64,000 nt of DNA, taken from the NCBI RefSeq assembly GCF_030406045.1, contig NZ_CP128988.1:2691001-2755000 (forward strand). The letters run 5' to 3'. The position numbers and the translations under genes are program-made. Shown piece after piece: positions 1 to 64,000 of the stretch (the first letter of the stretch is position 1; the number at the start of each line of letters is the position of its first letter). Under the pieces are notes generated by a model. That model ran no database searches, was not told the DNA's origin, and saw only the letters and a list, made by a program, of their open reading frames with translations. The stretch is from Thiohalobacter sp. IOR34 (GTDB taxonomy: Bacteria; Pseudomonadota; Gammaproteobacteria; Thiohalobacterales; Thiohalobacteraceae).

Positions 1-89
1 GTCACCTTGACCGCATTGGCCAGGGTGTTGACGCCGACCACCATGCGCTGGCGGGCTTCATCGCTAAACTTGACTTCTTTTGCCGTCAT
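1..89 (-). CDS. groEL: Chaperonin GroEL, N-terminal fragment cut by the window edge
   Basis: Only the first 29 codons lie in the window, running off the left edge. The N-terminus reads [16 protein letters not shown] followed by [14 protein letters not shown], the conserved start of the 60-kDa chaperonin, which folds cytosolic proteins with GroES. The ATG is at 87-89. It lies 51 bases downstream of the groES stop, so the two genes form the usual groES-groEL operon under the CIRCE-controlled promoter at 485-538. Nothing more can be said about the protein from this fragment. Confidence 0.93.
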
Positions 90-140
90 GATCGAAATCC
101 TCTATGAAAATCAGTAAGTTGCTTGAGATCGGGGTACCGG

Positions 141-431
141 TCAGTCTTCGATGACCGCCATGATGTCTTCTTCGCGCATCACCAGCAGGTCTTCGCCCTC
201 GACCACGACCTCGGTACCGGCATACTTGCCGAACAGCACTTTGTCGCCGACCTTCACGTCCAGCGGGCGCACCTCGCCGTTCTCCAGGATCTTGCCGTTA
301 CCCACAGCGATGACCTCGCCACGGACGGGCTTCTCGGCTGCCGTATCCGGAATGACGATACCGCCGGCCGTAGTACGCTCTTCCTCCATGCGCTTGATGA
401 TCACGCGATCATGCAACGGACGAATATTCAT
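141..431 (-). CDS. groES: Co-chaperonin GroES
   Basis: This is a 96-residue protein, the usual length of the 10-kDa co-chaperonin that caps the GroEL ring in the cytosol. It starts [18 protein letters not shown], has the mobile loop around [18 protein letters not shown] and ends [10 protein letters not shown], all typical of GroES. The ATG at 429-431 is preceded by AAGGAGAAAATCCTG, a strong ribosome site. A longer in-frame extension to 491 would run into the operator and is not credible. It is the first gene of the groES-groEL operon and is predicted to be heat-regulated through HrcA. Confidence 0.97.
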
Positions 432-484
432 CAGGATTTTCTCCTTAATACACGATTCATTTTCAGTGGTCTGGACGAGCGCTG

Positions 485-511
485 TTAGCACTCGATTTCG
501 GTGAGTGCTAA
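485..511. promoter_or_regulatory. CIRCE operator (HrcA binding site)
   Basis: TTAGCACTC, a 9-base spacer, then GAGTGCTAA: a perfect match to the CIRCE consensus inverted repeat. It lies 54 bases upstream of the groES start, directly downstream of a sigma-70-like promoter. CIRCE is the known target of the heat-shock repressor HrcA, so repression of groES-groEL by HrcA is predicted. No hrcA gene is in the window. Confidence 0.96.
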
Positions 512-538
512 TAATAGCGACGCGCCTCGCAGAATCAA
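511..538 (-). promoter_or_regulatory. Predicted groESL promoter overlapping the edge of CIRCE
   Basis: On the minus strand TTGATT (533-538) and TATTAT (511-516) are separated by 16 bases, a plausible sigma-70 promoter. The -10 box abuts and overlaps by one base the CIRCE element, which fits blocking of RNA polymerase by HrcA. The CCCCTTGATT context also resembles a sigma-32 -35 box, but no convincing CCCCAT-type -10 follows. Confidence 0.65.
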
Positions 539-600
539 GGGGCGCGGGTTATTTAAATAATTTATCCGCGGATAAGTATGCTTAAGGGAAAGGCGCGGCT

Positions 601-1044
601 TCAATCGTCGTCGCGGGTGTACTCACCCTCCAGGGTCACCGGGCCGCGCTCGGCGCCGGGGGCCGCGGGACCGGCCGGCGGGAAACCGCCGCCGCCGCGG
701 AGGAAGGCGCGGATCAGCCAGCGACGCACCGGGGGGATCAGGCCGAGGAAACCCAGGGTATCGGTGACGAAGCCGGGAGTGAGCAGCAGGGCGCCGCTGA
801 CCAACAGCACCGCCCCCTCCAGCAGCTCCATCGCCGGCAGCTCGCCGCGCATCATCGACAGCTGCACCCGCTGCAGGGTGCTGAGCCCCTGCTGGCGCAG
901 CAGCAGGGCACCGAGCACGGCGGTGAACACCACCAGGAAGACAGTGGGAATGGCGCCCAGCAGGTTGCCGACCTTGATCAGGACATAGATCTCGACCGCC
1001 GGGATGACCAGGAACAGCACCAGCAGGAGGGGAAAGGGGTTCAT
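601..1044 (-). CDS. fxsA: FxsA family membrane protein
   Basis: The protein has 147 residues, starting MNPFPLLLVLFLVIPAVEIY, with about three hydrophobic segments. The conserved FxsA core VGNLLGAIPTVFLVV and GALLLTPGFVTDTLGFL are present. FxsA is an inner-membrane protein of unclear role; in E. coli its overproduction relieves exclusion of phage T7 by the F plasmid. The C-terminal 30 residues are Gly/Pro-rich and acidic. The start at 1042-1044 gives the family's normal N-terminus. An open frame continues upstream through the repeat array, but that is an artefact of the repeat period. Location next to groES matches many Gammaproteobacteria. Confidence 0.92.
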   Translation of the reverse strand: MNPFPLLLVLFLVIPAVEIYVLIKVGNLLGAIPTVFLVVFTAVLGALLLRQQGLSTLQRVQLSMMRGELPAMELLEGAVLLVSGALLLTPGFVTDTLGFLGLIPPVRRWLIRAFLRGGGGFPPAGPAAPGAERGPVTLEGEYTRDDD

Positions 1045-1086
1045 CCGCGCACCATAACGGGAACGCCGGGGCGCGACAAGCCGCCC

Positions 1087-1309
1087 ATGGGGACGGTGGC
1101 CACACCGCGATTCCGCGGGACACCCGATCGCGGCCTGGAGGCCGCTCCTACAAACAAGAGGTCCCGCCATGCCCCGTGTAGGAGCGGCGTCCACGCCGCG
1201 ATTCCGGCGAGACACCCATCGCGGCCTGGAGGCCGCTCCTACAAACAAGAGGTCCCGCCATGCCCCGTGTAGGAGCGGCGTCCACGCCGCGATTCCGGCG
1301 GCATACCCC
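1087..1309. repeat. REP cluster downstream of the 120-bp array (inverted hairpin units)
   Basis: Alternating REP-like units, each a GC-rich hairpin with a GTAGGAGCGG head. Forms GCGGCG-TCCA-CGCCGC and, inverted, GCGGCC-TCCA-GGCCGC alternate. The outward-facing heads are separated by a nearly identical spacer beginning AAACAAGAGGTCCCGCCATG. The first unit near 1093 is degenerate. There is no gene here. The cluster fills the fxsA-cutA interval together with the tandem array at 1310-2048. Confidence 0.9.
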
Positions 1310-2048
1310 ATCGCGGCCTGGAGGCCGCTCCTACATTGTTTTCCGTGGATTCCGTGGCCATCGATCTTTTCGTGGGTTTCGCGGGTTTCGTGGCCATCGT
1401 CGGTTCCGCCTGACGACGGTGGCAACCCCATCGCGGCCTGGAGGCCGCTCCTACATTGTTTTCCGTGGATTCCGTGGCCATCGATCTTTTCGTGGGTTTC
1501 GCGGGTTTCGTGGCCATCGTCGGTTCCGCCTGACGACGGTGGCAACCCCATCGCGGCCTGGAGGCCGCTCCTACATTGTTTTCCGTGGATTCCATGGCCA
1601 TCGGTCTTTTCGTGGGTTTCGCGGGTTTCGTGGCCATCGTCGGTTCCGCCTGACGACGGCGGCACACCCCATCGCGGCCGGGAGGCCGCTCCTACATTGT
1701 TTTCCGTGGATTCCATGGCCATCGATCTTTTCGTGGGTTTCGCGGGTTTCGTGGCCATCGTCGGTTCCGCCTGACGACGGCGGCAACCCCATCGCGGCCT
1801 GGAGGCCGCTCCTACATTGTTTTCCGTGGATTCCGTGGCCATCGATCTTTTCGTGGGTTTCGTGGGTTTCGTGGCCATCGTCGGTTCCGCCTGACGACGG
1901 CGGTAACCCCATCGCGGCCTGGAGACCGCTCCTACATTGTTTTCCGTGGATTCCGTGGCCATCGATCTTTTCGTGGGTTTCGCGGGTTTCGTGGCCATCG
2001 TCGGTTCCGCCTGACGACGGCGGCACACCCCATCGCGGCCGGGAATAC
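1310..2048. repeat. Tandem array: six copies of a 120-bp composite repeat plus a truncated seventh
   Basis: Units begin at 1310, 1430, 1550, 1671, 1791 and 1911, with a truncated unit at 2032, so the period is 120-121 bases. Each unit is a REP hairpin (ATCGCGGCCTGGAGGCCGCT) followed by about 95 bases containing CCGTGGATTCCGTGGCCATC and a second imperfect copy of TTTCGTGGCCATCG. Copies differ at only a few positions. Because 120 is a multiple of three, long open frames run through the array on both strands, but none has start, ribosome-site or protein-family support. A single unit recurs at 4861-4978. Confidence 0.93.
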
Positions 2049-2126
2049 CAGCCGCCGCCGGGCCGTCCCTACCTGCATGATCCGCCGCCCCTTTCACCCC
2101 TGCCCGGCTTCCGTTATGGTGCCGCC

Positions 2127-2459
2127 ATGAGCGACTCGCACCAGATCGCCTTCTGCACCGTGCCGGACCGGGAAACCGCGGAGCGCATCGCCATGGCGCT
2201 CGTCGAGCGGCGGCTGGCGGCCTGCGTCAACATCCTCCCCGGCCTGAGCTCCGTGTATCGCTGGCAGGGCGCCGTGCAGCACGACGAGGAGCTGCTGCTG
2301 CTGATCAAGACCCGCGGCGGGCTGGCATCCCGCCTGCAGGCGGCGATCCGCGAGCTGCATCCCTATGAACTTCCGGAGATCGTGGCAGTCCCAATCGTTG
2401 CCGGCCTGCCCGACTATCTGCACTGGATCGACGACAACCTAGCGGAACCCGCCCCATGA
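2127..2459 (+). CDS. cutA: Divalent-cation tolerance protein CutA
   Basis: A 110-residue protein with the CutA1 signature: N-terminal IAFCTVPDRETAERIAMALV, then RRLAACVNILPGLSSVYRWQG and the C-terminal HPYELPEIVAVPI. CutA is a small trimeric cytosolic protein linked to copper and divalent-metal tolerance; its exact activity is unresolved. The ATG at 2127 gives the family's normal length; an upstream open frame merely runs through the tandem repeats. No strong ribosome site is seen. The stop overlaps the dsbD start as ATGA (2456-2459), so translation is probably coupled, as in many Gammaproteobacteria. Confidence 0.95.
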   Translation: MSDSHQIAFCTVPDRETAERIAMALVERRLAACVNILPGLSSVYRWQGAVQHDEELLLLIKTRGGLASRLQAAIRELHPYELPEIVAVPIVAGLPDYLHWIDDNLAEPAP

Positions 2460-4756
2460 CACCAAGCCCCTGTCGACCCCGCCCCCTGTTTGCCCTGCTG
2501 CTCGGACTGCTGACCCTCTACTGGGCCCCCTTCGCCCAGGCCTTCTTCGGCGAGGACGAGCTGCTGCCGGTGGAAGAGGCCTTCGCCTTCAGTGCCGAGG
2601 TGACGCCGGACGGCCGCCTGCACGCCCGCTGGGAGGTGGCGGATGGCTACTATCTGTACCGCTCGCGCATCCAGCTGCACTCCAACACCCCGGGGATCGA
2701 GATCGGCGAACCGGTCTTCCCGCCGGGCGAACCCAAGCAGGACGAGTTCTTCGGCGAGATGGAGGTCTACCACGGGAAAGTAGAGATCGTCGCCCCGCTG
2801 CTGGTCAAGGACCCGGCCCTCGACAGCCTCGAGCTGCGGGTCAGCTCCCAGGGCTGCGCCGAGCGCGGCGTCTGCTACCCGCCACACACCCGGATCATCA
2901 AGCTGAAGCTGCCGCCAGCCGCCGCCCCCCCGGCCCCGGCGGCCAGCAAGCCCGGCCCCTTCCAGGCCCTGAAGGATCTCGGCCAGAGCCTCGGCCTTGG
3001 CGCCGAGGAGGGCATCCCTCCGGTGGAGGTCGCCTTCCGGGTCAGCGCCGGGGTACTCGACGCCAACACCCTGCGCGTCCGCTGGGACATCGACGACTGC
3101 TGCTACCTGTACCGCAAGCGGCTCAGCTTCGAGCTGCTGGATGGCGAAGGGGTTCGGCTGCTGGAGGCCCGCCTGCCGGCCGGCGATCCCAAGGACGACC
3201 CCATCTTCGGACGGGTCGAGGTCTACCACAAGACGGTCGAGGCCATCCTTCCCCTGGCGCGCAGCAACACGGCGGCGACCCGGCTGCGGCTCAAGGTCGG
3301 CTACCAGGGCTGCGCCTCGCGCGGCGTCTGCTACCCGCCGCAGACCAAGACCTTCGAGCTGAGCCTGCCGGCGGCAGACGGCGGCACCGCCGCGAAACCG
3401 GCCGCACCAGCCGCAGCCGCCGAAGGCGCGCCGCCGATCAGCGCCCAGGACCGGATCGCCGCGCGCCTGGCCAGCGGCAGCACCCTGGCCATCGTGCTCA
3501 GCTTCTTCGGCTTCGGCCTGCTGCTGGCCTTCACGCCCTGCGTGTTCCCGATGATCCCCATCCTCTCCAGCATCATCATCGGACAGGGCGAGAAGATCAC
3601 CACCCGCCGGGCCTTCGTGCTGTCGCTGGTCTACGTGCTGGCCATGGCCCTCACCTACACCGCGGCCGGGGTCTTCGCCGGCCTGTCCGGCGAGAGCCTG
3701 CAGGCCGCCTTCCAGAACCCCTGGATACTTAGCGCCTTCGCCGGGGTCTTCGTGCTGCTGGCGCTGTCCATGTTCGGCTTCTATGACCTGCAGATGCCGG
3801 CCTTCATCCAGACCCGGCTGACCGCCATCAGCAACCGGCAGCGCGGCGGCAGCCTGCTGGGGGTGGCGGTGATGGGCTTCCTCTCGGCGCTGATCGTCGG
3901 CCCCTGCGTGGCGGCGCCGCTGGCCGGTGCGCTGATCTACATCGGCCAGACCGGCGACCCCTATCTCGGCGGGCTGGCGCTGTTCGCCCTCAGCCTGGGC
4001 ATGGGCGCGCCGCTGCTGGCGATCGGCACCGGGGCCGGCAAGCTGCTGCCGCAGGCCGGCGACTGGATGAACGCCATCAAGGCGGTGTTCGGGGTGCTGC
4101 TGCTGGCGGTGGCGATCTGGATGCTGGAGCGCATCCTGCCGGCCCAGCTGTCCATGCTGCTGTGGGCCGTGCTGCTGATCTGCAGCGCGGTCTACCTGGG
4201 GGCGCTGGAGCGCCTCGGCGTGGACGCCAGTGGCTGGGCGCGGCTGCGCAAGGGCCTCGGCTTCGTGCTGCTCAGCTACGGCGTGCTGCAGCTGGTGGGA
4301 GTCGCCGCCGACAGCGACGACATCTACCAGCCGCTGCGCGGGCTGGCACCTGCCGGCACCAGCGTCGCCAGCGGCCCTGGCGCCTCGCACATCCAGTTCC
4401 AGCGAGTGAAGACGGTAGAGGATCTGCAGCGGGCGGTGAGCGCCGCGGCCGCCGAGGGACGCCCGGTGATGCTGGACTTCTTCGCCGAGTGGTGCACCGA
4501 CTGCCACCGGCTGGAGAAATACACCTTCGCCGACCCGCGGGTGCGCGAGGCCCTGGGCAACGCCGTGCTGCTCAAGGCCGACGTCACCGCCAACGATGCC
4601 GAGGACAAGGCGCTGCTCAAGCATTTCCGCATCCCCGGGCCACCGAGCATCATCTTCTTCGATGGTGAGGGGCGCGAGCGCAGCCGCTACCGGGTGATGG
4701 GCTACATGCCGCCGGAGGCCTTCGCCGATCACGTGCGGACGGCCTTTGGACGATAG
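2456..4756 (+). CDS. dsbD: Thiol:disulfide interchange protein DsbD with duplicated N-terminal domain
   Basis: This 766-residue inner-membrane reductase moves electrons from cytosolic thioredoxin to periplasmic thiols. Residues 1-29 are a signal peptide (cut after AQA). Two consecutive alpha domains follow, about 30-150 and 190-315, each with its Cys pair (C134/C140 and C286/C292, the C-X5-C spacing of E. coli C103/C109). The central membrane domain carries C362 in AFTPCVFPM and C484 in VGPCVAAPL, 122 residues apart as in E. coli. The C-terminal thioredoxin domain has WCTDC (C680/C683) and IPGPP. The usual protein has a single alpha domain, hence the extra length. The first four bases overlap cutA. 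Confidence 0.95.
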   Translation: MTPSPCRPRPLFALLLGLLTLYWAPFAQAFFGEDELLPVEEAFAFSAEVTPDGRLHARWEVADGYYLYRSRIQLHSNTPGIEIGEPVFPPGEPKQDEFFGEMEVYHGKVEIVAPLLVKDPALDSLELRVSSQGCAERGVCYPPHTRIIKLKLPPAAAPPAPAASKPGPFQALKDLGQSLGLGAEEGIPPVEVAFRVSAGVLDANTLRVRWDIDDCCYLYRKRLSFELLDGEGVRLLEARLPAGDPKDDPIFGRVEVYHKTVEAILPLARSNTAATRLRLKVGYQGCASRGVCYPPQTKTFELSLPAADGGTAAKPAAPAAAAEGAPPISAQDRIAARLASGSTLAIVLSFFGFGLLLAFTPCVFPMIPILSSIIIGQGEKITTRRAFVLSLVYVLAMALTYTAAGVFAGLSGESLQAAFQNPWILSAFAGVFVLLALSMFGFYDLQMPAFIQTRLTAISNRQRGGSLLGVAVMGFLSALIVGPCVAAPLAGALIYIGQTGDPYLGGLALFALSLGMGAPLLAIGTGAGKLLPQAGDWMNAIKAVFGVLLLAVAIWMLERILPAQLSMLLWAVLLICSAVYLGALERLGVDASGWARLRKGLGFVLLSYGVLQLVGVAADSDDIYQPLRGLAPAGTSVASGPGASHIQFQRVKTVEDLQRAVSAAAAEGRPVMLDFFAEWCTDCHRLEKYTFADPRVREALGNAVLLKADVTANDAEDKALLKHFRIPGPPSIIFFDGEGRERSRYRVMGYMPPEAFADHVRTAFGR

Positions 4757-4767
4757 GCGGGATCGTC

Positions 4768-5054
4768 ATCGCGGCCGGGAGGCCGCTCCTACACAACAAG
4801 AGGTTCCGCCTTGCCCCGCGCAGGAGCGGCGGCCACGCCGCGATTCCGGCGGCACACCCATCGCGGCCGGGAGGCCGCTCCTACATTGTTTTCCGTGGAT
4901 TCCGTGGCCATCGGCCTTTTCGTGGGTTTCGCGGGTTTCGTGGCCATCGTCGGTTCCGCCTGACGACGGTGGTAATCCCATCGCGGCCGGGAGGCCGCTC
5001 CTACACAACAAAAGGCTCCGCCTTGCCCCGTAGGAGCGGCCTCCAGGCCGCGAT
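4768..5054. repeat. REP cluster with one copy of the 120-bp composite unit
   Basis: Five REP hairpins in alternating orientation between dsbD and prsR. One complete copy of the 120-bp unit that is tandemly amplified at 1310-2048 lies at 4861-4978. Spacers between the outward heads read AACAAGAGGTTCCGCCTTGC or nearly so, resembling those at 1160-1260, which suggests common origin of the two clusters. No gene is present. Its right end lies about 12 bases from the prsR stop codon. Confidence 0.9.
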
Positions 5055-5066
5055 TCGGCTCGGGGA

Positions 5067-6425
<1,359 letters not shown>

Positions 6426-8730
6426 TCGTCTGTCCGTCGCCCGCTACAACGCGTAACTGTACGTTATTTTTCTTATCGTCGCTAATCGGGATACGCAGGC
6501 GGAAGGTGCTGCCCTGGCCGGGCCGGCTGATGACCTCGACCTCGCCGCCCAGGGCGCGGACGAATTCGCGGGTCTCGTGCACCCCGACCCCCATCCCGGC
6601 CTTGCCCTTGGTGGTCTCGAAGGGGCGGAACAGACGCTCGCGGATGAAGGTCTCGTCCATGCCGCAGCCGGTGTCCTGCACCTCGATCACCGCCTCGTCC
6701 TCCAGCCGGAAGAGGCGCACGATGATGCTGCCGTCATCGGCCGTGGCATCCTGGGCGTTGCGCACCAGGTGGCCGATGACGGCGGCAAAGCGTTCCCGGT
6801 TGGCGTTGGCCGAGATGCCACGCGCCTGGCAGTCGACACTGGGCACCGGCCGGCCGCTGGACATGGTCTCCGCCACCTCGTGCAGCAGCTCGCAGAGATC
6901 GACCTGTTCCTTCTTCTGGTCGGCCGCCTCGCCGCTGCGCAGATGGGCCAGCAGGCGGTTCATCTTCTCCACCGAATGCTCGACGGTGCGAATGGCGTCC
7001 TCCATGAAGGCCGGGTTGTGCTTGTGCTTGGCGGCATTGGTCACCACCAGCGACAACTGGCCGATGAGGTTCTTCAGGTCATGGATGACATAGGTGGAGA
7101 GACGGTTGTAGGTCTCGAACTGGCGCGCCTCGGCCAGGGCCCGGGAGGCCTCGAGCTGGGCGAGGTGGCTGGCCGCCTCGCGGCCGACGGTCTTCAGCAG
7201 GTCGCAGTCTTCCCAGTTGAAATGCTGCGGTGCCGGCGAGCGGTTGAGCAGCACGAAACCGATCAGGTTGTCATGCAGGATCAGCGGCGTGATCAGCCAG
7301 GCGCGCGGCATGTCCTTGAGCCAGGGCGGCAGTTGCAGGTCGCCATAGAGTTCGGGGCGACGCTCGAATTCATCGAGGTTGATGACCCACTCCTGGGTCT
7401 CCAGGAAGCGGATCAGCGGATCGTCGTCGCGCAGCGAGGCCTGGTAGGGTACCTGCATGTTCCAGCCGGCAACCGGCTCGAACCAGCCCTTCTCCAGCTT
7501 CCACCAGAGCACGCCCGAGGGGCTGTCGATGATCTCGGCGATGGCGCGCACCACGCGTTCGCAGAAGCGCACCTCCGGATCGCCGGACAGGGTGCCGATG
7601 AAACGCAGCCATTCGTCGCGATAGTCGTACTTGTAGTGGAAGAAATGCTTGTTGATGAACACCCGCAGGCTGGCGCGGGCCTGGCCGGAGAGGAACAACA
7701 CGGCCAGCAGCAGGATGGCACCGAACAGGAAGATGACCTGGGCCACCGTACCCCATTCGCCGCCATAGACCTTGACGTAATAGCCGCCGACACCCATGGC
7801 CAGCAGGTAGAGGCCGGCGCCCAGCAGCGCCGCGGTGTGGAAGACGATGCGCCGCGAGACGAAGATGTCCAGCGACCAGCGCGGATCGCGGGCGATGGTC
7901 AGGCCAATGAGCGGCACGGCGAGGGCGTTGATGAAGCCGCGCGCCTCCCACAGGGCGGGATCGATACGCTGGAACAGCAGGGCATCCGAATACAGATAGA
8001 AATCATAGATGAAGATGCTGCCGACACCGACGCAGAGATACTTGATGGCGCGCCGCGCATCGGAGCGGGTGTTGCGGAACAGATGCTCGACCAGCACCAG
8101 GCCGTAGACGGCGATGGCCAGATAGCCGGCCAGCAGCCAGTCGATGCCCTGCGTCAGGACGACGGGCGCGGGTGAGAAATAGCGGTAGGCGGTGAGGCTG
8201 GCCTGGAGCAGCACGAAGGCAGCGGAGAAGAGCAGCAGGGCGCGGAAACGCCGCTGCCGCTGCTGCTCGGGATAGACCGCGGCCAGCACCCCGGAGAGGA
8301 ACACCATCCAGCCGAAATCGCGCAGCAGTTCCAGCAACTGGGTGGAGAGGAAGACCTCCTGGCCCGCGCTGTGAAAGGCCGCAAAGCCCATCCACAGCGC
8401 ACTGCAGGCAGCGGCCAGGAACAGCAGGCGCTTGTGCGGCCGCTGCTGCTTGCCGGTCAGCAGCACCAGGGCCAGGACCAGGAAAAGCGTCGCGCCGGTT
8501 GAATAACCGACGACACCGATGTTCAGCATAACACCACCCCCAGCATCGACCGCTCAACAGGCCGGTCAATCATCCCGCCAACGCCGGGCCGTTGTTTATC
8601 ACCGCCGGCCGCCAGAACCCGCAGGGACCAGGGCCAGGCGGCGTCGCTTTTCTGACGCTGCCGGGACTAGACACTATAACGGCATTGGGGGCAGGGACAC
8701 AAATAGCGGGCGCAGCGGATTAACGGTAGG

Positions 8731-9062
8731 GGTGGCGGCCACGCCGCGGTTGTGGTGGAAATCCTCATCGCGGCCGGGAGGCCGCTCCTACAGCAAACCG
8801 TGCCGCCGTGCCCCGCGTAGGAGCGGCGTCCACGCCGCGATTGTGGTGGAAATTCCGATCGCGGCCGGAAGGCCGCTCCTACACACAAACCGTACCGCCG
8901 TGCCCTGCGTAGGAGCGGCGTCCACGCCGCGATTCGGCGGTCATCCCGATCGCGGCCTGGAGGCCGCTCCTACCTATACCATGGCGGATCCGCCTGTAGG
9001 AGCGGTCGCCAGGCCGCGATCTTCGGCGGCAACCCTCATCGCGGCCAGACGACCGCTCCTAC
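8731..9062. repeat. REP cluster between prsK and prsT
   Basis: About eight REP units, mostly alternating in orientation. They include GCGGCG-TCCA-CGCCGC, GCGGCC-TCCC-GGCCGC and the variant GCGGTC-GCCA-GGCCGC near 9000. The interval 8530-8730 just upstream of prsK has no gene; it presumably holds the prsK promoter, but no box pair stands out. The cluster ends about 24 bases from the prsT stop codon. Confidence 0.88.
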
Positions 9063-9085
9063 GAGGGACAGGGACACCGCCTGAT

Positions 9086-11713
9086 TCAGAGCGCCGCCAA
9101 CGCCGCCTTGGCCTCCTCCACACCGGCAAAGCCGCCTGCCTCGATGGCCTTCCCGAGGTGCTCTCGGGCAGCGGCCTTGTCACCCGCCTTGGCCAGCGCC
9201 ATGCCGAGGTGATACTGGAAGACCCCCACCTTGGGCGCCCTCTCGACCACGGTCTTCAGCACCGAAACCGCCTGGTCATAGTCACCCGCCCGGTAATAGA
9301 CCCAGCCGAGGGTATCGAGGAAAGCCGGCTGATTGCTGCCCTTGAACTTCTCCGCCAGCTCGCGGGCACGGGCCAGGCTGGCCTCGTCGCTGCGGTGGTC
9401 GGCCAGCAGGGCGGCAAGGTTGTTGGTGGCCAGGGCGTTGTCCGGATGTTCCGCGAGAATGCCCTCATAGATCTCGATCGCCTTGTCGAAATCCTGCTTG
9501 CGCTCATAAAGTCCGGCCAGACCAGCCAGCAGGCCAAGATCGTCAGGCAGTTCCTTCAAACCCTGTTCATAGGCCTGAATGGCCTCCCCGACTTTTCCCT
9601 GCGCCTCCCTCGCCGCGGCAAGCTGGGAATAGACCTTGCCCGTTCCGGGATTGATTTCGATCTGCCGCTCGAGTGCCGTCTCTGCCTCGGGAAAACGCTT
9701 CTGCCCAAGATAGAGCAGGGCCAGCAACTCGTTGGCTGCCGGATGCTCAGGGTTCTCGGCAAGGACATCCTTGAGTCGCTGCTCCGCCCCCTTTACATCC
9801 CCGGCCGCGATTTTCGCATTGACCAGAAGATTCAGGATCTTTACATCCGGCGATTTGGCATAGGCCGTCTCGAACGAATCCACCGCCTTCCGATATTCCT
9901 TCTTGGCCATGTACACCATGCCAAGGAATCGCTGCGCCGATGGATGCTCCGGATTTTCCTTCAACAGTTTCTTGAGTCGCGCCTCGGCGACGTCCACCTG
10001 CCCAAGGGCAATCTCGATATCGGTGAGTTCTGCCAGCAAGTCAGAGGAACCAGGCGCCCGCTTCAGTGCCTCTTGGAACTCAGCCTTGGCCTCCTTCAAC
10101 TTTTTCTGCGCCTTGTACAAGCGTCCCATACGGAACCAGCCATCAGCCTTGTCCGGCGCCACCTGTTTGATCTTGTCCAGAACGGCCGGCAAGGCCTCGG
10201 CATCACCCTTCGCAGCGAGCAACTCCGACTTCACAACCAGCGCCTGGATGTTCTCTGGTTCTTTGGCCAAGACCTGATCGACCTGCTCGGCGGCCGCATC
10301 CAGGTTCTTCTGCACATAGTAATATCGAGCCAGCCGCAGACGCGCATCAGCATCATCGGGCGCCAGCGCTACAACCTTTTTCAGGGTATCCCCCGCCAAA
10401 TCGACGTCACCCTTGGCCAGATAAGCAGCCGCCAATCGATTCAACACATCAACGGAATCCGGCTGATCCTTGAGGACGGAGCGGAAGGCCGTAACGGCCG
10501 TCTCGTAGTCCTTGTCCTGCATGGCCAGCCCACCCTTGAGCAACAGGGCATCATTGTCCTTGGGATTCTCGGCAAGCACCTCAGCAACCAGCGTGCGCAC
10601 CTTGTCGAGTTCCCCCTTTTCCACATAGAAACGAGCCAACTCGTTGCGAGCCCTGAGCCCGGCCGGCTCCACATCCCATCTGTCGATGATCTGCTGCAGC
10701 AGCTTGACTGCCTCATCAGGTTGCTTGGCCTGGCGATACAGCTTCACCAGGGCGAACCGTAATTCCGGCTCGTCCGGAAGCTTGCTGATGTCGGCCTGTA
10801 ATTCTTCCCGCGCCGCATCCATACCCTTTCTCTGGCCCAGGAATTCAACCAAAAGCAGATAGCGCTTCACATCTTCAGGATCAGCAGCGAGCGCATCACG
10901 CAGCACCTTTTCAGCCTCCTCGACCTGGTCCAGCTGCGCATAGTAGGATGCCAGGGAAACCCGGTAAGCCAGGCGATCCGGGCGCTGACGGATCAACTCC
11001 TGCATCTGCTTCACAGCCTGATCCGTCTTTTCCTGTCGCGCATAGAATTGCGCCAATTGCAGGCGGAGTCCCGCCTTATCGGGCGCAGCGGCAACCGCCT
11101 TCTCAAGAACCTGCTGCGCCTTGTCCAGCTGCTTCTGCTGCTCATAGAAACGCGACAAGAGCACGACTGCAGCCTCCTCACCAGGCGCTCGCTGCAATAC
11201 AGTCTCCAACTGTGCAATAGCCTCATCCACACGACCCTCGCGGCCGGCCAGGGAGGCCTTCAGAATCAGGCCCTCGATGCTTTGAGGGTCTTTCTTCAGG
11301 ATGGCCTTCACCTGGTCATGCGCCTTATCCAAGGCCGCCTTTTCGCCCTCTGCATCACCCTGCTGCCGGCTGGCATTGGCCTGAAGCATGAAAAACTGCC
11401 CCAGCCGAGCGCGAGCGGCTTCATGCTGTGGATCCAACTCAACTGCCTTGTTGTAGCTGCCGAATGCCTTGGCCCACTCCTGCTGCATCTCCGCCAAACG
11501 CCCAAGTTGGTAATAGGCCTCCGCCGACTTCGGATCGATCTGCAGCACGTTCTTCAATTCAACACGGGCCTTGTCGAAGTTACCTTCTTCGAGATAGGCC
11601 TTGCCACGCTCCAGGTATTTCGCCTTGCGCTCCTCGGAACCGCCGCAACCCGCCAGCAAGACCGCAGTCAGCGCCGCAACGATCAGTTTTTTGCCATATC
11701 TCTCGAAACCCAT
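9086..11713 (-). CDS. prsT: PrsT-like TPR-repeat lipoprotein (PEP-CTERM system)
   Basis: An 875-residue exported lipoprotein. Residues 1-24 are a lipoprotein signal with lipobox LLAGC, so it should be anchored in a membrane facing the periplasm. The rest is a near-continuous array of about 20 tetratricopeptide repeats (AEAYYQLGRLAEMQQEWAKA is one example). Length and layout match PrsT of exosortase systems, thought to act in EPS assembly or export. The ATG at 11711-11713 follows GGAGGAGTCGAGG, a strong ribosome site, so the 20-codon upstream extension is not used. It is separated from prsK by REPs and probably transcribed alone. The role is inferred from family and context only. Confidence 0.88.
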   Translation of the reverse strand: MGFERYGKKLIVAALTAVLLAGCGGSEERKAKYLERGKAYLEEGNFDKARVELKNVLQIDPKSAEAYYQLGRLAEMQQEWAKAFGSYNKAVELDPQHEAARARLGQFFMLQANASRQQGDAEGEKAALDKAHDQVKAILKKDPQSIEGLILKASLAGREGRVDEAIAQLETVLQRAPGEEAAVVLLSRFYEQQKQLDKAQQVLEKAVAAAPDKAGLRLQLAQFYARQEKTDQAVKQMQELIRQRPDRLAYRVSLASYYAQLDQVEEAEKVLRDALAADPEDVKRYLLLVEFLGQRKGMDAAREELQADISKLPDEPELRFALVKLYRQAKQPDEAVKLLQQIIDRWDVEPAGLRARNELARFYVEKGELDKVRTLVAEVLAENPKDNDALLLKGGLAMQDKDYETAVTAFRSVLKDQPDSVDVLNRLAAAYLAKGDVDLAGDTLKKVVALAPDDADARLRLARYYYVQKNLDAAAEQVDQVLAKEPENIQALVVKSELLAAKGDAEALPAVLDKIKQVAPDKADGWFRMGRLYKAQKKLKEAKAEFQEALKRAPGSSDLLAELTDIEIALGQVDVAEARLKKLLKENPEHPSAQRFLGMVYMAKKEYRKAVDSFETAYAKSPDVKILNLLVNAKIAAGDVKGAEQRLKDVLAENPEHPAANELLALLYLGQKRFPEAETALERQIEINPGTGKVYSQLAAAREAQGKVGEAIQAYEQGLKELPDDLGLLAGLAGLYERKQDFDKAIEIYEGILAEHPDNALATNNLAALLADHRSDEASLARARELAEKFKGSNQPAFLDTLGWVYYRAGDYDQAVSVLKTVVERAPKVGVFQYHLGMALAKAGDKAAAREHLGKAIEAGGFAGVEEAKAALAAL

Positions 11714-11818
11714 CCTCGACTCCTCCAGGAGAAATTCGCCTTTATTCAATACTCGGTTCACACAAAATACCACGAATCATGGGGCCAGCGGCCAAACAGC
11801 GATTGCCGTGATTCCCCT

Positions 11819-11976
11819 GTCGCGGTCTGAAGACCACTCATCGGCGGCGGAACCACCCGTAGGAGCGGCGTCCACGCCGCGATTCCGGCGGGACACCCAT
11901 CGCGGCCTGGAGGACGCTCCTACAAACAAGAGGTTCCACCTTGCCCTGTGTAGGAGCGGCGTCCGCGCCGCGAATT
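11819..11976. repeat. REP cluster marking the left border of the polysaccharide island
   Basis: One degenerate unit (TCGCGGTCTGAAGACCACTC, 11820-11840) and three good REP hairpins up to 11976, six bases before the fcl stop codon. No further REP occurs until 38182. The spacer AACAAGAGGTTCCACCTTGC matches that of the clusters at 1087-1309 and 4768-5054. Confidence 0.88.
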
Positions 11977-11981
11977 CCCGC

Positions 11982-12935
11982 TTACGACAACCCGCGGATC
12001 TGCTGCTTATCGACCTGATCCAGAAACCACTGATAGGTCGATTCGATTCCTTCCCTCAAACCGATCTTCGCCGACCAGCCGAGCCCATTGATCTTCGTCA
12101 CATCCACCAGCTTGCGCGGGGTGCCGTCCGGCTTGCTCGGATCGTAACGGATCTCGCCCTCGAAACCGACGACCTCCTTCACGATGGCCGCCAGCTCGGC
12201 AATGCTGATGTCCTTCCCTACGCCGATATTGACGATCTCCTCGCCGCTGTATTCGCGCAACAGGAAAAGCACGGCATCCGCCAGATCGTCCACATGCAGA
12301 AACTCGCGCAGCGGCTTGCCCGTTCCCCACAGGGTCACCGTCGGCTCACCCTTCTGCCTAGCCTCATGAAACTTGCGGATCAGCGCCGGCAACACATGTG
12401 ACTTCTCCAGGTCGAAATTGTCACCCGGCCCATACAAATTGGTCGGCATGGCAGCAATGAAATCACTGCCATACTGGCGGCGGTAGGCCTGGCAGAGCTT
12501 GATGCCGGTGATCTTGGCAACGGCATACCATTCATTGGTCGACTCCAGGGGGCCGCTGAGCAGATACTCCTCCTTCAAGGGTTGCGGCGCCATTCTCGGA
12601 TAGATGCAGGTGCTGCCCAGCGCCAACAGCTTCTTCACGCCGTGGCGATGCGAGGCGTCGACAACGTTCGCCTCCATCATCAGATTGTCGTAAATGAATT
12701 CCGCCGGATAGGTATCGTTGGCCAGAATGCCACCAACCTTTGCAGCCGCAAGAATGACATAATCCGGCTTCTGCTCGGCAAAGAAATCGCGCACGGCCTG
12801 CTGCTCACGCAGATCCAGCTCGGCACTGGTGCGGGTGACCAGATTCTCATAGCCATCAGCCCGCAGGCGACGAAGGATCGCCGATCCAACCAGGCCGCGG
12901 TGCCCCGCCACGTATATCTTTTCATTTTTCTGCAT
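11982..12935 (-). CDS. fcl: GDP-L-fucose synthase
   Basis: A 317-residue short-chain epimerase/reductase that converts GDP-4-keto-6-deoxymannose to GDP-L-fucose in the cytosol with NADPH. The N-terminal nucleotide motif is GHRGLVGSAI, and the catalytic YxxxK is Y137/K141 in EWYAVAK. GSTCIYP and PTNLYGPGDNFD are typical family blocks. Length is normal. It follows gmd by 95 bases on the same strand, giving the usual two-step GDP-fucose pathway. It is the first gene of the REP-free polysaccharide island counted from the left. Confidence 0.96.
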   Translation of the reverse strand: MQKNEKIYVAGHRGLVGSAILRRLRADGYENLVTRTSAELDLREQQAVRDFFAEQKPDYVILAAAKVGGILANDTYPAEFIYDNLMMEANVVDASHRHGVKKLLALGSTCIYPRMAPQPLKEEYLLSGPLESTNEWYAVAKITGIKLCQAYRRQYGSDFIAAMPTNLYGPGDNFDLEKSHVLPALIRKFHEARQKGEPTVTLWGTGKPLREFLHVDDLADAVLFLLREYSGEEIVNIGVGKDISIAELAAIVKEVVGFEGEIRYDPSKPDGTPRKLVDVTKINGLGWSAKIGLREGIESTYQWFLDQVDKQQIRGLS

Positions 12936-13030
12936 TGCCTTCGACCTCGTACGCAGGCATACGAATCACTACACGCAAAACCATGAGAGTGATGCCCCTG
13001 GAGTCAGAACCACATCAATCGATACAACGA

Positions 13031-14134
13031 TCACTCGTTGTATTCGAAGGTCTTGAAGCCCTCACGCTTGCACAGCTCGTCACGCTCGGCGATCTTCAGA
13101 TCTTCGCGGACCATCTCGGCCACCATTTCATCCAGCGAAATCTCCGGCACCCAGCCGAGCTTTTCGCGCGCCTTGCTGGAATCACCCAACAAGGTCTCCA
13201 CCTCGGTCGGACGGAAGTAGCGCGGATCGACCTCCACCAGCACCTTGCCAGAATCCTCCTCGATGCCCTTCTCATCGACACCGGAGCCTTCCCAGTGCAC
13301 CGAGATACCAACCTCCTTGAAGGCCGCATTGACGAAGTCACGCACTGAATACTGCACACCTGTGGAGATACAATAATCCTCCGGCTCATCCTGCTGCAGC
13401 ATCATCCATTGCATACGCACATAATCGCGCGCATGCCCCCAGTCACGCTTGGAGTCCAGATTGCCAAGATAGAGCTTGTCCTGCAGGCCCAGCTTGATCC
13501 GTGCCACGGCACGGGTGATCTTTCGAGTCACGAAGGTTTCACCTCGGATCGGCGACTCGTGGTTGAACAGGATGCCGTTACAGGCGTAGATGCCGTAGGC
13601 CTCACGGTAGTTCACACAGATCCAGTAGGAATACAGCTTGGCAACCGCATAGGGGCTGCGCGGATAGAAGGGCGTGGTCTCCTTCTGTGGGATTTCCTGC
13701 ACCTTGCCGAACAGCTCCGACGTGGAGGCCTGGTAGAAACGCGTCTTCTTCTCCAGACCCAGGATGCGGATGGCCTCCAGGAGGCGCAAGGTGCCCAGTG
13801 CATCGGCATTGGCCGTGTACTCAGGCGTCTCGAAGGACACCGCCACATGACTCTGCGCAGCCAGATTGTAGATCTCGTCCGGCTGCACTTCCTGAATGAT
13901 GCGAATCAGGTTGGTCGAATCGGTCAAATCGCCATAGTGCAGGATGAACTTGCGATCCTTCTCGTGCGGATCCCTGTAGAGATGGTCGATTCGATCCGTG
14001 TTGAACGAGGAGGCTCGACGCTTTATGCCATGCACGGTATAGCCCTTGGACAACAGGAATTCTGCAAGATAAGCGCCGTCCTGCCCGGTAATACCCGTGA
14101 TCAGCGCAACCTTGCCTTGTGCCGAATTTTTCAT
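13031..14134 (-). CDS. gmd: GDP-mannose 4,6-dehydratase
   Basis: A 367-residue member of the extended short-chain dehydrogenase family that makes GDP-4-keto-6-deoxy-D-mannose from GDP-mannose. It begins with the Rossmann motif [15 protein letters not shown]. The TSELFGK block precedes the catalytic Y162/K166 in SPYAVAK, and [16 protein letters not shown] and [12 protein letters not shown] are diagnostic of Gmd. The start is ATG at 14132-14134. It works with fcl downstream and competes with AlgD (19547-20860) for GDP-mannose. Confidence 0.97.
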
Positions 14135-14187
14135 TTGCGGAACCTTTAAAAATTAATTAAACGAATAACAATTACCAGGCAGCCCAC

Positions 14188-15831
14188 CTACATTGCAAAT
14201 CCGCGAAGCGCAAATACTGCCAACGATGCCAGCACGGAACCTGTAAAGGCATTCCAGCGATTACGCATCTGTTGCATGACGAACTCACTCGCATAAAACA
14301 ATATTATCAACTGCACAACGAGCATCACCCACCTTGAATTCCCGATCTCACCCCCGGAGATCAAGCCGACAATCATGATGATGATCAACACCAGATAATC
14401 GAGCGGGGTGACCTGGAATTTCTTCTGCTCGGCATAACGAACTCCCAACCCGAACGCAACAACAAGCACGCCAAAATACAGGTAGACCAGAAAATCCGCG
14501 TCCAACAACCAGCCCGGTGGATACGAATTCAGCAGATAGACGGCAAACCCGAGCGCGACATATATGATCAGGCGCAGGAACAGAAACCAGAGATGATAAC
14601 CAAAAAGCAGGCGCAACAATAAAAGCCCGAACAGCACCCCCGCCGACCAGCCAAAATCGCGAGGGACGTTTGTCGCCATGAAGGCAGAACCGACAAGAAA
14701 CAGGGAAAGCCCGATCTCGGTCACGCGATGCGGGACACGGACAAAGACATGGTTCTTGCGCAGCGTGCCCAGCATGCGCGCAATTCGCCCTGTGCCGTCG
14801 CCATGATGGGCATGCCAGCCCGATTTCTCGGCCGCCACCAGCATGGCAAACAGAAGACTACAGACGCCCAGATAAACACCCAGGATCAGGGCGTCCGATT
14901 CATATGGCAGCAATACCGCCGCAATGACAAAGAAGGCCTGGATGGAGTAGATAATGATGACGGATTCGTAGTGATGAAACCCCAACTCTAACAGGCGGTG
15001 ATGGATATGGTTCTTGGTCGCCCGGAACCAGTTCAGCCGGTGGTATATCCGCTGCGCGAATACGGACAAGATATCAGCTATCGGCAACCCCAGGAACAAG
15101 GCCGGCAATGCCGGACTCAGCGCCGGATTGACCTTCTGCGTCAGCATCACAGCAAGCACACCCAGAGTAAAACCCAGAAACTGGCTGCCACCGTCGCCCA
15201 TGAAGACCTTTGCGGGATGCGAATTGAATCGCAGAAAGCCAAAGATCCCGCCAATCGTGGCAACAGCTATGATCACAACCGAAGTACCACCAGCAAGATG
15301 GGCAAGATATGTTATAGCCCCCAAACTGAGTAGCGATTCGCCGCCAGCCAGACCATCCAGCCCGTCCGAGTGGTTGATGGCATTGATCATGCCCACTATG
15401 GCAATAACCGTGAAAGGCTTGCCGAATGACTCAGGGACAGGCTCCATGTCCATGAACGGCAGGTAGCTCACATGCAGATCGCCATAATAGACTACCGCTA
15501 GCGAGGCGATAAACTGCCCGATAAATTTCACATAATGGCCAAGCTCACAGGCATCATCCCAAACACCAAAAATCAACAGCACGATGGCACCAAACAGATA
15601 GGCGCCAATCGTCGCGTCTACCGGCAGCAAAATCAACATGGGCACTAGAGCCCCGATCACGATACCCACCCCACCAACCCGTGGAATCGGGACTGCATGC
15701 ACCTTTCGCGCATCCGGCTTGTCGATCATCCCGATTCGCGGTGCAATACGAAACATCAACGGGATAATCGCCATACTGATGGCCATCGCCGCGATAAAGA
15801 TAAACAGGAAATTACTCAGCTGAGCATTCAA
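14188..15831 (-). CDS. MraY/WecA-type polyprenyl-phosphate sugar-1-phosphate transferase with extended C-terminus
   Basis: A 547-residue integral membrane protein that would start glycan synthesis by moving a sugar-1-phosphate onto undecaprenyl phosphate. Family motifs in order are KVHAVPIPRVGG, GVWDDACELGHYVKF, NHSDGLDGLAGG, FMGDGGSQFLGF and ATKNHIHHRLLELGF (the HIHH cytosolic loop). WecA homologues are about 350 residues; here some 190 further residues add about six hydrophobic segments of no family known to me. The first codon is TTG at 15829-15831, the only start that keeps the first membrane segment. It lies between gmd and the exosortase gene. Confidence 0.88.
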   Translation of the reverse strand: MNAQLSNFLFIFIAAMAISMAIIPLMFRIAPRIGMIDKPDARKVHAVPIPRVGGVGIVIGALVPMLILLPVDATIGAYLFGAIVLLIFGVWDDACELGHYVKFIGQFIASLAVVYYGDLHVSYLPFMDMEPVPESFGKPFTVIAIVGMINAINHSDGLDGLAGGESLLSLGAITYLAHLAGGTSVVIIAVATIGGIFGFLRFNSHPAKVFMGDGGSQFLGFTLGVLAVMLTQKVNPALSPALPALFLGLPIADILSVFAQRIYHRLNWFRATKNHIHHRLLELGFHHYESVIIIYSIQAFFVIAAVLLPYESDALILGVYLGVCSLLFAMLVAAEKSGWHAHHGDGTGRIARMLGTLRKNHVFVRVPHRVTEIGLSLFLVGSAFMATNVPRDFGWSAGVLFGLLLLRLLFGYHLWFLFLRLIIYVALGFAVYLLNSYPPGWLLDADFLVYLYFGVLVVAFGLGVRYAEQKKFQVTPLDYLVLIIIMIVGLISGGEIGNSRWVMLVVQLIILFYASEFVMQQMRNRWNAFTGSVLASLAVFALRGFAM

Positions 15832-15896
15832 ATGCGCCGGCGCCCCCGCATGAATATGACATGGATTATAGTGATAGCAGGCACTCCCGATGGCTT

Positions 15897-17462
15897 TTAA
15901 TCAGGGATATATTCTGTGAGCAAAGGAACCACCACACGAGCAAAGAGGCGTAAGCGCCGCTCGGCATCTTCAATATCATCACCAGGACCTACGAGCGCAG
16001 TCAGCCGCACCAAAGCTCCATCAGTCCGATTCCGGGTCAGCGCGTCCCAGAACATGAACCACTTCACCAGCCACTCACTCGTTATATCCCGGCCGCGCTG
16101 CTGGAACCAGTAATAAACAAGCTGGGTATAGTCACCCTTCTTGATGATCATTCGGTTTACCGAGAGCGGCTTTCCATTCACGGATACATCACCCAGATGA
16201 ACTACGGAATGATCCTTGATAAGCCATCCGCCACCCGGGATGCAGGCCCTTGGGGAATGGGCTGCCGATCCGGCCTCCTGCTTGTTGTAATAGGCAATAT
16301 ACAGATTGACCGAACCCCCTTCTTTATCCACATAATTGGCTAGAATGTAATCATCGAGCTTAAGAGACCGCAGGTAAATCTCTTCGAGGCGATCATCCCG
16401 GCCACGCCAGTCGCCAAATTGAAGCGGAAATTCAGCAAAGACCTTACGCGGCATCTCCTGCTCTGAACGCCCCTGCGCATACAGGCTACCCGCAAGGATC
16501 CCAGCGGCAAGAAATACAACTGCAAAATGCTGCGTGCGCAAACTTCGGAGAGACCAGCGAGTGCAGGAGATGCTGTCCGGCAGATCAATGGCAAAAGCCT
16601 CGGACAATTTCATCTTATGCTCGCCAACGCGGGAAAGCAGCATCATCTCCAGAATCAAGATGCCCATACAGGCCATGAATATGAACCAACCCTCGAAGTC
16701 ATGCAGAAATCCCTCTGCCTGCTCTATGCCATAGTACTCAACCAGAACTCCGATGACTCCGATCCTGAAGCTGTTCATCAAAACAGTGATGGGAATGCTT
16801 GACAGAAAAACCAACGCCTTCTTCCATAGATCCGCCTTGTAAATATAGGCCGCGATGAACGACAGACTCACCAGCGGAAAGAGGTAACGCAATCCACTAC
16901 AGGCCTCAACAACCTGAAGCTTGAATGTCCCGAGATCGATCACATTACCTTCCAGGTAGACACTGATACCAAAAAGACGGATAACGGCAACCCCCAGCTC
17001 GGAAGAGATCAGCTGCAACTTGGTCGAGAGCGTGTTGTAAATAAACGGCGGCAGGGGAACCATGAAGAACAGCAGCGCCAGAGGTACCGCCACGATCTTA
17101 AACGCCCGCCAACCCATGATCGCCAGCGCCACACCCAGGACAGCAAGAACCAACGCATATTGTGAAAGGGTATGCGTCGTCGCCACGGCGCCCATAAAAA
17201 AGAGCAGGCCACTGATTGCGACGACAACCACGCCCATCCATGAGGGTGAAAATTCCTGCCTTGCCAGATCATTCTTCCTCTGCCAGACAAGGAAGGCGCT
17301 TATTACCGGAATAAGGTAACCATAGCCATACTCCTCCTTGGTATCCCAGCGATGGACCATGTCGGCAATGGTATCCATATAGCCAGCACCCATGAGAAGC
17401 ACGGCCAGGCCCAGGATAAGATAGATGGCACTCGAATTCTTCCAGCACAAATCGTTATTCAT
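15897..17462 (-). CDS. Exosortase fused to an EpsI domain (XrtD-like)
   Basis: A 521-residue fusion. The first half is a multi-pass exosortase, the membrane cysteine protease that cleaves C-terminal sorting tags from exported proteins. Its catalytic residues are C188 (VVEACSGLRYL), R233 (NSFRIGVIG) and H254 (HDFEGW). The second half (about 300-521) is an EpsI domain with HSPRACIPGGGW and YYWFQQRGR. Fusion of the two is the layout I associate with XrtD exosortases (VPLPA-type tags), but the exact class needs a profile search. The start is ATG at 17460-17462 with GAGGTG 11 bases upstream; a GTG at 17504 is an alternative. No tagged substrate is in the window. Confidence 0.85.
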   Translation of the reverse strand: MNNDLCWKNSSAIYLILGLAVLLMGAGYMDTIADMVHRWDTKEEYGYGYLIPVISAFLVWQRKNDLARQEFSPSWMGVVVVAISGLLFFMGAVATTHTLSQYALVLAVLGVALAIMGWRAFKIVAVPLALLFFMVPLPPFIYNTLSTKLQLISSELGVAVIRLFGISVYLEGNVIDLGTFKLQVVEACSGLRYLFPLVSLSFIAAYIYKADLWKKALVFLSSIPITVLMNSFRIGVIGVLVEYYGIEQAEGFLHDFEGWFIFMACMGILILEMMLLSRVGEHKMKLSEAFAIDLPDSISCTRWSLRSLRTQHFAVVFLAAGILAGSLYAQGRSEQEMPRKVFAEFPLQFGDWRGRDDRLEEIYLRSLKLDDYILANYVDKEGGSVNLYIAYYNKQEAGSAAHSPRACIPGGGWLIKDHSVVHLGDVSVNGKPLSVNRMIIKKGDYTQLVYYWFQQRGRDITSEWLVKWFMFWDALTRNRTDGALVRLTALVGPGDDIEDAERRLRLFARVVVPLLTEYIPD

Positions 17463-17524
17463 AATCCACTTGGCACCTCGTCGACAGATCCGACCCAACT
17501 GCACGCCTCAAACAAGAATTTCAC

Positions 17525-18709
17525 CTATTCAGCAAACAATGCCTCATAGGCCTTGAGCAGCTTTGGAGCTTCGTATTTCCACTCCAGCTCATCGAGCACC
17601 CTGCGCCTGCCGAATTCACCCATCTCGCGCCTGCGCTCAGGATCATCCACAAGTTCGACAATCTTCTTGGCAAAATCCACTTCGTCATTCTTCCTCGCAT
17701 ATAGGGATGCCTTCTGCGCGGAAAAACGGCCTTCTGTGAGATCGAACTGAACTATTGGCTTGCCCAATGCCATATACTCCATGATCTTGTTCATGGTCGA
17801 TTTATCGTTCATCTCATTGGCAACATCAGGATTCACGCAGACGTCTGCCGTATTCAGCATCTCCAGCAAATCCTTATCAGGAACACGGCCGGTGAAAGTA
17901 ACGTAATCTGCCACCCCCAATTCATCGGCATAGGCCTGCATTTCTGCCAGGGATGTACCTCCTCCGACCAGACCAAACTGTATATCTTCACGCCCCATCT
18001 CCTTGACAATATGCTGTATGGAACGCAGCAAATAGTCGATCCCCTCCTGAGCACCCATCACGCCCACATAGCCGACAAGATATTTACGGCCTTTCTTCAA
18101 GGCTTCCACGGGAGGCAGAACCTTCAATCTCTCCAGTTTGGGCCCACTACGCACGACAAAGACCTTGTCGGCCGGCATCCCTCCCCGCTCAATGGCAATC
18201 TTTTTGTAGGATTCGTTGGTTGCGATAGAGACATCCGCAAGCCGGAAGGTCCAGCGCTCCCAGGCAAGCATCACTTTGTAAAAAAAATCCCGCCTGCCAA
18301 ATTTGGCTTCATAAAGCTCTGGATTGATATCGTGATGATCGAAAAGAAATTTCTTACCAAACAGCTTGAAAAAACCGCCAATCAGAAAAATATTATCCGG
18401 TGGATTGCATGCATGGATTGCATCGAAGCCCCTGCCAAAAAATACCTTCCATGCCAGGACAAACTCCCAAAATAGCGCCGCTGAATATTCATATAAATAG
18501 CCTAGCGCTCCCTCTCCTTCCATGGGCAGATTATGGCGATAGATATATATGCCGTCGATAACTTCGCATTTTTTTTCATAACCCTTGCCCGTCGGACAAA
18601 TGATGGATACATCGTATCCATGCTCCTTCAAGGTTGTAGCTTCCTGCCAGACTCGACGATCGAACGGTGAGGGCAGGTTCTCTACTATTATAAGAATGCG
18701 TTTTTTCAC
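17525..18709 (-). CDS. Glycosyltransferase, family 4 (GT-B fold)
   Basis: About 394 residues. The N-terminal motif IVENLPSPFDRRVWQEATTL and the middle block AIHACNPPDNIFLIG are typical of WbuB-like GT4 enzymes of surface polysaccharides. The nucleotide-sugar half holds VGYVGVMGAQEGID, VTFTGRVPDKDLLEMLNTADV and NKIMEYMALGKPIVQFD. It should add a sugar to the lipid-linked repeat on the cytosolic side; donor and linkage cannot be read from sequence. The start is uncertain: GTG at 18707-18709 gives MKKRILIIVENLP, matching relatives, while a GTG at 18730 adds seven residues. Confidence 0.85.
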   Translation of the reverse strand: MKKRILIIVENLPSPFDRRVWQEATTLKEHGYDVSIICPTGKGYEKKCEVIDGIYIYRHNLPMEGEGALGYLYEYSAALFWEFVLAWKVFFGRGFDAIHACNPPDNIFLIGGFFKLFGKKFLFDHHDINPELYEAKFGRRDFFYKVMLAWERWTFRLADVSIATNESYKKIAIERGGMPADKVFVVRSGPKLERLKVLPPVEALKKGRKYLVGYVGVMGAQEGIDYLLRSIQHIVKEMGREDIQFGLVGGGTSLAEMQAYADELGVADYVTFTGRVPDKDLLEMLNTADVCVNPDVANEMNDKSTMNKIMEYMALGKPIVQFDLTEGRFSAQKASLYARKNDEVDFAKKIVELVDDPERRREMGEFGRRRVLDELEWKYEAPKLLKAYEALFAE

Positions 18710-18754
18710 GACAGAAACGAACCCGAGCACGCTCTCACAAGCATTGCAGCACCA

Positions 18755-19468
18755 TCAATCAGCCGGCAGTATTTTTGAATGATCATCACTCTTTACTGCC
18801 ATGATGGACTTGTCACCTATCGGTGTCCGCTCCGCTACCAACTTAGCCTCGGGAAATAACTCTCTCATATCCTTCTTCGTAAGTAACCGCCAATCTGGGG
18901 CTGACTGCTTAACCCAGATGCGATTGCTTATCTTAAGCAGAGGTAACAATAAACGCCGTGGGAGCCACCCCAAAAACGGGAGCCACGTATGGCTTTCCAC
19001 TAAAAACCATTTGTTCGGCGTTTGCACAAAATATTGTCTTCCAATTCTCCGAATCTCGGCAGCAAATTCCACCTGCCTTGACCGAGCACGCTCCCTGAAC
19101 TCTCTCCCGTTGTACAGTCCCCATACCTCGCTCTTTGGTAAAGTCACGTGCTCTATGACCGATGAGCAAAAGACAATATCGAAGAAGCTGTCTCCGAAAG
19201 GCACTTTACCAGATTCAGACAGCCGCACTGGATTGAACCCATAGCGCCCTGCCACACGCACGACATGCGACCCGATATCTGCCACATAGACATTTTCCGG
19301 ACGAATGGCTGTATCTTCAAGAATCTTGGCCAGGTTCGAGCCGTCGCCGCAGCCTAAATCGATAATTTTGGTATCTGGCCCAAGCTCAAAGCTCTGTCGG
19401 AATATTTGTCCCCTCTTTTCTCGCGCACGGGAACTCAGCCTCCGCGCCAGCCTATGTACGACATTCAT
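18755..19468 (-). CDS. Class I SAM-dependent methyltransferase
   Basis: A 237-residue protein with the SAM-binding motif IIDLGCGDGSNLAKIL near residues 35-50, followed by YVADIGSH and PFGDSFFDIVFCSSVIEHV. These mark a class I methyltransferase of the UbiE/type 11 group. Within this island it probably methylates a sugar of the polysaccharide, but the acceptor is not evident and a lipid or protein substrate is possible. It lies between a glycosyltransferase and algD on the same strand; 78 bases separate it from algD. Confidence 0.8.
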   Translation of the reverse strand: MNVVHRLARRLSSRAREKRGQIFRQSFELGPDTKIIDLGCGDGSNLAKILEDTAIRPENVYVADIGSHVVRVAGRYGFNPVRLSESGKVPFGDSFFDIVFCSSVIEHVTLPKSEVWGLYNGREFRERARSRQVEFAAEIRRIGRQYFVQTPNKWFLVESHTWLPFLGWLPRRLLLPLLKISNRIWVKQSAPDWRLLTKKDMRELFPEAKLVAERTPIGDKSIMAVKSDDHSKILPAD

Positions 19469-19546
19469 TGATAATATCCACCACTAAATCGCGGGCGCAT
19501 CTTGCCGCCGGAGATGATACATACCGTTCATCTATAAAACCCATTA

Positions 19547-20860
19547 TTACCAGCAAATGCCGTCATAGCGATTCGCAATGGACTGTTTCTCCGATATCCG
19601 AACCAGATCGACGATCACCTGGTTTTCGGCGATACGCTCCGGAATGTCCCGAAATTCCTCAGCCTTGTTACCGATGACGATGGTTTCCGCATGCTCCAGC
19701 ACACTATCAATATCATCCACCATCAATTTTGAGATATGCGGAATGTGATTGAGAATATAGTCCTTATTCGCACCAACGAGGCTAGCAATTTTTACATTTC
19801 TATCGTACAAACGGATATCATACCCCTTGCCCAGAAGCCACTCGACAACTTCTACCATTGGGCTTTCGCGCAGATCATCTGTTCCAGCCTTAAAACTGAA
19901 GCCCAAGATACCTACCTTTTTGTTCCCCTTCTCGGCAATCATTTTGATGCCTTTTTTGATCTGATACTGGTTACTCTGCATTATCGAACTGATGATCGGC
20001 ACATCAAGGTCGAGGGAACGTGCCTTGTAGTTCAGAGCGCGGACATCCTTGGGGAGACAGGAACCACCGAATGCAAATCCCGGTTTCATATAATACGGAG
20101 AAAGATTTAGTTTGGTGTCTTGGCAAAATATATCCATCACACGATACCCGTCGATACCGAGCACTTTGCAGATATTGCCAATTTCATTGGCAAAACCAAC
20201 CTTCAGGGCGTGCCAAACATTATCCGTATATTTAACCATTTCCGCGGTTTCGATATCGGTCCGGATCAGAGGGGCGTTCAGATGAGCATAGAGACCAGCC
20301 AACATATCGCCAGCTTTTGAGTCGGTTTCACCAATTACTGTCTTGGGAGGGTTGTAGTAGTCATAAACAGCTGTGCCTTCACGCAGAAATTCCGGATTGT
20401 TGCATACCCCAAAATCTACCCCAGCCCGTTTTCCGGAAAATTCTTCCAATGTGGGGATCACAATATTGCGCATGCTGCCTGGTAGCATGGTGCTGCGCGC
20501 CACCACAACGTGAAAAGTATCCTTTTCCTTGAGCGCAGCGCCAATCTCCTCACATACTTTGCGTACGTACTTCAGGTCAAGGCTACCGTTAAGCTGGCTG
20601 GGAGTCCCAACGCAGATCAATGACATCTCCGATCCCTGCACCGCCCCCAGCACATCGGTCGTAGCGCGCAACCTGCTTTCTGCTACGGCCGATGCTATGA
20701 TCTCCCCGATATCTTTTTCGATTATGGGGGTCTGTCCAGCATTGATCAGATCCACCTTAGGTTGATAAGGGTCCACGCCAATTACTTTATGCCCTTCTCG
20801 AGCTAAGCAACCGGCAGATACAGCGCCTACATACCCGAGACCGAAGATGCTGATATTCAT
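19547..20860 (-). CDS. algD: GDP-mannose 6-dehydrogenase (AlgD-like)
   Basis: A 437-residue enzyme that oxidises GDP-mannose twice with NAD+ to GDP-mannuronate. The start MNISIFGLGYVGAVSAGCLA is the Rossmann motif. The catalytic Cys is C268 in GFAFGGSCLPKDVRAL, and SFKAGTDDLRESP and the terminal YDGICW follow. Position 268 and the terminal GICW match Pseudomonas AlgD as I remember it, so GDP-mannose rather than UDP-glucose is the likely substrate. The product would supply a uronic acid to the polysaccharide. No alginate polymerase (Alg8/Alg44) is in the window, so this is not an alginate locus. Confidence 0.93.
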   Translation of the reverse strand: MNISIFGLGYVGAVSAGCLAREGHKVIGVDPYQPKVDLINAGQTPIIEKDIGEIIASAVAESRLRATTDVLGAVQGSEMSLICVGTPSQLNGSLDLKYVRKVCEEIGAALKEKDTFHVVVARSTMLPGSMRNIVIPTLEEFSGKRAGVDFGVCNNPEFLREGTAVYDYYNPPKTVIGETDSKAGDMLAGLYAHLNAPLIRTDIETAEMVKYTDNVWHALKVGFANEIGNICKVLGIDGYRVMDIFCQDTKLNLSPYYMKPGFAFGGSCLPKDVRALNYKARSLDLDVPIISSIMQSNQYQIKKGIKMIAEKGNKKVGILGFSFKAGTDDLRESPMVEVVEWLLGKGYDIRLYDRNVKIASLVGANKDYILNHIPHISKLMVDDIDSVLEHAETIVIGNKAEEFRDIPERIAENQVIVDLVRISEKQSIANRYDGICW

Positions 20861-20879
20861 AGATATACCTTCTTATTCC

Positions 20880-22886
20880 TTATCCCAAAATTGTTATCCG
20901 GGTGACCAGCTCACTGGTACCCTGGATCTCCCCTGACCAGCGTACGCAGGGCGCTGGCACCTTCACGTCGAAGCTGCGGGAAATCCAGCCCAGGGGGGGA
21001 TCAATCCGCCCCATCACCACTTCCGGCTGCCAACCTACATGCGGCATAGCCATTTGTAGCACCACGTCACTGTTTCGTACCGTGACTAAAAACTCTTTAA
21101 CTTCCAGCTGACATTCCTCGGAGAAATGCCAGTGAATCTCAACAGTGTGGCGCTTGCGACAAACGAGCCGATCCGTAATTTCAATTAGAGCATTCAGCTT
21201 ATCATGGCTGATTGTGCGCTGATGCATCACTGGGTCTGATAGCCGCTGGTAGCCATCATGTTCCGCACTCCAGATATCCTGCTCCGACCCGCGCCTGAAC
21301 TCCAGGCACCGTGCCCGAGCATGCCGCAACCAAAGAAAATTACCCCCCGACACCGATTGATCCAGACCATCAACCCGGACCGTATTGTGGGCTGCGGTAC
21401 CACGGAAGTAGTCGCGCCAGACTTTCTGCGTGTGATATGCGTAAGTCCCTGGATCTACTAATATTTCCCGGCCCGCCACTGATAATGTGCAGGCCAGCGC
21501 ATCAGCGTGGCCATGCGCGGCTATGGACAGATACCCCATCGGGCCGGAATCCGCCACCAGGCGAACCTCGCGTTGGGTGTCGAGTTGGCTTCCGAAAATA
21601 TAGTATCCCCCCTCTGGGAATGCACGCCGGAATCCCATTTCCCGCACCGGCCCGGCCAGCGCATGGAATGCCTCCTCGCCCTCTCTGCCCAGCAACCAAC
21701 GGCTCTTGTCATCAAAATCGCCCGCTTTGGCCTTGAAATCCGCACGTTTGAACAGAACCGCCCCGGTCGCAAGCAATGATCGATAGACATGCACGTCTCT
21801 TGGTGCGAACCGCACCATGACCGCATCGTCGGAATCGCCGATCATCGGTACCCGCCCCGCAACATCCATCACCGAAGCGATGAATTCCAGCATCGCCTCC
21901 AAACGTTCCCAATAGGACGGGGAAAAATTTATGCCGTTTGCCTTTCCGACCAAGCCACAGATGAGCATCATATCTGCCACCTCATGGTGATACCAGATGC
22001 CCTGTTCACGATTCACCCCGTCCCGCGCATTCTGCTTAAGGGCCTCTTGCTCAAAACCCTGTTTTGACAACTTCTGCCATGCCGCAGATTTTTGCCATAA
22101 GGGCCAAGTCACGCTAGCCACGAACAACCCCATGTATTCGCCCAACAGATGATTGTTGGCCGAGGAGTAGCGAGAAAAATGGCTGGCGATAAAGGCGCAA
22201 TGCCTGTAGATCGACTCCAGCCACTGATGTCGAAATTCCTCTCCTTCTTTCCCGGCAAACACGGCCGAGTGCTCACCGCCCAGCAGATGCCATGCTACCG
22301 ACCAGTTCACCAGCCTCACCGCATGCTCCAGGGAACTGGTCCAATTGGGTCCAAGCGGGTAGGGACATTGCTTAAACCAGGATAGCAGCAGCGTCCGGAC
22401 ACCCTCCGCATAACGGAGATCCCCGGAAAGATGGAAGGCCTGACCCAGTGCTACCAGCTCCAGATGCCTGTTCGGCTCCCACAGGTACTTGATGTCACCA
22501 ACAAGGCTTTCATCACGATAATTAAGCGTCTTGCCGAACCGCAACGGAGCCACCGTGCCCGTGCGCGGATCACGATTCCAATTCGGTGGAAAACCCAGCT
22601 CCACGTTATTCATGGAAAATATATCGTAACGGCCCTGCAGCACGCGGTCTGCTTTTTGCACATAAACAACGGGACTTACAGGTGCATCACATGCAAACCA
22701 GGCGCGCCCTGGCACTCCCCTTGGAGCACATATCTCGTTCAATCGCGTTCCGCGCCACCTTTCCACTTGAGCGTGGATCACTTGCCCGGTACGCCACGCA
22801 ATCTCTCGCGTGCTCATCGCACGCAACCGTCTCACTCTCCATATAAGAGACGACAAAGCCACTTTACAACCCACCCTCAATCGCAC
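20880..22886 (-). CDS. Heparinase II/III family protein (polysaccharide lyase-like)
   Basis: A 668-residue protein. An N-terminal alpha/alpha-toroid (about 90-380) holds ANNHLLGEYMGLFVAS and WYHHEVADMMLICG. It is followed by the heparinase II/III beta-sandwich with YLSIAAHGHADALACTLSVAGRE and ILVDPGTYAYH. Such lyases cleave uronate-containing glycans by beta-elimination; related proteins are frequent in EPS loci and may trim or modify the nascent chain. I see no clear signal peptide. The start is GTG at 22884-22886; an internal ATG at 22817 is a possible alternative. The gene follows the first IS copy. Confidence 0.88.
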   Translation of the reverse strand: MRLRVGCKVALSSLIWRVRRLRAMSTREIAWRTGQVIHAQVERWRGTRLNEICAPRGVPGRAWFACDAPVSPVVYVQKADRVLQGRYDIFSMNNVELGFPPNWNRDPRTGTVAPLRFGKTLNYRDESLVGDIKYLWEPNRHLELVALGQAFHLSGDLRYAEGVRTLLLSWFKQCPYPLGPNWTSSLEHAVRLVNWSVAWHLLGGEHSAVFAGKEGEEFRHQWLESIYRHCAFIASHFSRYSSANNHLLGEYMGLFVASVTWPLWQKSAAWQKLSKQGFEQEALKQNARDGVNREQGIWYHHEVADMMLICGLVGKANGINFSPSYWERLEAMLEFIASVMDVAGRVPMIGDSDDAVMVRFAPRDVHVYRSLLATGAVLFKRADFKAKAGDFDDKSRWLLGREGEEAFHALAGPVREMGFRRAFPEGGYYIFGSQLDTQREVRLVADSGPMGYLSIAAHGHADALACTLSVAGREILVDPGTYAYHTQKVWRDYFRGTAAHNTVRVDGLDQSVSGGNFLWLRHARARCLEFRRGSEQDIWSAEHDGYQRLSDPVMHQRTISHDKLNALIEITDRLVCRKRHTVEIHWHFSEECQLEVKEFLVTVRNSDVVLQMAMPHVGWQPEVVMGRIDPPLGWISRSFDVKVPAPCVRWSGEIQGTSELVTRITILG

Positions 22887-22978
22887 CGGTCACGAAAAGC
22901 GCTGCCTCCATCTGTACGCCAGCATTCACAACAAAAAGGTTATCCCCCACATCACCCGAAACGCCATTTCCATCCTAG

Positions 22979-24165
22979 GGAACGTCTGATCAATTGACGT
23001 TTTGATCGGTGATTTCGTGATTCAGCCGTTCATCGGTTCACAAAAAGGACGAAATACCCAGAATGTCGCCGTGTTGCGATCTCTGGACCACCGTTTTCGT
23101 GCGCCTGACCCGAATTCAGGCGCATTGACCCTACGCTACCGCCAACAATCGTCGTCGGACCATGTACAGATTCGCCAGACCACATGCAACAAACAGCCGA
23201 TTGGCGTTCTTGTAAAGCCCCCGGTACCGAATCTTGTCGAATCCGAAGATCCGCTTGATGATCAAGAAGGGATGCTCCCCCCGCGCCCGCACCTTCGATT
23301 TGGTCCGGTTCTTCGCGCGTTCCTCTTCCGACAGAGGCCGGTTCCTGGCGCCCTTGCGCTGCGTGAAATCCGCCGCCCGGGGCGCATGTTTGCGGATCAC
23401 ATCGGTTTGCCCACTGTAGGCAGAGTCACCCCAGACCCGGGTTTCCTCACCGTGCAGCAGGTCCGGCAGCACCTGGCTGTCATGGACGTTGGCCGCAGTG
23501 GCAGCCACCGAGTGGATCAGCCGGGTCTTGCTGTCCACCCCCACGTGGGCCTTCATGCCAAAGTACCACTGGTTGCCCTTCTTCGTCTGGTGCATCTCGG
23601 GGTCGCGCTTCTTCTCACGGTTCTTCGTCGAGCTAGGCGCATTGATGATCGTGGCATCGACGATGGTGCCCCGGCTGACCTTCAGGCCGTTCTCCTCAAG
23701 ATACTGACCGATCAGGACAAACAGCCGCTCACCCAGGTTGTGGGCCTCCAGCAGGTGCCGGAAGTGGAGGATCGTCGTCTCATCCGGGGCCGGCCCCTCG
23801 CCCAGGTCGATACCCGCAAACCGGCGCATGGCCCGCGAGTCGTACAGCGCTTCCTCCATCGCAGGGTCGGAGAGATTGAACCAGTGCTGGAGAAAATGGA
23901 TGCGCAGCATGCGCTCAAGCCCCACCGGCCGGCGGCCTGGCTGGCCGGGGGCAGGCTTCGGATAGAACGGTTCAATCACCTCGCAGAGTTCTTTCCAGGG
24001 AATGATTCGGTCCATCTCCTCGAGGAAGATCTCTCGGCGGGTGGGCTTGCGGTAGCGTTCAAATCCCTCATCGGCAAAGCTCTGTTGGCGCATCCTCTGG
24101 AACTCCAGGCAGCTTGATCGAACAAGACGTATTATGCCTTATATGGCCGATTGATCAGAGGTTCC
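22979..24165 (-). mobile_element. IS5-family insertion sequence, copy 1 (1187 bp)
   Basis: Bounded by imperfect terminal inverted repeats (GGAACGTCTGATCAATTG at the left, GGAACCTCTGATCAATCG read inward from the right) and flanked by the 4-base target duplication CTAG (22975-22978 and 24166-24169). A 4-base CTAR target is typical of IS5-group elements. It carries one transposase gene. The right CTAG copy contains the TAG stop of the glycosyltransferase at 24166, so the insertion landed exactly at that stop codon and left the product intact. It differs from copy 2 by at least two substitutions. Confidence 0.95.
23131..24093 (-). CDS. IS5-family transposase, copy 1
   Basis: A 320-residue DDE transposase. 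It starts with an N-terminal DUF772-type domain (PVGLERMLRIHFLQHWFNLSD). The catalytic core has IVDATIINAP (first Asp), VWGDSAYSGQTD (second Asp) and RGEHPFLIIKRIFG (Glu in the Y(2)R(3)E-like block). It appears full length and uninterrupted, so it is potentially active. It differs from copy 2 at one residue, Val instead of Met in HDSQVLPD. The start is ATG at 24091-24093. A 371-residue antisense frame is a shadow. Confidence 0.93.
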   Translation of the reverse strand: MRQQSFADEGFERYRKPTRREIFLEEMDRIIPWKELCEVIEPFYPKPAPGQPGRRPVGLERMLRIHFLQHWFNLSDPAMEEALYDSRAMRRFAGIDLGEGPAPDETTILHFRHLLEAHNLGERLFVLIGQYLEENGLKVSRGTIVDATIINAPSSTKNREKKRDPEMHQTKKGNQWYFGMKAHVGVDSKTRLIHSVAATAANVHDSQVLPDLLHGEETRVWGDSAYSGQTDVIRKHAPRAADFTQRKGARNRPLSEEERAKNRTKSKVRARGEHPFLIIKRIFGFDKIRYRGLYKNANRLFVACGLANLYMVRRRLLAVA

Positions 24166-24858
24166 CTAGGATAGGCACGCAACTTCATCGTAGGCACGCA
24201 TAAGCATTTCCGCAACGACAGGCGCCAAAAACCTGCCTGTCGCAAATTCATTGTTGAACTTGCAGATTCTTTCCATTCCCGACGGATTCAGGAGCAGCCT
24301 CCTGACGGCGCTCACAATACTCTCGACGCTGTTATCTCTAACCAAATACCCCATGCTTCCTTCTTCAAAAAAATCCGCGACTCCACCCACCGGGCTCGTC
24401 ACAACCGCCATACCAAAAACCATCGCTTCAAGAACCGACGTTGGCATCCCCTCGCCATACGACGTAGGAAACACATAAACATGATGCGTTTCCAATATCT
24501 CCCGCTTTCTTGCCCCCCTGACATCCCCCACAACCGATAAGTACCTGCCTTCCGGATCATGCCGCCCCGCAAACTCGCGAACCTCCGGCATACAGCTCCC
24601 TTCTCCCGCAACAGTTAATGTCAGGGGCCATCCCTCTTCCCTCAGTTTGACAACCGCCTGCATGGCCTCCAGCGGCCCCTTCTCCCTGACCAATCGCGCC
24701 AGAAACAACGCCTTTATTTCACCGCCTTCCTTGATACATGCCAACTTATCTTGAATGGAGAACCCGGAAACAAGATCGGACGCGACTGTGGTTCGCGCAA
24801 CTTGTGTTCTTCCGCCGAGCCCCCAGTCTTCCAATTTTCCCTTAAAGGAATTCGCTAA
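24166..24858 (-). pseudogene. C-terminal part of a family 4 glycosyltransferase split by IS copy 2
   Basis: This holds the GT-B nucleotide-sugar half: IKALFLARLVREKGPLEAM, YVFPTSYGEGMPTSVLEAM and GVADFFEEGSMGYLV. The 5' part lies at 26046-26472, beyond IS copy 2. Removing that IS and one CTAA duplication joins the halves in frame as SRIFVL-ANSFKGK, giving a 371-residue enzyme with no other lesion. The stop TAG is formed by the CTAG target duplication of IS copy 1. As it stands the gene is disrupted and the fragment has no credible start. Confidence 0.9.
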
Positions 24859-26045
24859 GGAACCTCTGATCAATCGGCCATATAAGGCATAATACGTCTT
24901 GTTCGATCAAGCTGCCTGGAGTTCCAGAGGATGCGCCAACAGAGCTTTGCCGATGAGGGATTTGAACGCTACCGCAAGCCCACCCGCCGAGAGATCTTCC
25001 TCGAGGAGATGGACCGAATCATTCCCTGGAAAGAACTCTGCGAGGTGATTGAACCGTTCTATCCGAAGCCTGCCCCCGGCCAGCCAGGCCGCCGGCCGGT
25101 GGGGCTTGAGCGCATGCTGCGCATCCATTTTCTCCAGCACTGGTTCAATCTCTCCGACCCTGCGATGGAGGAAGCGCTGTACGACTCGCGGGCCATGCGC
25201 CGGTTTGCGGGTATCGACCTGGGCGAGGGGCCGGCCCCGGATGAGACGACGATCCTCCACTTCCGGCACCTGCTGGAGGCCCACAACCTGGGTGAGCGGC
25301 TGTTTGTCCTGATCGGTCAGTATCTTGAGGAGAACGGCCTGAAGGTCAGCCGGGGCACCATCGTCGATGCCACGATCATCAATGCGCCTAGCTCGACGAA
25401 GAACCGTGAGAAGAAGCGCGACCCCGAGATGCACCAGACGAAGAAGGGCAACCAGTGGTACTTTGGCATGAAGGCCCACGTGGGGGTGGACAGCAAGACC
25501 CGGCTGATCCACTCGGTGGCTGCCACTGCGGCCAACGTTCATGACAGCCAGATGCTGCCGGACCTGCTGCACGGTGAGGAAACCCGGGTCTGGGGTGACT
25601 CTGCCTACAGTGGGCAAACCGATGTGATCCGCAAACATGCGCCCCGGGCGGCGGATTTCACGCAGCGCAAGGGCGCCAGGAACCGGCCTCTGTCGGAAGA
25701 GGAACGCGCGAAGAACCGGACCAAATCGAAGGTGCGGGCGCGGGGGGAGCATCCCTTCTTGATCATCAAGCGGATCTTCGGATTCGACAAGATTCGGTAC
25801 CGGGGGCTTTACAAGAACGCCAATCGGCTGTTTGTTGCATGTGGTCTGGCGAATCTGTACATGGTCCGACGACGATTGTTGGCGGTAGCGTAGGGTCAAT
25901 GCGCCTGAATTCGGGTCAGGCGCACGAAAACGGTGGTCCAGAGATCGCAACACGGCGACATTCTGGGTATTTCGTCCTTTTTGTGAACCGATGAACGGCT
26001 GAATCACGAAATCACCGATCAAAACGTCAATTGATCAGACGTTCC
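24859..26045 (+). mobile_element. IS5-family insertion sequence, copy 2 (1187 bp, inverted relative to copy 1)
   Basis: Same length and ends as copy 1, in opposite orientation, with target duplication CTAA (24855-24858 and 26046-26049). It interrupts a glycosyltransferase gene. Different target duplications show that the two copies inserted independently; they are not the two ends of one composite transposon that moved as a unit. The two 1187-bp inverted copies bracket 693 bases and could promote inversion of that segment by homologous recombination. Confidence 0.95.
24931..25893 (+). CDS. IS5-family transposase, copy 2
   Basis: A 320-residue transposase identical to the protein at 23131-24093 except for one residue (Met in HDSQMLPD). 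Domains and catalytic motifs are as in copy 1. The open frame is complete from ATG at 24931 to TAG, so the element may still be mobile. Near-identity of the copies implies recent transposition. Confidence 0.93.
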   Translation: MRQQSFADEGFERYRKPTRREIFLEEMDRIIPWKELCEVIEPFYPKPAPGQPGRRPVGLERMLRIHFLQHWFNLSDPAMEEALYDSRAMRRFAGIDLGEGPAPDETTILHFRHLLEAHNLGERLFVLIGQYLEENGLKVSRGTIVDATIINAPSSTKNREKKRDPEMHQTKKGNQWYFGMKAHVGVDSKTRLIHSVAATAANVHDSQMLPDLLHGEETRVWGDSAYSGQTDVIRKHAPRAADFTQRKGARNRPLSEEERAKNRTKSKVRARGEHPFLIIKRIFGFDKIRYRGLYKNANRLFVACGLANLYMVRRRLLAVA

Positions 26046-26472
26046 CTAAAACGAATATCCGGCTTGCACTGCCATATATACCGCGAAAAAGCCATGCCCA
26101 CTTTTCCGATATGGCATCCGCCAAGCCGGAATTCCATCCATGAAAAAATACTAATACCGGCACTCCTCGGCGTTTGGCCGCCAACAGAAACAAGCCATCG
26201 CGCACTATGCTCTTAAACCCAAGAGAGGGGTTTATATGCACAATGTCTGGGTTGACCCTCCCAAGCATTCTGCGAAAACGCAACTGGTCCACCAACGGGT
26301 GCGCACCACGAAGGAATGCATTGGTACTACCGATTTCCAGATATTCCACATCATGGAGCTTGTCCGCATGAAAGTGGGGCAGCAACGCGTTGAAAAATCC
26401 CGCAACCCCCCCCGGATCTTGTAGTGACGGACCGGTCACCAGTACCTTCGCCCGTTTTGTTGATACGGCCAT
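26046..26472 (-). pseudogene. N-terminal part of the IS-interrupted family 4 glycosyltransferase
   Basis: Encodes about 142 residues beginning MAVSTKRAKVLVTGPSLQ and containing DPGGVAGFFNALLPHF and VPVLVFFHGWNSGLADAI, an acceptor-side GT-B half. The ATG at 26470-26472 follows GAAGGCAGGT and lies 28 bases after the stop of the sulfotransferase at 26501. The frame runs into IS copy 2 at 26045 and ends a few codons later. See 24166-24858 for the other half and the in-frame reconstruction. Confidence 0.9.
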
Positions 26473-26500
26473 ACCTGCCTTCACTCCCGAATGCTCCAGC

Positions 26501-27502
26501 CTAGGGGGCGCCCACGAACAACCGCTTATGGCGAAGATGCATGAGAATCCCGCGAAGCAGCCCATGCTCTCTCGCCACGGCCTTGGCCAAACTCAGCCCG
26601 TCCTGAAGGTGCCATAGCCTCCTTTGCAGCCCACTGACCTCACGAGCTTGTGACGCATATATCGGCTGGTAACCATAAAGTTTCATCCCCTCGAACCCAA
26701 ATTCCTCGATTTTCTTTATTTCGATTTTCCTCAGCGCACGCAGATATTTATTCTTGTTCCCCTGAATGATGCCAACAGCGCCTCGTGCATCCCCGAGATT
26801 TTCACTCGGCGCATCTAACGACCCCATCTCGCTCACGAAATCAATACCGAGAAAATCGCATATTCTTCCTAACTGTCCCGGAGGGTCTTCCAATAGCGAC
26901 TCATAATAAACCTCCATGTATCGATCATTTACTTGCTGCCCTGCTCTTCTGGCCTTAGCAACCCCTCGTCTCCACCGGTACGCCGCGCGGTACTTGTTCT
27001 TACCCCACGCCTTGTTAATGGACAGACAGTAATCCCTCACATCCCTCACTATATGGACGAATCTAGCAGTCGGATACTGAGCAGCGATGACCTCGATGTA
27101 CTCTATATATGACGGGCTTTTATCACCCCAAATAATATTCCCGCCTTGCGGGTTCTTCGTGACCGCCCGCACAAGTGCCTCGAACACTCCGGCTGGAGAA
27201 TACTCTTTTATATAGGAGCGCCATTCATCCTCCGCCAACGCCTCCCCCCTTTTCCGAAGATACTCGAAGAAAAAATGGCGCGCCATCCGAACATAGAATT
27301 CATGAAAGCCCGCCTCTTGCTCTAGACCGGAAAATCCATGCCAGTTCTTCACAAGGTACGGAAAAATCATCGTCTCGACATCCGGAATCGCGATCCTTGG
27401 ATGTCTGTTCAGCAAGTCCCTAAGCAGCTTGGTACCGGATCTCGGCATGCCAACGATAAATAATGGCCCGCCAAAACCCTCTGATGACAAACCCTCCCTC
27501 AT
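26501..27502 (-). CDS. PAPS-dependent sulfotransferase (1 of 4)
   Basis: A 333-residue member of the sulfotransferase family. The 5'-phosphosulfate loop is FIVGMPRSGTKLLRDLLNRH (about residues 15-34), and the 3'-phosphate motif is ARFVHIVRDVRDYCLSINKA. It would transfer sulfate from PAPS to a hydroxyl, here probably a sugar of the polysaccharide. There is no signal peptide, so it acts in the cytosol before export. Its ATG overlaps the stop of the glycosyltransferase at 27499 (ATGA), which indicates translational coupling. Confidence 0.88.
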   Translation of the reverse strand: MREGLSSEGFGGPLFIVGMPRSGTKLLRDLLNRHPRIAIPDVETMIFPYLVKNWHGFSGLEQEAGFHEFYVRMARHFFFEYLRKRGEALAEDEWRSYIKEYSPAGVFEALVRAVTKNPQGGNIIWGDKSPSYIEYIEVIAAQYPTARFVHIVRDVRDYCLSINKAWGKNKYRAAYRWRRGVAKARRAGQQVNDRYMEVYYESLLEDPPGQLGRICDFLGIDFVSEMGSLDAPSENLGDARGAVGIIQGNKNKYLRALRKIEIKKIEEFGFEGMKLYGYQPIYASQAREVSGLQRRLWHLQDGLSLAKAVAREHGLLRGILMHLRHKRLFVGAP

Positions 27503-28728
27503 TGCCGAACCTCGCCGATTCTAGAACTTATGAACCGCGCCAACGGCCCCGCATGGGATTCAAAATGGAAACATCTTTCCGCAACCTTCTGACCCGCCGC
27601 CCCAATCTCCGCCGCCCTGTCTGAATCGTCCAGCACGAACTGCATACATGACGCAATGGATTCGACGGACTCCGGCTCTGCAATCAATGCCGAGTCCTGA
27701 TGTCTCAAGTATCTATCTACATCCCCTACCCGGGTAACGATCACCGGAGTTCCTGACGCCAGATATTCCCCCAGCTTGGTTGGAAAACCCAGCCCGGCAT
27801 AGACACTGCTCGTCCTGCAACACAGCAGGCCCACGGCATTTTGGTACGCCCACACGAGCTCCCTTCTGCTCAGCAAGCCCACGAATATCACACGCCCCCC
27901 CAAGCCCGCAGCCTTCATAGCTTCCAGAACCCGGCGCTGGTCACCGGCGCTGACATTTCCGGTAAATGCCAGATAAACATCATCCCTTTGACGACAGACC
28001 TTGATGAAGGCCTCCACAATATAGGCAACACCGTCTTTTTCCACAAATGATCCCGAATTAAGGAAAAACCGGATCCCTGACAACTGAGGCACCTCTTGGC
28101 TAACCGGAAACGAATAGAGTTTCACGTCCGTAAGAATCGGCAACATAAAAATCCGCTCGCCTTCCAGCCCCTTATTGCGGTAATACAAGGCTATTCCCTC
28201 CGAAATCGGTATAACCCCCTTCGCAATACGCGGTACCAGGAACTCCATCAACCGTTCGGAAAAATTCAAAAGGCGTCCTACGAGATGCCGCTTGGAACCA
28301 CCTGTCGCCTTGGACCTCACCTCACATGCTTCAACAAATACGGGAATACCGAGAATCCGCGCAACCAACAACGGCACGCCATGCTTCAGGAAACTGGGGG
28401 TATACAGAAGAAGATAGTCGATTTCCCTATCGGCATTCATAGCCATCAACACCCTAGCCGCCCCGACAATTCCACGCCACGTATCCATAAAGGCGGGCAC
28501 AAGCCCCGAAGGACGAACGGTGTTGCCGCTGAGATATACGAAGTCGACACCATCAACATTCCCCGACACCGCCGCATTTTCTTCCACCGGCTTCTTCAGG
28601 GTGGGCTGAAGAAGCGCAACATTCACCGGCGCCCCCCCGATATCCAGCGCCCTGGCAATCAGGCGCAGCCGTGTTGCAGTGGCGTTTCCTTCCGGAAAGT
28701 CGCCGATCGCAAGCAAGAGGCCCTTCAT
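27499..28728 (-). CDS. Glycosyltransferase, family 4
   Basis: About 409 residues with a GT-B layout. MKGLLLAIGDFPEGNATATR begins the acceptor half, with LLYTPSFLKHGVPLLVARIL and VFVEACEVRSKA. The donor half has FFLNSGSFVEKDGVAYIV, RVIFVGLLSRRELVWAYQNA and LGFPTKLGEYLASGTPVIVT. The start is ATG at 28728 with AAGAGA upstream; a TTG at 28734 would add two residues. It is coupled to the sulfotransferase downstream and lies 16 bases after the next gene. The donor sugar is unknown. Confidence 0.85.
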   Translation of the reverse strand: MKGLLLAIGDFPEGNATATRLRLIARALDIGGAPVNVALLQPTLKKPVEENAAVSGNVDGVDFVYLSGNTVRPSGLVPAFMDTWRGIVGAARVLMAMNADREIDYLLLYTPSFLKHGVPLLVARILGIPVFVEACEVRSKATGGSKRHLVGRLLNFSERLMEFLVPRIAKGVIPISEGIALYYRNKGLEGERIFMLPILTDVKLYSFPVSQEVPQLSGIRFFLNSGSFVEKDGVAYIVEAFIKVCRQRDDVYLAFTGNVSAGDQRRVLEAMKAAGLGGRVIFVGLLSRRELVWAYQNAVGLLCCRTSSVYAGLGFPTKLGEYLASGTPVIVTRVGDVDRYLRHQDSALIAEPESVESIASCMQFVLDDSDRAAEIGAAGQKVAERCFHFESHAGPLARFISSRIGEVRQ

Positions 28729-28744
28729 TTGCAATCTCTTATCA

Positions 28745-29659
28745 TTACGAAAGCCGGTAACCGCGCCGGTCTCTCAGCAGGGAATAAGCGAGTCTCATTG
28801 CGTCGCCAGGAACGTCTCGCCATGATCCGGCAACTTCCCCTAATTCACGTAACAGCTCGCTTCTCTGGTAGCCCATGACACCGAGACGGTAGTCGCCGAC
28901 CCATTCGAGGTAGCGTCGACACCACATCCTCCTCAGCGGCGATGCCAACGTCGTTCGCCATTTTTCCAGAGGCTCCTGCGCCATCCTTGTATAATTCTTC
29001 ACGCCGCTCTTGTCGCCCATGCGCCCACCAAGGCGAATTTCCGAAAAGGACTCCACCAGTCCCGGCTCGAAATCCAACCCCAAATACTCGAAGATACCTT
29101 CAAGAACGCTATCCGGATCGCGGAGCAGATTTTCATATTGAACGACATGGATCCTCTCACCATATCGCTCTTGCACACGCACGAGATTTGCCAGCCCGTC
29201 GAACAGATCGATCCTGTAATTAGAAAGCCGCCAGACACCTCCGTAGCTGTGAATCCTGGACCCAAGCGTCGCCAGCGGATTCCTCCAAAGAAGAAGGAAC
29301 TTGGCATCCGGGAACCCCTCAACGATATGATGCGCGACAAGGTGGTAACGAGGCGTCTTATCCAGGAAGTACCGGGTGTCGTGGCCGGTCAGCTCACTAT
29401 ACAGCTTCTCCGCAAAGGCGCGGACGGCCGCATGGTAACTGTCCATTCCCCTCGGAAGCACGCCACAGAGATCTGCGATAGCATTCTCCAATGTTTGCTG
29501 CGAATAACGTGCTTGGCATAAGCCGTTCTCGAATGGCACATACAATGGCAACAATACCCACGGCTCCGACGTTGTGGCGATCTGCGAATGCCCGGACAGC
29601 ACCCTCTGGAGCAGAGTCGAACCCGAACGTGGCAGGGAGAACAGGAAAAGAGGGATCAT
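28745..29659 (-). CDS. PAPS-dependent sulfotransferase (2 of 4)
   Basis: A 304-residue protein starting with the 5'-phosphosulfate loop FLFSLPRSGSTLLQRVLSGH (residues 5-24). The 3'-phosphate region follows at AKFLLLWRNPLATLGSRIHS. The overall form is that of bacterial sulfotransferases of polysaccharide loci. No export signal is seen. The ATG overlaps the stop of the upstream polymerase gene as ATGA (29656-29659). It is only distantly similar by eye to the other three sulfotransferases, so each may modify a different position. Confidence 0.87.
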   Translation of the reverse strand: MIPLFLFSLPRSGSTLLQRVLSGHSQIATTSEPWVLLPLYVPFENGLCQARYSQQTLENAIADLCGVLPRGMDSYHAAVRAFAEKLYSELTGHDTRYFLDKTPRYHLVAHHIVEGFPDAKFLLLWRNPLATLGSRIHSYGGVWRLSNYRIDLFDGLANLVRVQERYGERIHVVQYENLLRDPDSVLEGIFEYLGLDFEPGLVESFSEIRLGGRMGDKSGVKNYTRMAQEPLEKWRTTLASPLRRMWCRRYLEWVGDYRLGVMGYQRSELLRELGEVAGSWRDVPGDAMRLAYSLLRDRRGYRLS

Positions 29660-30987
29660 GGCGCGCTGTCCTTCGGGCTGGCGGTGGAGCTGTTCATTCT
29701 GACCCAGTTAAAGCTGATCAAGGTTCCCAGCATCAACCACATCGTGCTGCTGATACCCCCATAAAATTCTACGGCAATAAAAAGGGCGACAATGGCGCCG
29801 ATAATCAGCGGCGGCTCTACCGGTAACAAAGGCGGAGCTGCCTGTTTGCTACCCCCTTTGAACGCAAGCCATATCAGACCGGCAACTCCAGCTACTGCGA
29901 GCGGCCCGCCTTGAAGAAGCAGTCTTAACCACATGTTATGGATATGTTCTATCAGCGGTTGCCATTTCCGATACGTCTCGTAACTGACACCAAGCGGCTC
30001 CACCGCCAGCAAGGCAAGTGCCTGAGAATATGATTCTAGCCTCTCGACGGCAGTATGCTCGGCTCGCTCACCGCCCATCTGGCTGATCCGCTCGACGATA
30101 TCGGACCCGAACGCCACCATAATTCCGGGGAGAACAACCATTCCAGCCAAAAACAGGCCAATAATGGCATTTCTTTGTTTACCCGTGGCGGTCTGCAGTC
30201 GCCGCCACCCCCAATACGCGCACAATGCCAGGATAGTACCAAACAACATATTACGGGACTGCGAGCCCGCCAGCCCGAGCAACAGCGCAAGCCAGACCCC
30301 CAGTTTTCCGACGCGGGACCCAAGAAACCCCAACGCCTCGCGGCCATGCGAGACCATCAACACGGCAACAAAGCCGTAAAGGATCGACAGGTCACCATAA
30401 CTGCTGAACAGCCCGATCGATTTCGGGAGCCACCCCTCGCCAATCCTGCTCTCCGCAAATCGTTCCACTGGCAGCCGTATCACCCCCAGCGCTACCAGGA
30501 ATGCCGACAAGCCGCCAATTACCGCCACGACAACGATCAGCTTTTTCATGATACGGAGTGTCCTCAGATCCCGTATATAGAGCGCCGGGGCAAAAAAGTA
30601 GAAGCTGTCCCGCACTATGTTCCATACCGCTTCGCGGGGAAATACCGGCGAGGCGGCAAATTTTGCAAGCACGGCGATACCGTACAGGGTGTACAAAGCC
30701 AACATGGCCCAAAGGATCTGGACGCGCCGAACGACGATCGCCTGGTCCCGTAGACGCGGCAGGAACACCGCGGAAAGACAGAGAAAAGGCGCGAGCAGAT
30801 TATCAATCGAGTAGGTCGCCACGACGGAATAGCGGTAAAAGGGCAGAGAAAGAACCCAAAGACAGAAAATTCCGAACAGCAAACCATGCCTCTGCGACCC
30901 GATATCATAAGCGGCACCAACCAGCGCCTCACTGGGACCAGAATCCGCCGTGACCCGCCTAGCCTGCCGTTGTCCCTTCAGCCACAC
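29656..30987 (-). CDS. O-antigen ligase/Wzy-like polysaccharide polymerase
   Basis: A 443-residue protein with about ten membrane segments. It has a large periplasmic loop before HNMWLRLLLQGGPLAVAGVAG, a block characteristic of the O-antigen ligase/polymerase (Wzy_C, WaaL) superfamily. SIGLFSSYGDLSILYGF and GLAGSQSRNMLFGTILAL resemble the conserved middle part. In this setting a Wzy-type polymerase of the EPS repeat is the likely role. The start is GTG at 30985-30987, three bases after the previous gene's stop, so an ATG further in cannot be excluded. Confidence 0.82.
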   Translation of the reverse strand: MWLKGQRQARRVTADSGPSEALVGAAYDIGSQRHGLLFGIFCLWVLSLPFYRYSVVATYSIDNLLAPFLCLSAVFLPRLRDQAIVVRRVQILWAMLALYTLYGIAVLAKFAASPVFPREAVWNIVRDSFYFFAPALYIRDLRTLRIMKKLIVVVAVIGGLSAFLVALGVIRLPVERFAESRIGEGWLPKSIGLFSSYGDLSILYGFVAVLMVSHGREALGFLGSRVGKLGVWLALLLGLAGSQSRNMLFGTILALCAYWGWRRLQTATGKQRNAIIGLFLAGMVVLPGIMVAFGSDIVERISQMGGERAEHTAVERLESYSQALALLAVEPLGVSYETYRKWQPLIEHIHNMWLRLLLQGGPLAVAGVAGLIWLAFKGGSKQAAPPLLPVEPPLIIGAIVALFIAVEFYGGISSTMWLMLGTLISFNWVRMNSSTASPKDSAP

Positions 30988-30990
30988 CGT

Positions 30991-31773
30991 TCAGCCCTCC
31001 CCTGTCCGCAACATCGTCCGATAGGGAGTACCAGTCAGAGCCGCCTCAATGTCTCCACAATTCTCTATCAGCTCGTCATGATTTGCCGGGTTGAGCTTCT
31101 CCATCCGGGAGGCAAGCGATCTTGGCGGACAGCCGAGAAATTCAAGACAATTCCCAAGACCACCCTCGTCGGCAGCGATATCCTCGTAAACAACGGAAAA
31201 GACCGGGACCCCGAGACGCCCTAGCACGATACCGAACAGGCGTTGGTCCCTCTCGCGCCGCCTCAATTGTTGTAGCAGCAACTTGGGGTCCACATGAAGT
31301 TTTACTCGCTGGAACTCTCCTCCTTGCTCGGCATGCGCCACTTTTCTCGCCTTCTTGGCCATGCTCGACAACACAATATCGAGCACATTCCTGCGAATCA
31401 GATGGATGATCCGAAGCCGGCGCCGGCGGATATACCACAGCGTTTCCGGCCACTGCACAATCTGGCTGTACATCAACTTCAACCCTATGGCCCGCTTTTC
31501 CGGGTGGGCAGCGAAGACCTCGTCAAGATAACGAAAAACCCCAACCGGCCGGATAAGACGCTCGATCCCGCGCAGACCCCTCCGGTAAGTCTGCCAATAT
31601 ACCTGATCCTTGTACTTGCCCCAGTCGGGCGTGCCTTCACCCTTGCGGAGAAACAGCTCCGTATAGCTTGCTATATCCGGATGACTGTTCAGCAAATCTG
31701 TCAGCCACGTGGACCCGCTGCGTTGCGTGGAAACCGTGACAAAGTGCGTTCTTGCCTCATTCAGCCGCGTCAT
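30991..31773 (-). CDS. PAPS-dependent sulfotransferase (3 of 4)
   Basis: A 260-residue protein starting MTRLNEARTHFVTVSTQRSG. TQRSGSTWLTDLLNSHPDIA is the 5'-phosphosulfate loop and RLRIIHLIRRNVLDIVLSSM the 3'-phosphate part, resembling Stf0/LPS-sulfotransferase-like proteins. The ATG at 31771-31773 follows GGGGGGAG and overlaps the end of the flippase gene by 17 bases. A longer frame upstream is a shadow inside that gene. It is predicted to sulfate the glycan in the cytosol. Confidence 0.85.
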   Translation of the reverse strand: MTRLNEARTHFVTVSTQRSGSTWLTDLLNSHPDIASYTELFLRKGEGTPDWGKYKDQVYWQTYRRGLRGIERLIRPVGVFRYLDEVFAAHPEKRAIGLKLMYSQIVQWPETLWYIRRRRLRIIHLIRRNVLDIVLSSMAKKARKVAHAEQGGEFQRVKLHVDPKLLLQQLRRRERDQRLFGIVLGRLGVPVFSVVYEDIAADEGGLGNCLEFLGCPPRSLASRMEKLNPANHDELIENCGDIEAALTGTPYRTMLRTGEG

Positions 31774-33964
31774 TCTCCCCCCCCGCCTTGCGTGCGGCGC
31801 CGTCGAGCCAGCGCATGAATCCTTGCCCGGAAAGGATACGGCAAATAAGGCGGGCAAACGCCTGAGGCTCAAGACGATTGCCACCCCGTTTGCCCTTGTA
31901 ATATTCCTTACGCAAGGTGCCGGTATCCGGATCCAAGAGCGCCTCATCCAGATCCACGAGATAGGCATCATGGTCCGCCGCCCAGCGGCGCAGAGCGGCG
32001 TTAAATTCGAGGGACAGCCGGGTTCGTTCCCACTGGGAGGCACTGAGCCCCGGCCTTTGCACGTCCATCGCAGCCGCGTCGCTGTCGCGCACAGACGGGA
32101 GCGGTATGGTGACCAGGGCCACGCGATGCCCCCGAGCCTGGCATAATTCCATAAACTCGAAGTAACGCAGCAAGGATTCTTCGATAACCTCCCGGGCGGT
32201 CACTCCCGCCTGCTCCGCCTTTTTCCAGGCCCTATATCCCACATCGACCTCGCCCAGCAGGAAGAGCAACGGCCTGTGCCGAGGCATCCGGGACAGCCAC
32301 TCCCCGAAAATCCTCGCAGCGCCGGTACGCGAATTGAGGTTGGCCAGCCCGTAGGCCGTGGCCCCTTGCACCACCGTGGCCCGGAAATAGACACCCGGCA
32401 TGCAGCCGGTGCGGTTGACGACCGGGAATATGTTGCAGTGGGAATCCCCCATGCATTCGACGACCCGCACCCGCAGCAAGGCGCAGGCCAAGTCTTCAAG
32501 CGGTCGCAGCAGCCGCTCCAGGCGGTAGAACAGTGGCACCCGGTGCGCGCGCCGCACCAGTTCGCCGCGCAGCCAGAACCAAGAATCCCGGATGTAGCCC
32601 ACGCCGGCAAAGGTGGTAATGCCGAGCACACGCCGGGCAAACAGCGCCATGAGGAGGTTCTGCAGCGCCAGGCCGGAGGCGTAGCCCAGGGCCACGCCCG
32701 CCGCGCCATGGGTCTGAACCAGCGCCAGGCTCATCACCACGCCGACGAGCCCGCCGCCCACGGCGGCACGCATCAACAGCCCCTGCTGATCGCACATCGC
32801 CAGCACATTGCCCGGCGATCCGGTGAGCACATTGACGGCTTGCCCGGCCGCCATGATGACCAGCACCCAGGCGCCGGCGGCGAAATACTCCCCATAGAGG
32901 ATGCGCAGCACCTCGCCACTGAACAGGATCACGAGGGACAGCAGCGCCAGCGCGGGCACCGCGGCCAGGGTCGCAGTCGAACGCAACATGCGTTCAAGCT
33001 CCCCCCTTTTTCCCTGGGCATGCAGCTCGGCGATCATGGGCGGGATGACGTGGTTTACCAGGCTGATCGGCAGGGCCACGAGCTGCATCAGCCGGTACGC
33101 CGCCCCATAGATCGCCACCTGGTCGGCCCCGGCCAGCGCGCCCAGCAGCCAAAGATGCGTCTCGCCGAGGGCGAGAATGGAAAAGCTGGACACAAACAGG
33201 GGCGCGCTCAAACGCAGCACCGGACCGAGCGCCAGGCCGCGCGCCGGCGCCAGCCTGGACCAGTGGTCGCGCCACAGCAGCCAGCCGCCGGTCAGGAGGG
33301 TCAGGCCGAAAGCGGCCAAGCCGATCCCCAAGGCTGTCTGCAGGCTGACCTGTCCAACGGCCAGCCACAGCCCTCCCAGCAGCAGGGCCGTGAAAAACTG
33401 GGTCTGCGCCCCCTCGTACACCGCGGCCCGTGCAAAATCGTGAAATCCGCGAAACGCCTTGGACAGCAGCATCTGGCCTTCACGCGCGACTATCCACAAC
33501 GCGGTCAGGCCCGCGAACGCCGCCACTTGCCCGGAACCAAAGACATGCTCGGCCAGCAGCGAGCCGCCCCCCAACACATAACCGCCGGACACCACCAGTG
33601 CCCCAAGCGCAGCGATCACCAGAATCCCGCGCAGCGACCGCCTGACCCCGGCCTCGTCTCCGATGGCCATGCCCGCGGCGACCAGCCGCACGATTGAGTG
33701 ATGGGTGCCGAACTGCGCGAGCGTCGAGCCAAGCAGCGCAATACTTGCAAGGATGAAATAGGTGGCCATGTCCTCCGGAGCAAGCATGCGGGCGAGCAGC
33801 GCCGTTACCAGCATCCCGCACAATGCCTGGATGCCGCGCCCGAACACCATCCAGAGTCCGCCGGAAAGCAGGCGTGAACCGACCGAGCGGCGGCGCGCCG
33901 CGCGCCCTGTCGTCACCGCCGACAGGCTTTCAACATTGGGGCTGTCGCTGCTCGTCCCGGTCAT
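31757..33964 (-). CDS. Oligosaccharide flippase (Wzx-like) fused to an SGNH/GDSL-like domain
   Basis: 735 residues. Positions about 30-455 form a 12-14-segment MATE/Wzx-type flippase (FGRGIQALCGMLVTALLARM, PEDMATYFILASIALLGS, NVLTGSPGNVLAMCDQQG), expected to move lipid-linked repeats across the inner membrane. After a basic linker (about 455-500) comes a soluble domain of about 230 residues. It has SGNH-like blocks: VVECMGDSHCNIFP (Ser block, GDSH), RPLLFLLGEVDVGYRAW and a C-terminal stretch near GNRLEPQAFARL, where the usual catalytic Asp-x-x-His is not obvious. The domain could add or remove acyl groups. I do not know this fusion as a standard architecture. Confidence 0.82.
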   Translation of the reverse strand: MTGTSSDSPNVESLSAVTTGRAARRRSVGSRLLSGGLWMVFGRGIQALCGMLVTALLARMLAPEDMATYFILASIALLGSTLAQFGTHHSIVRLVAAGMAIGDEAGVRRSLRGILVIAALGALVVSGGYVLGGGSLLAEHVFGSGQVAAFAGLTALWIVAREGQMLLSKAFRGFHDFARAAVYEGAQTQFFTALLLGGLWLAVGQVSLQTALGIGLAAFGLTLLTGGWLLWRDHWSRLAPARGLALGPVLRLSAPLFVSSFSILALGETHLWLLGALAGADQVAIYGAAYRLMQLVALPISLVNHVIPPMIAELHAQGKRGELERMLRSTATLAAVPALALLSLVILFSGEVLRILYGEYFAAGAWVLVIMAAGQAVNVLTGSPGNVLAMCDQQGLLMRAAVGGGLVGVVMSLALVQTHGAAGVALGYASGLALQNLLMALFARRVLGITTFAGVGYIRDSWFWLRGELVRRAHRVPLFYRLERLLRPLEDLACALLRVRVVECMGDSHCNIFPVVNRTGCMPGVYFRATVVQGATAYGLANLNSRTGAARIFGEWLSRMPRHRPLLFLLGEVDVGYRAWKKAEQAGVTAREVIEESLLRYFEFMELCQARGHRVALVTIPLPSVRDSDAAAMDVQRPGLSASQWERTRLSLEFNAALRRWAADHDAYLVDLDEALLDPDTGTLRKEYYKGKRGGNRLEPQAFARLICRILSGQGFMRWLDGAARKAGGENDAAE

Positions 33965-34039
33965 GGCAAAAAGGGGAAAATAGGCGTCCAGCCCAACAAA
34001 AGCGAGGACGCGGCAGCGGCGAATTCAAGGAATCCCGTT

Positions 34040-35509
34040 TTACCAGAACGCATAGACCGGACCTTTCACGCCGGGCAAACCGCGCCGCACTGCAAGCGGT
34101 CTGCCTTCCAAATCCCATACCTCTTTTGCCCCGGACAAGAGCGCAGTCAGATCCCGTCCATCGGACCAGATCACGGACACGTCCTTCTTGCCAGCGAAGC
34201 GGTACTCCCAGATCCCGGCTTGAGCCGGTATGCGACCAGCGGCCGGCCTCGCTCCGGACAACGTATCGCTCAGCACGCGGAAGGCACGGCTCGCGACGGT
34301 CGGCTTGAATAGCGTTGGATCGGCCGTCGACGGGAACAGTCGAGCGACCCTACCGGTGCCCTCGCTATCTCGTATATTCCAGTAAAGCGCTCTGTTGATG
34401 CCGTGCCCGAACAGGATAGCAAACACCTTGACCGTATTCGAAGCGTGCTGCAAATCAGAGTAATAACGCAGGTCCAGCATTCGGCGCATCTTTCCGTGGG
34501 AGTCGCGTTTCCGTTTGGTACGCAACCCATAACCCACCTCTGCCGCAATGATAGGGCGCTCGGCGCCGGCAGCGCGCATTTCCGCGTCAATCCACTTCAA
34601 GGTCTGCTCCAAGGCACGCCAGCCGCCGTAATAGTGCAACTGAAACAGATCGCTCCCCATGGGCAAATGGATGGCATCGCGAACAAAGGCTATTCGCCTC
34701 TGAACGTCACTGTCGTTCAACAGTCTGAAAAGCCCAATCTTCCCCTCGACCTTGATGCCGCCCCGACCTTTCCAGGCCTCCCAATAGTCATGGGCGGCGG
34801 ACAGCCCTTTGCTTTTCCATATATCATGCGCAACGGCCAGTGCGATTGACTTGTCACTGAAACCGGAATTGGCGACCTTGGCCGTCGGATCGACGCTCTT
34901 GATTGCCTTGATCGCTGTTGCCAGTACTTTTCCATACTGGGAATACTCAAGCACCATCGGCCGATCGCTTGACGCCAGCCCGGAACGCGACTTCGCCAGG
35001 TCCAACTCGGCCTCGTTCCCAATCAAAAAGATGGATACCCTGCCCTTGAAAGCCTGGGCCAAGGCACGCACCCATGCAAAATAGCCGGCGTCATAGCCGT
35101 ATTCGGGTGAGTTAGACTCTGACAGCCGGTCATAGATCTGAGGCGATTCGAGTATCCGGAACACTACGCCAACCCCATGTTTCTCGTGAACCTCAACCAC
35201 CCTATGCAGGCGATGGAATTGGCGATTGTTGTCCACCCATTGCCGGACATCCACGATGTTCCATTCGCCCCCCGCAGCCCCAAGGTGAGCAATGTTTTCC
35301 TCCAGAAAAATCCATCGATCACGCGCAATGGGATCCAACTTGACTTCATCGAGAAACTTTCCATCCTTCCACATGAAAGGCGCAACAGGAGCACGGATCC
35401 CTAGGCTGACCGGATCTGCCACCGCTGCCCGTGCGGCAACCACCATTGCACACACCAACATGGCGATACACTTCCAACCGACGGCATTGAACCGGCAACC
35501 AAGAATCAC
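34040..35509 (-). CDS. Secreted glycoside hydrolase-like protein (clan GH-A TIM barrel)
   Basis: About 489 residues with an N-terminal hydrophobic signal (CIAMLVCAMVVAARAAVADP), so it should be exported. The barrel carries SIFLIGNEAELD, where the Asn-Glu pair matches the acid/base of clan GH-A, and ERPIIAAEVGYGLRT, where Glu matches the nucleophile; LFQLHYYGGW lies between. It resembles GH39/GH5-like enzymes found in EPS loci, but I cannot assign a family or substrate. The start is GTG at 35507-35509 with GAGG five bases upstream; a GTG at 35515 is the alternative. It may trim or release the polymer. Confidence 0.75.
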   Translation of the reverse strand: MILGCRFNAVGWKCIAMLVCAMVVAARAAVADPVSLGIRAPVAPFMWKDGKFLDEVKLDPIARDRWIFLEENIAHLGAAGGEWNIVDVRQWVDNNRQFHRLHRVVEVHEKHGVGVVFRILESPQIYDRLSESNSPEYGYDAGYFAWVRALAQAFKGRVSIFLIGNEAELDLAKSRSGLASSDRPMVLEYSQYGKVLATAIKAIKSVDPTAKVANSGFSDKSIALAVAHDIWKSKGLSAAHDYWEAWKGRGGIKVEGKIGLFRLLNDSDVQRRIAFVRDAIHLPMGSDLFQLHYYGGWRALEQTLKWIDAEMRAAGAERPIIAAEVGYGLRTKRKRDSHGKMRRMLDLRYYSDLQHASNTVKVFAILFGHGINRALYWNIRDSEGTGRVARLFPSTADPTLFKPTVASRAFRVLSDTLSGARPAAGRIPAQAGIWEYRFAGKKDVSVIWSDGRDLTALLSGAKEVWDLEGRPLAVRRGLPGVKGPVYAFW

Positions 35510-35524
35510 AAGCACCTCTACCCA

Positions 35525-36379
35525 CTATGCGTCATACCAGTACCCAAGATCCCTGCCAAACTTTTGTTCCAGGAATTCACGATCCTTCTCGTAGTAACGC
35601 ACCAGCGCCTGCCTGACCACAGCCGGCATATTAGAGGCTGGAGCAAAGTTCACCGGCTTACTACCCTGCTTGCTCTCGGGCAACAACTCTGAATCAACCC
35701 CAAGAAATTCGCATACGCGACGCAGCTCCTTGTCACCGTCAACCTGAATGTCGTCAAAAAACATATAGTGAATACGCTCGACGGGGACAACACTTTCCCA
35801 CGCCTCGATATTGCGGCGGTAGTCGCCGCGAATAAGAATGCCTTCGTCGTGCGTCAAGCCAACCAGATAGTCAAGACCAGTATCGCCGGCCTTGGCGCCA
35901 TAGCCATACCACGTTCTGCGCCGCATCACCGACCAAGCTCGTTCTATGGGATTTCTGAGAATGTATATAATCTTCACACCAGGAAGATAGGCAGCCATCT
36001 CCTTTATACGGTCAATAGGCAGAATCGAATATGCCGGCGTAACATCCCCCTTCACACAACCGTGCCCTGCCTTAAAACACAGGGAATACCAACGCCGATG
36101 CAGCGGCGAATCCAGCCTGTATCGGTATCCACCTCTCGCATCTTCGACGTCGAAGTAATGCAATTCTTTTTCATGAGGTAGGTAAATCTGAGGATGGCGA
36201 GCCAGCCGATTATGAAGCCAGGTGGACGCCGCGCGCGGCGCCCCGATCCCCAAAAAATCGGGCTTTATATCACCCACCCATGGCATGAGCCACGCACGAA
36301 AGAGCCGCGATGTTCGCCTGTAAGCCTTAACCCACTGGCGGATCCTAATTTCAGTTTGCGGGAAACGTTCGAGCCGCAT
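35525..36379 (-). CDS. PAPS-dependent sulfotransferase (4 of 4), heparan-sulfotransferase-like
   Basis: A 284-residue protein. PDFLGIGAPRAASTWLHNRL is the 5'-phosphosulfate loop, and KIIYILRNPIERAWSVMRRR is the classic 3'-phosphate motif of heparan sulfate-type sulfotransferases. YLPHEKELHYFD and KGDVTPAYSIL also match that group. The ATG at 36379 follows GAGG nine bases upstream; a TTG at 36388 is an unlikely alternative. It lies just downstream of the PAPS synthase gene on the same strand (34 bases), which links sulfate activation directly to its use. Confidence 0.9.
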   Translation of the reverse strand: MRLERFPQTEIRIRQWVKAYRRTSRLFRAWLMPWVGDIKPDFLGIGAPRAASTWLHNRLARHPQIYLPHEKELHYFDVEDARGGYRYRLDSPLHRRWYSLCFKAGHGCVKGDVTPAYSILPIDRIKEMAAYLPGVKIIYILRNPIERAWSVMRRRTWYGYGAKAGDTGLDYLVGLTHDEGILIRGDYRRNIEAWESVVPVERIHYMFFDDIQVDGDKELRRVCEFLGVDSELLPESKQGSKPVNFAPASNMPAVVRQALVRYYEKDREFLEQKFGRDLGYWYDA

Positions 36380-36413
36380 TAGTAACAACCTCGTTGTCCA
36401 TGAAATACCTTAA

Positions 36414-38141
36414 CTAGCTGACGGAGTCCAAGTAGCCTTCACGCAACAAATAGAGGTAGATCTCCTGCGCGGCCTCCATTGGGTTCATACCGGTGGTGTC
36501 TACGCGTAGTTCGGGGTTCTCGGGTTCTTCGTAAGGATCACTGATACCGGTGAATTCCGGGATCAAACCCTGACGCGCTTTTGCATAAAGACCCTTGCGA
36601 TCGCGCGCTTCACAGGTTTCCAGTGGCGTGGCGACGTGGATCTCGATAAAGCTGCCGTGCTGCTCGATCATGTCGCGCACTGCGCGGCGCATCTCGGCGT
36701 AGGGGGCGATGGGCGCGCAGATGGCGATGCCGCCGTTCTTGGTGATTTCGCTGGCGACGAAGCCGATGCGGCGCACGTTGAGATTGCGGTGCTCCCTGGA
36801 GAAACCCAGCTCGCTGGACAGGTGCAGGCGCACGATGTCGCCGTCCAGCAGGGTGACAGGGCGGCCGCCGGCCTCGATCAGCTTGGAGTAGATGATTTTG
36901 GCCAGGGTCGACTTGCCCGCCCCGGACAGGCCGGTGAAGAACAGGGTCAGGCCCTGGCGGCTGCGCGGCGGGCAGACCTTGCGCAGCTCGCGGACGACCT
37001 CCGGATAGGTGAACCACTCGGGGATCTCCTCGCCCTTCTGCAGCCGGGCCTTGAGTTCCGTTTCGCTCAGGTCGACGCCCTCCTCGCCTTCCCGCCGCAG
37101 TTCCGAGACGGGCAGGTAACGGCCACGCTTGGCGGAGTATTTCATCTCCTCGACCGGGACCATCTCGATATCCAGATCGGCGGCCTTGTCGGCGACCAGT
37201 TCCTGGGCGGCGTACTTGGCATAGAAGCCCTCGCCGTCGCCGCCGTTTATGGGGGGCGAAGCGTGGTCCGGGCCGACGATGAAGTGCGAGCAGCCGAAGT
37301 TCTGGTGGACGATGCCGTGCCACAGCGCCTCGCGCGGGCCGGCCATGCGCATGGCCAGCGGCAGCAGGGAGAGCAGCGCCAGGTTGTGCGGGAAGTGGCG
37401 GCGGATCGCCTGGTAGCAGTGCACCCGGGCGTAGTAGTGCAGGTCGCCCGGCTTGGTCATGCCCACCGTGGGGTGCAGCAGGATGTGGCCGCCGATCTCC
37501 TTGGCCGCCTGGAGGGTCATGTCGCGCTGCAGGCGGTGCATGGGTTTGCTGGTCTGCAGCGCGACCACCCGGCGCCAGCCCATCTTGCGAAACAGGTGGC
37601 GCAGCTCCTCCGGGGTGTCCCACAGGCTCTCGAAGTCGTAGTGCACGGGCGCCTGGATGCCCTCGATGGAACCGCTTATATAGGTATCGCCGACCTGCTC
37701 GTAGAGGTAGCGCACGCCCGGATGGGCCTCGGAGGTCGTGCCATAGATGCGTTCGGCCTCATGGCGCTTGTCCGGCTGCCAGATATCCTCGACGGTGAGC
37801 ACCGCCGGCATGAAACCCTCGCCGTCACGCAGCGCGATTTTCTGGCCTTTTTCCAGTTTTTCGGCAAATTTCGATGCCACATCGAGGACGATCGGCACAG
37901 GCCACAGCGTCCCATCCGGCAGCCGCATGCCCTCCAGCACGGCCTCGTAGCCGGCCTGATCCATGAACCCGGTCAGCGGCGAGAGGCCGCCGTTCATCAG
38001 CAGCTCCAGGTCACAGACCTGGCGCTGACTGAGGGTCAGGGAGGGAAAATCCTTGGATGCGTTCTTGAGCCGCTCGGCCTCGTCGGCAGCGACCCGCAGA
38101 TCCACCAGCTTGCCGCCGTGCGGCGGTACGAAAAACTCCAT
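36414..38141 (-). CDS. Bifunctional sulfate adenylyltransferase/APS kinase with altered sulfurylase motifs
   Basis: 575 residues. The N-terminal 395 form an ATP-sulfurylase fold (NGGLSPLTGFMD, LLHPTVGMTKPGDLHYYARV) and the rest an APS kinase (FFTGLSGAGKSTLAK, LLDGDIVRLHLSSELGF, RDRKGLYAKARQG). Together they would make PAPS, the donor for the four sulfotransferases. The sulfurylase motifs deviate: QTSKPMHRLQ (196-205) instead of QxRNPxHxxH, and GPDHAS (290-295) instead of GRDHAG, replacing two Arg and one His normally essential. The kinase half looks intact. I recall that a Thiobacillus denitrificans fusion of this kind showed APS kinase but little sulfurylase activity; that should be verified. 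The ATG at 38141 gives the normal N-terminus. Confidence 0.92.
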   Translation of the reverse strand: MEFFVPPHGGKLVDLRVAADEAERLKNASKDFPSLTLSQRQVCDLELLMNGGLSPLTGFMDQAGYEAVLEGMRLPDGTLWPVPIVLDVASKFAEKLEKGQKIALRDGEGFMPAVLTVEDIWQPDKRHEAERIYGTTSEAHPGVRYLYEQVGDTYISGSIEGIQAPVHYDFESLWDTPEELRHLFRKMGWRRVVALQTSKPMHRLQRDMTLQAAKEIGGHILLHPTVGMTKPGDLHYYARVHCYQAIRRHFPHNLALLSLLPLAMRMAGPREALWHGIVHQNFGCSHFIVGPDHASPPINGGDGEGFYAKYAAQELVADKAADLDIEMVPVEEMKYSAKRGRYLPVSELRREGEEGVDLSETELKARLQKGEEIPEWFTYPEVVRELRKVCPPRSRQGLTLFFTGLSGAGKSTLAKIIYSKLIEAGGRPVTLLDGDIVRLHLSSELGFSREHRNLNVRRIGFVASEITKNGGIAICAPIAPYAEMRRAVRDMIEQHGSFIEIHVATPLETCEARDRKGLYAKARQGLIPEFTGISDPYEEPENPELRVDTTGMNPMEAAQEIYLYLLREGYLDSVS

Positions 38142-38659
38142 AGTCCACCCTATTCATCAAACGTCGCCTTCCCGCCACCCTGTGGAGGAGCGCTCGCCCG
38201 GCCGCGAAAGTTTCCTTCGCGGCCTGGCGACCGCTCCTGCGGATCCGGGGGGCGACGATTGTAATGGTTATATATGACAACCCCGCTCAAGGGCGGCATT
38301 CCATCTTAGGTGCCCCCCACCCACAGGTAAAGGCGGGTGCTGTAGGAAAACGGCGCTTTCTGCGCTTTCTTTAGAAAGGACAGCCAATTAGGGGAGCTGA
38401 TCGCGGCCGGGAGGCCGCTCCTACGGGAGGAATGGCGGCACCGTTTGGCGTAGGAGCGGTCTCCAGGCCGCGATCATAGCAGACCGCGAGGCAGGGCGGG
38501 CACGGGCCAACGTGGCAGCGTTCGGGGCAAGGGCGGTGCGCGGTGCGTGCCTTACGGGGCCGTAACCCAATCGCGGCGTGGACGCCGCTCCTACGGGGGC
38601 GTGGCGGCACCGTTTGGCGTAGGAGCGGTCTCCAGGCCGCGATCAGGGCAGACCGCGAA
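38142..38659. repeat. Gene-free interval with three REP groups
   Basis: REP units occur at 38182-38241 (two units of the GCGGTC-GCCA-GGCCGC kind, head to head), 38400-38475 and 38570-38645. Between them 38516-38569 holds a non-REP stretch (TTCGGGGCAAGGGCGGTG and following) that recurs at 39310-39362, on the other side of the DUF433/DUF5615 pair. 38244-38399 shows no gene. The first REP group marks the right border of the REP-free polysaccharide island. Confidence 0.85.
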
Positions 38660-38992
38660 CTAGGAACCCAGCTCGACCAGATCTTCCCCCTTTTGCAAGA
38701 GGTCGATGATCACCTCGAAATAGCGGTCCATGTGGGCGAGCAGTTCCCGGTTGGTCGTGTTCCCCAGGCGAACCCATACGACTGGCGGCCCATCTTTCCC
38801 CATCGATTTAAGGGTCACGAAATCGTCATCCTTGGTCACCAGGACGGCATTGATGTGCACGGCATGATCCCAGATCTCCCGGTCCGGGGCCGATCCCATG
38901 CCGATATCGTGAACATGCTCCGCCTCGTGACCACATGAGGCGATGTAACGTGCGAGTCCAGGTGGTAGTTGCGCGTCAATGAGGAAGCGCAC
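38660..38992 (-). CDS. DUF5615 PIN-like protein (probable toxin)
   Basis: A 110-residue protein starting (GTG) MRFLIDAQLPPGLARYI, with GHEAEHVHDIGMGSAPDREI, AVLVTKDDDFVTLKSM and PPVVWVRLGNTTNREL. These are the conserved acidic blocks of DUF5615, a PIN-like nuclease family usually paired with DUF433. The predicted role is the RNase toxin of a toxin-antitoxin pair. The start lies two bases after the DUF433 stop. The stop lies 14 bases from a REP hairpin. Activity is inferred from the family. Confidence 0.88.
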   Translation of the reverse strand: MRFLIDAQLPPGLARYIASCGHEAEHVHDIGMGSAPDREIWDHAVHINAVLVTKDDDFVTLKSMGKDGPPVVWVRLGNTTNRELLAHMDRYFEVIIDLLQKGEDLVELGS

Positions 38993-38994
38993 GC

Positions 38995-39219
38995 TCAGGC
39001 CACGCGCACCACAGGATGGTCGGTCTGGCGGGCCGCAAACTCCAGCGCGGCGGTGATGTCGTCCGCTTCGAGGTAGGGGTAATCCTGCAGGATTTCCTCG
39101 CGTGAGACACCACCCGCCAGCATATCCAGGATGTCGGACACCCGGATACGCAATCCGCGAATGCAGGGTCGACCACCACAGATTTCTGGATCGATGGTGA
39201 TTCGATCAAGATGGCTCAT
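38995..39219 (-). CDS. DUF433 protein (probable antitoxin)
   Basis: A 74-residue protein: MSHLDRITIDPEICGGRPC, then IRGLRIRVSDILDMLAGGVS and EEILQDYPYLEADDITAALE, the complete DUF433 domain with its helix-turn-helix. It precedes the DUF5615 toxin by two bases, in the usual antitoxin-first order, and probably represses its own promoter. The ATG at 39217-39219 gives full family length; an open frame extending to 39474 runs through REPs and is not used. Confidence 0.9.
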   Translation of the reverse strand: MSHLDRITIDPEICGGRPCIRGLRIRVSDILDMLAGGVSREEILQDYPYLEADDITAALEFAARQTDHPVVRVA

Positions 39220-39590
39220 CGGACGCCCCCTCCGTTCATCGTTTTGAATGGTAGCATATCCCGATGATGCCGGAACTTGACCAATCCGTAGTGAGAGCGT
39301 CCACCGTAACAGCATTCGGGGCAAGGGCGGTAAGCGGTGCGTGCCGTAGGGTCCATAACCCGATCGCGGCCGGGAGGCCGCTCCTACAGGAGGCGTGGCG
39401 GCACCGTTGGGCGCAGGAGCGGTCTCCAGGCCGCGATCAGGAACCCCACCCCCATCGCGGCGTGGACGCCGCACCTACAGGGGGCCGCGATAGAATCACC
39501 ACCCAATCGCGGCATGGCGGCACCATTGGGCGTAGGAGCGGTCTCCAGGCCGCGATCATGGCGGACCGCGAAGGTGCGCAGCCGCTGAGG
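39220..39590. repeat. Gene-free interval with REP cluster and a copy of the 38516 segment
   Basis: REP units lie from 39363 to 39558 with alternating orientation. 39310-39362 (GCATTCGGGGCAAGGGCGGT and following) is a near-copy of 38516-38569, so the toxin-antitoxin pair is flanked by direct repeats of a composite that extends into a REP. 39220-39309 should hold the DUF433 promoter; I see no clear boxes. Confidence 0.85.
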
Positions 39591-41069
39591 TCAGCCTTGC
39601 CGCCAGCCCTCCAGCACGGCGAGACAGGCCCGGTTCAATTCCGCCGCCCGCTGCGGGCTGTCGGCCTCGTTGTAGCAGCGGAATTCCGGGGCATTGCCGG
39701 AGGGGCGCAGGTGGACGATCTCGCCATTCTCGAAGGTGATGCGCAGGCCGTCGGTGGTGTCGGTCGCCGCCACCCGGCCGCAGAGATCGCCGAAGGCGGC
39801 CTCGATGGCGGCCGTGTCGCCCTCTCCCGCCTCATCCAGCAGGCGGGCGATGCAGGCGCGGGAACCTTCGGTGGGAAAATCCTTCAGCCGGTCGCTGGCG
39901 GTGAAGCGCGGCGGCATGTCACCGACCAGGCCGCTCAGGCGGGTGCCCTGTTCGCGGGCCGCGACCAGCAGGGCGAGGATGACGATCACGGCATCGCGGG
40001 TCGGCAGGGCGGCCAGGGTCCGCCCCTCGCGCGTCACCGGGGTGGCCAGCAGGAAGCCGCCGTTGGCCTCGTAGCCGGCCACCGTGCCGCCGGCCGCGGC
40101 GGCCACCTGCATGCCGGCGATCACGTAGGGCGAGCCGATGCGGGTTCGATCGACCGATTCGAACCAGCCACAGCGCTCGACCACGCTGTTGCTGCTGACC
40201 GGCGTCACCAGCCGCTCGATGCCAAGGAAACGGGCGCAGAGCACGCCGGCCACGTCGCCGCGCAGCCACGCGCCGCGCTCGTCACCGACCAGCGGCCGGT
40301 CGGCATCGCCGTCGGTGGAGACGATGGCATCGAAGTCCTGCTCGGCGGCCCACTGCCGGGCCAGCTCGACGTCCTCCGGGCGGATCGCCTCGGTATCCAC
40401 CGGCAGGAAGACCTCGGAACGCCCCAGCGGGACCGGCTCCGCGCCCAGCGCCGCCAGCAGCTCGGGCAGCAGGTCGCGCGCCACGCCCGAGTGCTGATAG
40501 ACCCCGACCCGCATCCCGGCCAGCGCATCGGCGGGCAGAAAGTCCGTGTAGCGGCGCAGGTAGGCGCGCGCCGCCGCCTCGTCGACCGCCGGCAGGGCCG
40601 CCTCGAAATCCGCGGGAAAGGGCTCGGGCACCTCGACGCGCTGGGCACGGATGCCGGCCTCGTCTTCCTTGAGGATCTCGCCCAGCGCGGTGTTGAACTT
40701 GATGCCGTTGCGGTCGTCCGGGATGTGGCTGCCGGTGACCATGACCGAGGGGATGCCCTGCTCGATGCCGAACAGGGCCACCGCCGGCGAGGGAATGAAA
40801 CCGCAGTTGAGGGGACGGTAACCGGCATCCGCCACCGCCCGGGCCACCGCCGCCATGATCCGCGGGGTGCTCGGCCTGAGGTCACCGGCGATCGCCACCC
40901 GGGCGCCAGGCGCGAGGCCGTGCGCCTGTTCCAGGTGCTGCAAAAAGGCGCGGGTGTAGGCGTAACAGACCGGCGGGGTCATGTCCGCCACCCGGCCGCG
41001 CGCGCCGCTGGTGCCGAAACCGACACCGCTGTCCGCCATCAGGGCGGCGATGGAAACTTCAGAATTCAC
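39591..41069 (-). CDS. Phosphomannomutase/phosphoglucomutase
   Basis: A 492-residue alpha-D-phosphohexomutase. It has the phosphoserine loop VMVTGSHIPDDRNG (Ser114), the metal loop IVSTDGDADRPLV, the sugar loop GYEANGGFLLA and the phosphate-binding loop LRPSGNAPEFRC. It interconverts hexose 6- and 1-phosphates, and mannose-1-phosphate would feed the GDP-mannose used by Gmd and AlgD. The active-site serine sits in TGSHIP, a PMM/PGM-like variant of TASHNP. The start is GTG at 41067-41069, preceded by AGGAGGAAACAG, a near-perfect ribosome site; a longer frame starting with TTG is rejected. REP clusters flank it on both sides. Confidence 0.92.
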   Translation of the reverse strand: MNSEVSIAALMADSGVGFGTSGARGRVADMTPPVCYAYTRAFLQHLEQAHGLAPGARVAIAGDLRPSTPRIMAAVARAVADAGYRPLNCGFIPSPAVALFGIEQGIPSVMVTGSHIPDDRNGIKFNTALGEILKEDEAGIRAQRVEVPEPFPADFEAALPAVDEAAARAYLRRYTDFLPADALAGMRVGVYQHSGVARDLLPELLAALGAEPVPLGRSEVFLPVDTEAIRPEDVELARQWAAEQDFDAIVSTDGDADRPLVGDERGAWLRGDVAGVLCARFLGIERLVTPVSSNSVVERCGWFESVDRTRIGSPYVIAGMQVAAAAGGTVAGYEANGGFLLATPVTREGRTLAALPTRDAVIVILALLVAAREQGTRLSGLVGDMPPRFTASDRLKDFPTEGSRACIARLLDEAGEGDTAAIEAAFGDLCGRVAATDTTDGLRITFENGEIVHLRPSGNAPEFRCYNEADSPQRAAELNRACLAVLEGWRQG

Positions 41070-41154
41070 CTGTTTCCTCCTCTGGTGTTGTCCGCCGATA
41101 ATACCCAAGGGCGGTGGCGGGGGTAAGCGTGGGGAGGATAACCGGACGGGTTTT

Positions 41155-41323
41155 TCGCGGCCTGGAGGCCGCTCCTACAACCAACAATCGTGCCGCCATG
41201 CCCCCGTAGGAGCGGCGTCCACGCCGCGATCGGGGCGGGATTTCCGGTCGCGGCCTGGCGACCGCTCCTACACCCAAATCGAGCCGCCATGCCCCTGTAG
41301 GAGCGGCCTCCAGGCCGCGATCG
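41155..41323. repeat. REP cluster between phosphomannomutase and nei
   Basis: Four REP hairpins in alternating orientation. The last one (41297-41323) ends 16 bases before the nei start codon and directly before its ribosome site, so it would lie in the 5' leader of the nei transcript if the promoter is further upstream. The genes on either side are divergent, so the cluster occupies a shared promoter region. Confidence 0.88.
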
Positions 41324-41339
41324 ATTGAGGAGATGCACC

Positions 41340-42212
41340 ATGCCGGAAGGACCGGAAATCCACCGCGCCGCCGACCAGCTCGACGCGGCACTCGCCGGGC
41401 AGCGGCTGACCGAGCTGTACTTCGCCTTCGAGCACCTCAAGCCCTGGGAGGCGCGGCTGCGCGGCCGGGTGGTGCTGGGTGTCGAGGCACGCGGCAAGGC
41501 CATCCTCACCCGCTTCGACGACGGCCATACCCTGTACAGCCACAACCAGCTCTACGGCCGCTGGCTGATCTCGGCGGATGGCAGCCGGCCACGGACCAGC
41601 CGTCAACTACGGGTCACGCTGCACACCGACAGGGTCGCGGCCTTTCTCTACAGCGCCTCCGACATCGAACTGCTCGACCCGGCCGGCCTCGCCGCGCACC
41701 GCTACCTCTCGCGGCTCGGCCCGGAGCTGCTCGACCCCGCGCTGGATGCCGCCGCGGTGGCCGCCCGGCTCGGTGAGGCCCGCTTCCGCCGCCGGGCGCT
41801 GATGGGTCTTCTGCAGGACCAGGGCGTGCTGGCCGGGATGGGCAATTATCTGTGCTGCGAGGCGCTGCACGTCGCCGGCCTGCATCCTGGCCAGCGGCCC
41901 GCCGATCTGGATGCGAATCAAATGGCGAGGCTCGCCCGCACCTGCCTGGAGCTGACCCGCCAGTCCTACCGCACTGGCGGCATCACCAACGACCTGCAAC
42001 GCGCGGCGCGCCTGGAGCGGGAGGGCGCCGACTTCGAGGCTCGCCGCTTCCACGTCTACCGCCGTGCCGGGCTGCCCTGCTACCGTTGCGGTACGCCCAT
42101 CGTCAAGGGGCGCTTCGTCGGCCGCATGGGCTACCTCTGCCCCGGCTGTCAGCCCGCCGCCAGCACCGCCGCGCCCACCGCCACCACGGCAACGAAGGCC
42201 GGCAATACATAA
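41340..42212 (+). CDS. nei: Endonuclease VIII (Fpg/Nei DNA glycosylase)
   Basis: A 290-residue base-excision repair glycosylase/AP lyase for oxidised pyrimidines. It starts MPEGPEIHRAADQLDAAL with the catalytic P2 and E3, and has RGKAILTRFDDGHTLYSHNQ, matching E. coli Nei closely. LLQDQGVLAGMGNYLCCEAL and a C-terminal four-Cys zinc finger (CYRCGTPIVKG ... YLCPGC) follow. The ATG at 41340 is preceded by GAGGAG. The last 20 residues are an Ala/Thr-rich tail encoded over the 3' end of the convergent MgtC-family gene (64-base overlap). Confidence 0.94.
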   Translation: MPEGPEIHRAADQLDAALAGQRLTELYFAFEHLKPWEARLRGRVVLGVEARGKAILTRFDDGHTLYSHNQLYGRWLISADGSRPRTSRQLRVTLHTDRVAAFLYSASDIELLDPAGLAAHRYLSRLGPELLDPALDAAAVAARLGEARFRRRALMGLLQDQGVLAGMGNYLCCEALHVAGLHPGQRPADLDANQMARLARTCLELTRQSYRTGGITNDLQRAARLEREGADFEARRFHVYRRAGLPCYRCGTPIVKGRFVGRMGYLCPGCQPAASTAAPTATTATKAGNT

Positions 42213-43393
42213 CGCGCCATCCCGGCGCCAGCCACCAGGGTCACCAGCGCCCCCTTCACCAGGGTGTTGACCATGGCCGCCAGGGCGATGCCGCGCGCGG
42301 CCACCTCCAGGGGCAGGTCGTCGGCGGAGAGCCGGGCCAGCGACAGGGTGATGGCATCCACGTCGGCCAGGCCCGAGGCGGCCGCCAGCAGATAGACGCC
42401 GGCCGTCCCGTACCAGGCGCGGAATGCCTCGCTGAGCAGCATGATCAGTCCCAGCAACAAACCGAACTGCAGCGCCGGCGCCAGCTCGAAGGGGTTGCGC
42501 AGCGGCAGCGCGGCCTCCCTGCCCGGCGAGGCCTCGCGGCGCCGCCACAGCCAGAGACCGGCCAACAGGGTGCTCAGGGTCATCGCCCCCAAGGGCAGAA
42601 AGAGGGACTGCAGCAGCGGCGGATTGACCACCGCCACCTCCAGCAGGATGCGCGGAAACATGGTCGCCGCCGCCAGCAGCACGCCGAGCGACAACACCCG
42701 CTGCAGGGCGCGCCGCTGGCGGCCGTAGCGGGCGAAGTTGAGACTTACCGCCGTCGACGACACCAGTCCGCCGAACACCGCGGTGAGCAGCAGGCCGCGG
42801 CGAATGCCGACCAGCCGGGTAAGGACATAGCCGGCGAAGGAGATGCCGGCGATCAGCACCACCAACCACCAGATCTCGTAGGGGTTCAGCGCCTGCCAGG
42901 GACCGAAGCCACGGTTCGGCAGCACCGGCAGCACCACCACCGAGATCAGCAGCAGCTTGACCGTGGCCATCAGCTCACGCCGTTCCAGTTGCCGCAACCA
43001 GCCGTGCAGGATCGGCTTGATGCCGAGCAGGGCCGTGGTGACCACCGCCCCCGCCGCCGCCACCGTGGCGTAGCCGCGCACCGCCAACGCCCCCAGGCCG
43101 AAGGTGAGCAACGCCGCCACCAGGGTGGTGATGCCGTAGTCGCGCTGATGCCGGCCCAGGGCATAGGCCGTCACCAGCATCGCCGCCAGGGCCAGAAAGG
43201 CCACGCCGAGCAGAAAGTCGCCGAACAGCTCGCCGAGCAGCGCCCAGACCCCGCCCAGCAGGCCGATCAGGGCGAAGGTGCGGATGCCCGCCACGCGCTG
43301 CCCCTCGGCGGCCTCCCGCTCGTGCCAGCCGCGCTCGATGCCGATCAGCAGCCCGACGCCCAGGGACAGGGCTAGGTTGAAGAAGAGCTCCAT
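42149..43393 (-). CDS. MgtC/SapB family membrane protein with DUF4010
   Basis: A 414-residue protein with about 12 membrane segments. The N-terminal MgtC/SapB domain has LSLGVGLLIGIERGWHERE, VAGIRTFALIGLLGGVWAL and GALLTFGLGALAVR-like stretches. The C-terminal half is DUF4010 (VFGGLVSSTAVSLNFARYGR, ASGLADVDAITLSLA). Members are thought to act in ion homeostasis or as transporters; the substrate is unknown. Its 3' end overlaps nei, convergently. The start is ATG at 43391-43393. Confidence 0.88.
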   Translation of the reverse strand: MELFFNLALSLGVGLLIGIERGWHEREAAEGQRVAGIRTFALIGLLGGVWALLGELFGDFLLGVAFLALAAMLVTAYALGRHQRDYGITTLVAALLTFGLGALAVRGYATVAAAGAVVTTALLGIKPILHGWLRQLERRELMATVKLLLISVVVLPVLPNRGFGPWQALNPYEIWWLVVLIAGISFAGYVLTRLVGIRRGLLLTAVFGGLVSSTAVSLNFARYGRQRRALQRVLSLGVLLAAATMFPRILLEVAVVNPPLLQSLFLPLGAMTLSTLLAGLWLWRRREASPGREAALPLRNPFELAPALQFGLLLGLIMLLSEAFRAWYGTAGVYLLAAASGLADVDAITLSLARLSADDLPLEVAARGIALAAMVNTLVKGALVTLVAGAGMARYVLPAFVAVVAVGAAVLAAG

Positions 43394-43446
43394 GGGCCTA
43401 CGGTATCACGCCTCGCCGTGAAGCGGCATGACCGCGAAAGCCCCCC

Positions 43447-44193
43447 GAAGGAGCGGCGGCCACGCCGCGATTTGGCGGTCAATCCCCATCGCGGCCGGGA
43501 GGCCGCTCCTACAGCACATTGGACCGCCTGGCCCCGTAGGAGCGGCGGCCACGCCGCGATTCGGCGGTCAAACCCATCGCGGCCTGGAGGCCGCTCCTAC
43601 GAACGCATTGGACCGCCAGGCCCCTGTAGGAGCGGCGGCCACGCCGCGATTCGGCGGTCAATCCCATCGCGGCCTGGAGGCCGCTCCTACGAACGCATTG
43701 GACCGCCAGGCCCCTGTAGGAGCAGCGGCCACGCCGCGATTTGGCGGTCAAACCCATCGCGGCCTGGAGGCCGCTCCTACGAATACATTGGACCGCCAGG
43801 CCTCTGTAGGAGCGGCGGCCACGCCGCGATTTCGGTGGTCAAACCCATCGCGGCCTGGAGGCCGCTCCTACGAACGCATTGGACCGCCAGGCCTCTGTAG
43901 GCGCGGCGTCCACGCCGCGATTGGGGCGGTCAAACCCATCGCGGCCGGGAGGCCGCTCCTACAGCACATTGGACCGCCTGGCCCCTGTAGGAGCGGCGTC
44001 CACGCCGCGATTGCCGCCGTGGCGGCGCGTGGATTCCGTGGCCATCGATCTTTTCGTGGGTTTCGTGGCTATCCTCGGTACCGCCTCGACGAGGCCACAA
44101 CGGTTGATGCCTCTCGATCGCGGCCTGGAGGCCGCTCCTACAGACACATTGGACCGCCAAGCCCCTGTAGGAGCGGCGTCCACGCCGCGATTT
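43447..44193. repeat. Large REP array (about 15 units) with a 120-bp-unit fragment
   Basis: Regularly alternating GCGGCG-GCCA-CGCCGC and inverted GCGGCC-TCCA-GGCCGC hairpins, about 90 bases per pair. The head-to-head spacer is nearly constant in this array (CATTGGACCGCCAGGCCCCT and variants) and differs from those of other arrays. A diverged piece of the 120-bp unit (GTGGATTCCGTGGCCATCGA and following) is at 44029-44110. No gene is present; open frames crossing the array are artefacts of the repeats. Confidence 0.92.
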
Positions 44194-44218
44194 GGGGTCA
44201 GGCAGCTATCGCGACGTG

Positions 44219-44353
44219 AGCGCTTTGTTGATTCAAGATGTCAGGTCAGGCGGGCGCAGGGGCCAAGCCAGCATCCGGATCAACGATCAGTGGCGCATCT
44301 GTTTCGTCTGGTCCGCACCCAACGCGCATGATGTAGAGATCGTGGATTACTAA
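44219..44353 (+). pseudogene. Remnant of a HigB-type toxin gene
   Basis: One frame reads RRGQASIRINDQWRICFVW then SAPNAHDVEIVDY and stops at TAA (44351-44353). This is the conserved C-terminal half of RelE/HigB-family toxins, just upstream of an intact higA. The N-terminal half (about 45 residues in relatives) is missing; the frame dissolves near the end of the REP array. The last codons were altered by the MITE at 44350: without it the gene would read VDYH and stop, the usual HigB ending. The toxin is predicted to be inactive. Confidence 0.82.
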
Positions 44354-44612
44354 GACAAACGATAACAAAGCCTCATTCAGCGGGTCTCTGGTCGATCAGC
44401 CCGCAAGGCGCAATGGCGCCGGCAGGGTGATTCCCTGTCAAGCCATTGCAACGTTGCGGATGGCCGTCCAGAGGCCCGCCCGCAGGGAGCTTGCCAGGCG
44501 CCCCGGCTCTGCGTTGTGCCCCTTGGCAAGGGCGGGCCATTCCCTGCGGAGCACGCCTTGATCCGGGGCGCCTGGCAAGCTCTGAATGAGGCTTTGTTAT
44601 CGTTTGTCTTAG
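44350..44612. mobile_element. MITE-like element with 31-bp perfect terminal inverted repeats and TA target duplication
   Basis: A 263-bp element without a coding gene. Its ends are perfect inverted repeats starting CTAAGACAAACGATAACAAA (44350-44380 and 44582-44612), flanked on both sides by TA (44348-44349 and 44613-44614). A TA duplication is typical of IS630/Tc1-type transposition. Inside, 44487-44506 and 44563-44582 form a further 20-bp perfect inverted repeat (CTTGCCAGGCGCCCCGG core). Removing the element and one TA restores GAT-TAT-CAC-TAG, the expected end of higB. It presumably moved using a transposase encoded elsewhere. Confidence 0.9.
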
Positions 44613-44630
44613 TATCACTAGGACAGGCCA

Positions 44631-44921
44631 ATGAAGACGTTACCCAACATCCATCCTGGCGAGGTGCTGCTGGAAGAGTTCCTCAAGCCCCTCGGCATCA
44701 GCCAGAACAGACTGGCCCGCGCCATGGGCGTGCCACCCCGGCGAATCAATGAAATCGTTCATGGCAAACGCGCGGTAACCGCCGATACCGCTATTCGTCT
44801 CACCCGTGCCCTGGGTACGTCCGAACAGTTCTGGATGGGATTACAGGCCGATTACAACCTGGAGGAAGCGCGCAAGGCGGCGCGGAGCGACCTGAAAAAG
44901 GTCGAAAATATCGGCGCTTGA
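44631..44921 (+). CDS. higA: HigA family antitoxin
   Basis: A 96-residue helix-turn-helix protein: MKTLPNIHPGEVLLEEFLKP starts the VapI/HigA family, and GISQNRLARAMGVPPRRINE and TAIRLTRALGTSEQFWMGLQ complete it. It normally binds the HigB toxin and represses the higBA promoter. Here the toxin gene is a remnant, so this antitoxin appears orphaned. AGGACAGGCC before the ATG is a ribosome site; the MITE ends 16 bases upstream of the ATG. The stop lies three bases from the convergent tRNA-Phe gene. Confidence 0.93.
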   Translation: MKTLPNIHPGEVLLEEFLKPLGISQNRLARAMGVPPRRINEIVHGKRAVTADTAIRLTRALGTSEQFWMGLQADYNLEEARKAARSDLKKVENIGA

Positions 44922-44924
44922 GAT

Positions 44925-45000
44925 TGGTGGCCAGGGACAGAATCGAACTGCCGACACGGGGATTTTCAGTCCCCTGCTCTACCAACTGAGCTACCTGGCC
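44925..45000 (-). tRNA. tRNA-Phe (anticodon GAA), CCA encoded
   Basis: A 76-base cloverleaf on the minus strand. The acceptor arm GGCCAGG pairs with CCTGGCC, the D arm is GCTCAGTTGGTAGAGC, and the anticodon arm GGGGACTGAAAATCCCC gives anticodon GAA. The T arm has GTTCGATTC and the 3' CCA is encoded. Confidence 0.97.
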
Positions 45001-45068
45001 GCAGAAAGGAAGGCGTATTAAACCGGGGTCGGGACGGCGAGTCAAGCAAGCCCCGCCCGGCACAGCCG

Positions 45069-45335
45069 TCATTCGGGACGGTAATCCGGCGGGGTTTCGG
45101 CGCCTTCACCGAAGAAGAACTTCTCCATCTGTTCCTCGAGGAACTTGCGCGCCTTGGGTTCGATGGGCGACAGACGGTATTCGTTGATCAGCATGGTCTG
45201 CTGGCGAATCCACATCTGCCAGGCCTCCTTGGAGACGTTCTCGAAGATCCGCTTGCCGAGCTCACCGGGATAGGTCGGCCGGTCCAGTCCCTCCGCCTCT
45301 TTGCCCAGCTTCACGCATTGCACCATCCGCGTCAT
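45069..45335 (-). CDS. yggX: Fe(2+)-trafficking/oxidative protection protein YggX
   Basis: An 88-residue protein starting [20 protein letters not shown], with the conserved Cys7, [19 protein letters not shown] and [19 protein letters not shown]. YggX is a small cytosolic protein that helps protect Fe-S clusters and is often co-transcribed with mutY. Here it starts two bases after the mutY stop, so they share a transcript. Length is normal. Confidence 0.96.
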
Positions 45336-45337
45336 CT

Positions 45338-46408
45338 TTAGCTTCCTCTTGGTCCGGTTTCCCGCAGTCGGTCCAGCAGGCGCTGCACCGGCGCGGCCAG
45401 TCCGCGCGCATCGGGAGAGCGCACGTTATACCAAACCCGTCCCCCGTCTTCCATGACACGGAGGGCAGGGTCTTTCGCCACCGATACCCGCAGCGGGGTG
45501 ATGTCGAGGTGGAAGTGGCTGAAGCTGTGGCGCAGCGGCGGCCAGGCACTGACCCCGGCGACGCGCAGGCCGAGCCGCCGCAGGCACCAGTCCTCCACCG
45601 CCGCCTGCGGCTCGTCGATCTCCGGCAGGCACCAGAGGCCGCCCCAGAGGCCGGCCGGAGGACGGCGCTGCAGCAGCACCTCGCCCCCTTGGTTGACCAG
45701 CAGCAGCATGCGCGTGGCGCGCACCGGCAATTCGCGCCGCGGGCGGGGCGCCGGCAGCTCGGCCTGGCGCCCCTCGATCCGCGCCCGGCAGTCCGCCGCC
45801 AGCGGACAGGCCGCACAGTCCGGGCGAGCACGCCGGCAGAGGGTCGCCCCCAGATCCATGATCGCCTGGGTGTAGGCGGCCACCCGCCGGCGGGGGGTGA
45901 GCGCCTCGGCCAGGGTCCAGAGCTGCCTGAGCACGGCGCTGCGCCCCGGCCAGCCCTCGACCGCCCGGTGCCGGGCCAGCACCCGCTTGACGTTGCCGTC
46001 GAGGATCGGCCAGCGCTGGCCGCAGGCCAGGGTGAGGATGGCGCCGGCGGTGGAGCGGCCGATGCCGGGCAGGGCCTCGACGGCGGCGAAATCCGTGGGG
46101 AAGACGCCACCGTGCAGCTCGACGATCTGCTGCGCCGCGTGCTGCAGGTTGCGCGCCCGGGCATAGTAGCCGAGGCCGGACCACAGATGCAGCACCTCGT
46201 CGGGCGCGGCCGTGGCCAGCGCCTCGATCGACGGGAAGCGCTGCAGAAAACGCGCGTAGTAGGGGATGACGGTCGTCACCTGGGTCTGCTGGAGCATGAT
46301 CTCCGAGACCCAGACGCGGTAGGGCGTGGGCTCGCGTTGCCAGGGCAGGTCGTGGCGCCCGTGGCGGTCGAACCAGTCGAGCAGGCGGCTGGCGAAGTCC
46401 CCGCTCAC
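45338..46408 (-). CDS. mutY: A/G-specific adenine glycosylase MutY
   Basis: A 356-residue base-excision enzyme that removes A opposite 8-oxoG. It has the N-terminal [17 protein letters not shown] with the catalytic Glu, the helix-hairpin-helix [15 protein letters not shown], and the catalytic Asp in [12 protein letters not shown] [4Fe-4S] loop of spacing C-X6-C-X2-C-X5-C follows ([17 protein letters not shown]). The C-terminal Nudix-like domain reads oxoG ([19 protein letters not shown]). The start is GTG at 46406-46408, overlapping the upstream stop as GTGA, so it is coupled to the SRPBCC gene. Confidence 0.95.
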
Positions 46409-46977
46409 GGCGCCCCGGCTTCGCCTTCCGCCAGCCGTTCCAGATTGCGCACCGTCTTCAGCGCTTCGTCGCGCAGGGCGCGCTGCACCAGCCAGGGACC
46501 GATCAGCGGCGGCACCCAGAAGGCCGGCTCGATCTCGCTGGTGAAGCGCATGCGGCTGCCGTCCGCTTCATCCCACAGGTGCCAGCGCGCCACGCCATAG
46601 CGGAAGTCGCTGCCCTCGGGCCGCACCCGGGCCATCAGGTCGCCGTTCTCAAGCTGCACGATATCCTGGATCTGCACGATGTCGCGACAGAAGATGGCCA
46701 CGCAGACCCGCGACAGGGTGTAGACGCAGTGGCTGCCCGGTCCGTTGTCCTCGACCACCCGGCTCTCGCGGATGGAGTCGTTGAGCCGGCCGAGCCGCGG
46801 GTAGTCGGTGAGCAGCCGGCGCAGCTCGGCGGCCGACGCCCGGAAACGGGCATCCACCTCCACCCGGTAGCGCTCGCCGCGGCGCTCGACCAGCACCTGC
46901 AGCAGCTCGGCGGCCTGCGCCGCCTCGCCGAGGATCAGCAGAGAGGACAGACCGAGCAGGAGCAGGGCGCGGCTCAT
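46405..46977 (-). CDS. Exported SRPBCC (START-like) family protein
   Basis: A 190-residue protein with an N-terminal signal (ALLLLGLSSLLILGEAAQA, cut near 22). It is followed by a polyketide cyclase/START-like fold: YRVEVDARFRASAAELRRLL, VYTLSRVCVAIFCRDIVQIQ and FTSEIEPAFWVPPLIGPWLV. A periplasmic lipid- or ligand-binding role is possible, but the function is unknown. It overlaps both asmA (ATGA) and mutY (GTGA), giving a tight asmA-SRPBCC-mutY-yggX operon. Confidence 0.85.
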   Translation of the reverse strand: MSRALLLLGLSSLLILGEAAQAAELLQVLVERRGERYRVEVDARFRASAAELRRLLTDYPRLGRLNDSIRESRVVEDNGPGSHCVYTLSRVCVAIFCRDIVQIQDIVQLENGDLMARVRPEGSDFRYGVARWHLWDEADGSRMRFTSEIEPAFWVPPLIGPWLVQRALRDEALKTVRNLERLAEGEAGAP

Positions 46978-49154
46978 CGGCCGAACAGCCCCTTCAGCTT
47001 GTCGCCCAGCTTGTCCTCGAGTTTCTTTTCCAGCTTCTGCCTGACCTTCTTCTCCACCACCTTCTTCAGCACCTTGTCCAGCTCGACGTTGAAGCGCGGC
47101 GCATCGAAGCTGCCCTTGATGCGCAGCGGGATGGCCAGGCCCTTGAGTTTTTCCAGCCCGGCACCGCCCTGGCCTTCCAGGGCCGCCACGATCTTGGTGG
47201 TCAGCAGATAGTCGATCTGTTCACCTGGCAGGTCGATCTTGCCCTTGCCGCTGATGCGCAGCAGTGGCGACTTGGCCACCAGGTCGTTGTTGTAGACCAC
47301 ACCGTTCCTGATCTGCGCCGTGCCCCGCAACTCGGAGAAGTCGGTCTGGTTGGGACCGGTCTGCGGCGGCAGCGGCCGTCCTTCCAGCCGCGCCTGCGCC
47401 TCGCGGATCAGTTGCGCCACGTTGATCCCCTTCAGGGTGCCGTCGGTGAAGGCGAAGGCGGCCTCGCCGTTCAGGGTGCGGCGCATGGCCACGGGATCCA
47501 GGCCGCGGGCGCTGATCCTGGCGGACAGATCGGCCCGGCCGAGCAACCGGTCGTCGCCCAGCAGGTCCTTGAGCAGCGGACCGGCCTGCACACCGCTGAG
47601 CTTCTCGTCGAGGGCGATCCTCGGCTGCGCCCCGCGCACGTCGAGACGGATGTCGCCCCGGTAACCGCCGTCGTACATCTTGGCCTCGGCCGGGTGCAGG
47701 CGCAGCTGGCCGTCCTTGGCCCTGACGCTGAGACGGATGTCGCTGCTGCGCAGCCGGTAGGCCTTGAGCCGGCCGATGCGCAGCGTACCGGCAAGGTCCA
47801 GCTCGCGCAGGGCCTCCACCGGCAGGGCGCCTCCGGCAGCGGCGGCCGCCTCGCCGGGTGTGGCGACCGCGGCGCCGGGCCCTCCGGCCTTGCCGCCGAC
47901 GGCGGGTGCGGGGTCGGCGGGGGCCGCGGCCGCAGGAGCCCTGGCGCCGTCCCCGCTCGCCGCCGGTGCACCGGCCTCGGCCGGTGGCGGCAGATACCTG
48001 TCGAGATCGATCGCATCCAGCGCCAGGTCGAAACGGATCGCGGGCTTGGCGAAATGGCTGACCGTCGCGCTGCCGTTCAGCCGGCTGTCATCGAGGCGCA
48101 GCTCGATGCCGTCCAGCTTCAGCACGTCCGGCGTGGCCTCGAAGCCGAGGCGGGCATCGGCCTTGCCGAGCACCGTCGGGTCGCTGACCGCCAGCGGCTG
48201 GCCGAGGCGCTGGAGCAACTCGCGCGGCACGAATTCCGCCACGGTCAGGGTGCCCTTGAAGGCGGGTGCCTTGCCGGTGATGCCGCTACCCTTCAGATTG
48301 CCCTGCAGGCTCAGGTCCAGGGCCTTCAGCACCAGCTCCGGGACCTCCAGGGTCTGGCGGTCGAGGTCCAGCCTGATGCTGGAAGAGAGGCTGGCCTGGA
48401 GCGCGCCAGCGGGCAGGGTATCGCCTTTCAGATCCAGGCCAAGCCGCAGATCGTCGACGGCGAGACGACGCAGGTCCGCGGACGGCGCGAGCACACCGGC
48501 CAGATCGATGCGCCCATCCAGTGCCGGCTGGTCGGCCTTGAGATCGAAGTCCAGACGGAAGTCGACCGGCTCGCCCGGCGCGATGGCGCCCAGCTCCAGG
48601 TCCAGGTCGTCGATCTCGTAGCGGACCCCGGCCTGGCGGTCGTCCCAGACCAGCCGCGCATCCGCCACCTCGATGCCACCGATGGCCAGTGCCGCCAGCG
48701 GCGGGGCACCGGCACCCCCCTCCGCCTTGCCGGGAGATGCGGCCGGCTTCGCCTCGCCAAGCAGGTCGTCCCAGTTGCTGCGCCCATCGGCGTTGCGTGC
48801 CAGGTAGAGCTGCAGGCCATCCAGGCGCAGGGTGGACATCTGCAGTTCCTTGCGCAGCAGCGGCAACAGCCTGACCCGCACCTCGACCGACTCGACTCGG
48901 GCGAAGGGCTGGTCACCAAAACCCGGCGCATTGCCGAGGCGCGTCTCACCGATCTCCACCCCCAGCCAGGGGAAGACCGAGAGTTCGAGATCTCCCTGGA
49001 TGTCCAGCCCGCGGCCGGTACTGTCCTCCACCAGGCGGGTGATCTCGTCCTTGTAGTCATTGGGATCAACCAGCAGCGGCAGGGCGATGGCCGCGACCAG
49101 CAGCAAGCCGACCAGGCCGGCCAGCAGATAGGCGAGAAGACGTAAGGGTTTCAT
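46974..49154 (-). CDS. asmA: AsmA family protein
   Basis: A 726-residue envelope protein. Residues 5-30 are a membrane anchor (LLAYLLAGLVGLLLVAAIAL), with DPNDYKDEITRLVEDSTGR next, the standard AsmA N-terminus. The long periplasmic part is beta-rich, and the C-terminal AsmA domain holds LSARISARGLDPVAMRRTLN and ISGKGKIDLPGEQIDYLLTT. AsmA-like proteins are bridge-like proteins implicated in phospholipid transport to the outer membrane. An Ala/Pro-rich linker lies near 400-455. The ATG at 49152-49154 has AAGGAA seven bases upstream. A TATACT box (49204-49209, minus strand) may be its -10. Confidence 0.9.
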   Translation of the reverse strand: MKPLRLLAYLLAGLVGLLLVAAIALPLLVDPNDYKDEITRLVEDSTGRGLDIQGDLELSVFPWLGVEIGETRLGNAPGFGDQPFARVESVEVRVRLLPLLRKELQMSTLRLDGLQLYLARNADGRSNWDDLLGEAKPAASPGKAEGGAGAPPLAALAIGGIEVADARLVWDDRQAGVRYEIDDLDLELGAIAPGEPVDFRLDFDLKADQPALDGRIDLAGVLAPSADLRRLAVDDLRLGLDLKGDTLPAGALQASLSSSIRLDLDRQTLEVPELVLKALDLSLQGNLKGSGITGKAPAFKGTLTVAEFVPRELLQRLGQPLAVSDPTVLGKADARLGFEATPDVLKLDGIELRLDDSRLNGSATVSHFAKPAIRFDLALDAIDLDRYLPPPAEAGAPAASGDGARAPAAAAPADPAPAVGGKAGGPGAAVATPGEAAAAAGGALPVEALRELDLAGTLRIGRLKAYRLRSSDIRLSVRAKDGQLRLHPAEAKMYDGGYRGDIRLDVRGAQPRIALDEKLSGVQAGPLLKDLLGDDRLLGRADLSARISARGLDPVAMRRTLNGEAAFAFTDGTLKGINVAQLIREAQARLEGRPLPPQTGPNQTDFSELRGTAQIRNGVVYNNDLVAKSPLLRISGKGKIDLPGEQIDYLLTTKIVAALEGQGGAGLEKLKGLAIPLRIKGSFDAPRFNVELDKVLKKVVEKKVRQKLEKKLEDKLGDKLKGLFGR

Positions 49155-49720
49155 TCCGTTGTTCCTTGTTTCGAGGGATGGGATCCGGGGCGCACCCGGC
49201 AAGAGTATAACCCGGATATTGCACCAAGGCGGCGCGCATGGATGGGGTTCGTGCTGTAATACAGGGACAATATGGCCATGAAGGACCCCCTGGGCGGGTT
49301 ACGGTTTGTGCCTGTTCGATGTCAGGCCGACTCTGGCTTCGCATCCTGGGCGATCCTCCTCAAGCCATAGCAACGGCCATGACTTTTCGGACGATCACCC
49401 AGGCTGCCTTGCCAGCCTCGCCCTGAGCATCGAATCCTTGGTCAATATCCGGGATAACCCGCCTCCCGGCTTCCGAATCCCCGGTTTCGGCACCTGACCC
49501 CGCCCCCCCTGCAATCCAACCCCTTGTTTTGCTGTCCCGCTTGACCTCGGCCCTTGCATTCACGCGCCGCAGCACCTATGAAAGTAGATATGGCCTGTCT
49601 GTTTGCCGCCCCGTTTCCCCGCGCCCGATCCCGGAGCGCAGCGCCCTCCGTCCAGGGGGATCGTTTCCTTATATCGGCCCCCGCGGCCGTTCCACCATCC
49701 AGACCAGCAGGAGTATGCCC
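49155..49720. other. Intergenic region between divergent asmA and the host-attachment-like gene
   Basis: 566 bases without a convincing gene. It should contain promoters for the two divergent genes; TATACT at 49204-49209 (minus) is the only tidy box and lacks a good -35 partner. No REP unit occurs here, unlike most other intergenic regions of similar size in the window. Short open frames on both strands lack start signals and family features. Confidence 0.5.
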
Positions 49721-50218
49721 ATGAACCACAACTGTGTAGTTGTCGCCGATGGCAGCCGGGCCCGTTTCTTCCAGCTCGAAGAAAGCGAGTTCCCGGAGCT
49801 GGAATCCAGCCCGAACCTGAAGGAGATCAATGACCTGGTCAATCCTGAGCGGGAGATGCGCTACGATGAACTCTGGTCCGAGGCCAAGTCCGGGCGCAAC
49901 CGCACCCCCACCGGCGGGGCAGCTCACGGCTACGACGACCACCGCAGTCAGCACGAGGACGAGTTCGAACGGCGCTTCGCCCGCACCATCGCCGCCGAGG
50001 CGGAACGCCTGACCCTGCAGAACGGCAGCCGGGAGCTGCTGGTGGTGGCCCAGAAGCGCACCCTCGGCTTCCTGCGCGAGGCGCTGGACAGCCTGACCCG
50101 GCGCGGCGTCCAGATCCGCGAACTGGCCAAGGATCTGAGCAAGCTCAAGCCGCTGGAACTGCACGAGCACCTGGCCCGCGAACATCTGCTGCCGAAACGC
50201 CGCCTGCCGCAAGGCTGA
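49721..50218 (+). CDS. Host attachment family protein (PF10116-like)
   Basis: A 165-residue soluble protein: MNHNCVVVADGSRARFFQLE, NDLVNPEREMRYDELWSEAK, then DEFERRFARTIAAEAERLTL and LLVVAQKRTLGFLREALDSL. These match the family named after an Agrobacterium protein required for attachment to host cells; resemblance to the eRF1/ribosome-hibernation fold suggests another role in free-living bacteria. The ATG at 49721 has AGGAG seven bases upstream; an ATG six bases earlier is less well placed. A REP array begins right after its stop. Confidence 0.83.
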   Translation: MNHNCVVVADGSRARFFQLEESEFPELESSPNLKEINDLVNPEREMRYDELWSEAKSGRNRTPTGGAAHGYDDHRSQHEDEFERRFARTIAAEAERLTLQNGSRELLVVAQKRTLGFLREALDSLTRRGVQIRELAKDLSKLKPLELHEHLAREHLLPKRRLPQG

Positions 50219-50223
50219 ACGCA

Positions 50224-51067
50224 CAATCGCGGCACAATTTATCGTAGGAGCGGCCTCCAGGCCGCGATCGGGAATCCCACCCCCATCGCGGCGTGGACGC
50301 CGCTCCTACAAGGGCCGCGATAGAATCACCACCCCATCGCGGCAGGGCAGCACGATTTATCGTAGGAGCGGCCTCCAGGCCGCAATCAGGAATCCCACCC
50401 CCCATCGCGGCGTGGACGCCGCTCCTACAGGGGCCGCGATAGAATCACCATCCCAATCGCGGCATAGCGGCACAATTTGTCGTAGGAGCGGCCTCCAGGC
50501 CGCGATCGGAATCCCACCCCCCATCGCGGCGTGGACGCCGCTCCTACAAGGGCAGCGATAGAATCACCACCCAATCGCAGCAGGGCGGCACGGTTTGTCG
50601 TAGGAGCGGCCTCCAGGCCGCGATCAGGAATCCCACCCCCATCGCGGCGTGGACGCCGCTCCTACAAGGGCAGCGATAGAATCACCACCCAATCGCAGCA
50701 GGGCGGCACGGTTTGTCGTAGGAGCGGCCTCCAGGCCGCGATCAGGAATCCCACCCCCATCGCGGCGTGGACGCCGCTCCTACAAGGGCCGCGATAGAAT
50801 CACCACCCCATCGCGGCAGGGCGGCGCGGTTTGTCGTAGGAGCGGCCTCCAGGCCGCGATCAGGACCCCCACCCCATCGCGGCGTGGACGCCGCTCCTAC
50901 AGGGGCAGCGATCGGATCACCATCCCAATCGAGGCAGGGCGGCGCGGTTTGTCGTAGGAGCGGCCTCCAGGCCGCGATCAGCCCCCCCACCCAATCGCGG
51001 CGTGGACGCCGCTCCTACAGGGGCCGCGATAGAATCACCAACCCATCGCGGCGTGGACGTCCCGCGG
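50224..51067. repeat. Tandem REP array with 118-bp period, seven units
   Basis: GTAGGAGCGG-headed units start at 50244, 50361, 50481, 50599, 50717, 50835 and 50953, a period of 117-120. Each unit has a GCGGCC-TCCA-GGCCGC hairpin, an inverted GCGGCG-TCCA-CGCCGC hairpin and about 50 bases of spacer with GATAGAATCACCACCC and a degenerate ATCGCRGCAGGGCGGCACG arm. The units at 50599 and 50717 are virtually identical, which points to recent tandem duplication. The last REP is truncated at the gspE-like stop codon (51068). No gene is present. Confidence 0.92.
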
Positions 51068-53191
51068 CTACTCCAGCCGCACCCGGTAGACTTCGACCAG
51101 TGAGATGCGGCTTTCCCGCGCCAGTTGCAGGGCATGGGCGGTCAGCGGCACCATGCCATCGGCGATCGCCTGACGGCGGATGGCGCCCAGTTCCACTTCC
51201 GGGGTGATGATGTCACGCATCGCCGGGGTGACGATCAGCAGTTCATAGACCGCCATCCGCCCCTGGAAACCGGTGCCGTGGCAGGCATCGCAGCCTCGGC
51301 CATGGTAGAAGACCTCGTCCTCGGGTACACCCAGGAACTTGCGCACGGCCGCATCGACCGGTTCCACCTCGATGCAGGCCGGACAGTTGAGGCGCACCAG
51401 ACGCTGGGCCAGCACGCCGAGCAGTGACGACTTGACCAGGAAGGACTCGACGCCCATCTCCAGCAGGCGGGTAATGGTGGTTGGCGCATCGTTGGTGTGC
51501 AGCGTGGACAGCACCAGGTGACCGGTGAGGGCGCTCTCCACGGCGATCTTGGCCGTCTCCTGGTCGCGGATCTCGCCAACCATCACCACGTCCGGGTCGT
51601 GACGCAGGATGTTGCGCAGCGCCCGCGCGAAGGTGAAGCCGGGCGCCGTGTTGACCTGGATCTGCTGGATGCCGTCGATGTGATACTCGACCGGATCCTC
51701 GATGGTGATGATATTGAGGTTCTGCTTCTTCACCTCCTGCAGCGCGGCGTAGAGCGTGGTGGACTTGCCGGAACCGGTGGGACCGGTGACCAGCATCAGG
51801 CCATAGCTCTTGTGCAGCAGGTCGGTAACCAGCTCGGCATCCCGGGGATTGAAGCCCAGCTCGGCGATGGAACGCAGCCCCGCCTGGGCATTGAGCAGGC
51901 GGATGACCACGCTCTCGCCGTCTACCGTGGGGATCACCGAGATGCGCATATCGACAACCGCATCGCCCTCGATCATCCGCGCCCGGCCATCCTGCGGCAG
52001 CCGCCGCTCGGCGATATTCATGCGGCCGATGATCTTGATCCGCGCCACCACCGCCGGCAGCAGCACCTTGCTGAAGCTGCGTACCGGCACCAGGGTGCCA
52101 TCCTGGCGATAGAGCAGTTCGACATGCTTCTCGCCCGGGCGCAGGTGGATGTCCGATGCGCCGCGGCGGATCGCCTCGCGCAGGATGCTGGCCACCAGGC
52201 GCACGATGGGCTTCTCCTTGCCCATGCGCTCGACCACGTGCACCGGGATCATCGATGCCAGCTCGCGCTGGGCGACACCCTCCAGTTCCTGCAGCGCGTC
52301 GTTGTCCTGGGAGACGCTGTAGTAACGGTCGATGGCCGCCTGCAGGTCGTCCTCCGCCGCCACGCAGCCCTCGACGTTGTGGCCGGAGACGAAATGCAGC
52401 ACGCTCAGCAGCTCGGCATCGGCCGGATTGGTCATGGCCACCACCAGCCGGTCGTTGATCAGCAGCAGCGGCAACACCCGGTGCTCGCGGGCGATGTCCT
52501 CGGGCACCAGCGACAGCAGCTGGGGATCGATATCGAAATTGCGCAGGCGCACATAGGGCACCCCCAGTCGTCGCGCCAGTTCAGCAGGCGAGCGGCCCTC
52601 GGTCTCGTTGGCATCCACGCCGGCCGCCTCGGCCAGGGCATAGGCATCCAGCCGGTTGCCGGCCGAGATCAGCAGCGCCAGCTGCTCGGCGCTCTCCACC
52701 GGCTGGCGTGCCTCCTCCTCGTTCACCGCGCGCAGCCCCTGGGCATGGCCGCGGCCGCTGAGTTCACCGATGCGGTAACGCAGCACCGTCTGCAGCGGAA
52801 TGAACAGGCGACAGACAGCGCCTCCCTCCTGCTCGGCGAGCAGGTGCAGGCCGTCATGGTCGATCAGCGCATCGCGGCAGACCCCGTGCAGCATGCCGCC
52901 ATCGGCATAGCGCACGTGGAAGGTCTGCACCGGCTCCGCGGCATCGTGCAGTGCCGGTGCCAGGTCCTGGGCAAAGCGCAGCCAGCGCAGGCTCGCAAAG
53001 TCCACCTCACGGTCCTCGGCCTGATCGGCGGGGCGCACCACGCAACGCCCCTGGCCGGCGTCGAAGGCGCGCAACTCACCTTCCAGCCGGCTGCCATCGA
53101 GCAGCTCCAGGGCCACCCGGGCGCCGCTGTCCTGGCGCGGGGCGGCCTCGGCAGCAAAGGAATCCGGGGATAGTCTGAGTAGTCTGCCCAT
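51068..53191 (-). CDS. GspE/PilB-family secretion ATPase with extra N-terminal domain
   Basis: A 707-residue hexameric ATPase of type II secretion or type IV pilus systems. Residues about 1-165 are an extra domain (VALELLDGSRLEGELRAFDA, LRWLRFAQDLAP) of uncertain family. Next come a GspE N-terminal domain (LARRLGVPYVRLRNFDIDPQ) and the ATPase with Walker A VTGPTGSGKST, the Asp box ITIEDPVEYHIDGIQQIQVN, Walker B DPDVVMVGEIRDQET and the His box LSTLHTNDAPT. A zinc-binding four-Cys motif (CPAC ... CDAC) is present. No other secretion gene is near, so it is a stand-alone locus; the partner machine is unknown. Confidence 0.9.
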   Translation of the reverse strand: MGRLLRLSPDSFAAEAAPRQDSGARVALELLDGSRLEGELRAFDAGQGRCVVRPADQAEDREVDFASLRWLRFAQDLAPALHDAAEPVQTFHVRYADGGMLHGVCRDALIDHDGLHLLAEQEGGAVCRLFIPLQTVLRYRIGELSGRGHAQGLRAVNEEEARQPVESAEQLALLISAGNRLDAYALAEAAGVDANETEGRSPAELARRLGVPYVRLRNFDIDPQLLSLVPEDIAREHRVLPLLLINDRLVVAMTNPADAELLSVLHFVSGHNVEGCVAAEDDLQAAIDRYYSVSQDNDALQELEGVAQRELASMIPVHVVERMGKEKPIVRLVASILREAIRRGASDIHLRPGEKHVELLYRQDGTLVPVRSFSKVLLPAVVARIKIIGRMNIAERRLPQDGRARMIEGDAVVDMRISVIPTVDGESVVIRLLNAQAGLRSIAELGFNPRDAELVTDLLHKSYGLMLVTGPTGSGKSTTLYAALQEVKKQNLNIITIEDPVEYHIDGIQQIQVNTAPGFTFARALRNILRHDPDVVMVGEIRDQETAKIAVESALTGHLVLSTLHTNDAPTTITRLLEMGVESFLVKSSLLGVLAQRLVRLNCPACIEVEPVDAAVRKFLGVPEDEVFYHGRGCDACHGTGFQGRMAVYELLIVTPAMRDIITPEVELGAIRRQAIADGMVPLTAHALQLARESRISLVEVYRVRLE

Positions 53192-53485
53192 CGTGGAACG
53201 GCCTGTGCGTGGATCTCGATACTTCGGTCAGCGGCCGAAGTGGAACGGGGCTTGAGCGGTTACCGAATTCAAGGTGGCCGATGCCGCCAATGGCTGCGCA
53301 GGCTGAAAATCATGACCCTGCGCCAGGTCGGTGGCGCGGCTAACCCTCATTCAGCAAAGCTGTTCATTGCCATGGGACAGGCCATGGTCATGGCCGGGCA
53401 GCACATCGATCGGATTGAGGTCTTCATGCATTGCCGATCCTTCGGACTGCGCCCGCTTCCCTGGCGATCGAAGCGGTAAGCGAGA

Positions 53486-53559
53486 TGGAGCGGGTGATGG
53501 GAATCGAACCCACGTCATCAGCTTGGGAAGCTGAGGTTCTACCATTGAACTACACCCGC
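53486..53559 (-). tRNA. tRNA-Gly (anticodon TCC), CCA encoded
   Basis: A 74-base cloverleaf on the minus strand. The acceptor GCGGGTG pairs with CACCCGC, the anticodon arm CAGCTTCCCAAGCTG gives anticodon TCC, and the T arm GGGTTCGATTCCC is standard. The encoded 3' end is CCA. The region 53192-53485 before it has no gene. Confidence 0.97.
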
Positions 53560-53609
53560 CGCTGCCGGGAATTCTGGGACAGAGCGCGGCGCTTGTCCAG
53601 CAGCGCGGT

Positions 53610-55412
53610 TCAGCCCGCATACAGTGCCTCGATCCGGGCGGCGTAACGGTCCAGCACACGCGACCGCCGCAGCTTGAGGGTCGGCGTCAGCAGCCCTTCC
53701 TCCACCGTCCAGGGGTCGAGACTCAGGACAAGACGGCGGATGCGGGCATAACCCGGGAAATCGTGCAGTTGCCGCTGCACCCGCTGCAGCAGCCTGCGCT
53801 GCAGCCGCTCGCTGTCGAGGCTGGCGCTGTCCAGCGGGTCGAGACCCAGCTCGCGGGCGAAGCCGAACCAGCGCTCGCGGTTCAACACCAGCACCACGGC
53901 CAGGCAGGGCCGGCCCTCGCCGACCACCAGCGCCTGCTCGATCAGGGGATCCAGACAGAGGGCGGACTCCATGTCGGCCGGCGGCACCTTTTCGCCATTG
54001 GACAGCACCAGGATGTCCTTGAGCCGGCCGGTGATGTAGATATGCCCGTTCTCGATGCGTGCCTGGTCGCCGGTGTGCAGCCAGCCCTCGGCATCGATCA
54101 TCGCCCGGGTCGCGGCATGGTTGTTCCAGTAGCCGAGCATCACGCCGGGCCCGCGGACCAGCAGCTCGTCGCCCTCGCCGATGCGCACCTCGGTGCCGCG
54201 GATCGGGATGCCGACACTGGCCGGGTCGTTGTCCTGCAAGGTGTTGACGCTCACCACCGGGCTGGTCTCGGTCAGGCCGTAGCCCTGCAGCAGGGGCAGG
54301 CCAAGGCCGATGAAGGTGCGGGCGATGGGCACGGGCAGTGCCGCCCCGCCGCTGACCGCGAGCCGCAACCGGCCGCCGAGGCGGTCCTTCACCCGCCCCG
54401 CCACCCGCTTCTCCAACAGCGGCCAGAGCAGCAGCGCCGGCCCCCAGCGGCCCCGCCCCTGCTGGTGTTGGAAACGCCGCCAGCCGATTCGCACCGTCCA
54501 CTCGAACAGACGCCGCCGGAACGTCCCCTGTTTTCCAAGCTGTTCCTGGAGGCGGCCGTAGATGCGTTCGAAGATACGCGGCACGGCGATCATCACCGTC
54601 GGCCGCAGCAGGCGCATGTCCTCGGCCAGCTGGGGGATGGAGCGGGCATAGGCCACGGTCGCACCCGCCATCATCGGCAGGTAGTAGCCCGCCGTGCGCT
54701 CGAACGTGTGCGACAGGGGCAGAAAGGACAGGAAAAGGTCTTCCTGGTAGGCATCGAGCAGCGTCAGCGAGGCATGGGCCACCGACAGTATGTTGTGGTG
54801 GCTGAGCATCACCCCTTTGGGGCGGCCGGTGGTGCCCGAGGTATAGACGATGGTGGCCAGGGCGTGGGGATCGAGCGCCGGCGGCGGGCCGGGCTCGGCC
54901 GCCGCCGGCAGCCAGTCGCTCGCCCGCCGCAGCCGCGGCTCCGCCTCGTCCTCCGGCTCGCCGTCCAGCAGCACCACCCGACGCAGGCAGTCCACCCCCT
55001 GCACGGCCGGCGCCAGCCGCCGCCAGTGACTGGCGGACTGCACCAGCAGCAGGCGGCTCTGCGAATCCTGCAGGATATAGGCGGCATTGTCCGGCCGGTC
55101 CTCGGTATAGAGTGGCACCACCACCAGCCCCAGGCTGTGGGCCGCCTGGTCGAAGGCCACCCATTCCGGCCCGTTGCGCAGCAGCAGCGCCACCCGCTCG
55201 CCCGGCGCCAGCCCCTCGGCCTCGAAGGCCGCCCGCCAGCGCGCCACCTCCCGCTCCATCTCGGCCCAGCTCAGCTCGCGCCAGGCTTCAGCCGCCCGGT
55301 CATAGTGGCGATAGGCCGTCGCCCGGGGGCTGCGCCGCACCCGTTCCCGAAACAGGCCGGCCAGGCTGCCGGCGGTCTCGGCCGGGATGAGATCCTCGCT
55401 GAAGGTCTGCAT
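53610..55412 (-). CDS. Long-chain acyl-CoA synthetase (AMP-forming)
   Basis: A 600-residue ANL-superfamily ligase that activates fatty acids to acyl-CoA through an acyl-adenylate. It has the P-loop ATIVYTSGTTGRPKGVMLSH, then LSFLPLSHTFERTAGYY, LLQGYGLTETSPVVSVNTL, the hinge region GWLHTGDQARIENGHIYITG and RLKDILVLSNGEKVPP, all of the FadD15/FAA1-like group. The ATG at 55410-55412 (MQTFSEDLIPAE) gives the normal N-terminus; an extension to 55502 would overlap the thiS promoter. It is divergent from thiS with 89 bases between starts. Confidence 0.92.
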   Translation of the reverse strand: MQTFSEDLIPAETAGSLAGLFRERVRRSPRATAYRHYDRAAEAWRELSWAEMEREVARWRAAFEAEGLAPGERVALLLRNGPEWVAFDQAAHSLGLVVVPLYTEDRPDNAAYILQDSQSRLLLVQSASHWRRLAPAVQGVDCLRRVVLLDGEPEDEAEPRLRRASDWLPAAAEPGPPPALDPHALATIVYTSGTTGRPKGVMLSHHNILSVAHASLTLLDAYQEDLFLSFLPLSHTFERTAGYYLPMMAGATVAYARSIPQLAEDMRLLRPTVMIAVPRIFERIYGRLQEQLGKQGTFRRRLFEWTVRIGWRRFQHQQGRGRWGPALLLWPLLEKRVAGRVKDRLGGRLRLAVSGGAALPVPIARTFIGLGLPLLQGYGLTETSPVVSVNTLQDNDPASVGIPIRGTEVRIGEGDELLVRGPGVMLGYWNNHAATRAMIDAEGWLHTGDQARIENGHIYITGRLKDILVLSNGEKVPPADMESALCLDPLIEQALVVGEGRPCLAVVLVLNRERWFGFARELGLDPLDSASLDSERLQRRLLQRVQRQLHDFPGYARIRRLVLSLDPWTVEEGLLTPTLKLRRSRVLDRYAARIEALYAG

Positions 55413-55501
55413 CCAAATATTTCGACAAACAATCCGCGAGCTTGCAACTTTTGGTGTAGAATTTTCCGCCTCCCCTGCAGTCAAGGAATTGGGAACCAAC
55501 A

Positions 55502-55702
55502 ATGCAGATCCTGGTCAACGGCGAACCCCGCGAGGTCGCGGACGACCTCACCGCCGCCGGCCTGATCGAGCTGCTCGAACTGGGCGACCGGCGGCTGGCG
55601 ATGGAGGTCAACCGCGAGATCCTGCCTCGCAGCCAGTTCCAGAACCACCGCTTCCGGCCCGGCGACCGGGTCGAGATCGTGCAGGCCATCGGCGGCGGCT
55701 GA
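55502..55702 (+). CDS. thiS: Sulfur carrier protein ThiS
   Basis: A 66-residue ubiquitin-like protein ending in IGGG, the Gly-Gly tail that carries the thiocarboxylate sulfur for the thiamine thiazole ring. It starts MQILVNGEPREVADDLTAAG and has DRRLAMEVNREILPRSQF and PGDRVEIVQAIGGG. It is followed by thiG, its partner, 48 bases downstream. The upstream interval is too short for a TPP riboswitch and I see none. Confidence 0.95.
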   Translation: MQILVNGEPREVADDLTAAGLIELLELGDRRLAMEVNREILPRSQFQNHRFRPGDRVEIVQAIGGG

Positions 55703-55750
55703 GACCACGCCTGCCTGCCTCCAACCATTCGAGGAACCCCGAGAACCGAC

Positions 55751-56563
<813 letters not shown>

Positions 56564-56743
56564 CTGGATGGCCACGGAATCCACGGAAAACACGGAAGGG
56601 ATCTGTGCTTCCAGCTCCTGGTTTCCATGACGCCGCATCGCGGCCTGGAGACCGCTCCCACCCTCTCTCTTCTGGCTCCTGGATTCTGGATTCTCGATTC
56701 TGAACCCTAACCTCATGTGCTCCCTGGCTATCATTCTGAGGCG
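56564..56743. repeat. Composite of three dispersed repeats between thiG and trmB
   Basis: In order: an inverted fragment of the 120-bp unit (GGATGGCCACGGAATCCACG, 56567-56587 and on), one REP arm (56637-56660, with GGAGACCGCTCCC), and a run of GGATTCTGGATTCT-type direct repeats (56664-56703). The join CCTCTCTCTTCTGG after the REP is shared with the copy at 58949. No gene is present. Confidence 0.85.
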
Positions 56744-57433
56744 ATGAACGAGGGCGGCAAAAGAACCGTCCGTTCCTTCGTGCGCCGCGAGGGGCGGCTG
56801 ACGCCGTCGCAGGCGCGCGCCCTGCAGGAACTCTGGCCACGCTGGGGGGTGCAACCGCAAGGGGTTCTGGATCTGGACGCGCTGTTCGGACGCCAGGCGC
56901 CGCGCACCCTGGAGATCGGCTTCGGCAACGGCGAATCGCTGGCCGAGATGGCGGCCGCCGCGCCGGATGAGGATTTTCTCGGCATCGAGGTGCACCGCCC
57001 GGGGGTCGGCCACCTGCTGCTGCGGATCGAGGACCTGGGGCTGAACAACGTCCGGGTGATCTGCGCCGATGCCGTCGAGGTGCTGGAGTCGCACCTGGCC
57101 GATGCCTCGCTGGACCGGGTGCTGCTGTTCTTCCCCGACCCCTGGCCTAAGAAGCGCCACCACAAGCGGCGCATCCTGCAACCGGCCTTCATCGGACAGG
57201 TGGCGCGGGTGCTGAAGCCCGGCGGCAGCTTCCACCTGGCCACCGACTGGCAGCCCTATGCCGAACGGATGCTGGAGGAGATGGACCGGGCCGACGCCTT
57301 CGAGAACACGGCCGGCCGCGGGCACTATGCACCGCGCCCCGCCTACCGGCCGACCACCAAGTTCGAGCGCCGCGGCCTGGCGCTGGGTCACGGGGTCTGG
57401 GATCTGCTCTACCGCCGCCGCGAGGCGGCATAA
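56744..57433 (+). CDS. trmB: tRNA (guanine-N7)-methyltransferase TrmB
   Basis: A 229-residue SAM enzyme that methylates G46 of tRNAs. It has the SAM loop [40 protein letters not shown], the diagnostic [20 protein letters not shown], and the C-terminal [20 protein letters not shown]. The start is ATG at 56744; a GTG nine codons earlier is an alternative. The final Ala codon is followed by TAA, and a REP pair begins 37 bases downstream. Confidence 0.95.
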
Positions 57434-57908
57434 GCCGCTCCTTTGGTGGCGTGTACCCCTTGCGCCTCGATCGCGGCCTGAAGGCCGCTCCTACGGGGCA
57501 TGGCGGCACAATATGTTGTCGTAGGAGCGGCCTCCAGGCCGCGATCGTGGGATCCACGGCGGGCAATGCCCGGGGTCAATCGAACAGGCACAAAGCCGGG
57601 TTACGAGTTCCCGATCCGTTTACCAGCCTGCAGCCGATCATGCGGGCCAGTGACAGGCGAGCGATTGTACCCCGCCGGTGAGGGCGTACCGGGGCAGAAA
57701 CGGGCGACCCCGAAACGGCAGAATCCACTCCCCTCTTGACCACCCGCGCTTGTACCGCCCCCCGCAATAGTGGTTCAATACGCGGTTCCGGACTGGCGCA
57801 CAAGGCGGCTACCAATCGCAAGCGCTTGTTTAAAAAAGATTTATGACCGGCAGGCCTGGCCTCCCGGTGGGCAGAGCATCCAGTTCAGAACCTTTCGAGG
57901 AGAGACCC
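57434..57908. other. Intergenic region before phosphoribulokinase, with one REP pair
   Basis: A REP pair (57470-57545) follows trmB. The remaining 360 bases have no gene and probably hold the prk promoter. No convincing box pair was found; AAGCGCTT (57819-57826) is a small palindrome near the prk end. A 22-codon in-frame extension of prk starts at 57843 but lacks support. Confidence 0.6.
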
Positions 57909-58784
57909 ATGTCCAAGAAGCACCCCGTCGTCGCGGTCACCGGCTCATCCGGCGCCGGCACCACCACCGTCAAGCGCGCCTTCGAGCACATCTTCCGTCG
58001 CGAGGGCATCAACCCGCTGGTGATCGAGGGCGACAGCTTCCACCGCTACGACCGCGCTGCCATGAAGGAGGCCATGAAAAAGGCCGAGGAACAGGGCAAC
58101 AACCACTTCAGCCACTTCGGTCCGGAGGCCAACATCTTCGACAAGCTGGAAGAGACCTTCAAGACCTACGGCGAGACCGGCGCCTGCCAGCGCCGTTACT
58201 ACCTGCACAGCGAAGAGGAAGCGGCGCCCTACGGCCAGAAGCCGGGCGAGTTCACACCCTGGGAGGACATTCCTCCGGGCACCGACCTGCTGTTCTACGA
58301 GGGTCTGCACGGCGGCGTGGTAACCGACGAGGTCAATGTCGCCCAGTACGTCGACCTGTTGATTGGCGTGGTGCCGCTGGTCAACCTGGAGTGGATCCAG
58401 AAGATCCACCGCGACGCCGCCGAGCGCGGCTATTCCGCCGAGGCCACGGTCGACACCATCCTCCGCCGCATGCCGGACTACGTGCACTACATCACGCCGC
58501 AGTTCTCGCGCACCGACATCAACTTCCAGCGCGTGCCGACGGTCGATACCTCCAACCCCTTCATCGCCCGCGACATCCCCACCCCGGACGAGTCCTTCGT
58601 GGTGATCCGCTTCCGCGATCCGGAAAAGTTCGACGTCGACTTCCCCTATCTGCTCTCCATGCTGGACGGCTCCTTCATGTCGCGCCGCAACAGCATCGTG
58701 GTGCCCGGCGGCAAGATGGGCTTCGCCATGGAAGTCATCCTGGCCCCCATCATCGAACAGATGCTGCCCAATCACGGCGACTGA
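57909..58784 (+). CDS. prk: Phosphoribulokinase (class I)
   Basis: A 291-residue kinase that makes ribulose-1,5-bisphosphate from ribulose-5-phosphate, the committed step of the Calvin cycle. It starts MSKKHPVVAVTGSSGAGTTT with the P-loop at 12-19. VIEGDSFHRYDRAAMKEAMK, FGPEANIFDKLEETFKTYGE and LLFYEGLHGGVV are hallmarks of bacterial PRK, and MPDYVHYITPQFSRTDINFQ completes the core. The ATG at 57909 follows GAGGAGAGACCC. No RuBisCO gene is in the window. The gene stands alone with its own terminator and indicates an autotrophic organism. Confidence 0.96.
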   Translation: MSKKHPVVAVTGSSGAGTTTVKRAFEHIFRREGINPLVIEGDSFHRYDRAAMKEAMKKAEEQGNNHFSHFGPEANIFDKLEETFKTYGETGACQRRYYLHSEEEAAPYGQKPGEFTPWEDIPPGTDLLFYEGLHGGVVTDEVNVAQYVDLLIGVVPLVNLEWIQKIHRDAAERGYSAEATVDTILRRMPDYVHYITPQFSRTDINFQRVPTVDTSNPFIARDIPTPDESFVVIRFRDPEKFDVDFPYLLSMLDGSFMSRRNSIVVPGGKMGFAMEVILAPIIEQMLPNHGD

Positions 58785-58803
58785 CGCACAGCCGATTGGC
58801 TAC

Positions 58804-58835
58804 AAAAAACCCCGGCCATCCAGCCGGGGTTTTTT
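58804..58835 (+). terminator. Rho-independent terminator of prk
   Basis: The stem CCCCGGC (58810-58816) pairs with GCCGGGG (58823-58829) around a six-base loop and is followed by TTTTTT. The A-run at 58804-58809 would let it work on the other strand too. It lies 20 bases after the prk stop. Confidence 0.93.
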
Positions 58836-58863
58836 CATGCCGTCAGGAGCTACCCTCCCCCGG

Positions 58864-59010
58864 CTCCTGACTCCTGGATTCTGAATTCTGAATTCTGTCT
58901 TCTATGACAGCATCTTGCGCCGCATCGCGGCCTGGAGGCCGCTCCTACCCTCTCTCTTCTGGATTCTGAATTCTGAATTCTGGATTCTGGATTCTGGATT
59001 CTGAATTCTG
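58864..59010. repeat. ATTCTG-type direct repeats around a single REP arm
   Basis: Runs of GGATTCTGAATTCTGAATTC type (58873-58900 and 58958-59010) flank a REP arm at 58924-58948 with CCGCATCGCGGCCTGG. The same order of REP, CCTCTCTCTTCTGG and ATTCTG repeats occurs at 56637-56703. The rest of the interval to 59252 shows no gene; TTGACA at 59118-59123 has no matching -10. Confidence 0.85.
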
Positions 59011-59252
59011 TCAACCAACCGGCATTGCGGCCTTTCCGGCAAGGGAGCGGTGCGCTGTAAATCCCGTCCGCCCTCGCGGCGGCCCGCCCCTGGCGCCGGA
59101 AACGCCACCGTATCCAGTTGACAGAAAAGGAAAAACACCGAAAAAGCGGTAACGGCGGCGATCAGCGGCAACTTTGTGTAGAATCAGGAGACTTCGTACC
59201 AACAAGAATGTAGAACAGAGGTACGGCTCAGCCCAGGGACGACGGCAGACCC

Positions 59253-59585
59253 ATGACCCTGATCGATCTGGATGACATCGAGGAAGGCATGCAGCTGGCC
59301 AGCGACGTGGTGACGGACAGCGGCCGGCGCCTGCTGTGCGCCGGGGCACGGTTGACACGCCGCCACCTGCAGCTGCTCGCCGCCAACGGCATCCGCCGGC
59401 TGGAGGTCGGCCAGCCGCGGCCGGCAACGCCGCCACCGGGAACCCCGGCCGTCGACCCGGAGCGGCTGGAAGCCCTGCTGGCGGCCCGTTTCGCCAACAC
59501 CGATCCGGAACAGCCGCTGATCCGGGAACTGCAGCGCATCTGCCGCAAGCGCTGGCTGGGGGAGGGAGCAGAGCATGACGACTGA
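59253..59585 (+). CDS. Small protein preceding an HDOD gene (DUF3391-like beta domain)
   Basis: A 110-residue protein: MTLIDLDDIEEGMQLASDVV, then GRRLLCAGARLTRRHLQLLA and ANGIRRLEVGQP. The first 52 residues resemble the small domain that precedes HD-GYP/HDOD domains in signalling proteins (pattern of a leading 'G-x-x-LA-x-DV' and 'AG-x-x-LT-x-x-H'). The rest is Pro-rich then helical. It lies 36 bases upstream of the HDOD gene and is probably its partner. The function is unknown. Confidence 0.7.
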   Translation: MTLIDLDDIEEGMQLASDVVTDSGRRLLCAGARLTRRHLQLLAANGIRRLEVGQPRPATPPPGTPAVDPERLEALLAARFANTDPEQPLIRELQRICRKRWLGEGAEHDD

Positions 59586-59621
59586 GCCAGAGGTGACGGC
59601 CCGGGGCCGGAGACACTGAGC

Positions 59622-60482
59622 ATGCCCATCGACATCGAGAACCTGGTCACCGACACCCTGGAACTGGCCTCGCTGCCCGAGGTGGTGATGCGGGCGGTGG
59701 ACCTGATCAATGACCCGGACAGCTCGGCCGCCGAGATCGGCGACGTCATCGCCGAGGATCCGGCGCTGACCGCCCGCCTGCTGAAGATCGTCAACAGTCC
59801 CTTCTACGGCTTTCCCTCACGGATCGACACCGTGTCACGCGCCATCACCGTGGTCGGCACCCTGGAACTGCTGGACCTGATCCTCGCCACCAGCGTCATC
59901 AAGGTCTTCAGCGGCATCCCGCCGGAGCTGATCGACATGGACGCCTACTGGGAACACAACCTCTACACCGCGGTGACCGCCCGGGTGCTGGCGCGCCGCC
60001 ACCGGGCCCCGGATGCCGAACGCTATTTCATCGCCGCCCTGCTGCACGACATCGGCGCCCTGGTGCTCTACCGCCAGCTGCCCGACGAGTCGACCGAGGC
60101 CCTGCGGCGGGTGCGCGACAACGGCGAAGTGCTGCACTGCGTGGAACGCGAGATACTTGGCTTCGATCATGGCGAGGTCGGCGCCGAACTGCTGCGCAAC
60201 TGGCGGCTCCCGGAGGCCTTCATCGAGGCCGCCCGCTACCATCACTTCCCCCTGGAGGCCGGCCGCTACCCCCTGGAGACCGCCCTGGTCCACCTGGCCG
60301 ACGTCATCACCAGCGCCGTCCATGCACCGGACGGCGAAGCCGGCCAGGTGCCCCCCATGGAGCCGCGCGCCTGGGAACTGGTCGGGCTGCCCGTGGAGAG
60401 CATGGAAGCCGTGGTCAACGAAGCGGACGTCCAGTTCGCCGAGGCCCGCGCGGTCATCCTCCCCGGCAGCCGCGCCGCCTGA
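59622..60482 (+). CDS. HDOD domain signalling protein
   Basis: A 286-residue protein with a full HDOD domain: LASLPEVVMRAVDLINDPDS, LTARLLKIVNSPFYGFPSRI, AERYFIAALLHDIGALVLYR, FDHGEVGAELLRNWRLPEAF and YHHFPLEAGRYPLETALVHL. HDOD proteins are non-catalytic or weakly conserved HD-superfamily regulators linked to signal transduction; here HD is retained in LLHDIG. No other output domain is attached. Its stop codon TGA is followed directly by a REP: TGATCGCGGCC spans the junction at 60480. Confidence 0.88.
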   Translation: MPIDIENLVTDTLELASLPEVVMRAVDLINDPDSSAAEIGDVIAEDPALTARLLKIVNSPFYGFPSRIDTVSRAITVVGTLELLDLILATSVIKVFSGIPPELIDMDAYWEHNLYTAVTARVLARRHRAPDAERYFIAALLHDIGALVLYRQLPDESTEALRRVRDNGEVLHCVEREILGFDHGEVGAELLRNWRLPEAFIEAARYHHFPLEAGRYPLETALVHLADVITSAVHAPDGEAGQVPPMEPRAWELVGLPVESMEAVVNEADVQFAEARAVILPGSRAA

Positions 60483-61350
60483 TCGCGGCCTGGAGGCCGC
60501 TCCTACAACGGCAACAGCGCCACCTGTAGGAGCGGCGTCCACGCCGCGATTCGCCGCCATCCCCGATCGCGGCCTGGAGGCCGCCCATACAACGGCAGCA
60601 GCAACACCCGTAGGAACGGCGTCCACGCCGCGATTCGCCGCCCCACCCATCGCGGCCTGGAGGCCGCTCCTACAACGGCAACAGCGCCACCTGTAGGAGC
60701 GGCGTCCACGCCGCGATTCGTCGCCACACCCCATCGCGGCCGGGAGGCCGCTCCTACGAACACATTGGACCGCCAGGCCCTGTAGGAGCGGCGGCCACGC
60801 CGCGATTCGTCGCCGCAACCGATCGCGGCCTGGAGGCCGCCCATACAACGGCAGCAGCACCACCCGTAGGAGCGGCGTCCACGTCGCGATTCGCCGCCAT
60901 CCCCGATCGCGGCCGGAAGGCCGCTCCTACAACGGCAGCAGCGCCACCCGTAGGAGCGGCGGCCACGCCGCGATTCGCCGCCATCCCCGATCGCGGCCGG
61001 AAGGCCGCTCCTACAACGGCAGCAGCACCACCCGTAGGAGCGGCGGCCACGCCGCGATTCGTCGCCACACCCATCGCGGCCGGGAGGCCGCTCCTACAAC
61101 GGCAGCAGCATCACCCTGTAGGAGCGACGGCCACGCCGCGATTCGTCGCCATCCCCGATCGCGGCCTGGAGGCCGCTCCTACAACGGCAACAGCGCCACC
61201 TGTAGGAGCGACGTCCACGTCGCGATTCGCCGCCATCCCCGATCGCGGCCTGGAGGCCGCTCCTACAACGGCAGCAGCGCCACCCGTAGGAGCGGCGTCC
61301 ACGCCGCGATTCGCCGCCATCCCCGATCGCGGCCTGGAGGCCGCTCCTAC
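60480..61350. repeat. Largest REP array (about 21 units)
   Basis: Alternating hairpins with a period near 88-90 bases per pair. The head-to-head spacer is ACGGCAGCAGCGCCACCC or a close variant, and the tail-to-tail spacer CGCCGCCATCCCCG. One pair (60750-60800) instead carries the CATTGGACCGCCAGGCCC spacer of the 43447 array. Variants include GCGACG-TCCA-CGTCGC, where both sides of the stem changed together (61202-61224). No gene is present. Its ends overlap the stop codons of the genes on both sides. Confidence 0.93.
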
Positions 61351-61433
61351 TAGCTTCTGGCCAGCCAGAACCACCAGACGATCAGCCCGATCAGCGCCGC
61401 TCCGGCGAGGTTCACCCAGAGATCGAGACTCAT
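61350..61433 (-). CDS. Small single-pass membrane peptide coupled to the copper-type ATPase
   Basis: 27 residues: [20 protein letters not shown] followed by WFWLARS. One transmembrane helix fills nearly the whole peptide. Its ATG overlaps the ATPase stop (ATGA, 61430-61433), which argues for real, coupled translation. The stop TAG (61350-61352) uses the last base of a REP, so the C-terminus may have been cut by REP insertion. Position suggests an accessory peptide of the pump, as small membrane proteins often accompany such ATPases; it is not recognisable as CcoS. Confidence 0.6.
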
Positions 61434-63670
61434 CGGCCGCGCCTCTCCAGCCTGAGGAAACGCAACCGGTTGGCGTTGCTGACTACGGTCACCGAGGACA
61501 GGGCCATGGCCGCCCCGGCGATGATCGGGTTCAGCAGCAGGCCGCTGAAGGGATAGAGCACACCGGCGGCGACGGGAATGCCGAGGCTGTTGTAGACGAA
61601 GGCACCGAACAGGTTCTCCCAGATGTTGCGCACCGTGGCCCGGGAGATGCGGATGGCATCCACCACCCCGAACAGGGAGCCGCCCATCAGGGTCACGTCG
61701 GCACTCTCGATGGCGATGTCGGTGCCGGTGCCGATGGCGAAACCGACGTCGGCGCGGGCCAGCGCCGGGGCGTCGTTGATGCCGTCGCCGACCATGCCGA
61801 CCCGCTCTCCGGCCGCCTGCAGCGCGGCCACCTCCCGCGCCTTGTCCTCCGGCAGGACCTGGGCGCGCCAGGCATCCACACCCACCTGGCGCGCCACGGC
61901 CGCAGCCGTGGCCTCCAGGTCACCGGTAATCATCACTACCCGCAGTCCGGCCCGGCGCAGGGCGGCGATCGCCTCGCCGGCATCCGGCTTGACCGGGTCG
62001 GCGATGCCGAGCAGGCCGATCACCCGGCCGTCCACGGCCAGGAACAGCGGGGTATGGGCGGAGGCAGCGAGCGCCTCGGCGCGTTCCGCGAACTCCGCCG
62101 CCTCCAATCCCTCTGCCTCCAGCCACAGCCGGTTACCGAGACGCAGCTCGTGTCCCTCGACCCGGCCGCGGACACCGCGGCCATGCAGCGCGCCGAAGTC
62201 CTCGACCGCCGGCAGCGGCAAGGCGCGTTCGGCCGCGGCGGCACACACCGCCTCGGCCAGGGGATGCTCCGAGGCCGCCTCCAGCGCCGCGGCCAGACGC
62301 AGCACCTCCTCCTCCCGCCAGCCATCGGCGACCTCGACGCGGTTGACCACCGGCCGACCGGCGGTGACGGTGCCGGTCTTGTCCAGCACCAGGGTGGTCA
62401 GCCGCCCGGCCTGCTGCAGGGCCTCGCCGCTGCGGATCAGGATGCCATTCTCGGCCGCCTTGCCGACACCGACCATGATGGAGATGGGGGTCGCCAGACC
62501 CAGCGCGCAGGGACAGGCGATGACCAGCACGGTGATGGCGGTGACCAGGCCATAGCTCAGCCGCGGCTCCGGGCCGAAGTCGTACCAGGCGAGGAAGGTG
62601 AGCACGGCAATGATCAGCACCGTGGGCACGAAGACACTGCTCACCCGGTCGGCCAGCCGGCCGATGGCCGGCTTGGAGTTCTGCGCCTCGCGCACCATCT
62701 CGATGATCCGCGCCAGGGCCATGTCCCGGCCGATACGGGTCGCCTTGAACAGGAAACCGCCGCTCTTGTTCAGGGTGCCACCGGTGACCACGTCGCCCGG
62801 CCCCTTCTCCACCGGCAGCGGCTCGCCGGTGAGCATCGACTCGTCGACCGTGGAATGGCCCTCGAGGATCACCCCGTCGACCGGGATCTTCTCACCGGGC
62901 CGCACCCGCACCGTCTCGTCCAGGCCGACCTGGTCGATGGGCACATCGATCTCGCGCCCCTCGCGCACCACCCGCGCGGTGCGTGGCTGCAGACCGATCA
63001 GCCGGCGGATGGCCTCGGAGGTCTTGCCCCGGGCACGCATCTCCAGGGCGCTGCCGAGATTGATCAGGGCGAGGATGGTCACCGCCGCCTCGAAATAGGC
63101 ATGCCGCGCCAGCACCGGCACCCCCTCCGGGAACAGCGCCACCGCCATCGAATACAGCCAGGCGCTGCCGGTACCCAGGGCAATCAGGGTATCCATGTTG
63201 GCGTTGTGGTTCCTGAGCGCCGTCCAGGCCCCGGTGAAGAAGTGGCCGCCCGAATAGACCAGCACCCCGAGGCAGAGCAGGCCGACGCCCAGCCAGAAGG
63301 GGCGGGCTGCAGGCGACAGCGGCGGCAAGACATCGAACAGCAGACCGCCGGCCAGCAACAGCGGCAGGGCGACCAGCGCCGCCACCCCGGCACGGCGCAG
63401 CAACTGCCGGTAATGGGCGAACTCGGCGGCCTCCTTCTCCGCCTCGTCGGCCAGGCCACGCAGCAGGGCGGCCTCGTAGCCGGCCTTGCGCACCGCCGCG
63501 ATCAGGCTGTCGACCTCCACCTCCCCGGTGACCTGCGCGGTATGCTCGGCAAAGTTGACCACGGCCTGCTCCACCCCGGGCACGGCGCGCAGGGCGTCCT
63601 CGACGGCAGCCACGCAACCGGCGCAGCTCAGGCCGGAGATCGACAGGCGGATGGGTTCGTGCTCTGACAT
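61430..63670 (-). CDS. Copper-type P1B ATPase (heavy-metal translocating)
   Basis: A 746-residue pump. A single HMA domain at the N-terminus has the metal-binding C16/C19 ([12 protein letters not shown]). Eight membrane segments include [12 protein letters not shown] with C386-P-C388, the Cu-type transport motif. Phosphorylation occurs at D430 ([12 protein letters not shown]); the TGE loop ([12 protein letters not shown]), SEHPLAEAV and [16 protein letters not shown] complete the cytosolic domains. It probably exports Cu(I) from the cytosol or supplies copper to oxidases. The ATG at 63670 gives a normal N-terminus; the longer frame crosses REPs. Confidence 0.93.
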
Positions 63671-63752
63671 ACGTATAGATCCCGCCACGGGAGGAAACCG
63701 GCGCTGACGATACGGCCACAGGCGCCGGGGCGCAAGGGCAGTGGTCGGTTCT

Positions 63753-63992
63753 ATCGCGGCCTGGAGGCCGCTCCTACAACGGCAGCAGCGCCACCCGTAG
63801 GAGCGGCGGCCACGCCGCGATTCGTCGCCGCACCCGATCGCGGCCGGGAGGCCGCTCCTACGAACGCCGTAGCGCCCCCCTGTAGGAGCGGCGTCCACGC
63901 CGCGATTTGGCGCCATCCCCGATCGCGGCCGGGAGGCCGCTCCTGCAAGACCCCGGCGGAACCCCGTAGGAGCGGTCGCCAGGCCGCGATTC
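63753..63992. repeat. REP cluster at the right edge of the window
   Basis: Six REP units in alternating orientation upstream of the copper-type ATPase, including a final GCGGTC-GCCA-GGCCGC variant. The first head-to-head spacer (ACGGCAGCAGCGCCACCC) is the same as in the 60480-61350 array, so the ATPase and its peptide are bracketed by related REP clusters. Confidence 0.9.
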
Positions 63993-64000
63993 GGCACCCC

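Follow-up and report, generated by a model that had tools for sequence, protein, structure and literature searches.

A Wzx-type flippase joined in frame to a probably inactive SGNH-fold domain in a sulfotransferase-rich polysaccharide cluster of Thiohalobacter sp. IOR34

The window analyzed here is a 64,000-nucleotide stretch of the Thiohalobacter sp. IOR34 genome, and its focal gene (positions 31757-33964, minus strand) is an open frame that starts with ATG and runs without an internal stop, encoding a flippase/SGNH-like fusion protein of 735 residues (P0001). The surrounding cluster contains four sulfotransferases, an ATP sulfurylase/APS kinase, a GDP-mannose dehydratase, the exosortase EpsH, and glycosyltransferases. 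The sulfotransferases, all assigned by Pfam, are encoded on the minus strand at 26501-27502, 28745-29659, 30991-31773, and 35525-36388, the third of them sharing 17 bases with the end of the fusion gene. On the same strand lie the genes for a GT4-type glycosyltransferase (Pfam; 27499-28734), for the ATP sulfurylase/APS kinase of sulfate activation (36414-38141), and for EpsH with DUF3485 (15897-17504), which marks an exosortase-type exopolysaccharide cluster; a link of EpsH with exopolysaccharide is given in an earlier study (PMC1569441). From its gene content, the cluster is likely to make a sulfated exopolysaccharide by a Wzx/Wzy-type route. Pfam confirmed no Wzy in the cluster, and a membrane protein without a Pfam match (29656-30987, minus strand) may be Wzy polymerase-like, judging from position and look only. 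The synechan cluster is comparable; its authors state that they knew of no other bacterial gene cluster for extracellular polysaccharide in which sulfotransferase genes had been found (PMC8205485).

The locus also carries insertion elements. Two inverted 1194-base elements with a DDE transposase (22976-24169 and 24855-26048) were reported as 100% complementary, yet their transposases differ at one residue. The second element interrupts a GT4 glycosyltransferase gene, whose two parts lie at 26035-26565 and 24166-24873. The locus may therefore be in decay, which has to be treated as a serious rival explanation. A heparinase II/III-like protein is encoded within the same exosortase-type, sulfotransferase-bearing cluster (20880-22886, minus strand), and a toxin-antitoxin-like pair of DUF5615 (PIN-like) and DUF433 genes lies at its edge (38660-38992 and 38995-39474, minus strand).

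The fusion frame has a single match, at 100%, in the one-contig assembly of the source genome. GC at third codon positions stands at 0.83 for the flippase part, 0.84 for the linker, and 0.74 for the tail; the linker value suggests that this segment is coding in the fusion frame, and one other frame is also open over residues 431-520. The original prediction of a Wzx-like membrane domain continuing in frame into a soluble SGNH-like domain is borne out by the open frame, the PF01943 match, and both predicted folds described below. It had also proposed that the fusion be sought in other genomes: searches with the tail or the flippase in sets of 95, 369, 340, and 398 genomes found no second fused copy. 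Unfused pairs of flippase and SGNH-like genes are present at 2 loci of the tail family described below (L095 and L098).

The Wzx-like MOP flippase domain occupies residues 26-455 (32600-33889, minus strand), the part covered by homologues, and is recognized by Pfam, homologue alignment, and fold model. PF01943 (Polysacc_synt) matches residues 33-315 (E 2.1e-13, 50.8 bits against a cut-off of 28.2), and a flippase profile aligns with WzxE (PDB 9g95) at E 4.9e-10. A model of residues 1-480, derived from a six-row alignment, is of low confidence (pLDDT 66.9), and it is with this model that Foldseek retrieved MurJ, WzxE, and MATE structures at E 1e-7 to 1e-4. Helices 280-296 and 298-316 of the model are parted by one residue and helix 394-447 is long; counting the former 2 as one and the latter as two gives 12 helices. 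Hydropathy yields 13 membrane segments in the fusion protein, none of them extra after residue 455. From our count of 12, the usual MOP topology, which was used to place the tail, and the basic segment that follows the last helix, the C-terminal tail would lie in the cytoplasm; an odd number of helices would place it outside, and the 13 hydropathy segments leave the side unsettled. The window protein shares its Pfam family and fold with known Wzx flippases (WzxE, MurJ) and differs by its tail from those matched elsewhere: of the 369 genomes searched, 41 others have a match, with open frames of 184-542 amino acids, none of fusion length, and with matched parts that mostly stop near residue 450. 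In 10 stretches around the nearest unfused flippases, phmmer detected no SGNH gene, and the few matches of a loose motif scan there were judged to be chance.

The flippase is followed by a basic, helical linker without a hydropathy segment (residues 456-500; 32465-32599, minus strand; delimited by hydropathy, model, and codon-position GC) and then by an SGNH-fold domain (residues 501-735, the last of them at low confidence; 31760-32464, minus strand). Folded with 45 relatives, residues 460-735 gave a model with pLDDT 89.6 and pTM 0.86, for which Foldseek ranks a putative acylhydrolase first (4iyj, E 5.8e-8). Among the best 50 rows of VIA-align, Z falls from 16.8 to 14.3; a designed scaffold comes first, followed mostly by entries whose names mark them as GDSL/SGNH proteins, lipases, or esterases. 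The acylhydrolases among them include 4ppy_B (Z 16.6, rmsd 3.4 over 203 residues) and 4iyj_B (Z 16.4, rmsd 3.3 over 202). The predicted fold of the tail is thus SGNH, as had been guessed from the sequence when a structural comparison was proposed. On the tail alone, PF13472 (GDSL lipase, Lipase_GDSL_2) matches at E 2e-05 and 25.6 bits, under its cut-off of 32.9. In the Pfam search that identified the flippase, none of the four families with E up to 0.1 is the acyltransferase-3 domain (PF01757), and scans of the window copy with Pfam, NCBIfam, and PHROGs found no model of the tail family's own.

Relatives of the tail were hard to find. As a single query it gave nothing convincing in PDB, phages, genome contigs, or viral contigs, only its own genome among 95 genomes, and, among 369, five matches at E 0.002-0.01 that we judged to be chance; against plasmids nothing was convincing, with four matches at E 4 to 10 when E up to 10 was allowed. 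Relatives surfaced only when DNA was searched with a pattern encoding GEVD.G[FY]..W, prompted by the window sequence and by known proteins of this kind. Of 22 viral stretches that fit the pattern, 13 encode relatives and 9 do not; among 398 genomes it matched 2, the source genome and one other (G507), with 1 match for the reversed control. A profile scan then matched 114 stretches, 48 of them encoding relatives, from Pseudomonadota, Bacteroidota, Actinomycetota, Bacillota, Cyanobacteriota, and other groups. The shared domain of ~215 residues is thereby present at 48 loci in genomes and on 13 viral-collection contigs, the latter (L050, L052, L054, L055, L057-L059, L061-L064, L066, and L068) being of putative viral origin, two of them longer than 140 kb. 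Open frames at 38 of the 48 loci are shorter than 320 residues from stop to stop; the other 10 are longer, some merely because they are open upstream. The family is sparse, with 2 matches each, own genome included, among 340 and 398 genomes, and the second match of the 340 set is of a sister type with GEIDCR; the source genome has one family match only. Neither a family member searched against phages nor another searched against plasmids gave a match.

For alignment, 12 of the 48 genome loci (more than 75% identical) and one cut at a contig end (L084) were set aside, leaving 35; removal of copies (L062, L064, and L068) left 10 of the 13 viral-collection contigs, and together with L071 these make 46 rows. 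L071 equals L092 in sequence, so 45 rows are distinct, and a degenerate second copy on L052 was left out. The tail aligns with this set, with a best phmmer E of 5e-25 (in a small sequence set), and is therefore more than chance sequence. In literature that lay largely outside subscription journals we found no paper combining a flippase, SGNH, and a sulfotransferase, or SGNH, Wzt, and O-acetyl, and nothing relevant on flippase fusions; the SGNH-like family is apparently undescribed.

The window copy shows kinship with the family and carries its GDSH, GAT..G, and GEVD.G..W motifs, and it lacks the [DN]HH block. The GDSH and GEVD blocks that had been read from the sequence are present as block I (residues 506-509, with Ser508 kept; 32438-32449, minus strand) and block III (residues 571-574; 32243-32254, minus strand). 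All but one of the 46 aligned relatives have a complete GDSH, the exception having Ser for the first Gly, and GEVD is kept in all 46, with Val at the Val573 position throughout. Alignment with hhalign to E. coli TesA, at a probability of only 14-21%, pairs GDSH with GDSL and LGEVD with LGGND, so the block III Asn (GxND) appears to be missing family-wide; the conservation of block III is partly selected, since the GEVD motif served to collect the family, and His-His figured in no search pattern. Block II Gly539 is kept in 46/46 relatives, the TesA alignment being of low probability there. Ser508, His509, Gly539, Asp574, Arg637, and Arg647 are common to the window copy and the family.

Block V sets the window copy apart. 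The aligned relatives all keep His-His (46/46; 45 distinct), preceded by Asp in 40 and Asn in 6, and the domain ends in [DN]HH in 47/47 uncut genome loci, whereas residues 695-697 of the window protein (31874-31882, minus strand) read Gly-Asn-Arg, with N696 and R697 in place of the two histidines. At least 44 of the 46 relatives agree at 27 columns; the window copy matches 21 of these and differs at 6, against 0 or 1 differences for every other row scored against the rest. Its branch, at 2.5 changes per column, compares with a median of 0.71, and its tree placement is unsure. The window copy's PF13472 match ends at profile position 158 of 178; that of L052, weak at E 0.017, reaches position 173 and so crosses block V. 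Compared with SGNH/GDSL hydrolases (4iyj, 4ppy, 4hf7, the sialate O-acetylesterase 6njc, and TesA), the tail shares the fold, the Ser in GDS, and the block II Gly, but has the family's Val for the block III Asn and Asn-Arg for the block V His-His. We do not file it as an SGNH hydrolase, and the loss of the block V histidines suggests that the domain is probably catalytically dead. Some chemistry may remain, since Ser508, His509, and 21 of the 27 conserved positions are kept. The doubt raised earlier about the catalytic Asp/His block, and the suggestion that the tail might be a binding domain, thus gain ground from the Gly-Asn-Arg and the 6 of 27 altered positions. Conversely, the idea that the tail adds or removes acyl groups on the repeat unit as it crosses the membrane finds no support, given the same block V and the 12-helix count, which would put the tail in the cytoplasm, although the 13 hydropathy segments leave the side unsettled. 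Among viral-collection contigs, L052 (3043-4363) encodes two tandem SGNH-like genes, the second of which reads GDVH and has neither the Ser nor the HH; the window copy is accordingly not the sole member without HH.

Genes beside the relatives point to a link of the family with glycan export. An exporter lies directly upstream on the same strand in 10 of the 35 nonredundant loci, 8 of them Wzt-like (L074, L078, L079, L083, L091, L105, L116, and L119) and 2 Wzx (L095 and L098), and in 25 loci the same test found none. An exporter stands in that place for 3 of 432 other genes of the same loci (Fisher p 3.7e-10, a value that is too small, because the loci partly share ancestry). Neighbor genes come from a simple gene caller, and the Wzt and sulfotransferase labels are motif matches, part of them checked by Pfam. 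Among the 25 of 151 Pfam families listed for 136 near neighbors (proteins cut to 420 residues) are ABC_tran (9), ABC2_membrane (8), Wzt_C (7), Sulfotransfer_2 (8), and Sulfotransfer_1 (8). In L095 the order is sulfotransferase, flippase, SGNH-like, and in L098 flippase, SGNH-like, sulfotransferase; in both, the flippase and SGNH-like genes are separate, 22 bases apart from stop to start, and a PF03567 sulfotransferase adjoins the pair. All three genes are also present in L088, more widely spaced and with an opposite-strand gene between them. In the window the fusion gene is followed by the overlapping sulfotransferase gene, and the window protein is best read as an exporter/SGNH-like pair that recurs side by side elsewhere and is here fused.

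Several characterized proteins offer points of comparison. MviN of mycobacteria is a MurJ-type flippase. PMC12599244 describes MviN as a transmembrane protein without which peptidoglycan is not properly made, and its pseudokinase domain as recruiting a regulator; MviN pairs a pseudokinase with peptidoglycan, whereas the window protein has an SGNH fold and probably serves an exopolysaccharide. Wzt is an exporter with a C-terminal glycan-reading domain (PMC9445017); it differs from the window protein in fold and exporter class, and a Wzt-like gene is the direct upstream neighbor of the SGNH-like gene in the 8 loci named above. AT3-SGNH acyltransferases (OafA and OatA) are likewise membrane proteins with a C-terminal SGNH domain that work on surface polysaccharides, and that domain lies outside the cytoplasm (PMC9558356); in the window protein a flippase replaces the AT3 domain, no extra hydropathy segment follows residue 455, and the histidines are lost. 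The OSK domain of Oskar (5a4a) has an SGNH fold, with a VIA Z of 14.5 over 183 residues and an rmsd of 3.6 to the tail. It has been likened to an SGNH hydrolase without catalytic activity, and its co-elution with mRNA in vitro is reported (PMC12247748); Oskar is an animal protein with another ligand and without a flippase.

The account that we tentatively prefer, at slightly less than even chances, is that of a Wzx-type flippase carrying a tail derived from the SGNH-like family, probably noncatalytic, that works as a cytoplasmic recognition or docking module. The tail would sit at the cytoplasmic face, where the repeat unit would be built and sulfated, and could let the flippase take up correctly modified units; alternatively, it might hold the sulfotransferase whose gene overlaps the fusion gene. 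Precedents for such roles would be the glycan-reading domain of Wzt (PMC9445017), the MviN pseudokinase (PMC12599244), and the inactive SGNH-like domain of Oskar (PMC12247748), and by analogy Wzt_C may play a comparable part in ABC exporters. A bolder form of the idea is doubtful: the SGNH-like family as a whole would work with glycan exporters (Wzt and Wzx) in the cytoplasm, and in the source genome its member would have become a built-in, catalytically dead checkpoint of the flippase, reading the sulfated unit and deciding whether it is flipped, and so serving Wzx as the carbohydrate-binding domain serves Wzt. A stop codon may instead have been lost between adjacent genes, leaving a tail that drifts without a role behind a working flippase, or a whole cluster that is dying. 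The long branch, the insertion in the cluster's glycosyltransferase, and the degenerate copy on L052 are in keeping with such decay, which we nonetheless hold to be unlikely: 735 codons are intact and their codon-position GC looks coding all along, the tail retains 21 of the 27 conserved positions, its model folds well (helped by the relatives' alignment), and the next gene overlaps by 17 bases.

That the tail is still an enzyme, using Ser508 with another base such as the invariant His509 to add or remove an acyl group on the unit, seems less likely again. The 6 residues shared by window copy and family speak for it, and the chemistry may be unusual, the family leaving the SGNH plan at block III already; set against this are the loss of both histidines found in 46/46 aligned relatives, the six altered conserved positions, and the long branch. 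We give little credence to the reading that the SGNH-like domain serves the stability or assembly of the flippase without glycan contact. The probable loss of catalysis is compatible with that, and the pseudoenzyme domain within MviN is a precedent (PMC12599244), but the retained pocket motifs GDSH, GAT..G, and GEVD would not be needed for that alone. Our estimates for these explanations overlap slightly, a docking role being counted both here and in the preferred account. Least probable of all is a sequencing or assembly error in which a false indel joins separate flippase and SGNH-like genes: the separate genes of L095 and L098, 22 bases apart, and the second open frame over residues 431-520 leave some room for it, but the linker reads as coding in frame, the assembly is one contig, and a false join would leave the lost histidines unexplained. 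To our knowledge, substrate choice by Wzx flippases is an open question. A natural flippase with a separable domain, together with intact stand-alone relatives beside Wzx and Wzt, allows a direct test of whether such a domain sets specificity; the locus also points to a protein family near sulfotransferases for which scans of the window copy found no dedicated model in Pfam, NCBIfam, or PHROGs.

Further architectures were seen around the family. Extensions of the proteins at L055, L117, and L073 look sulfotransferase- or pyruvyltransferase-like to the eye, and were set aside because Pfam finds nothing in them. At L121 (334-2115), a protein of the sister type carries GDSH and GEIDCR behind a long N-terminal part that is TPR-like by eye. 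In three genera (L078, L091, and L105), a Wzt-like gene is followed by the SGNH-like gene and then by a giant frame of ~1450-1840 residues.
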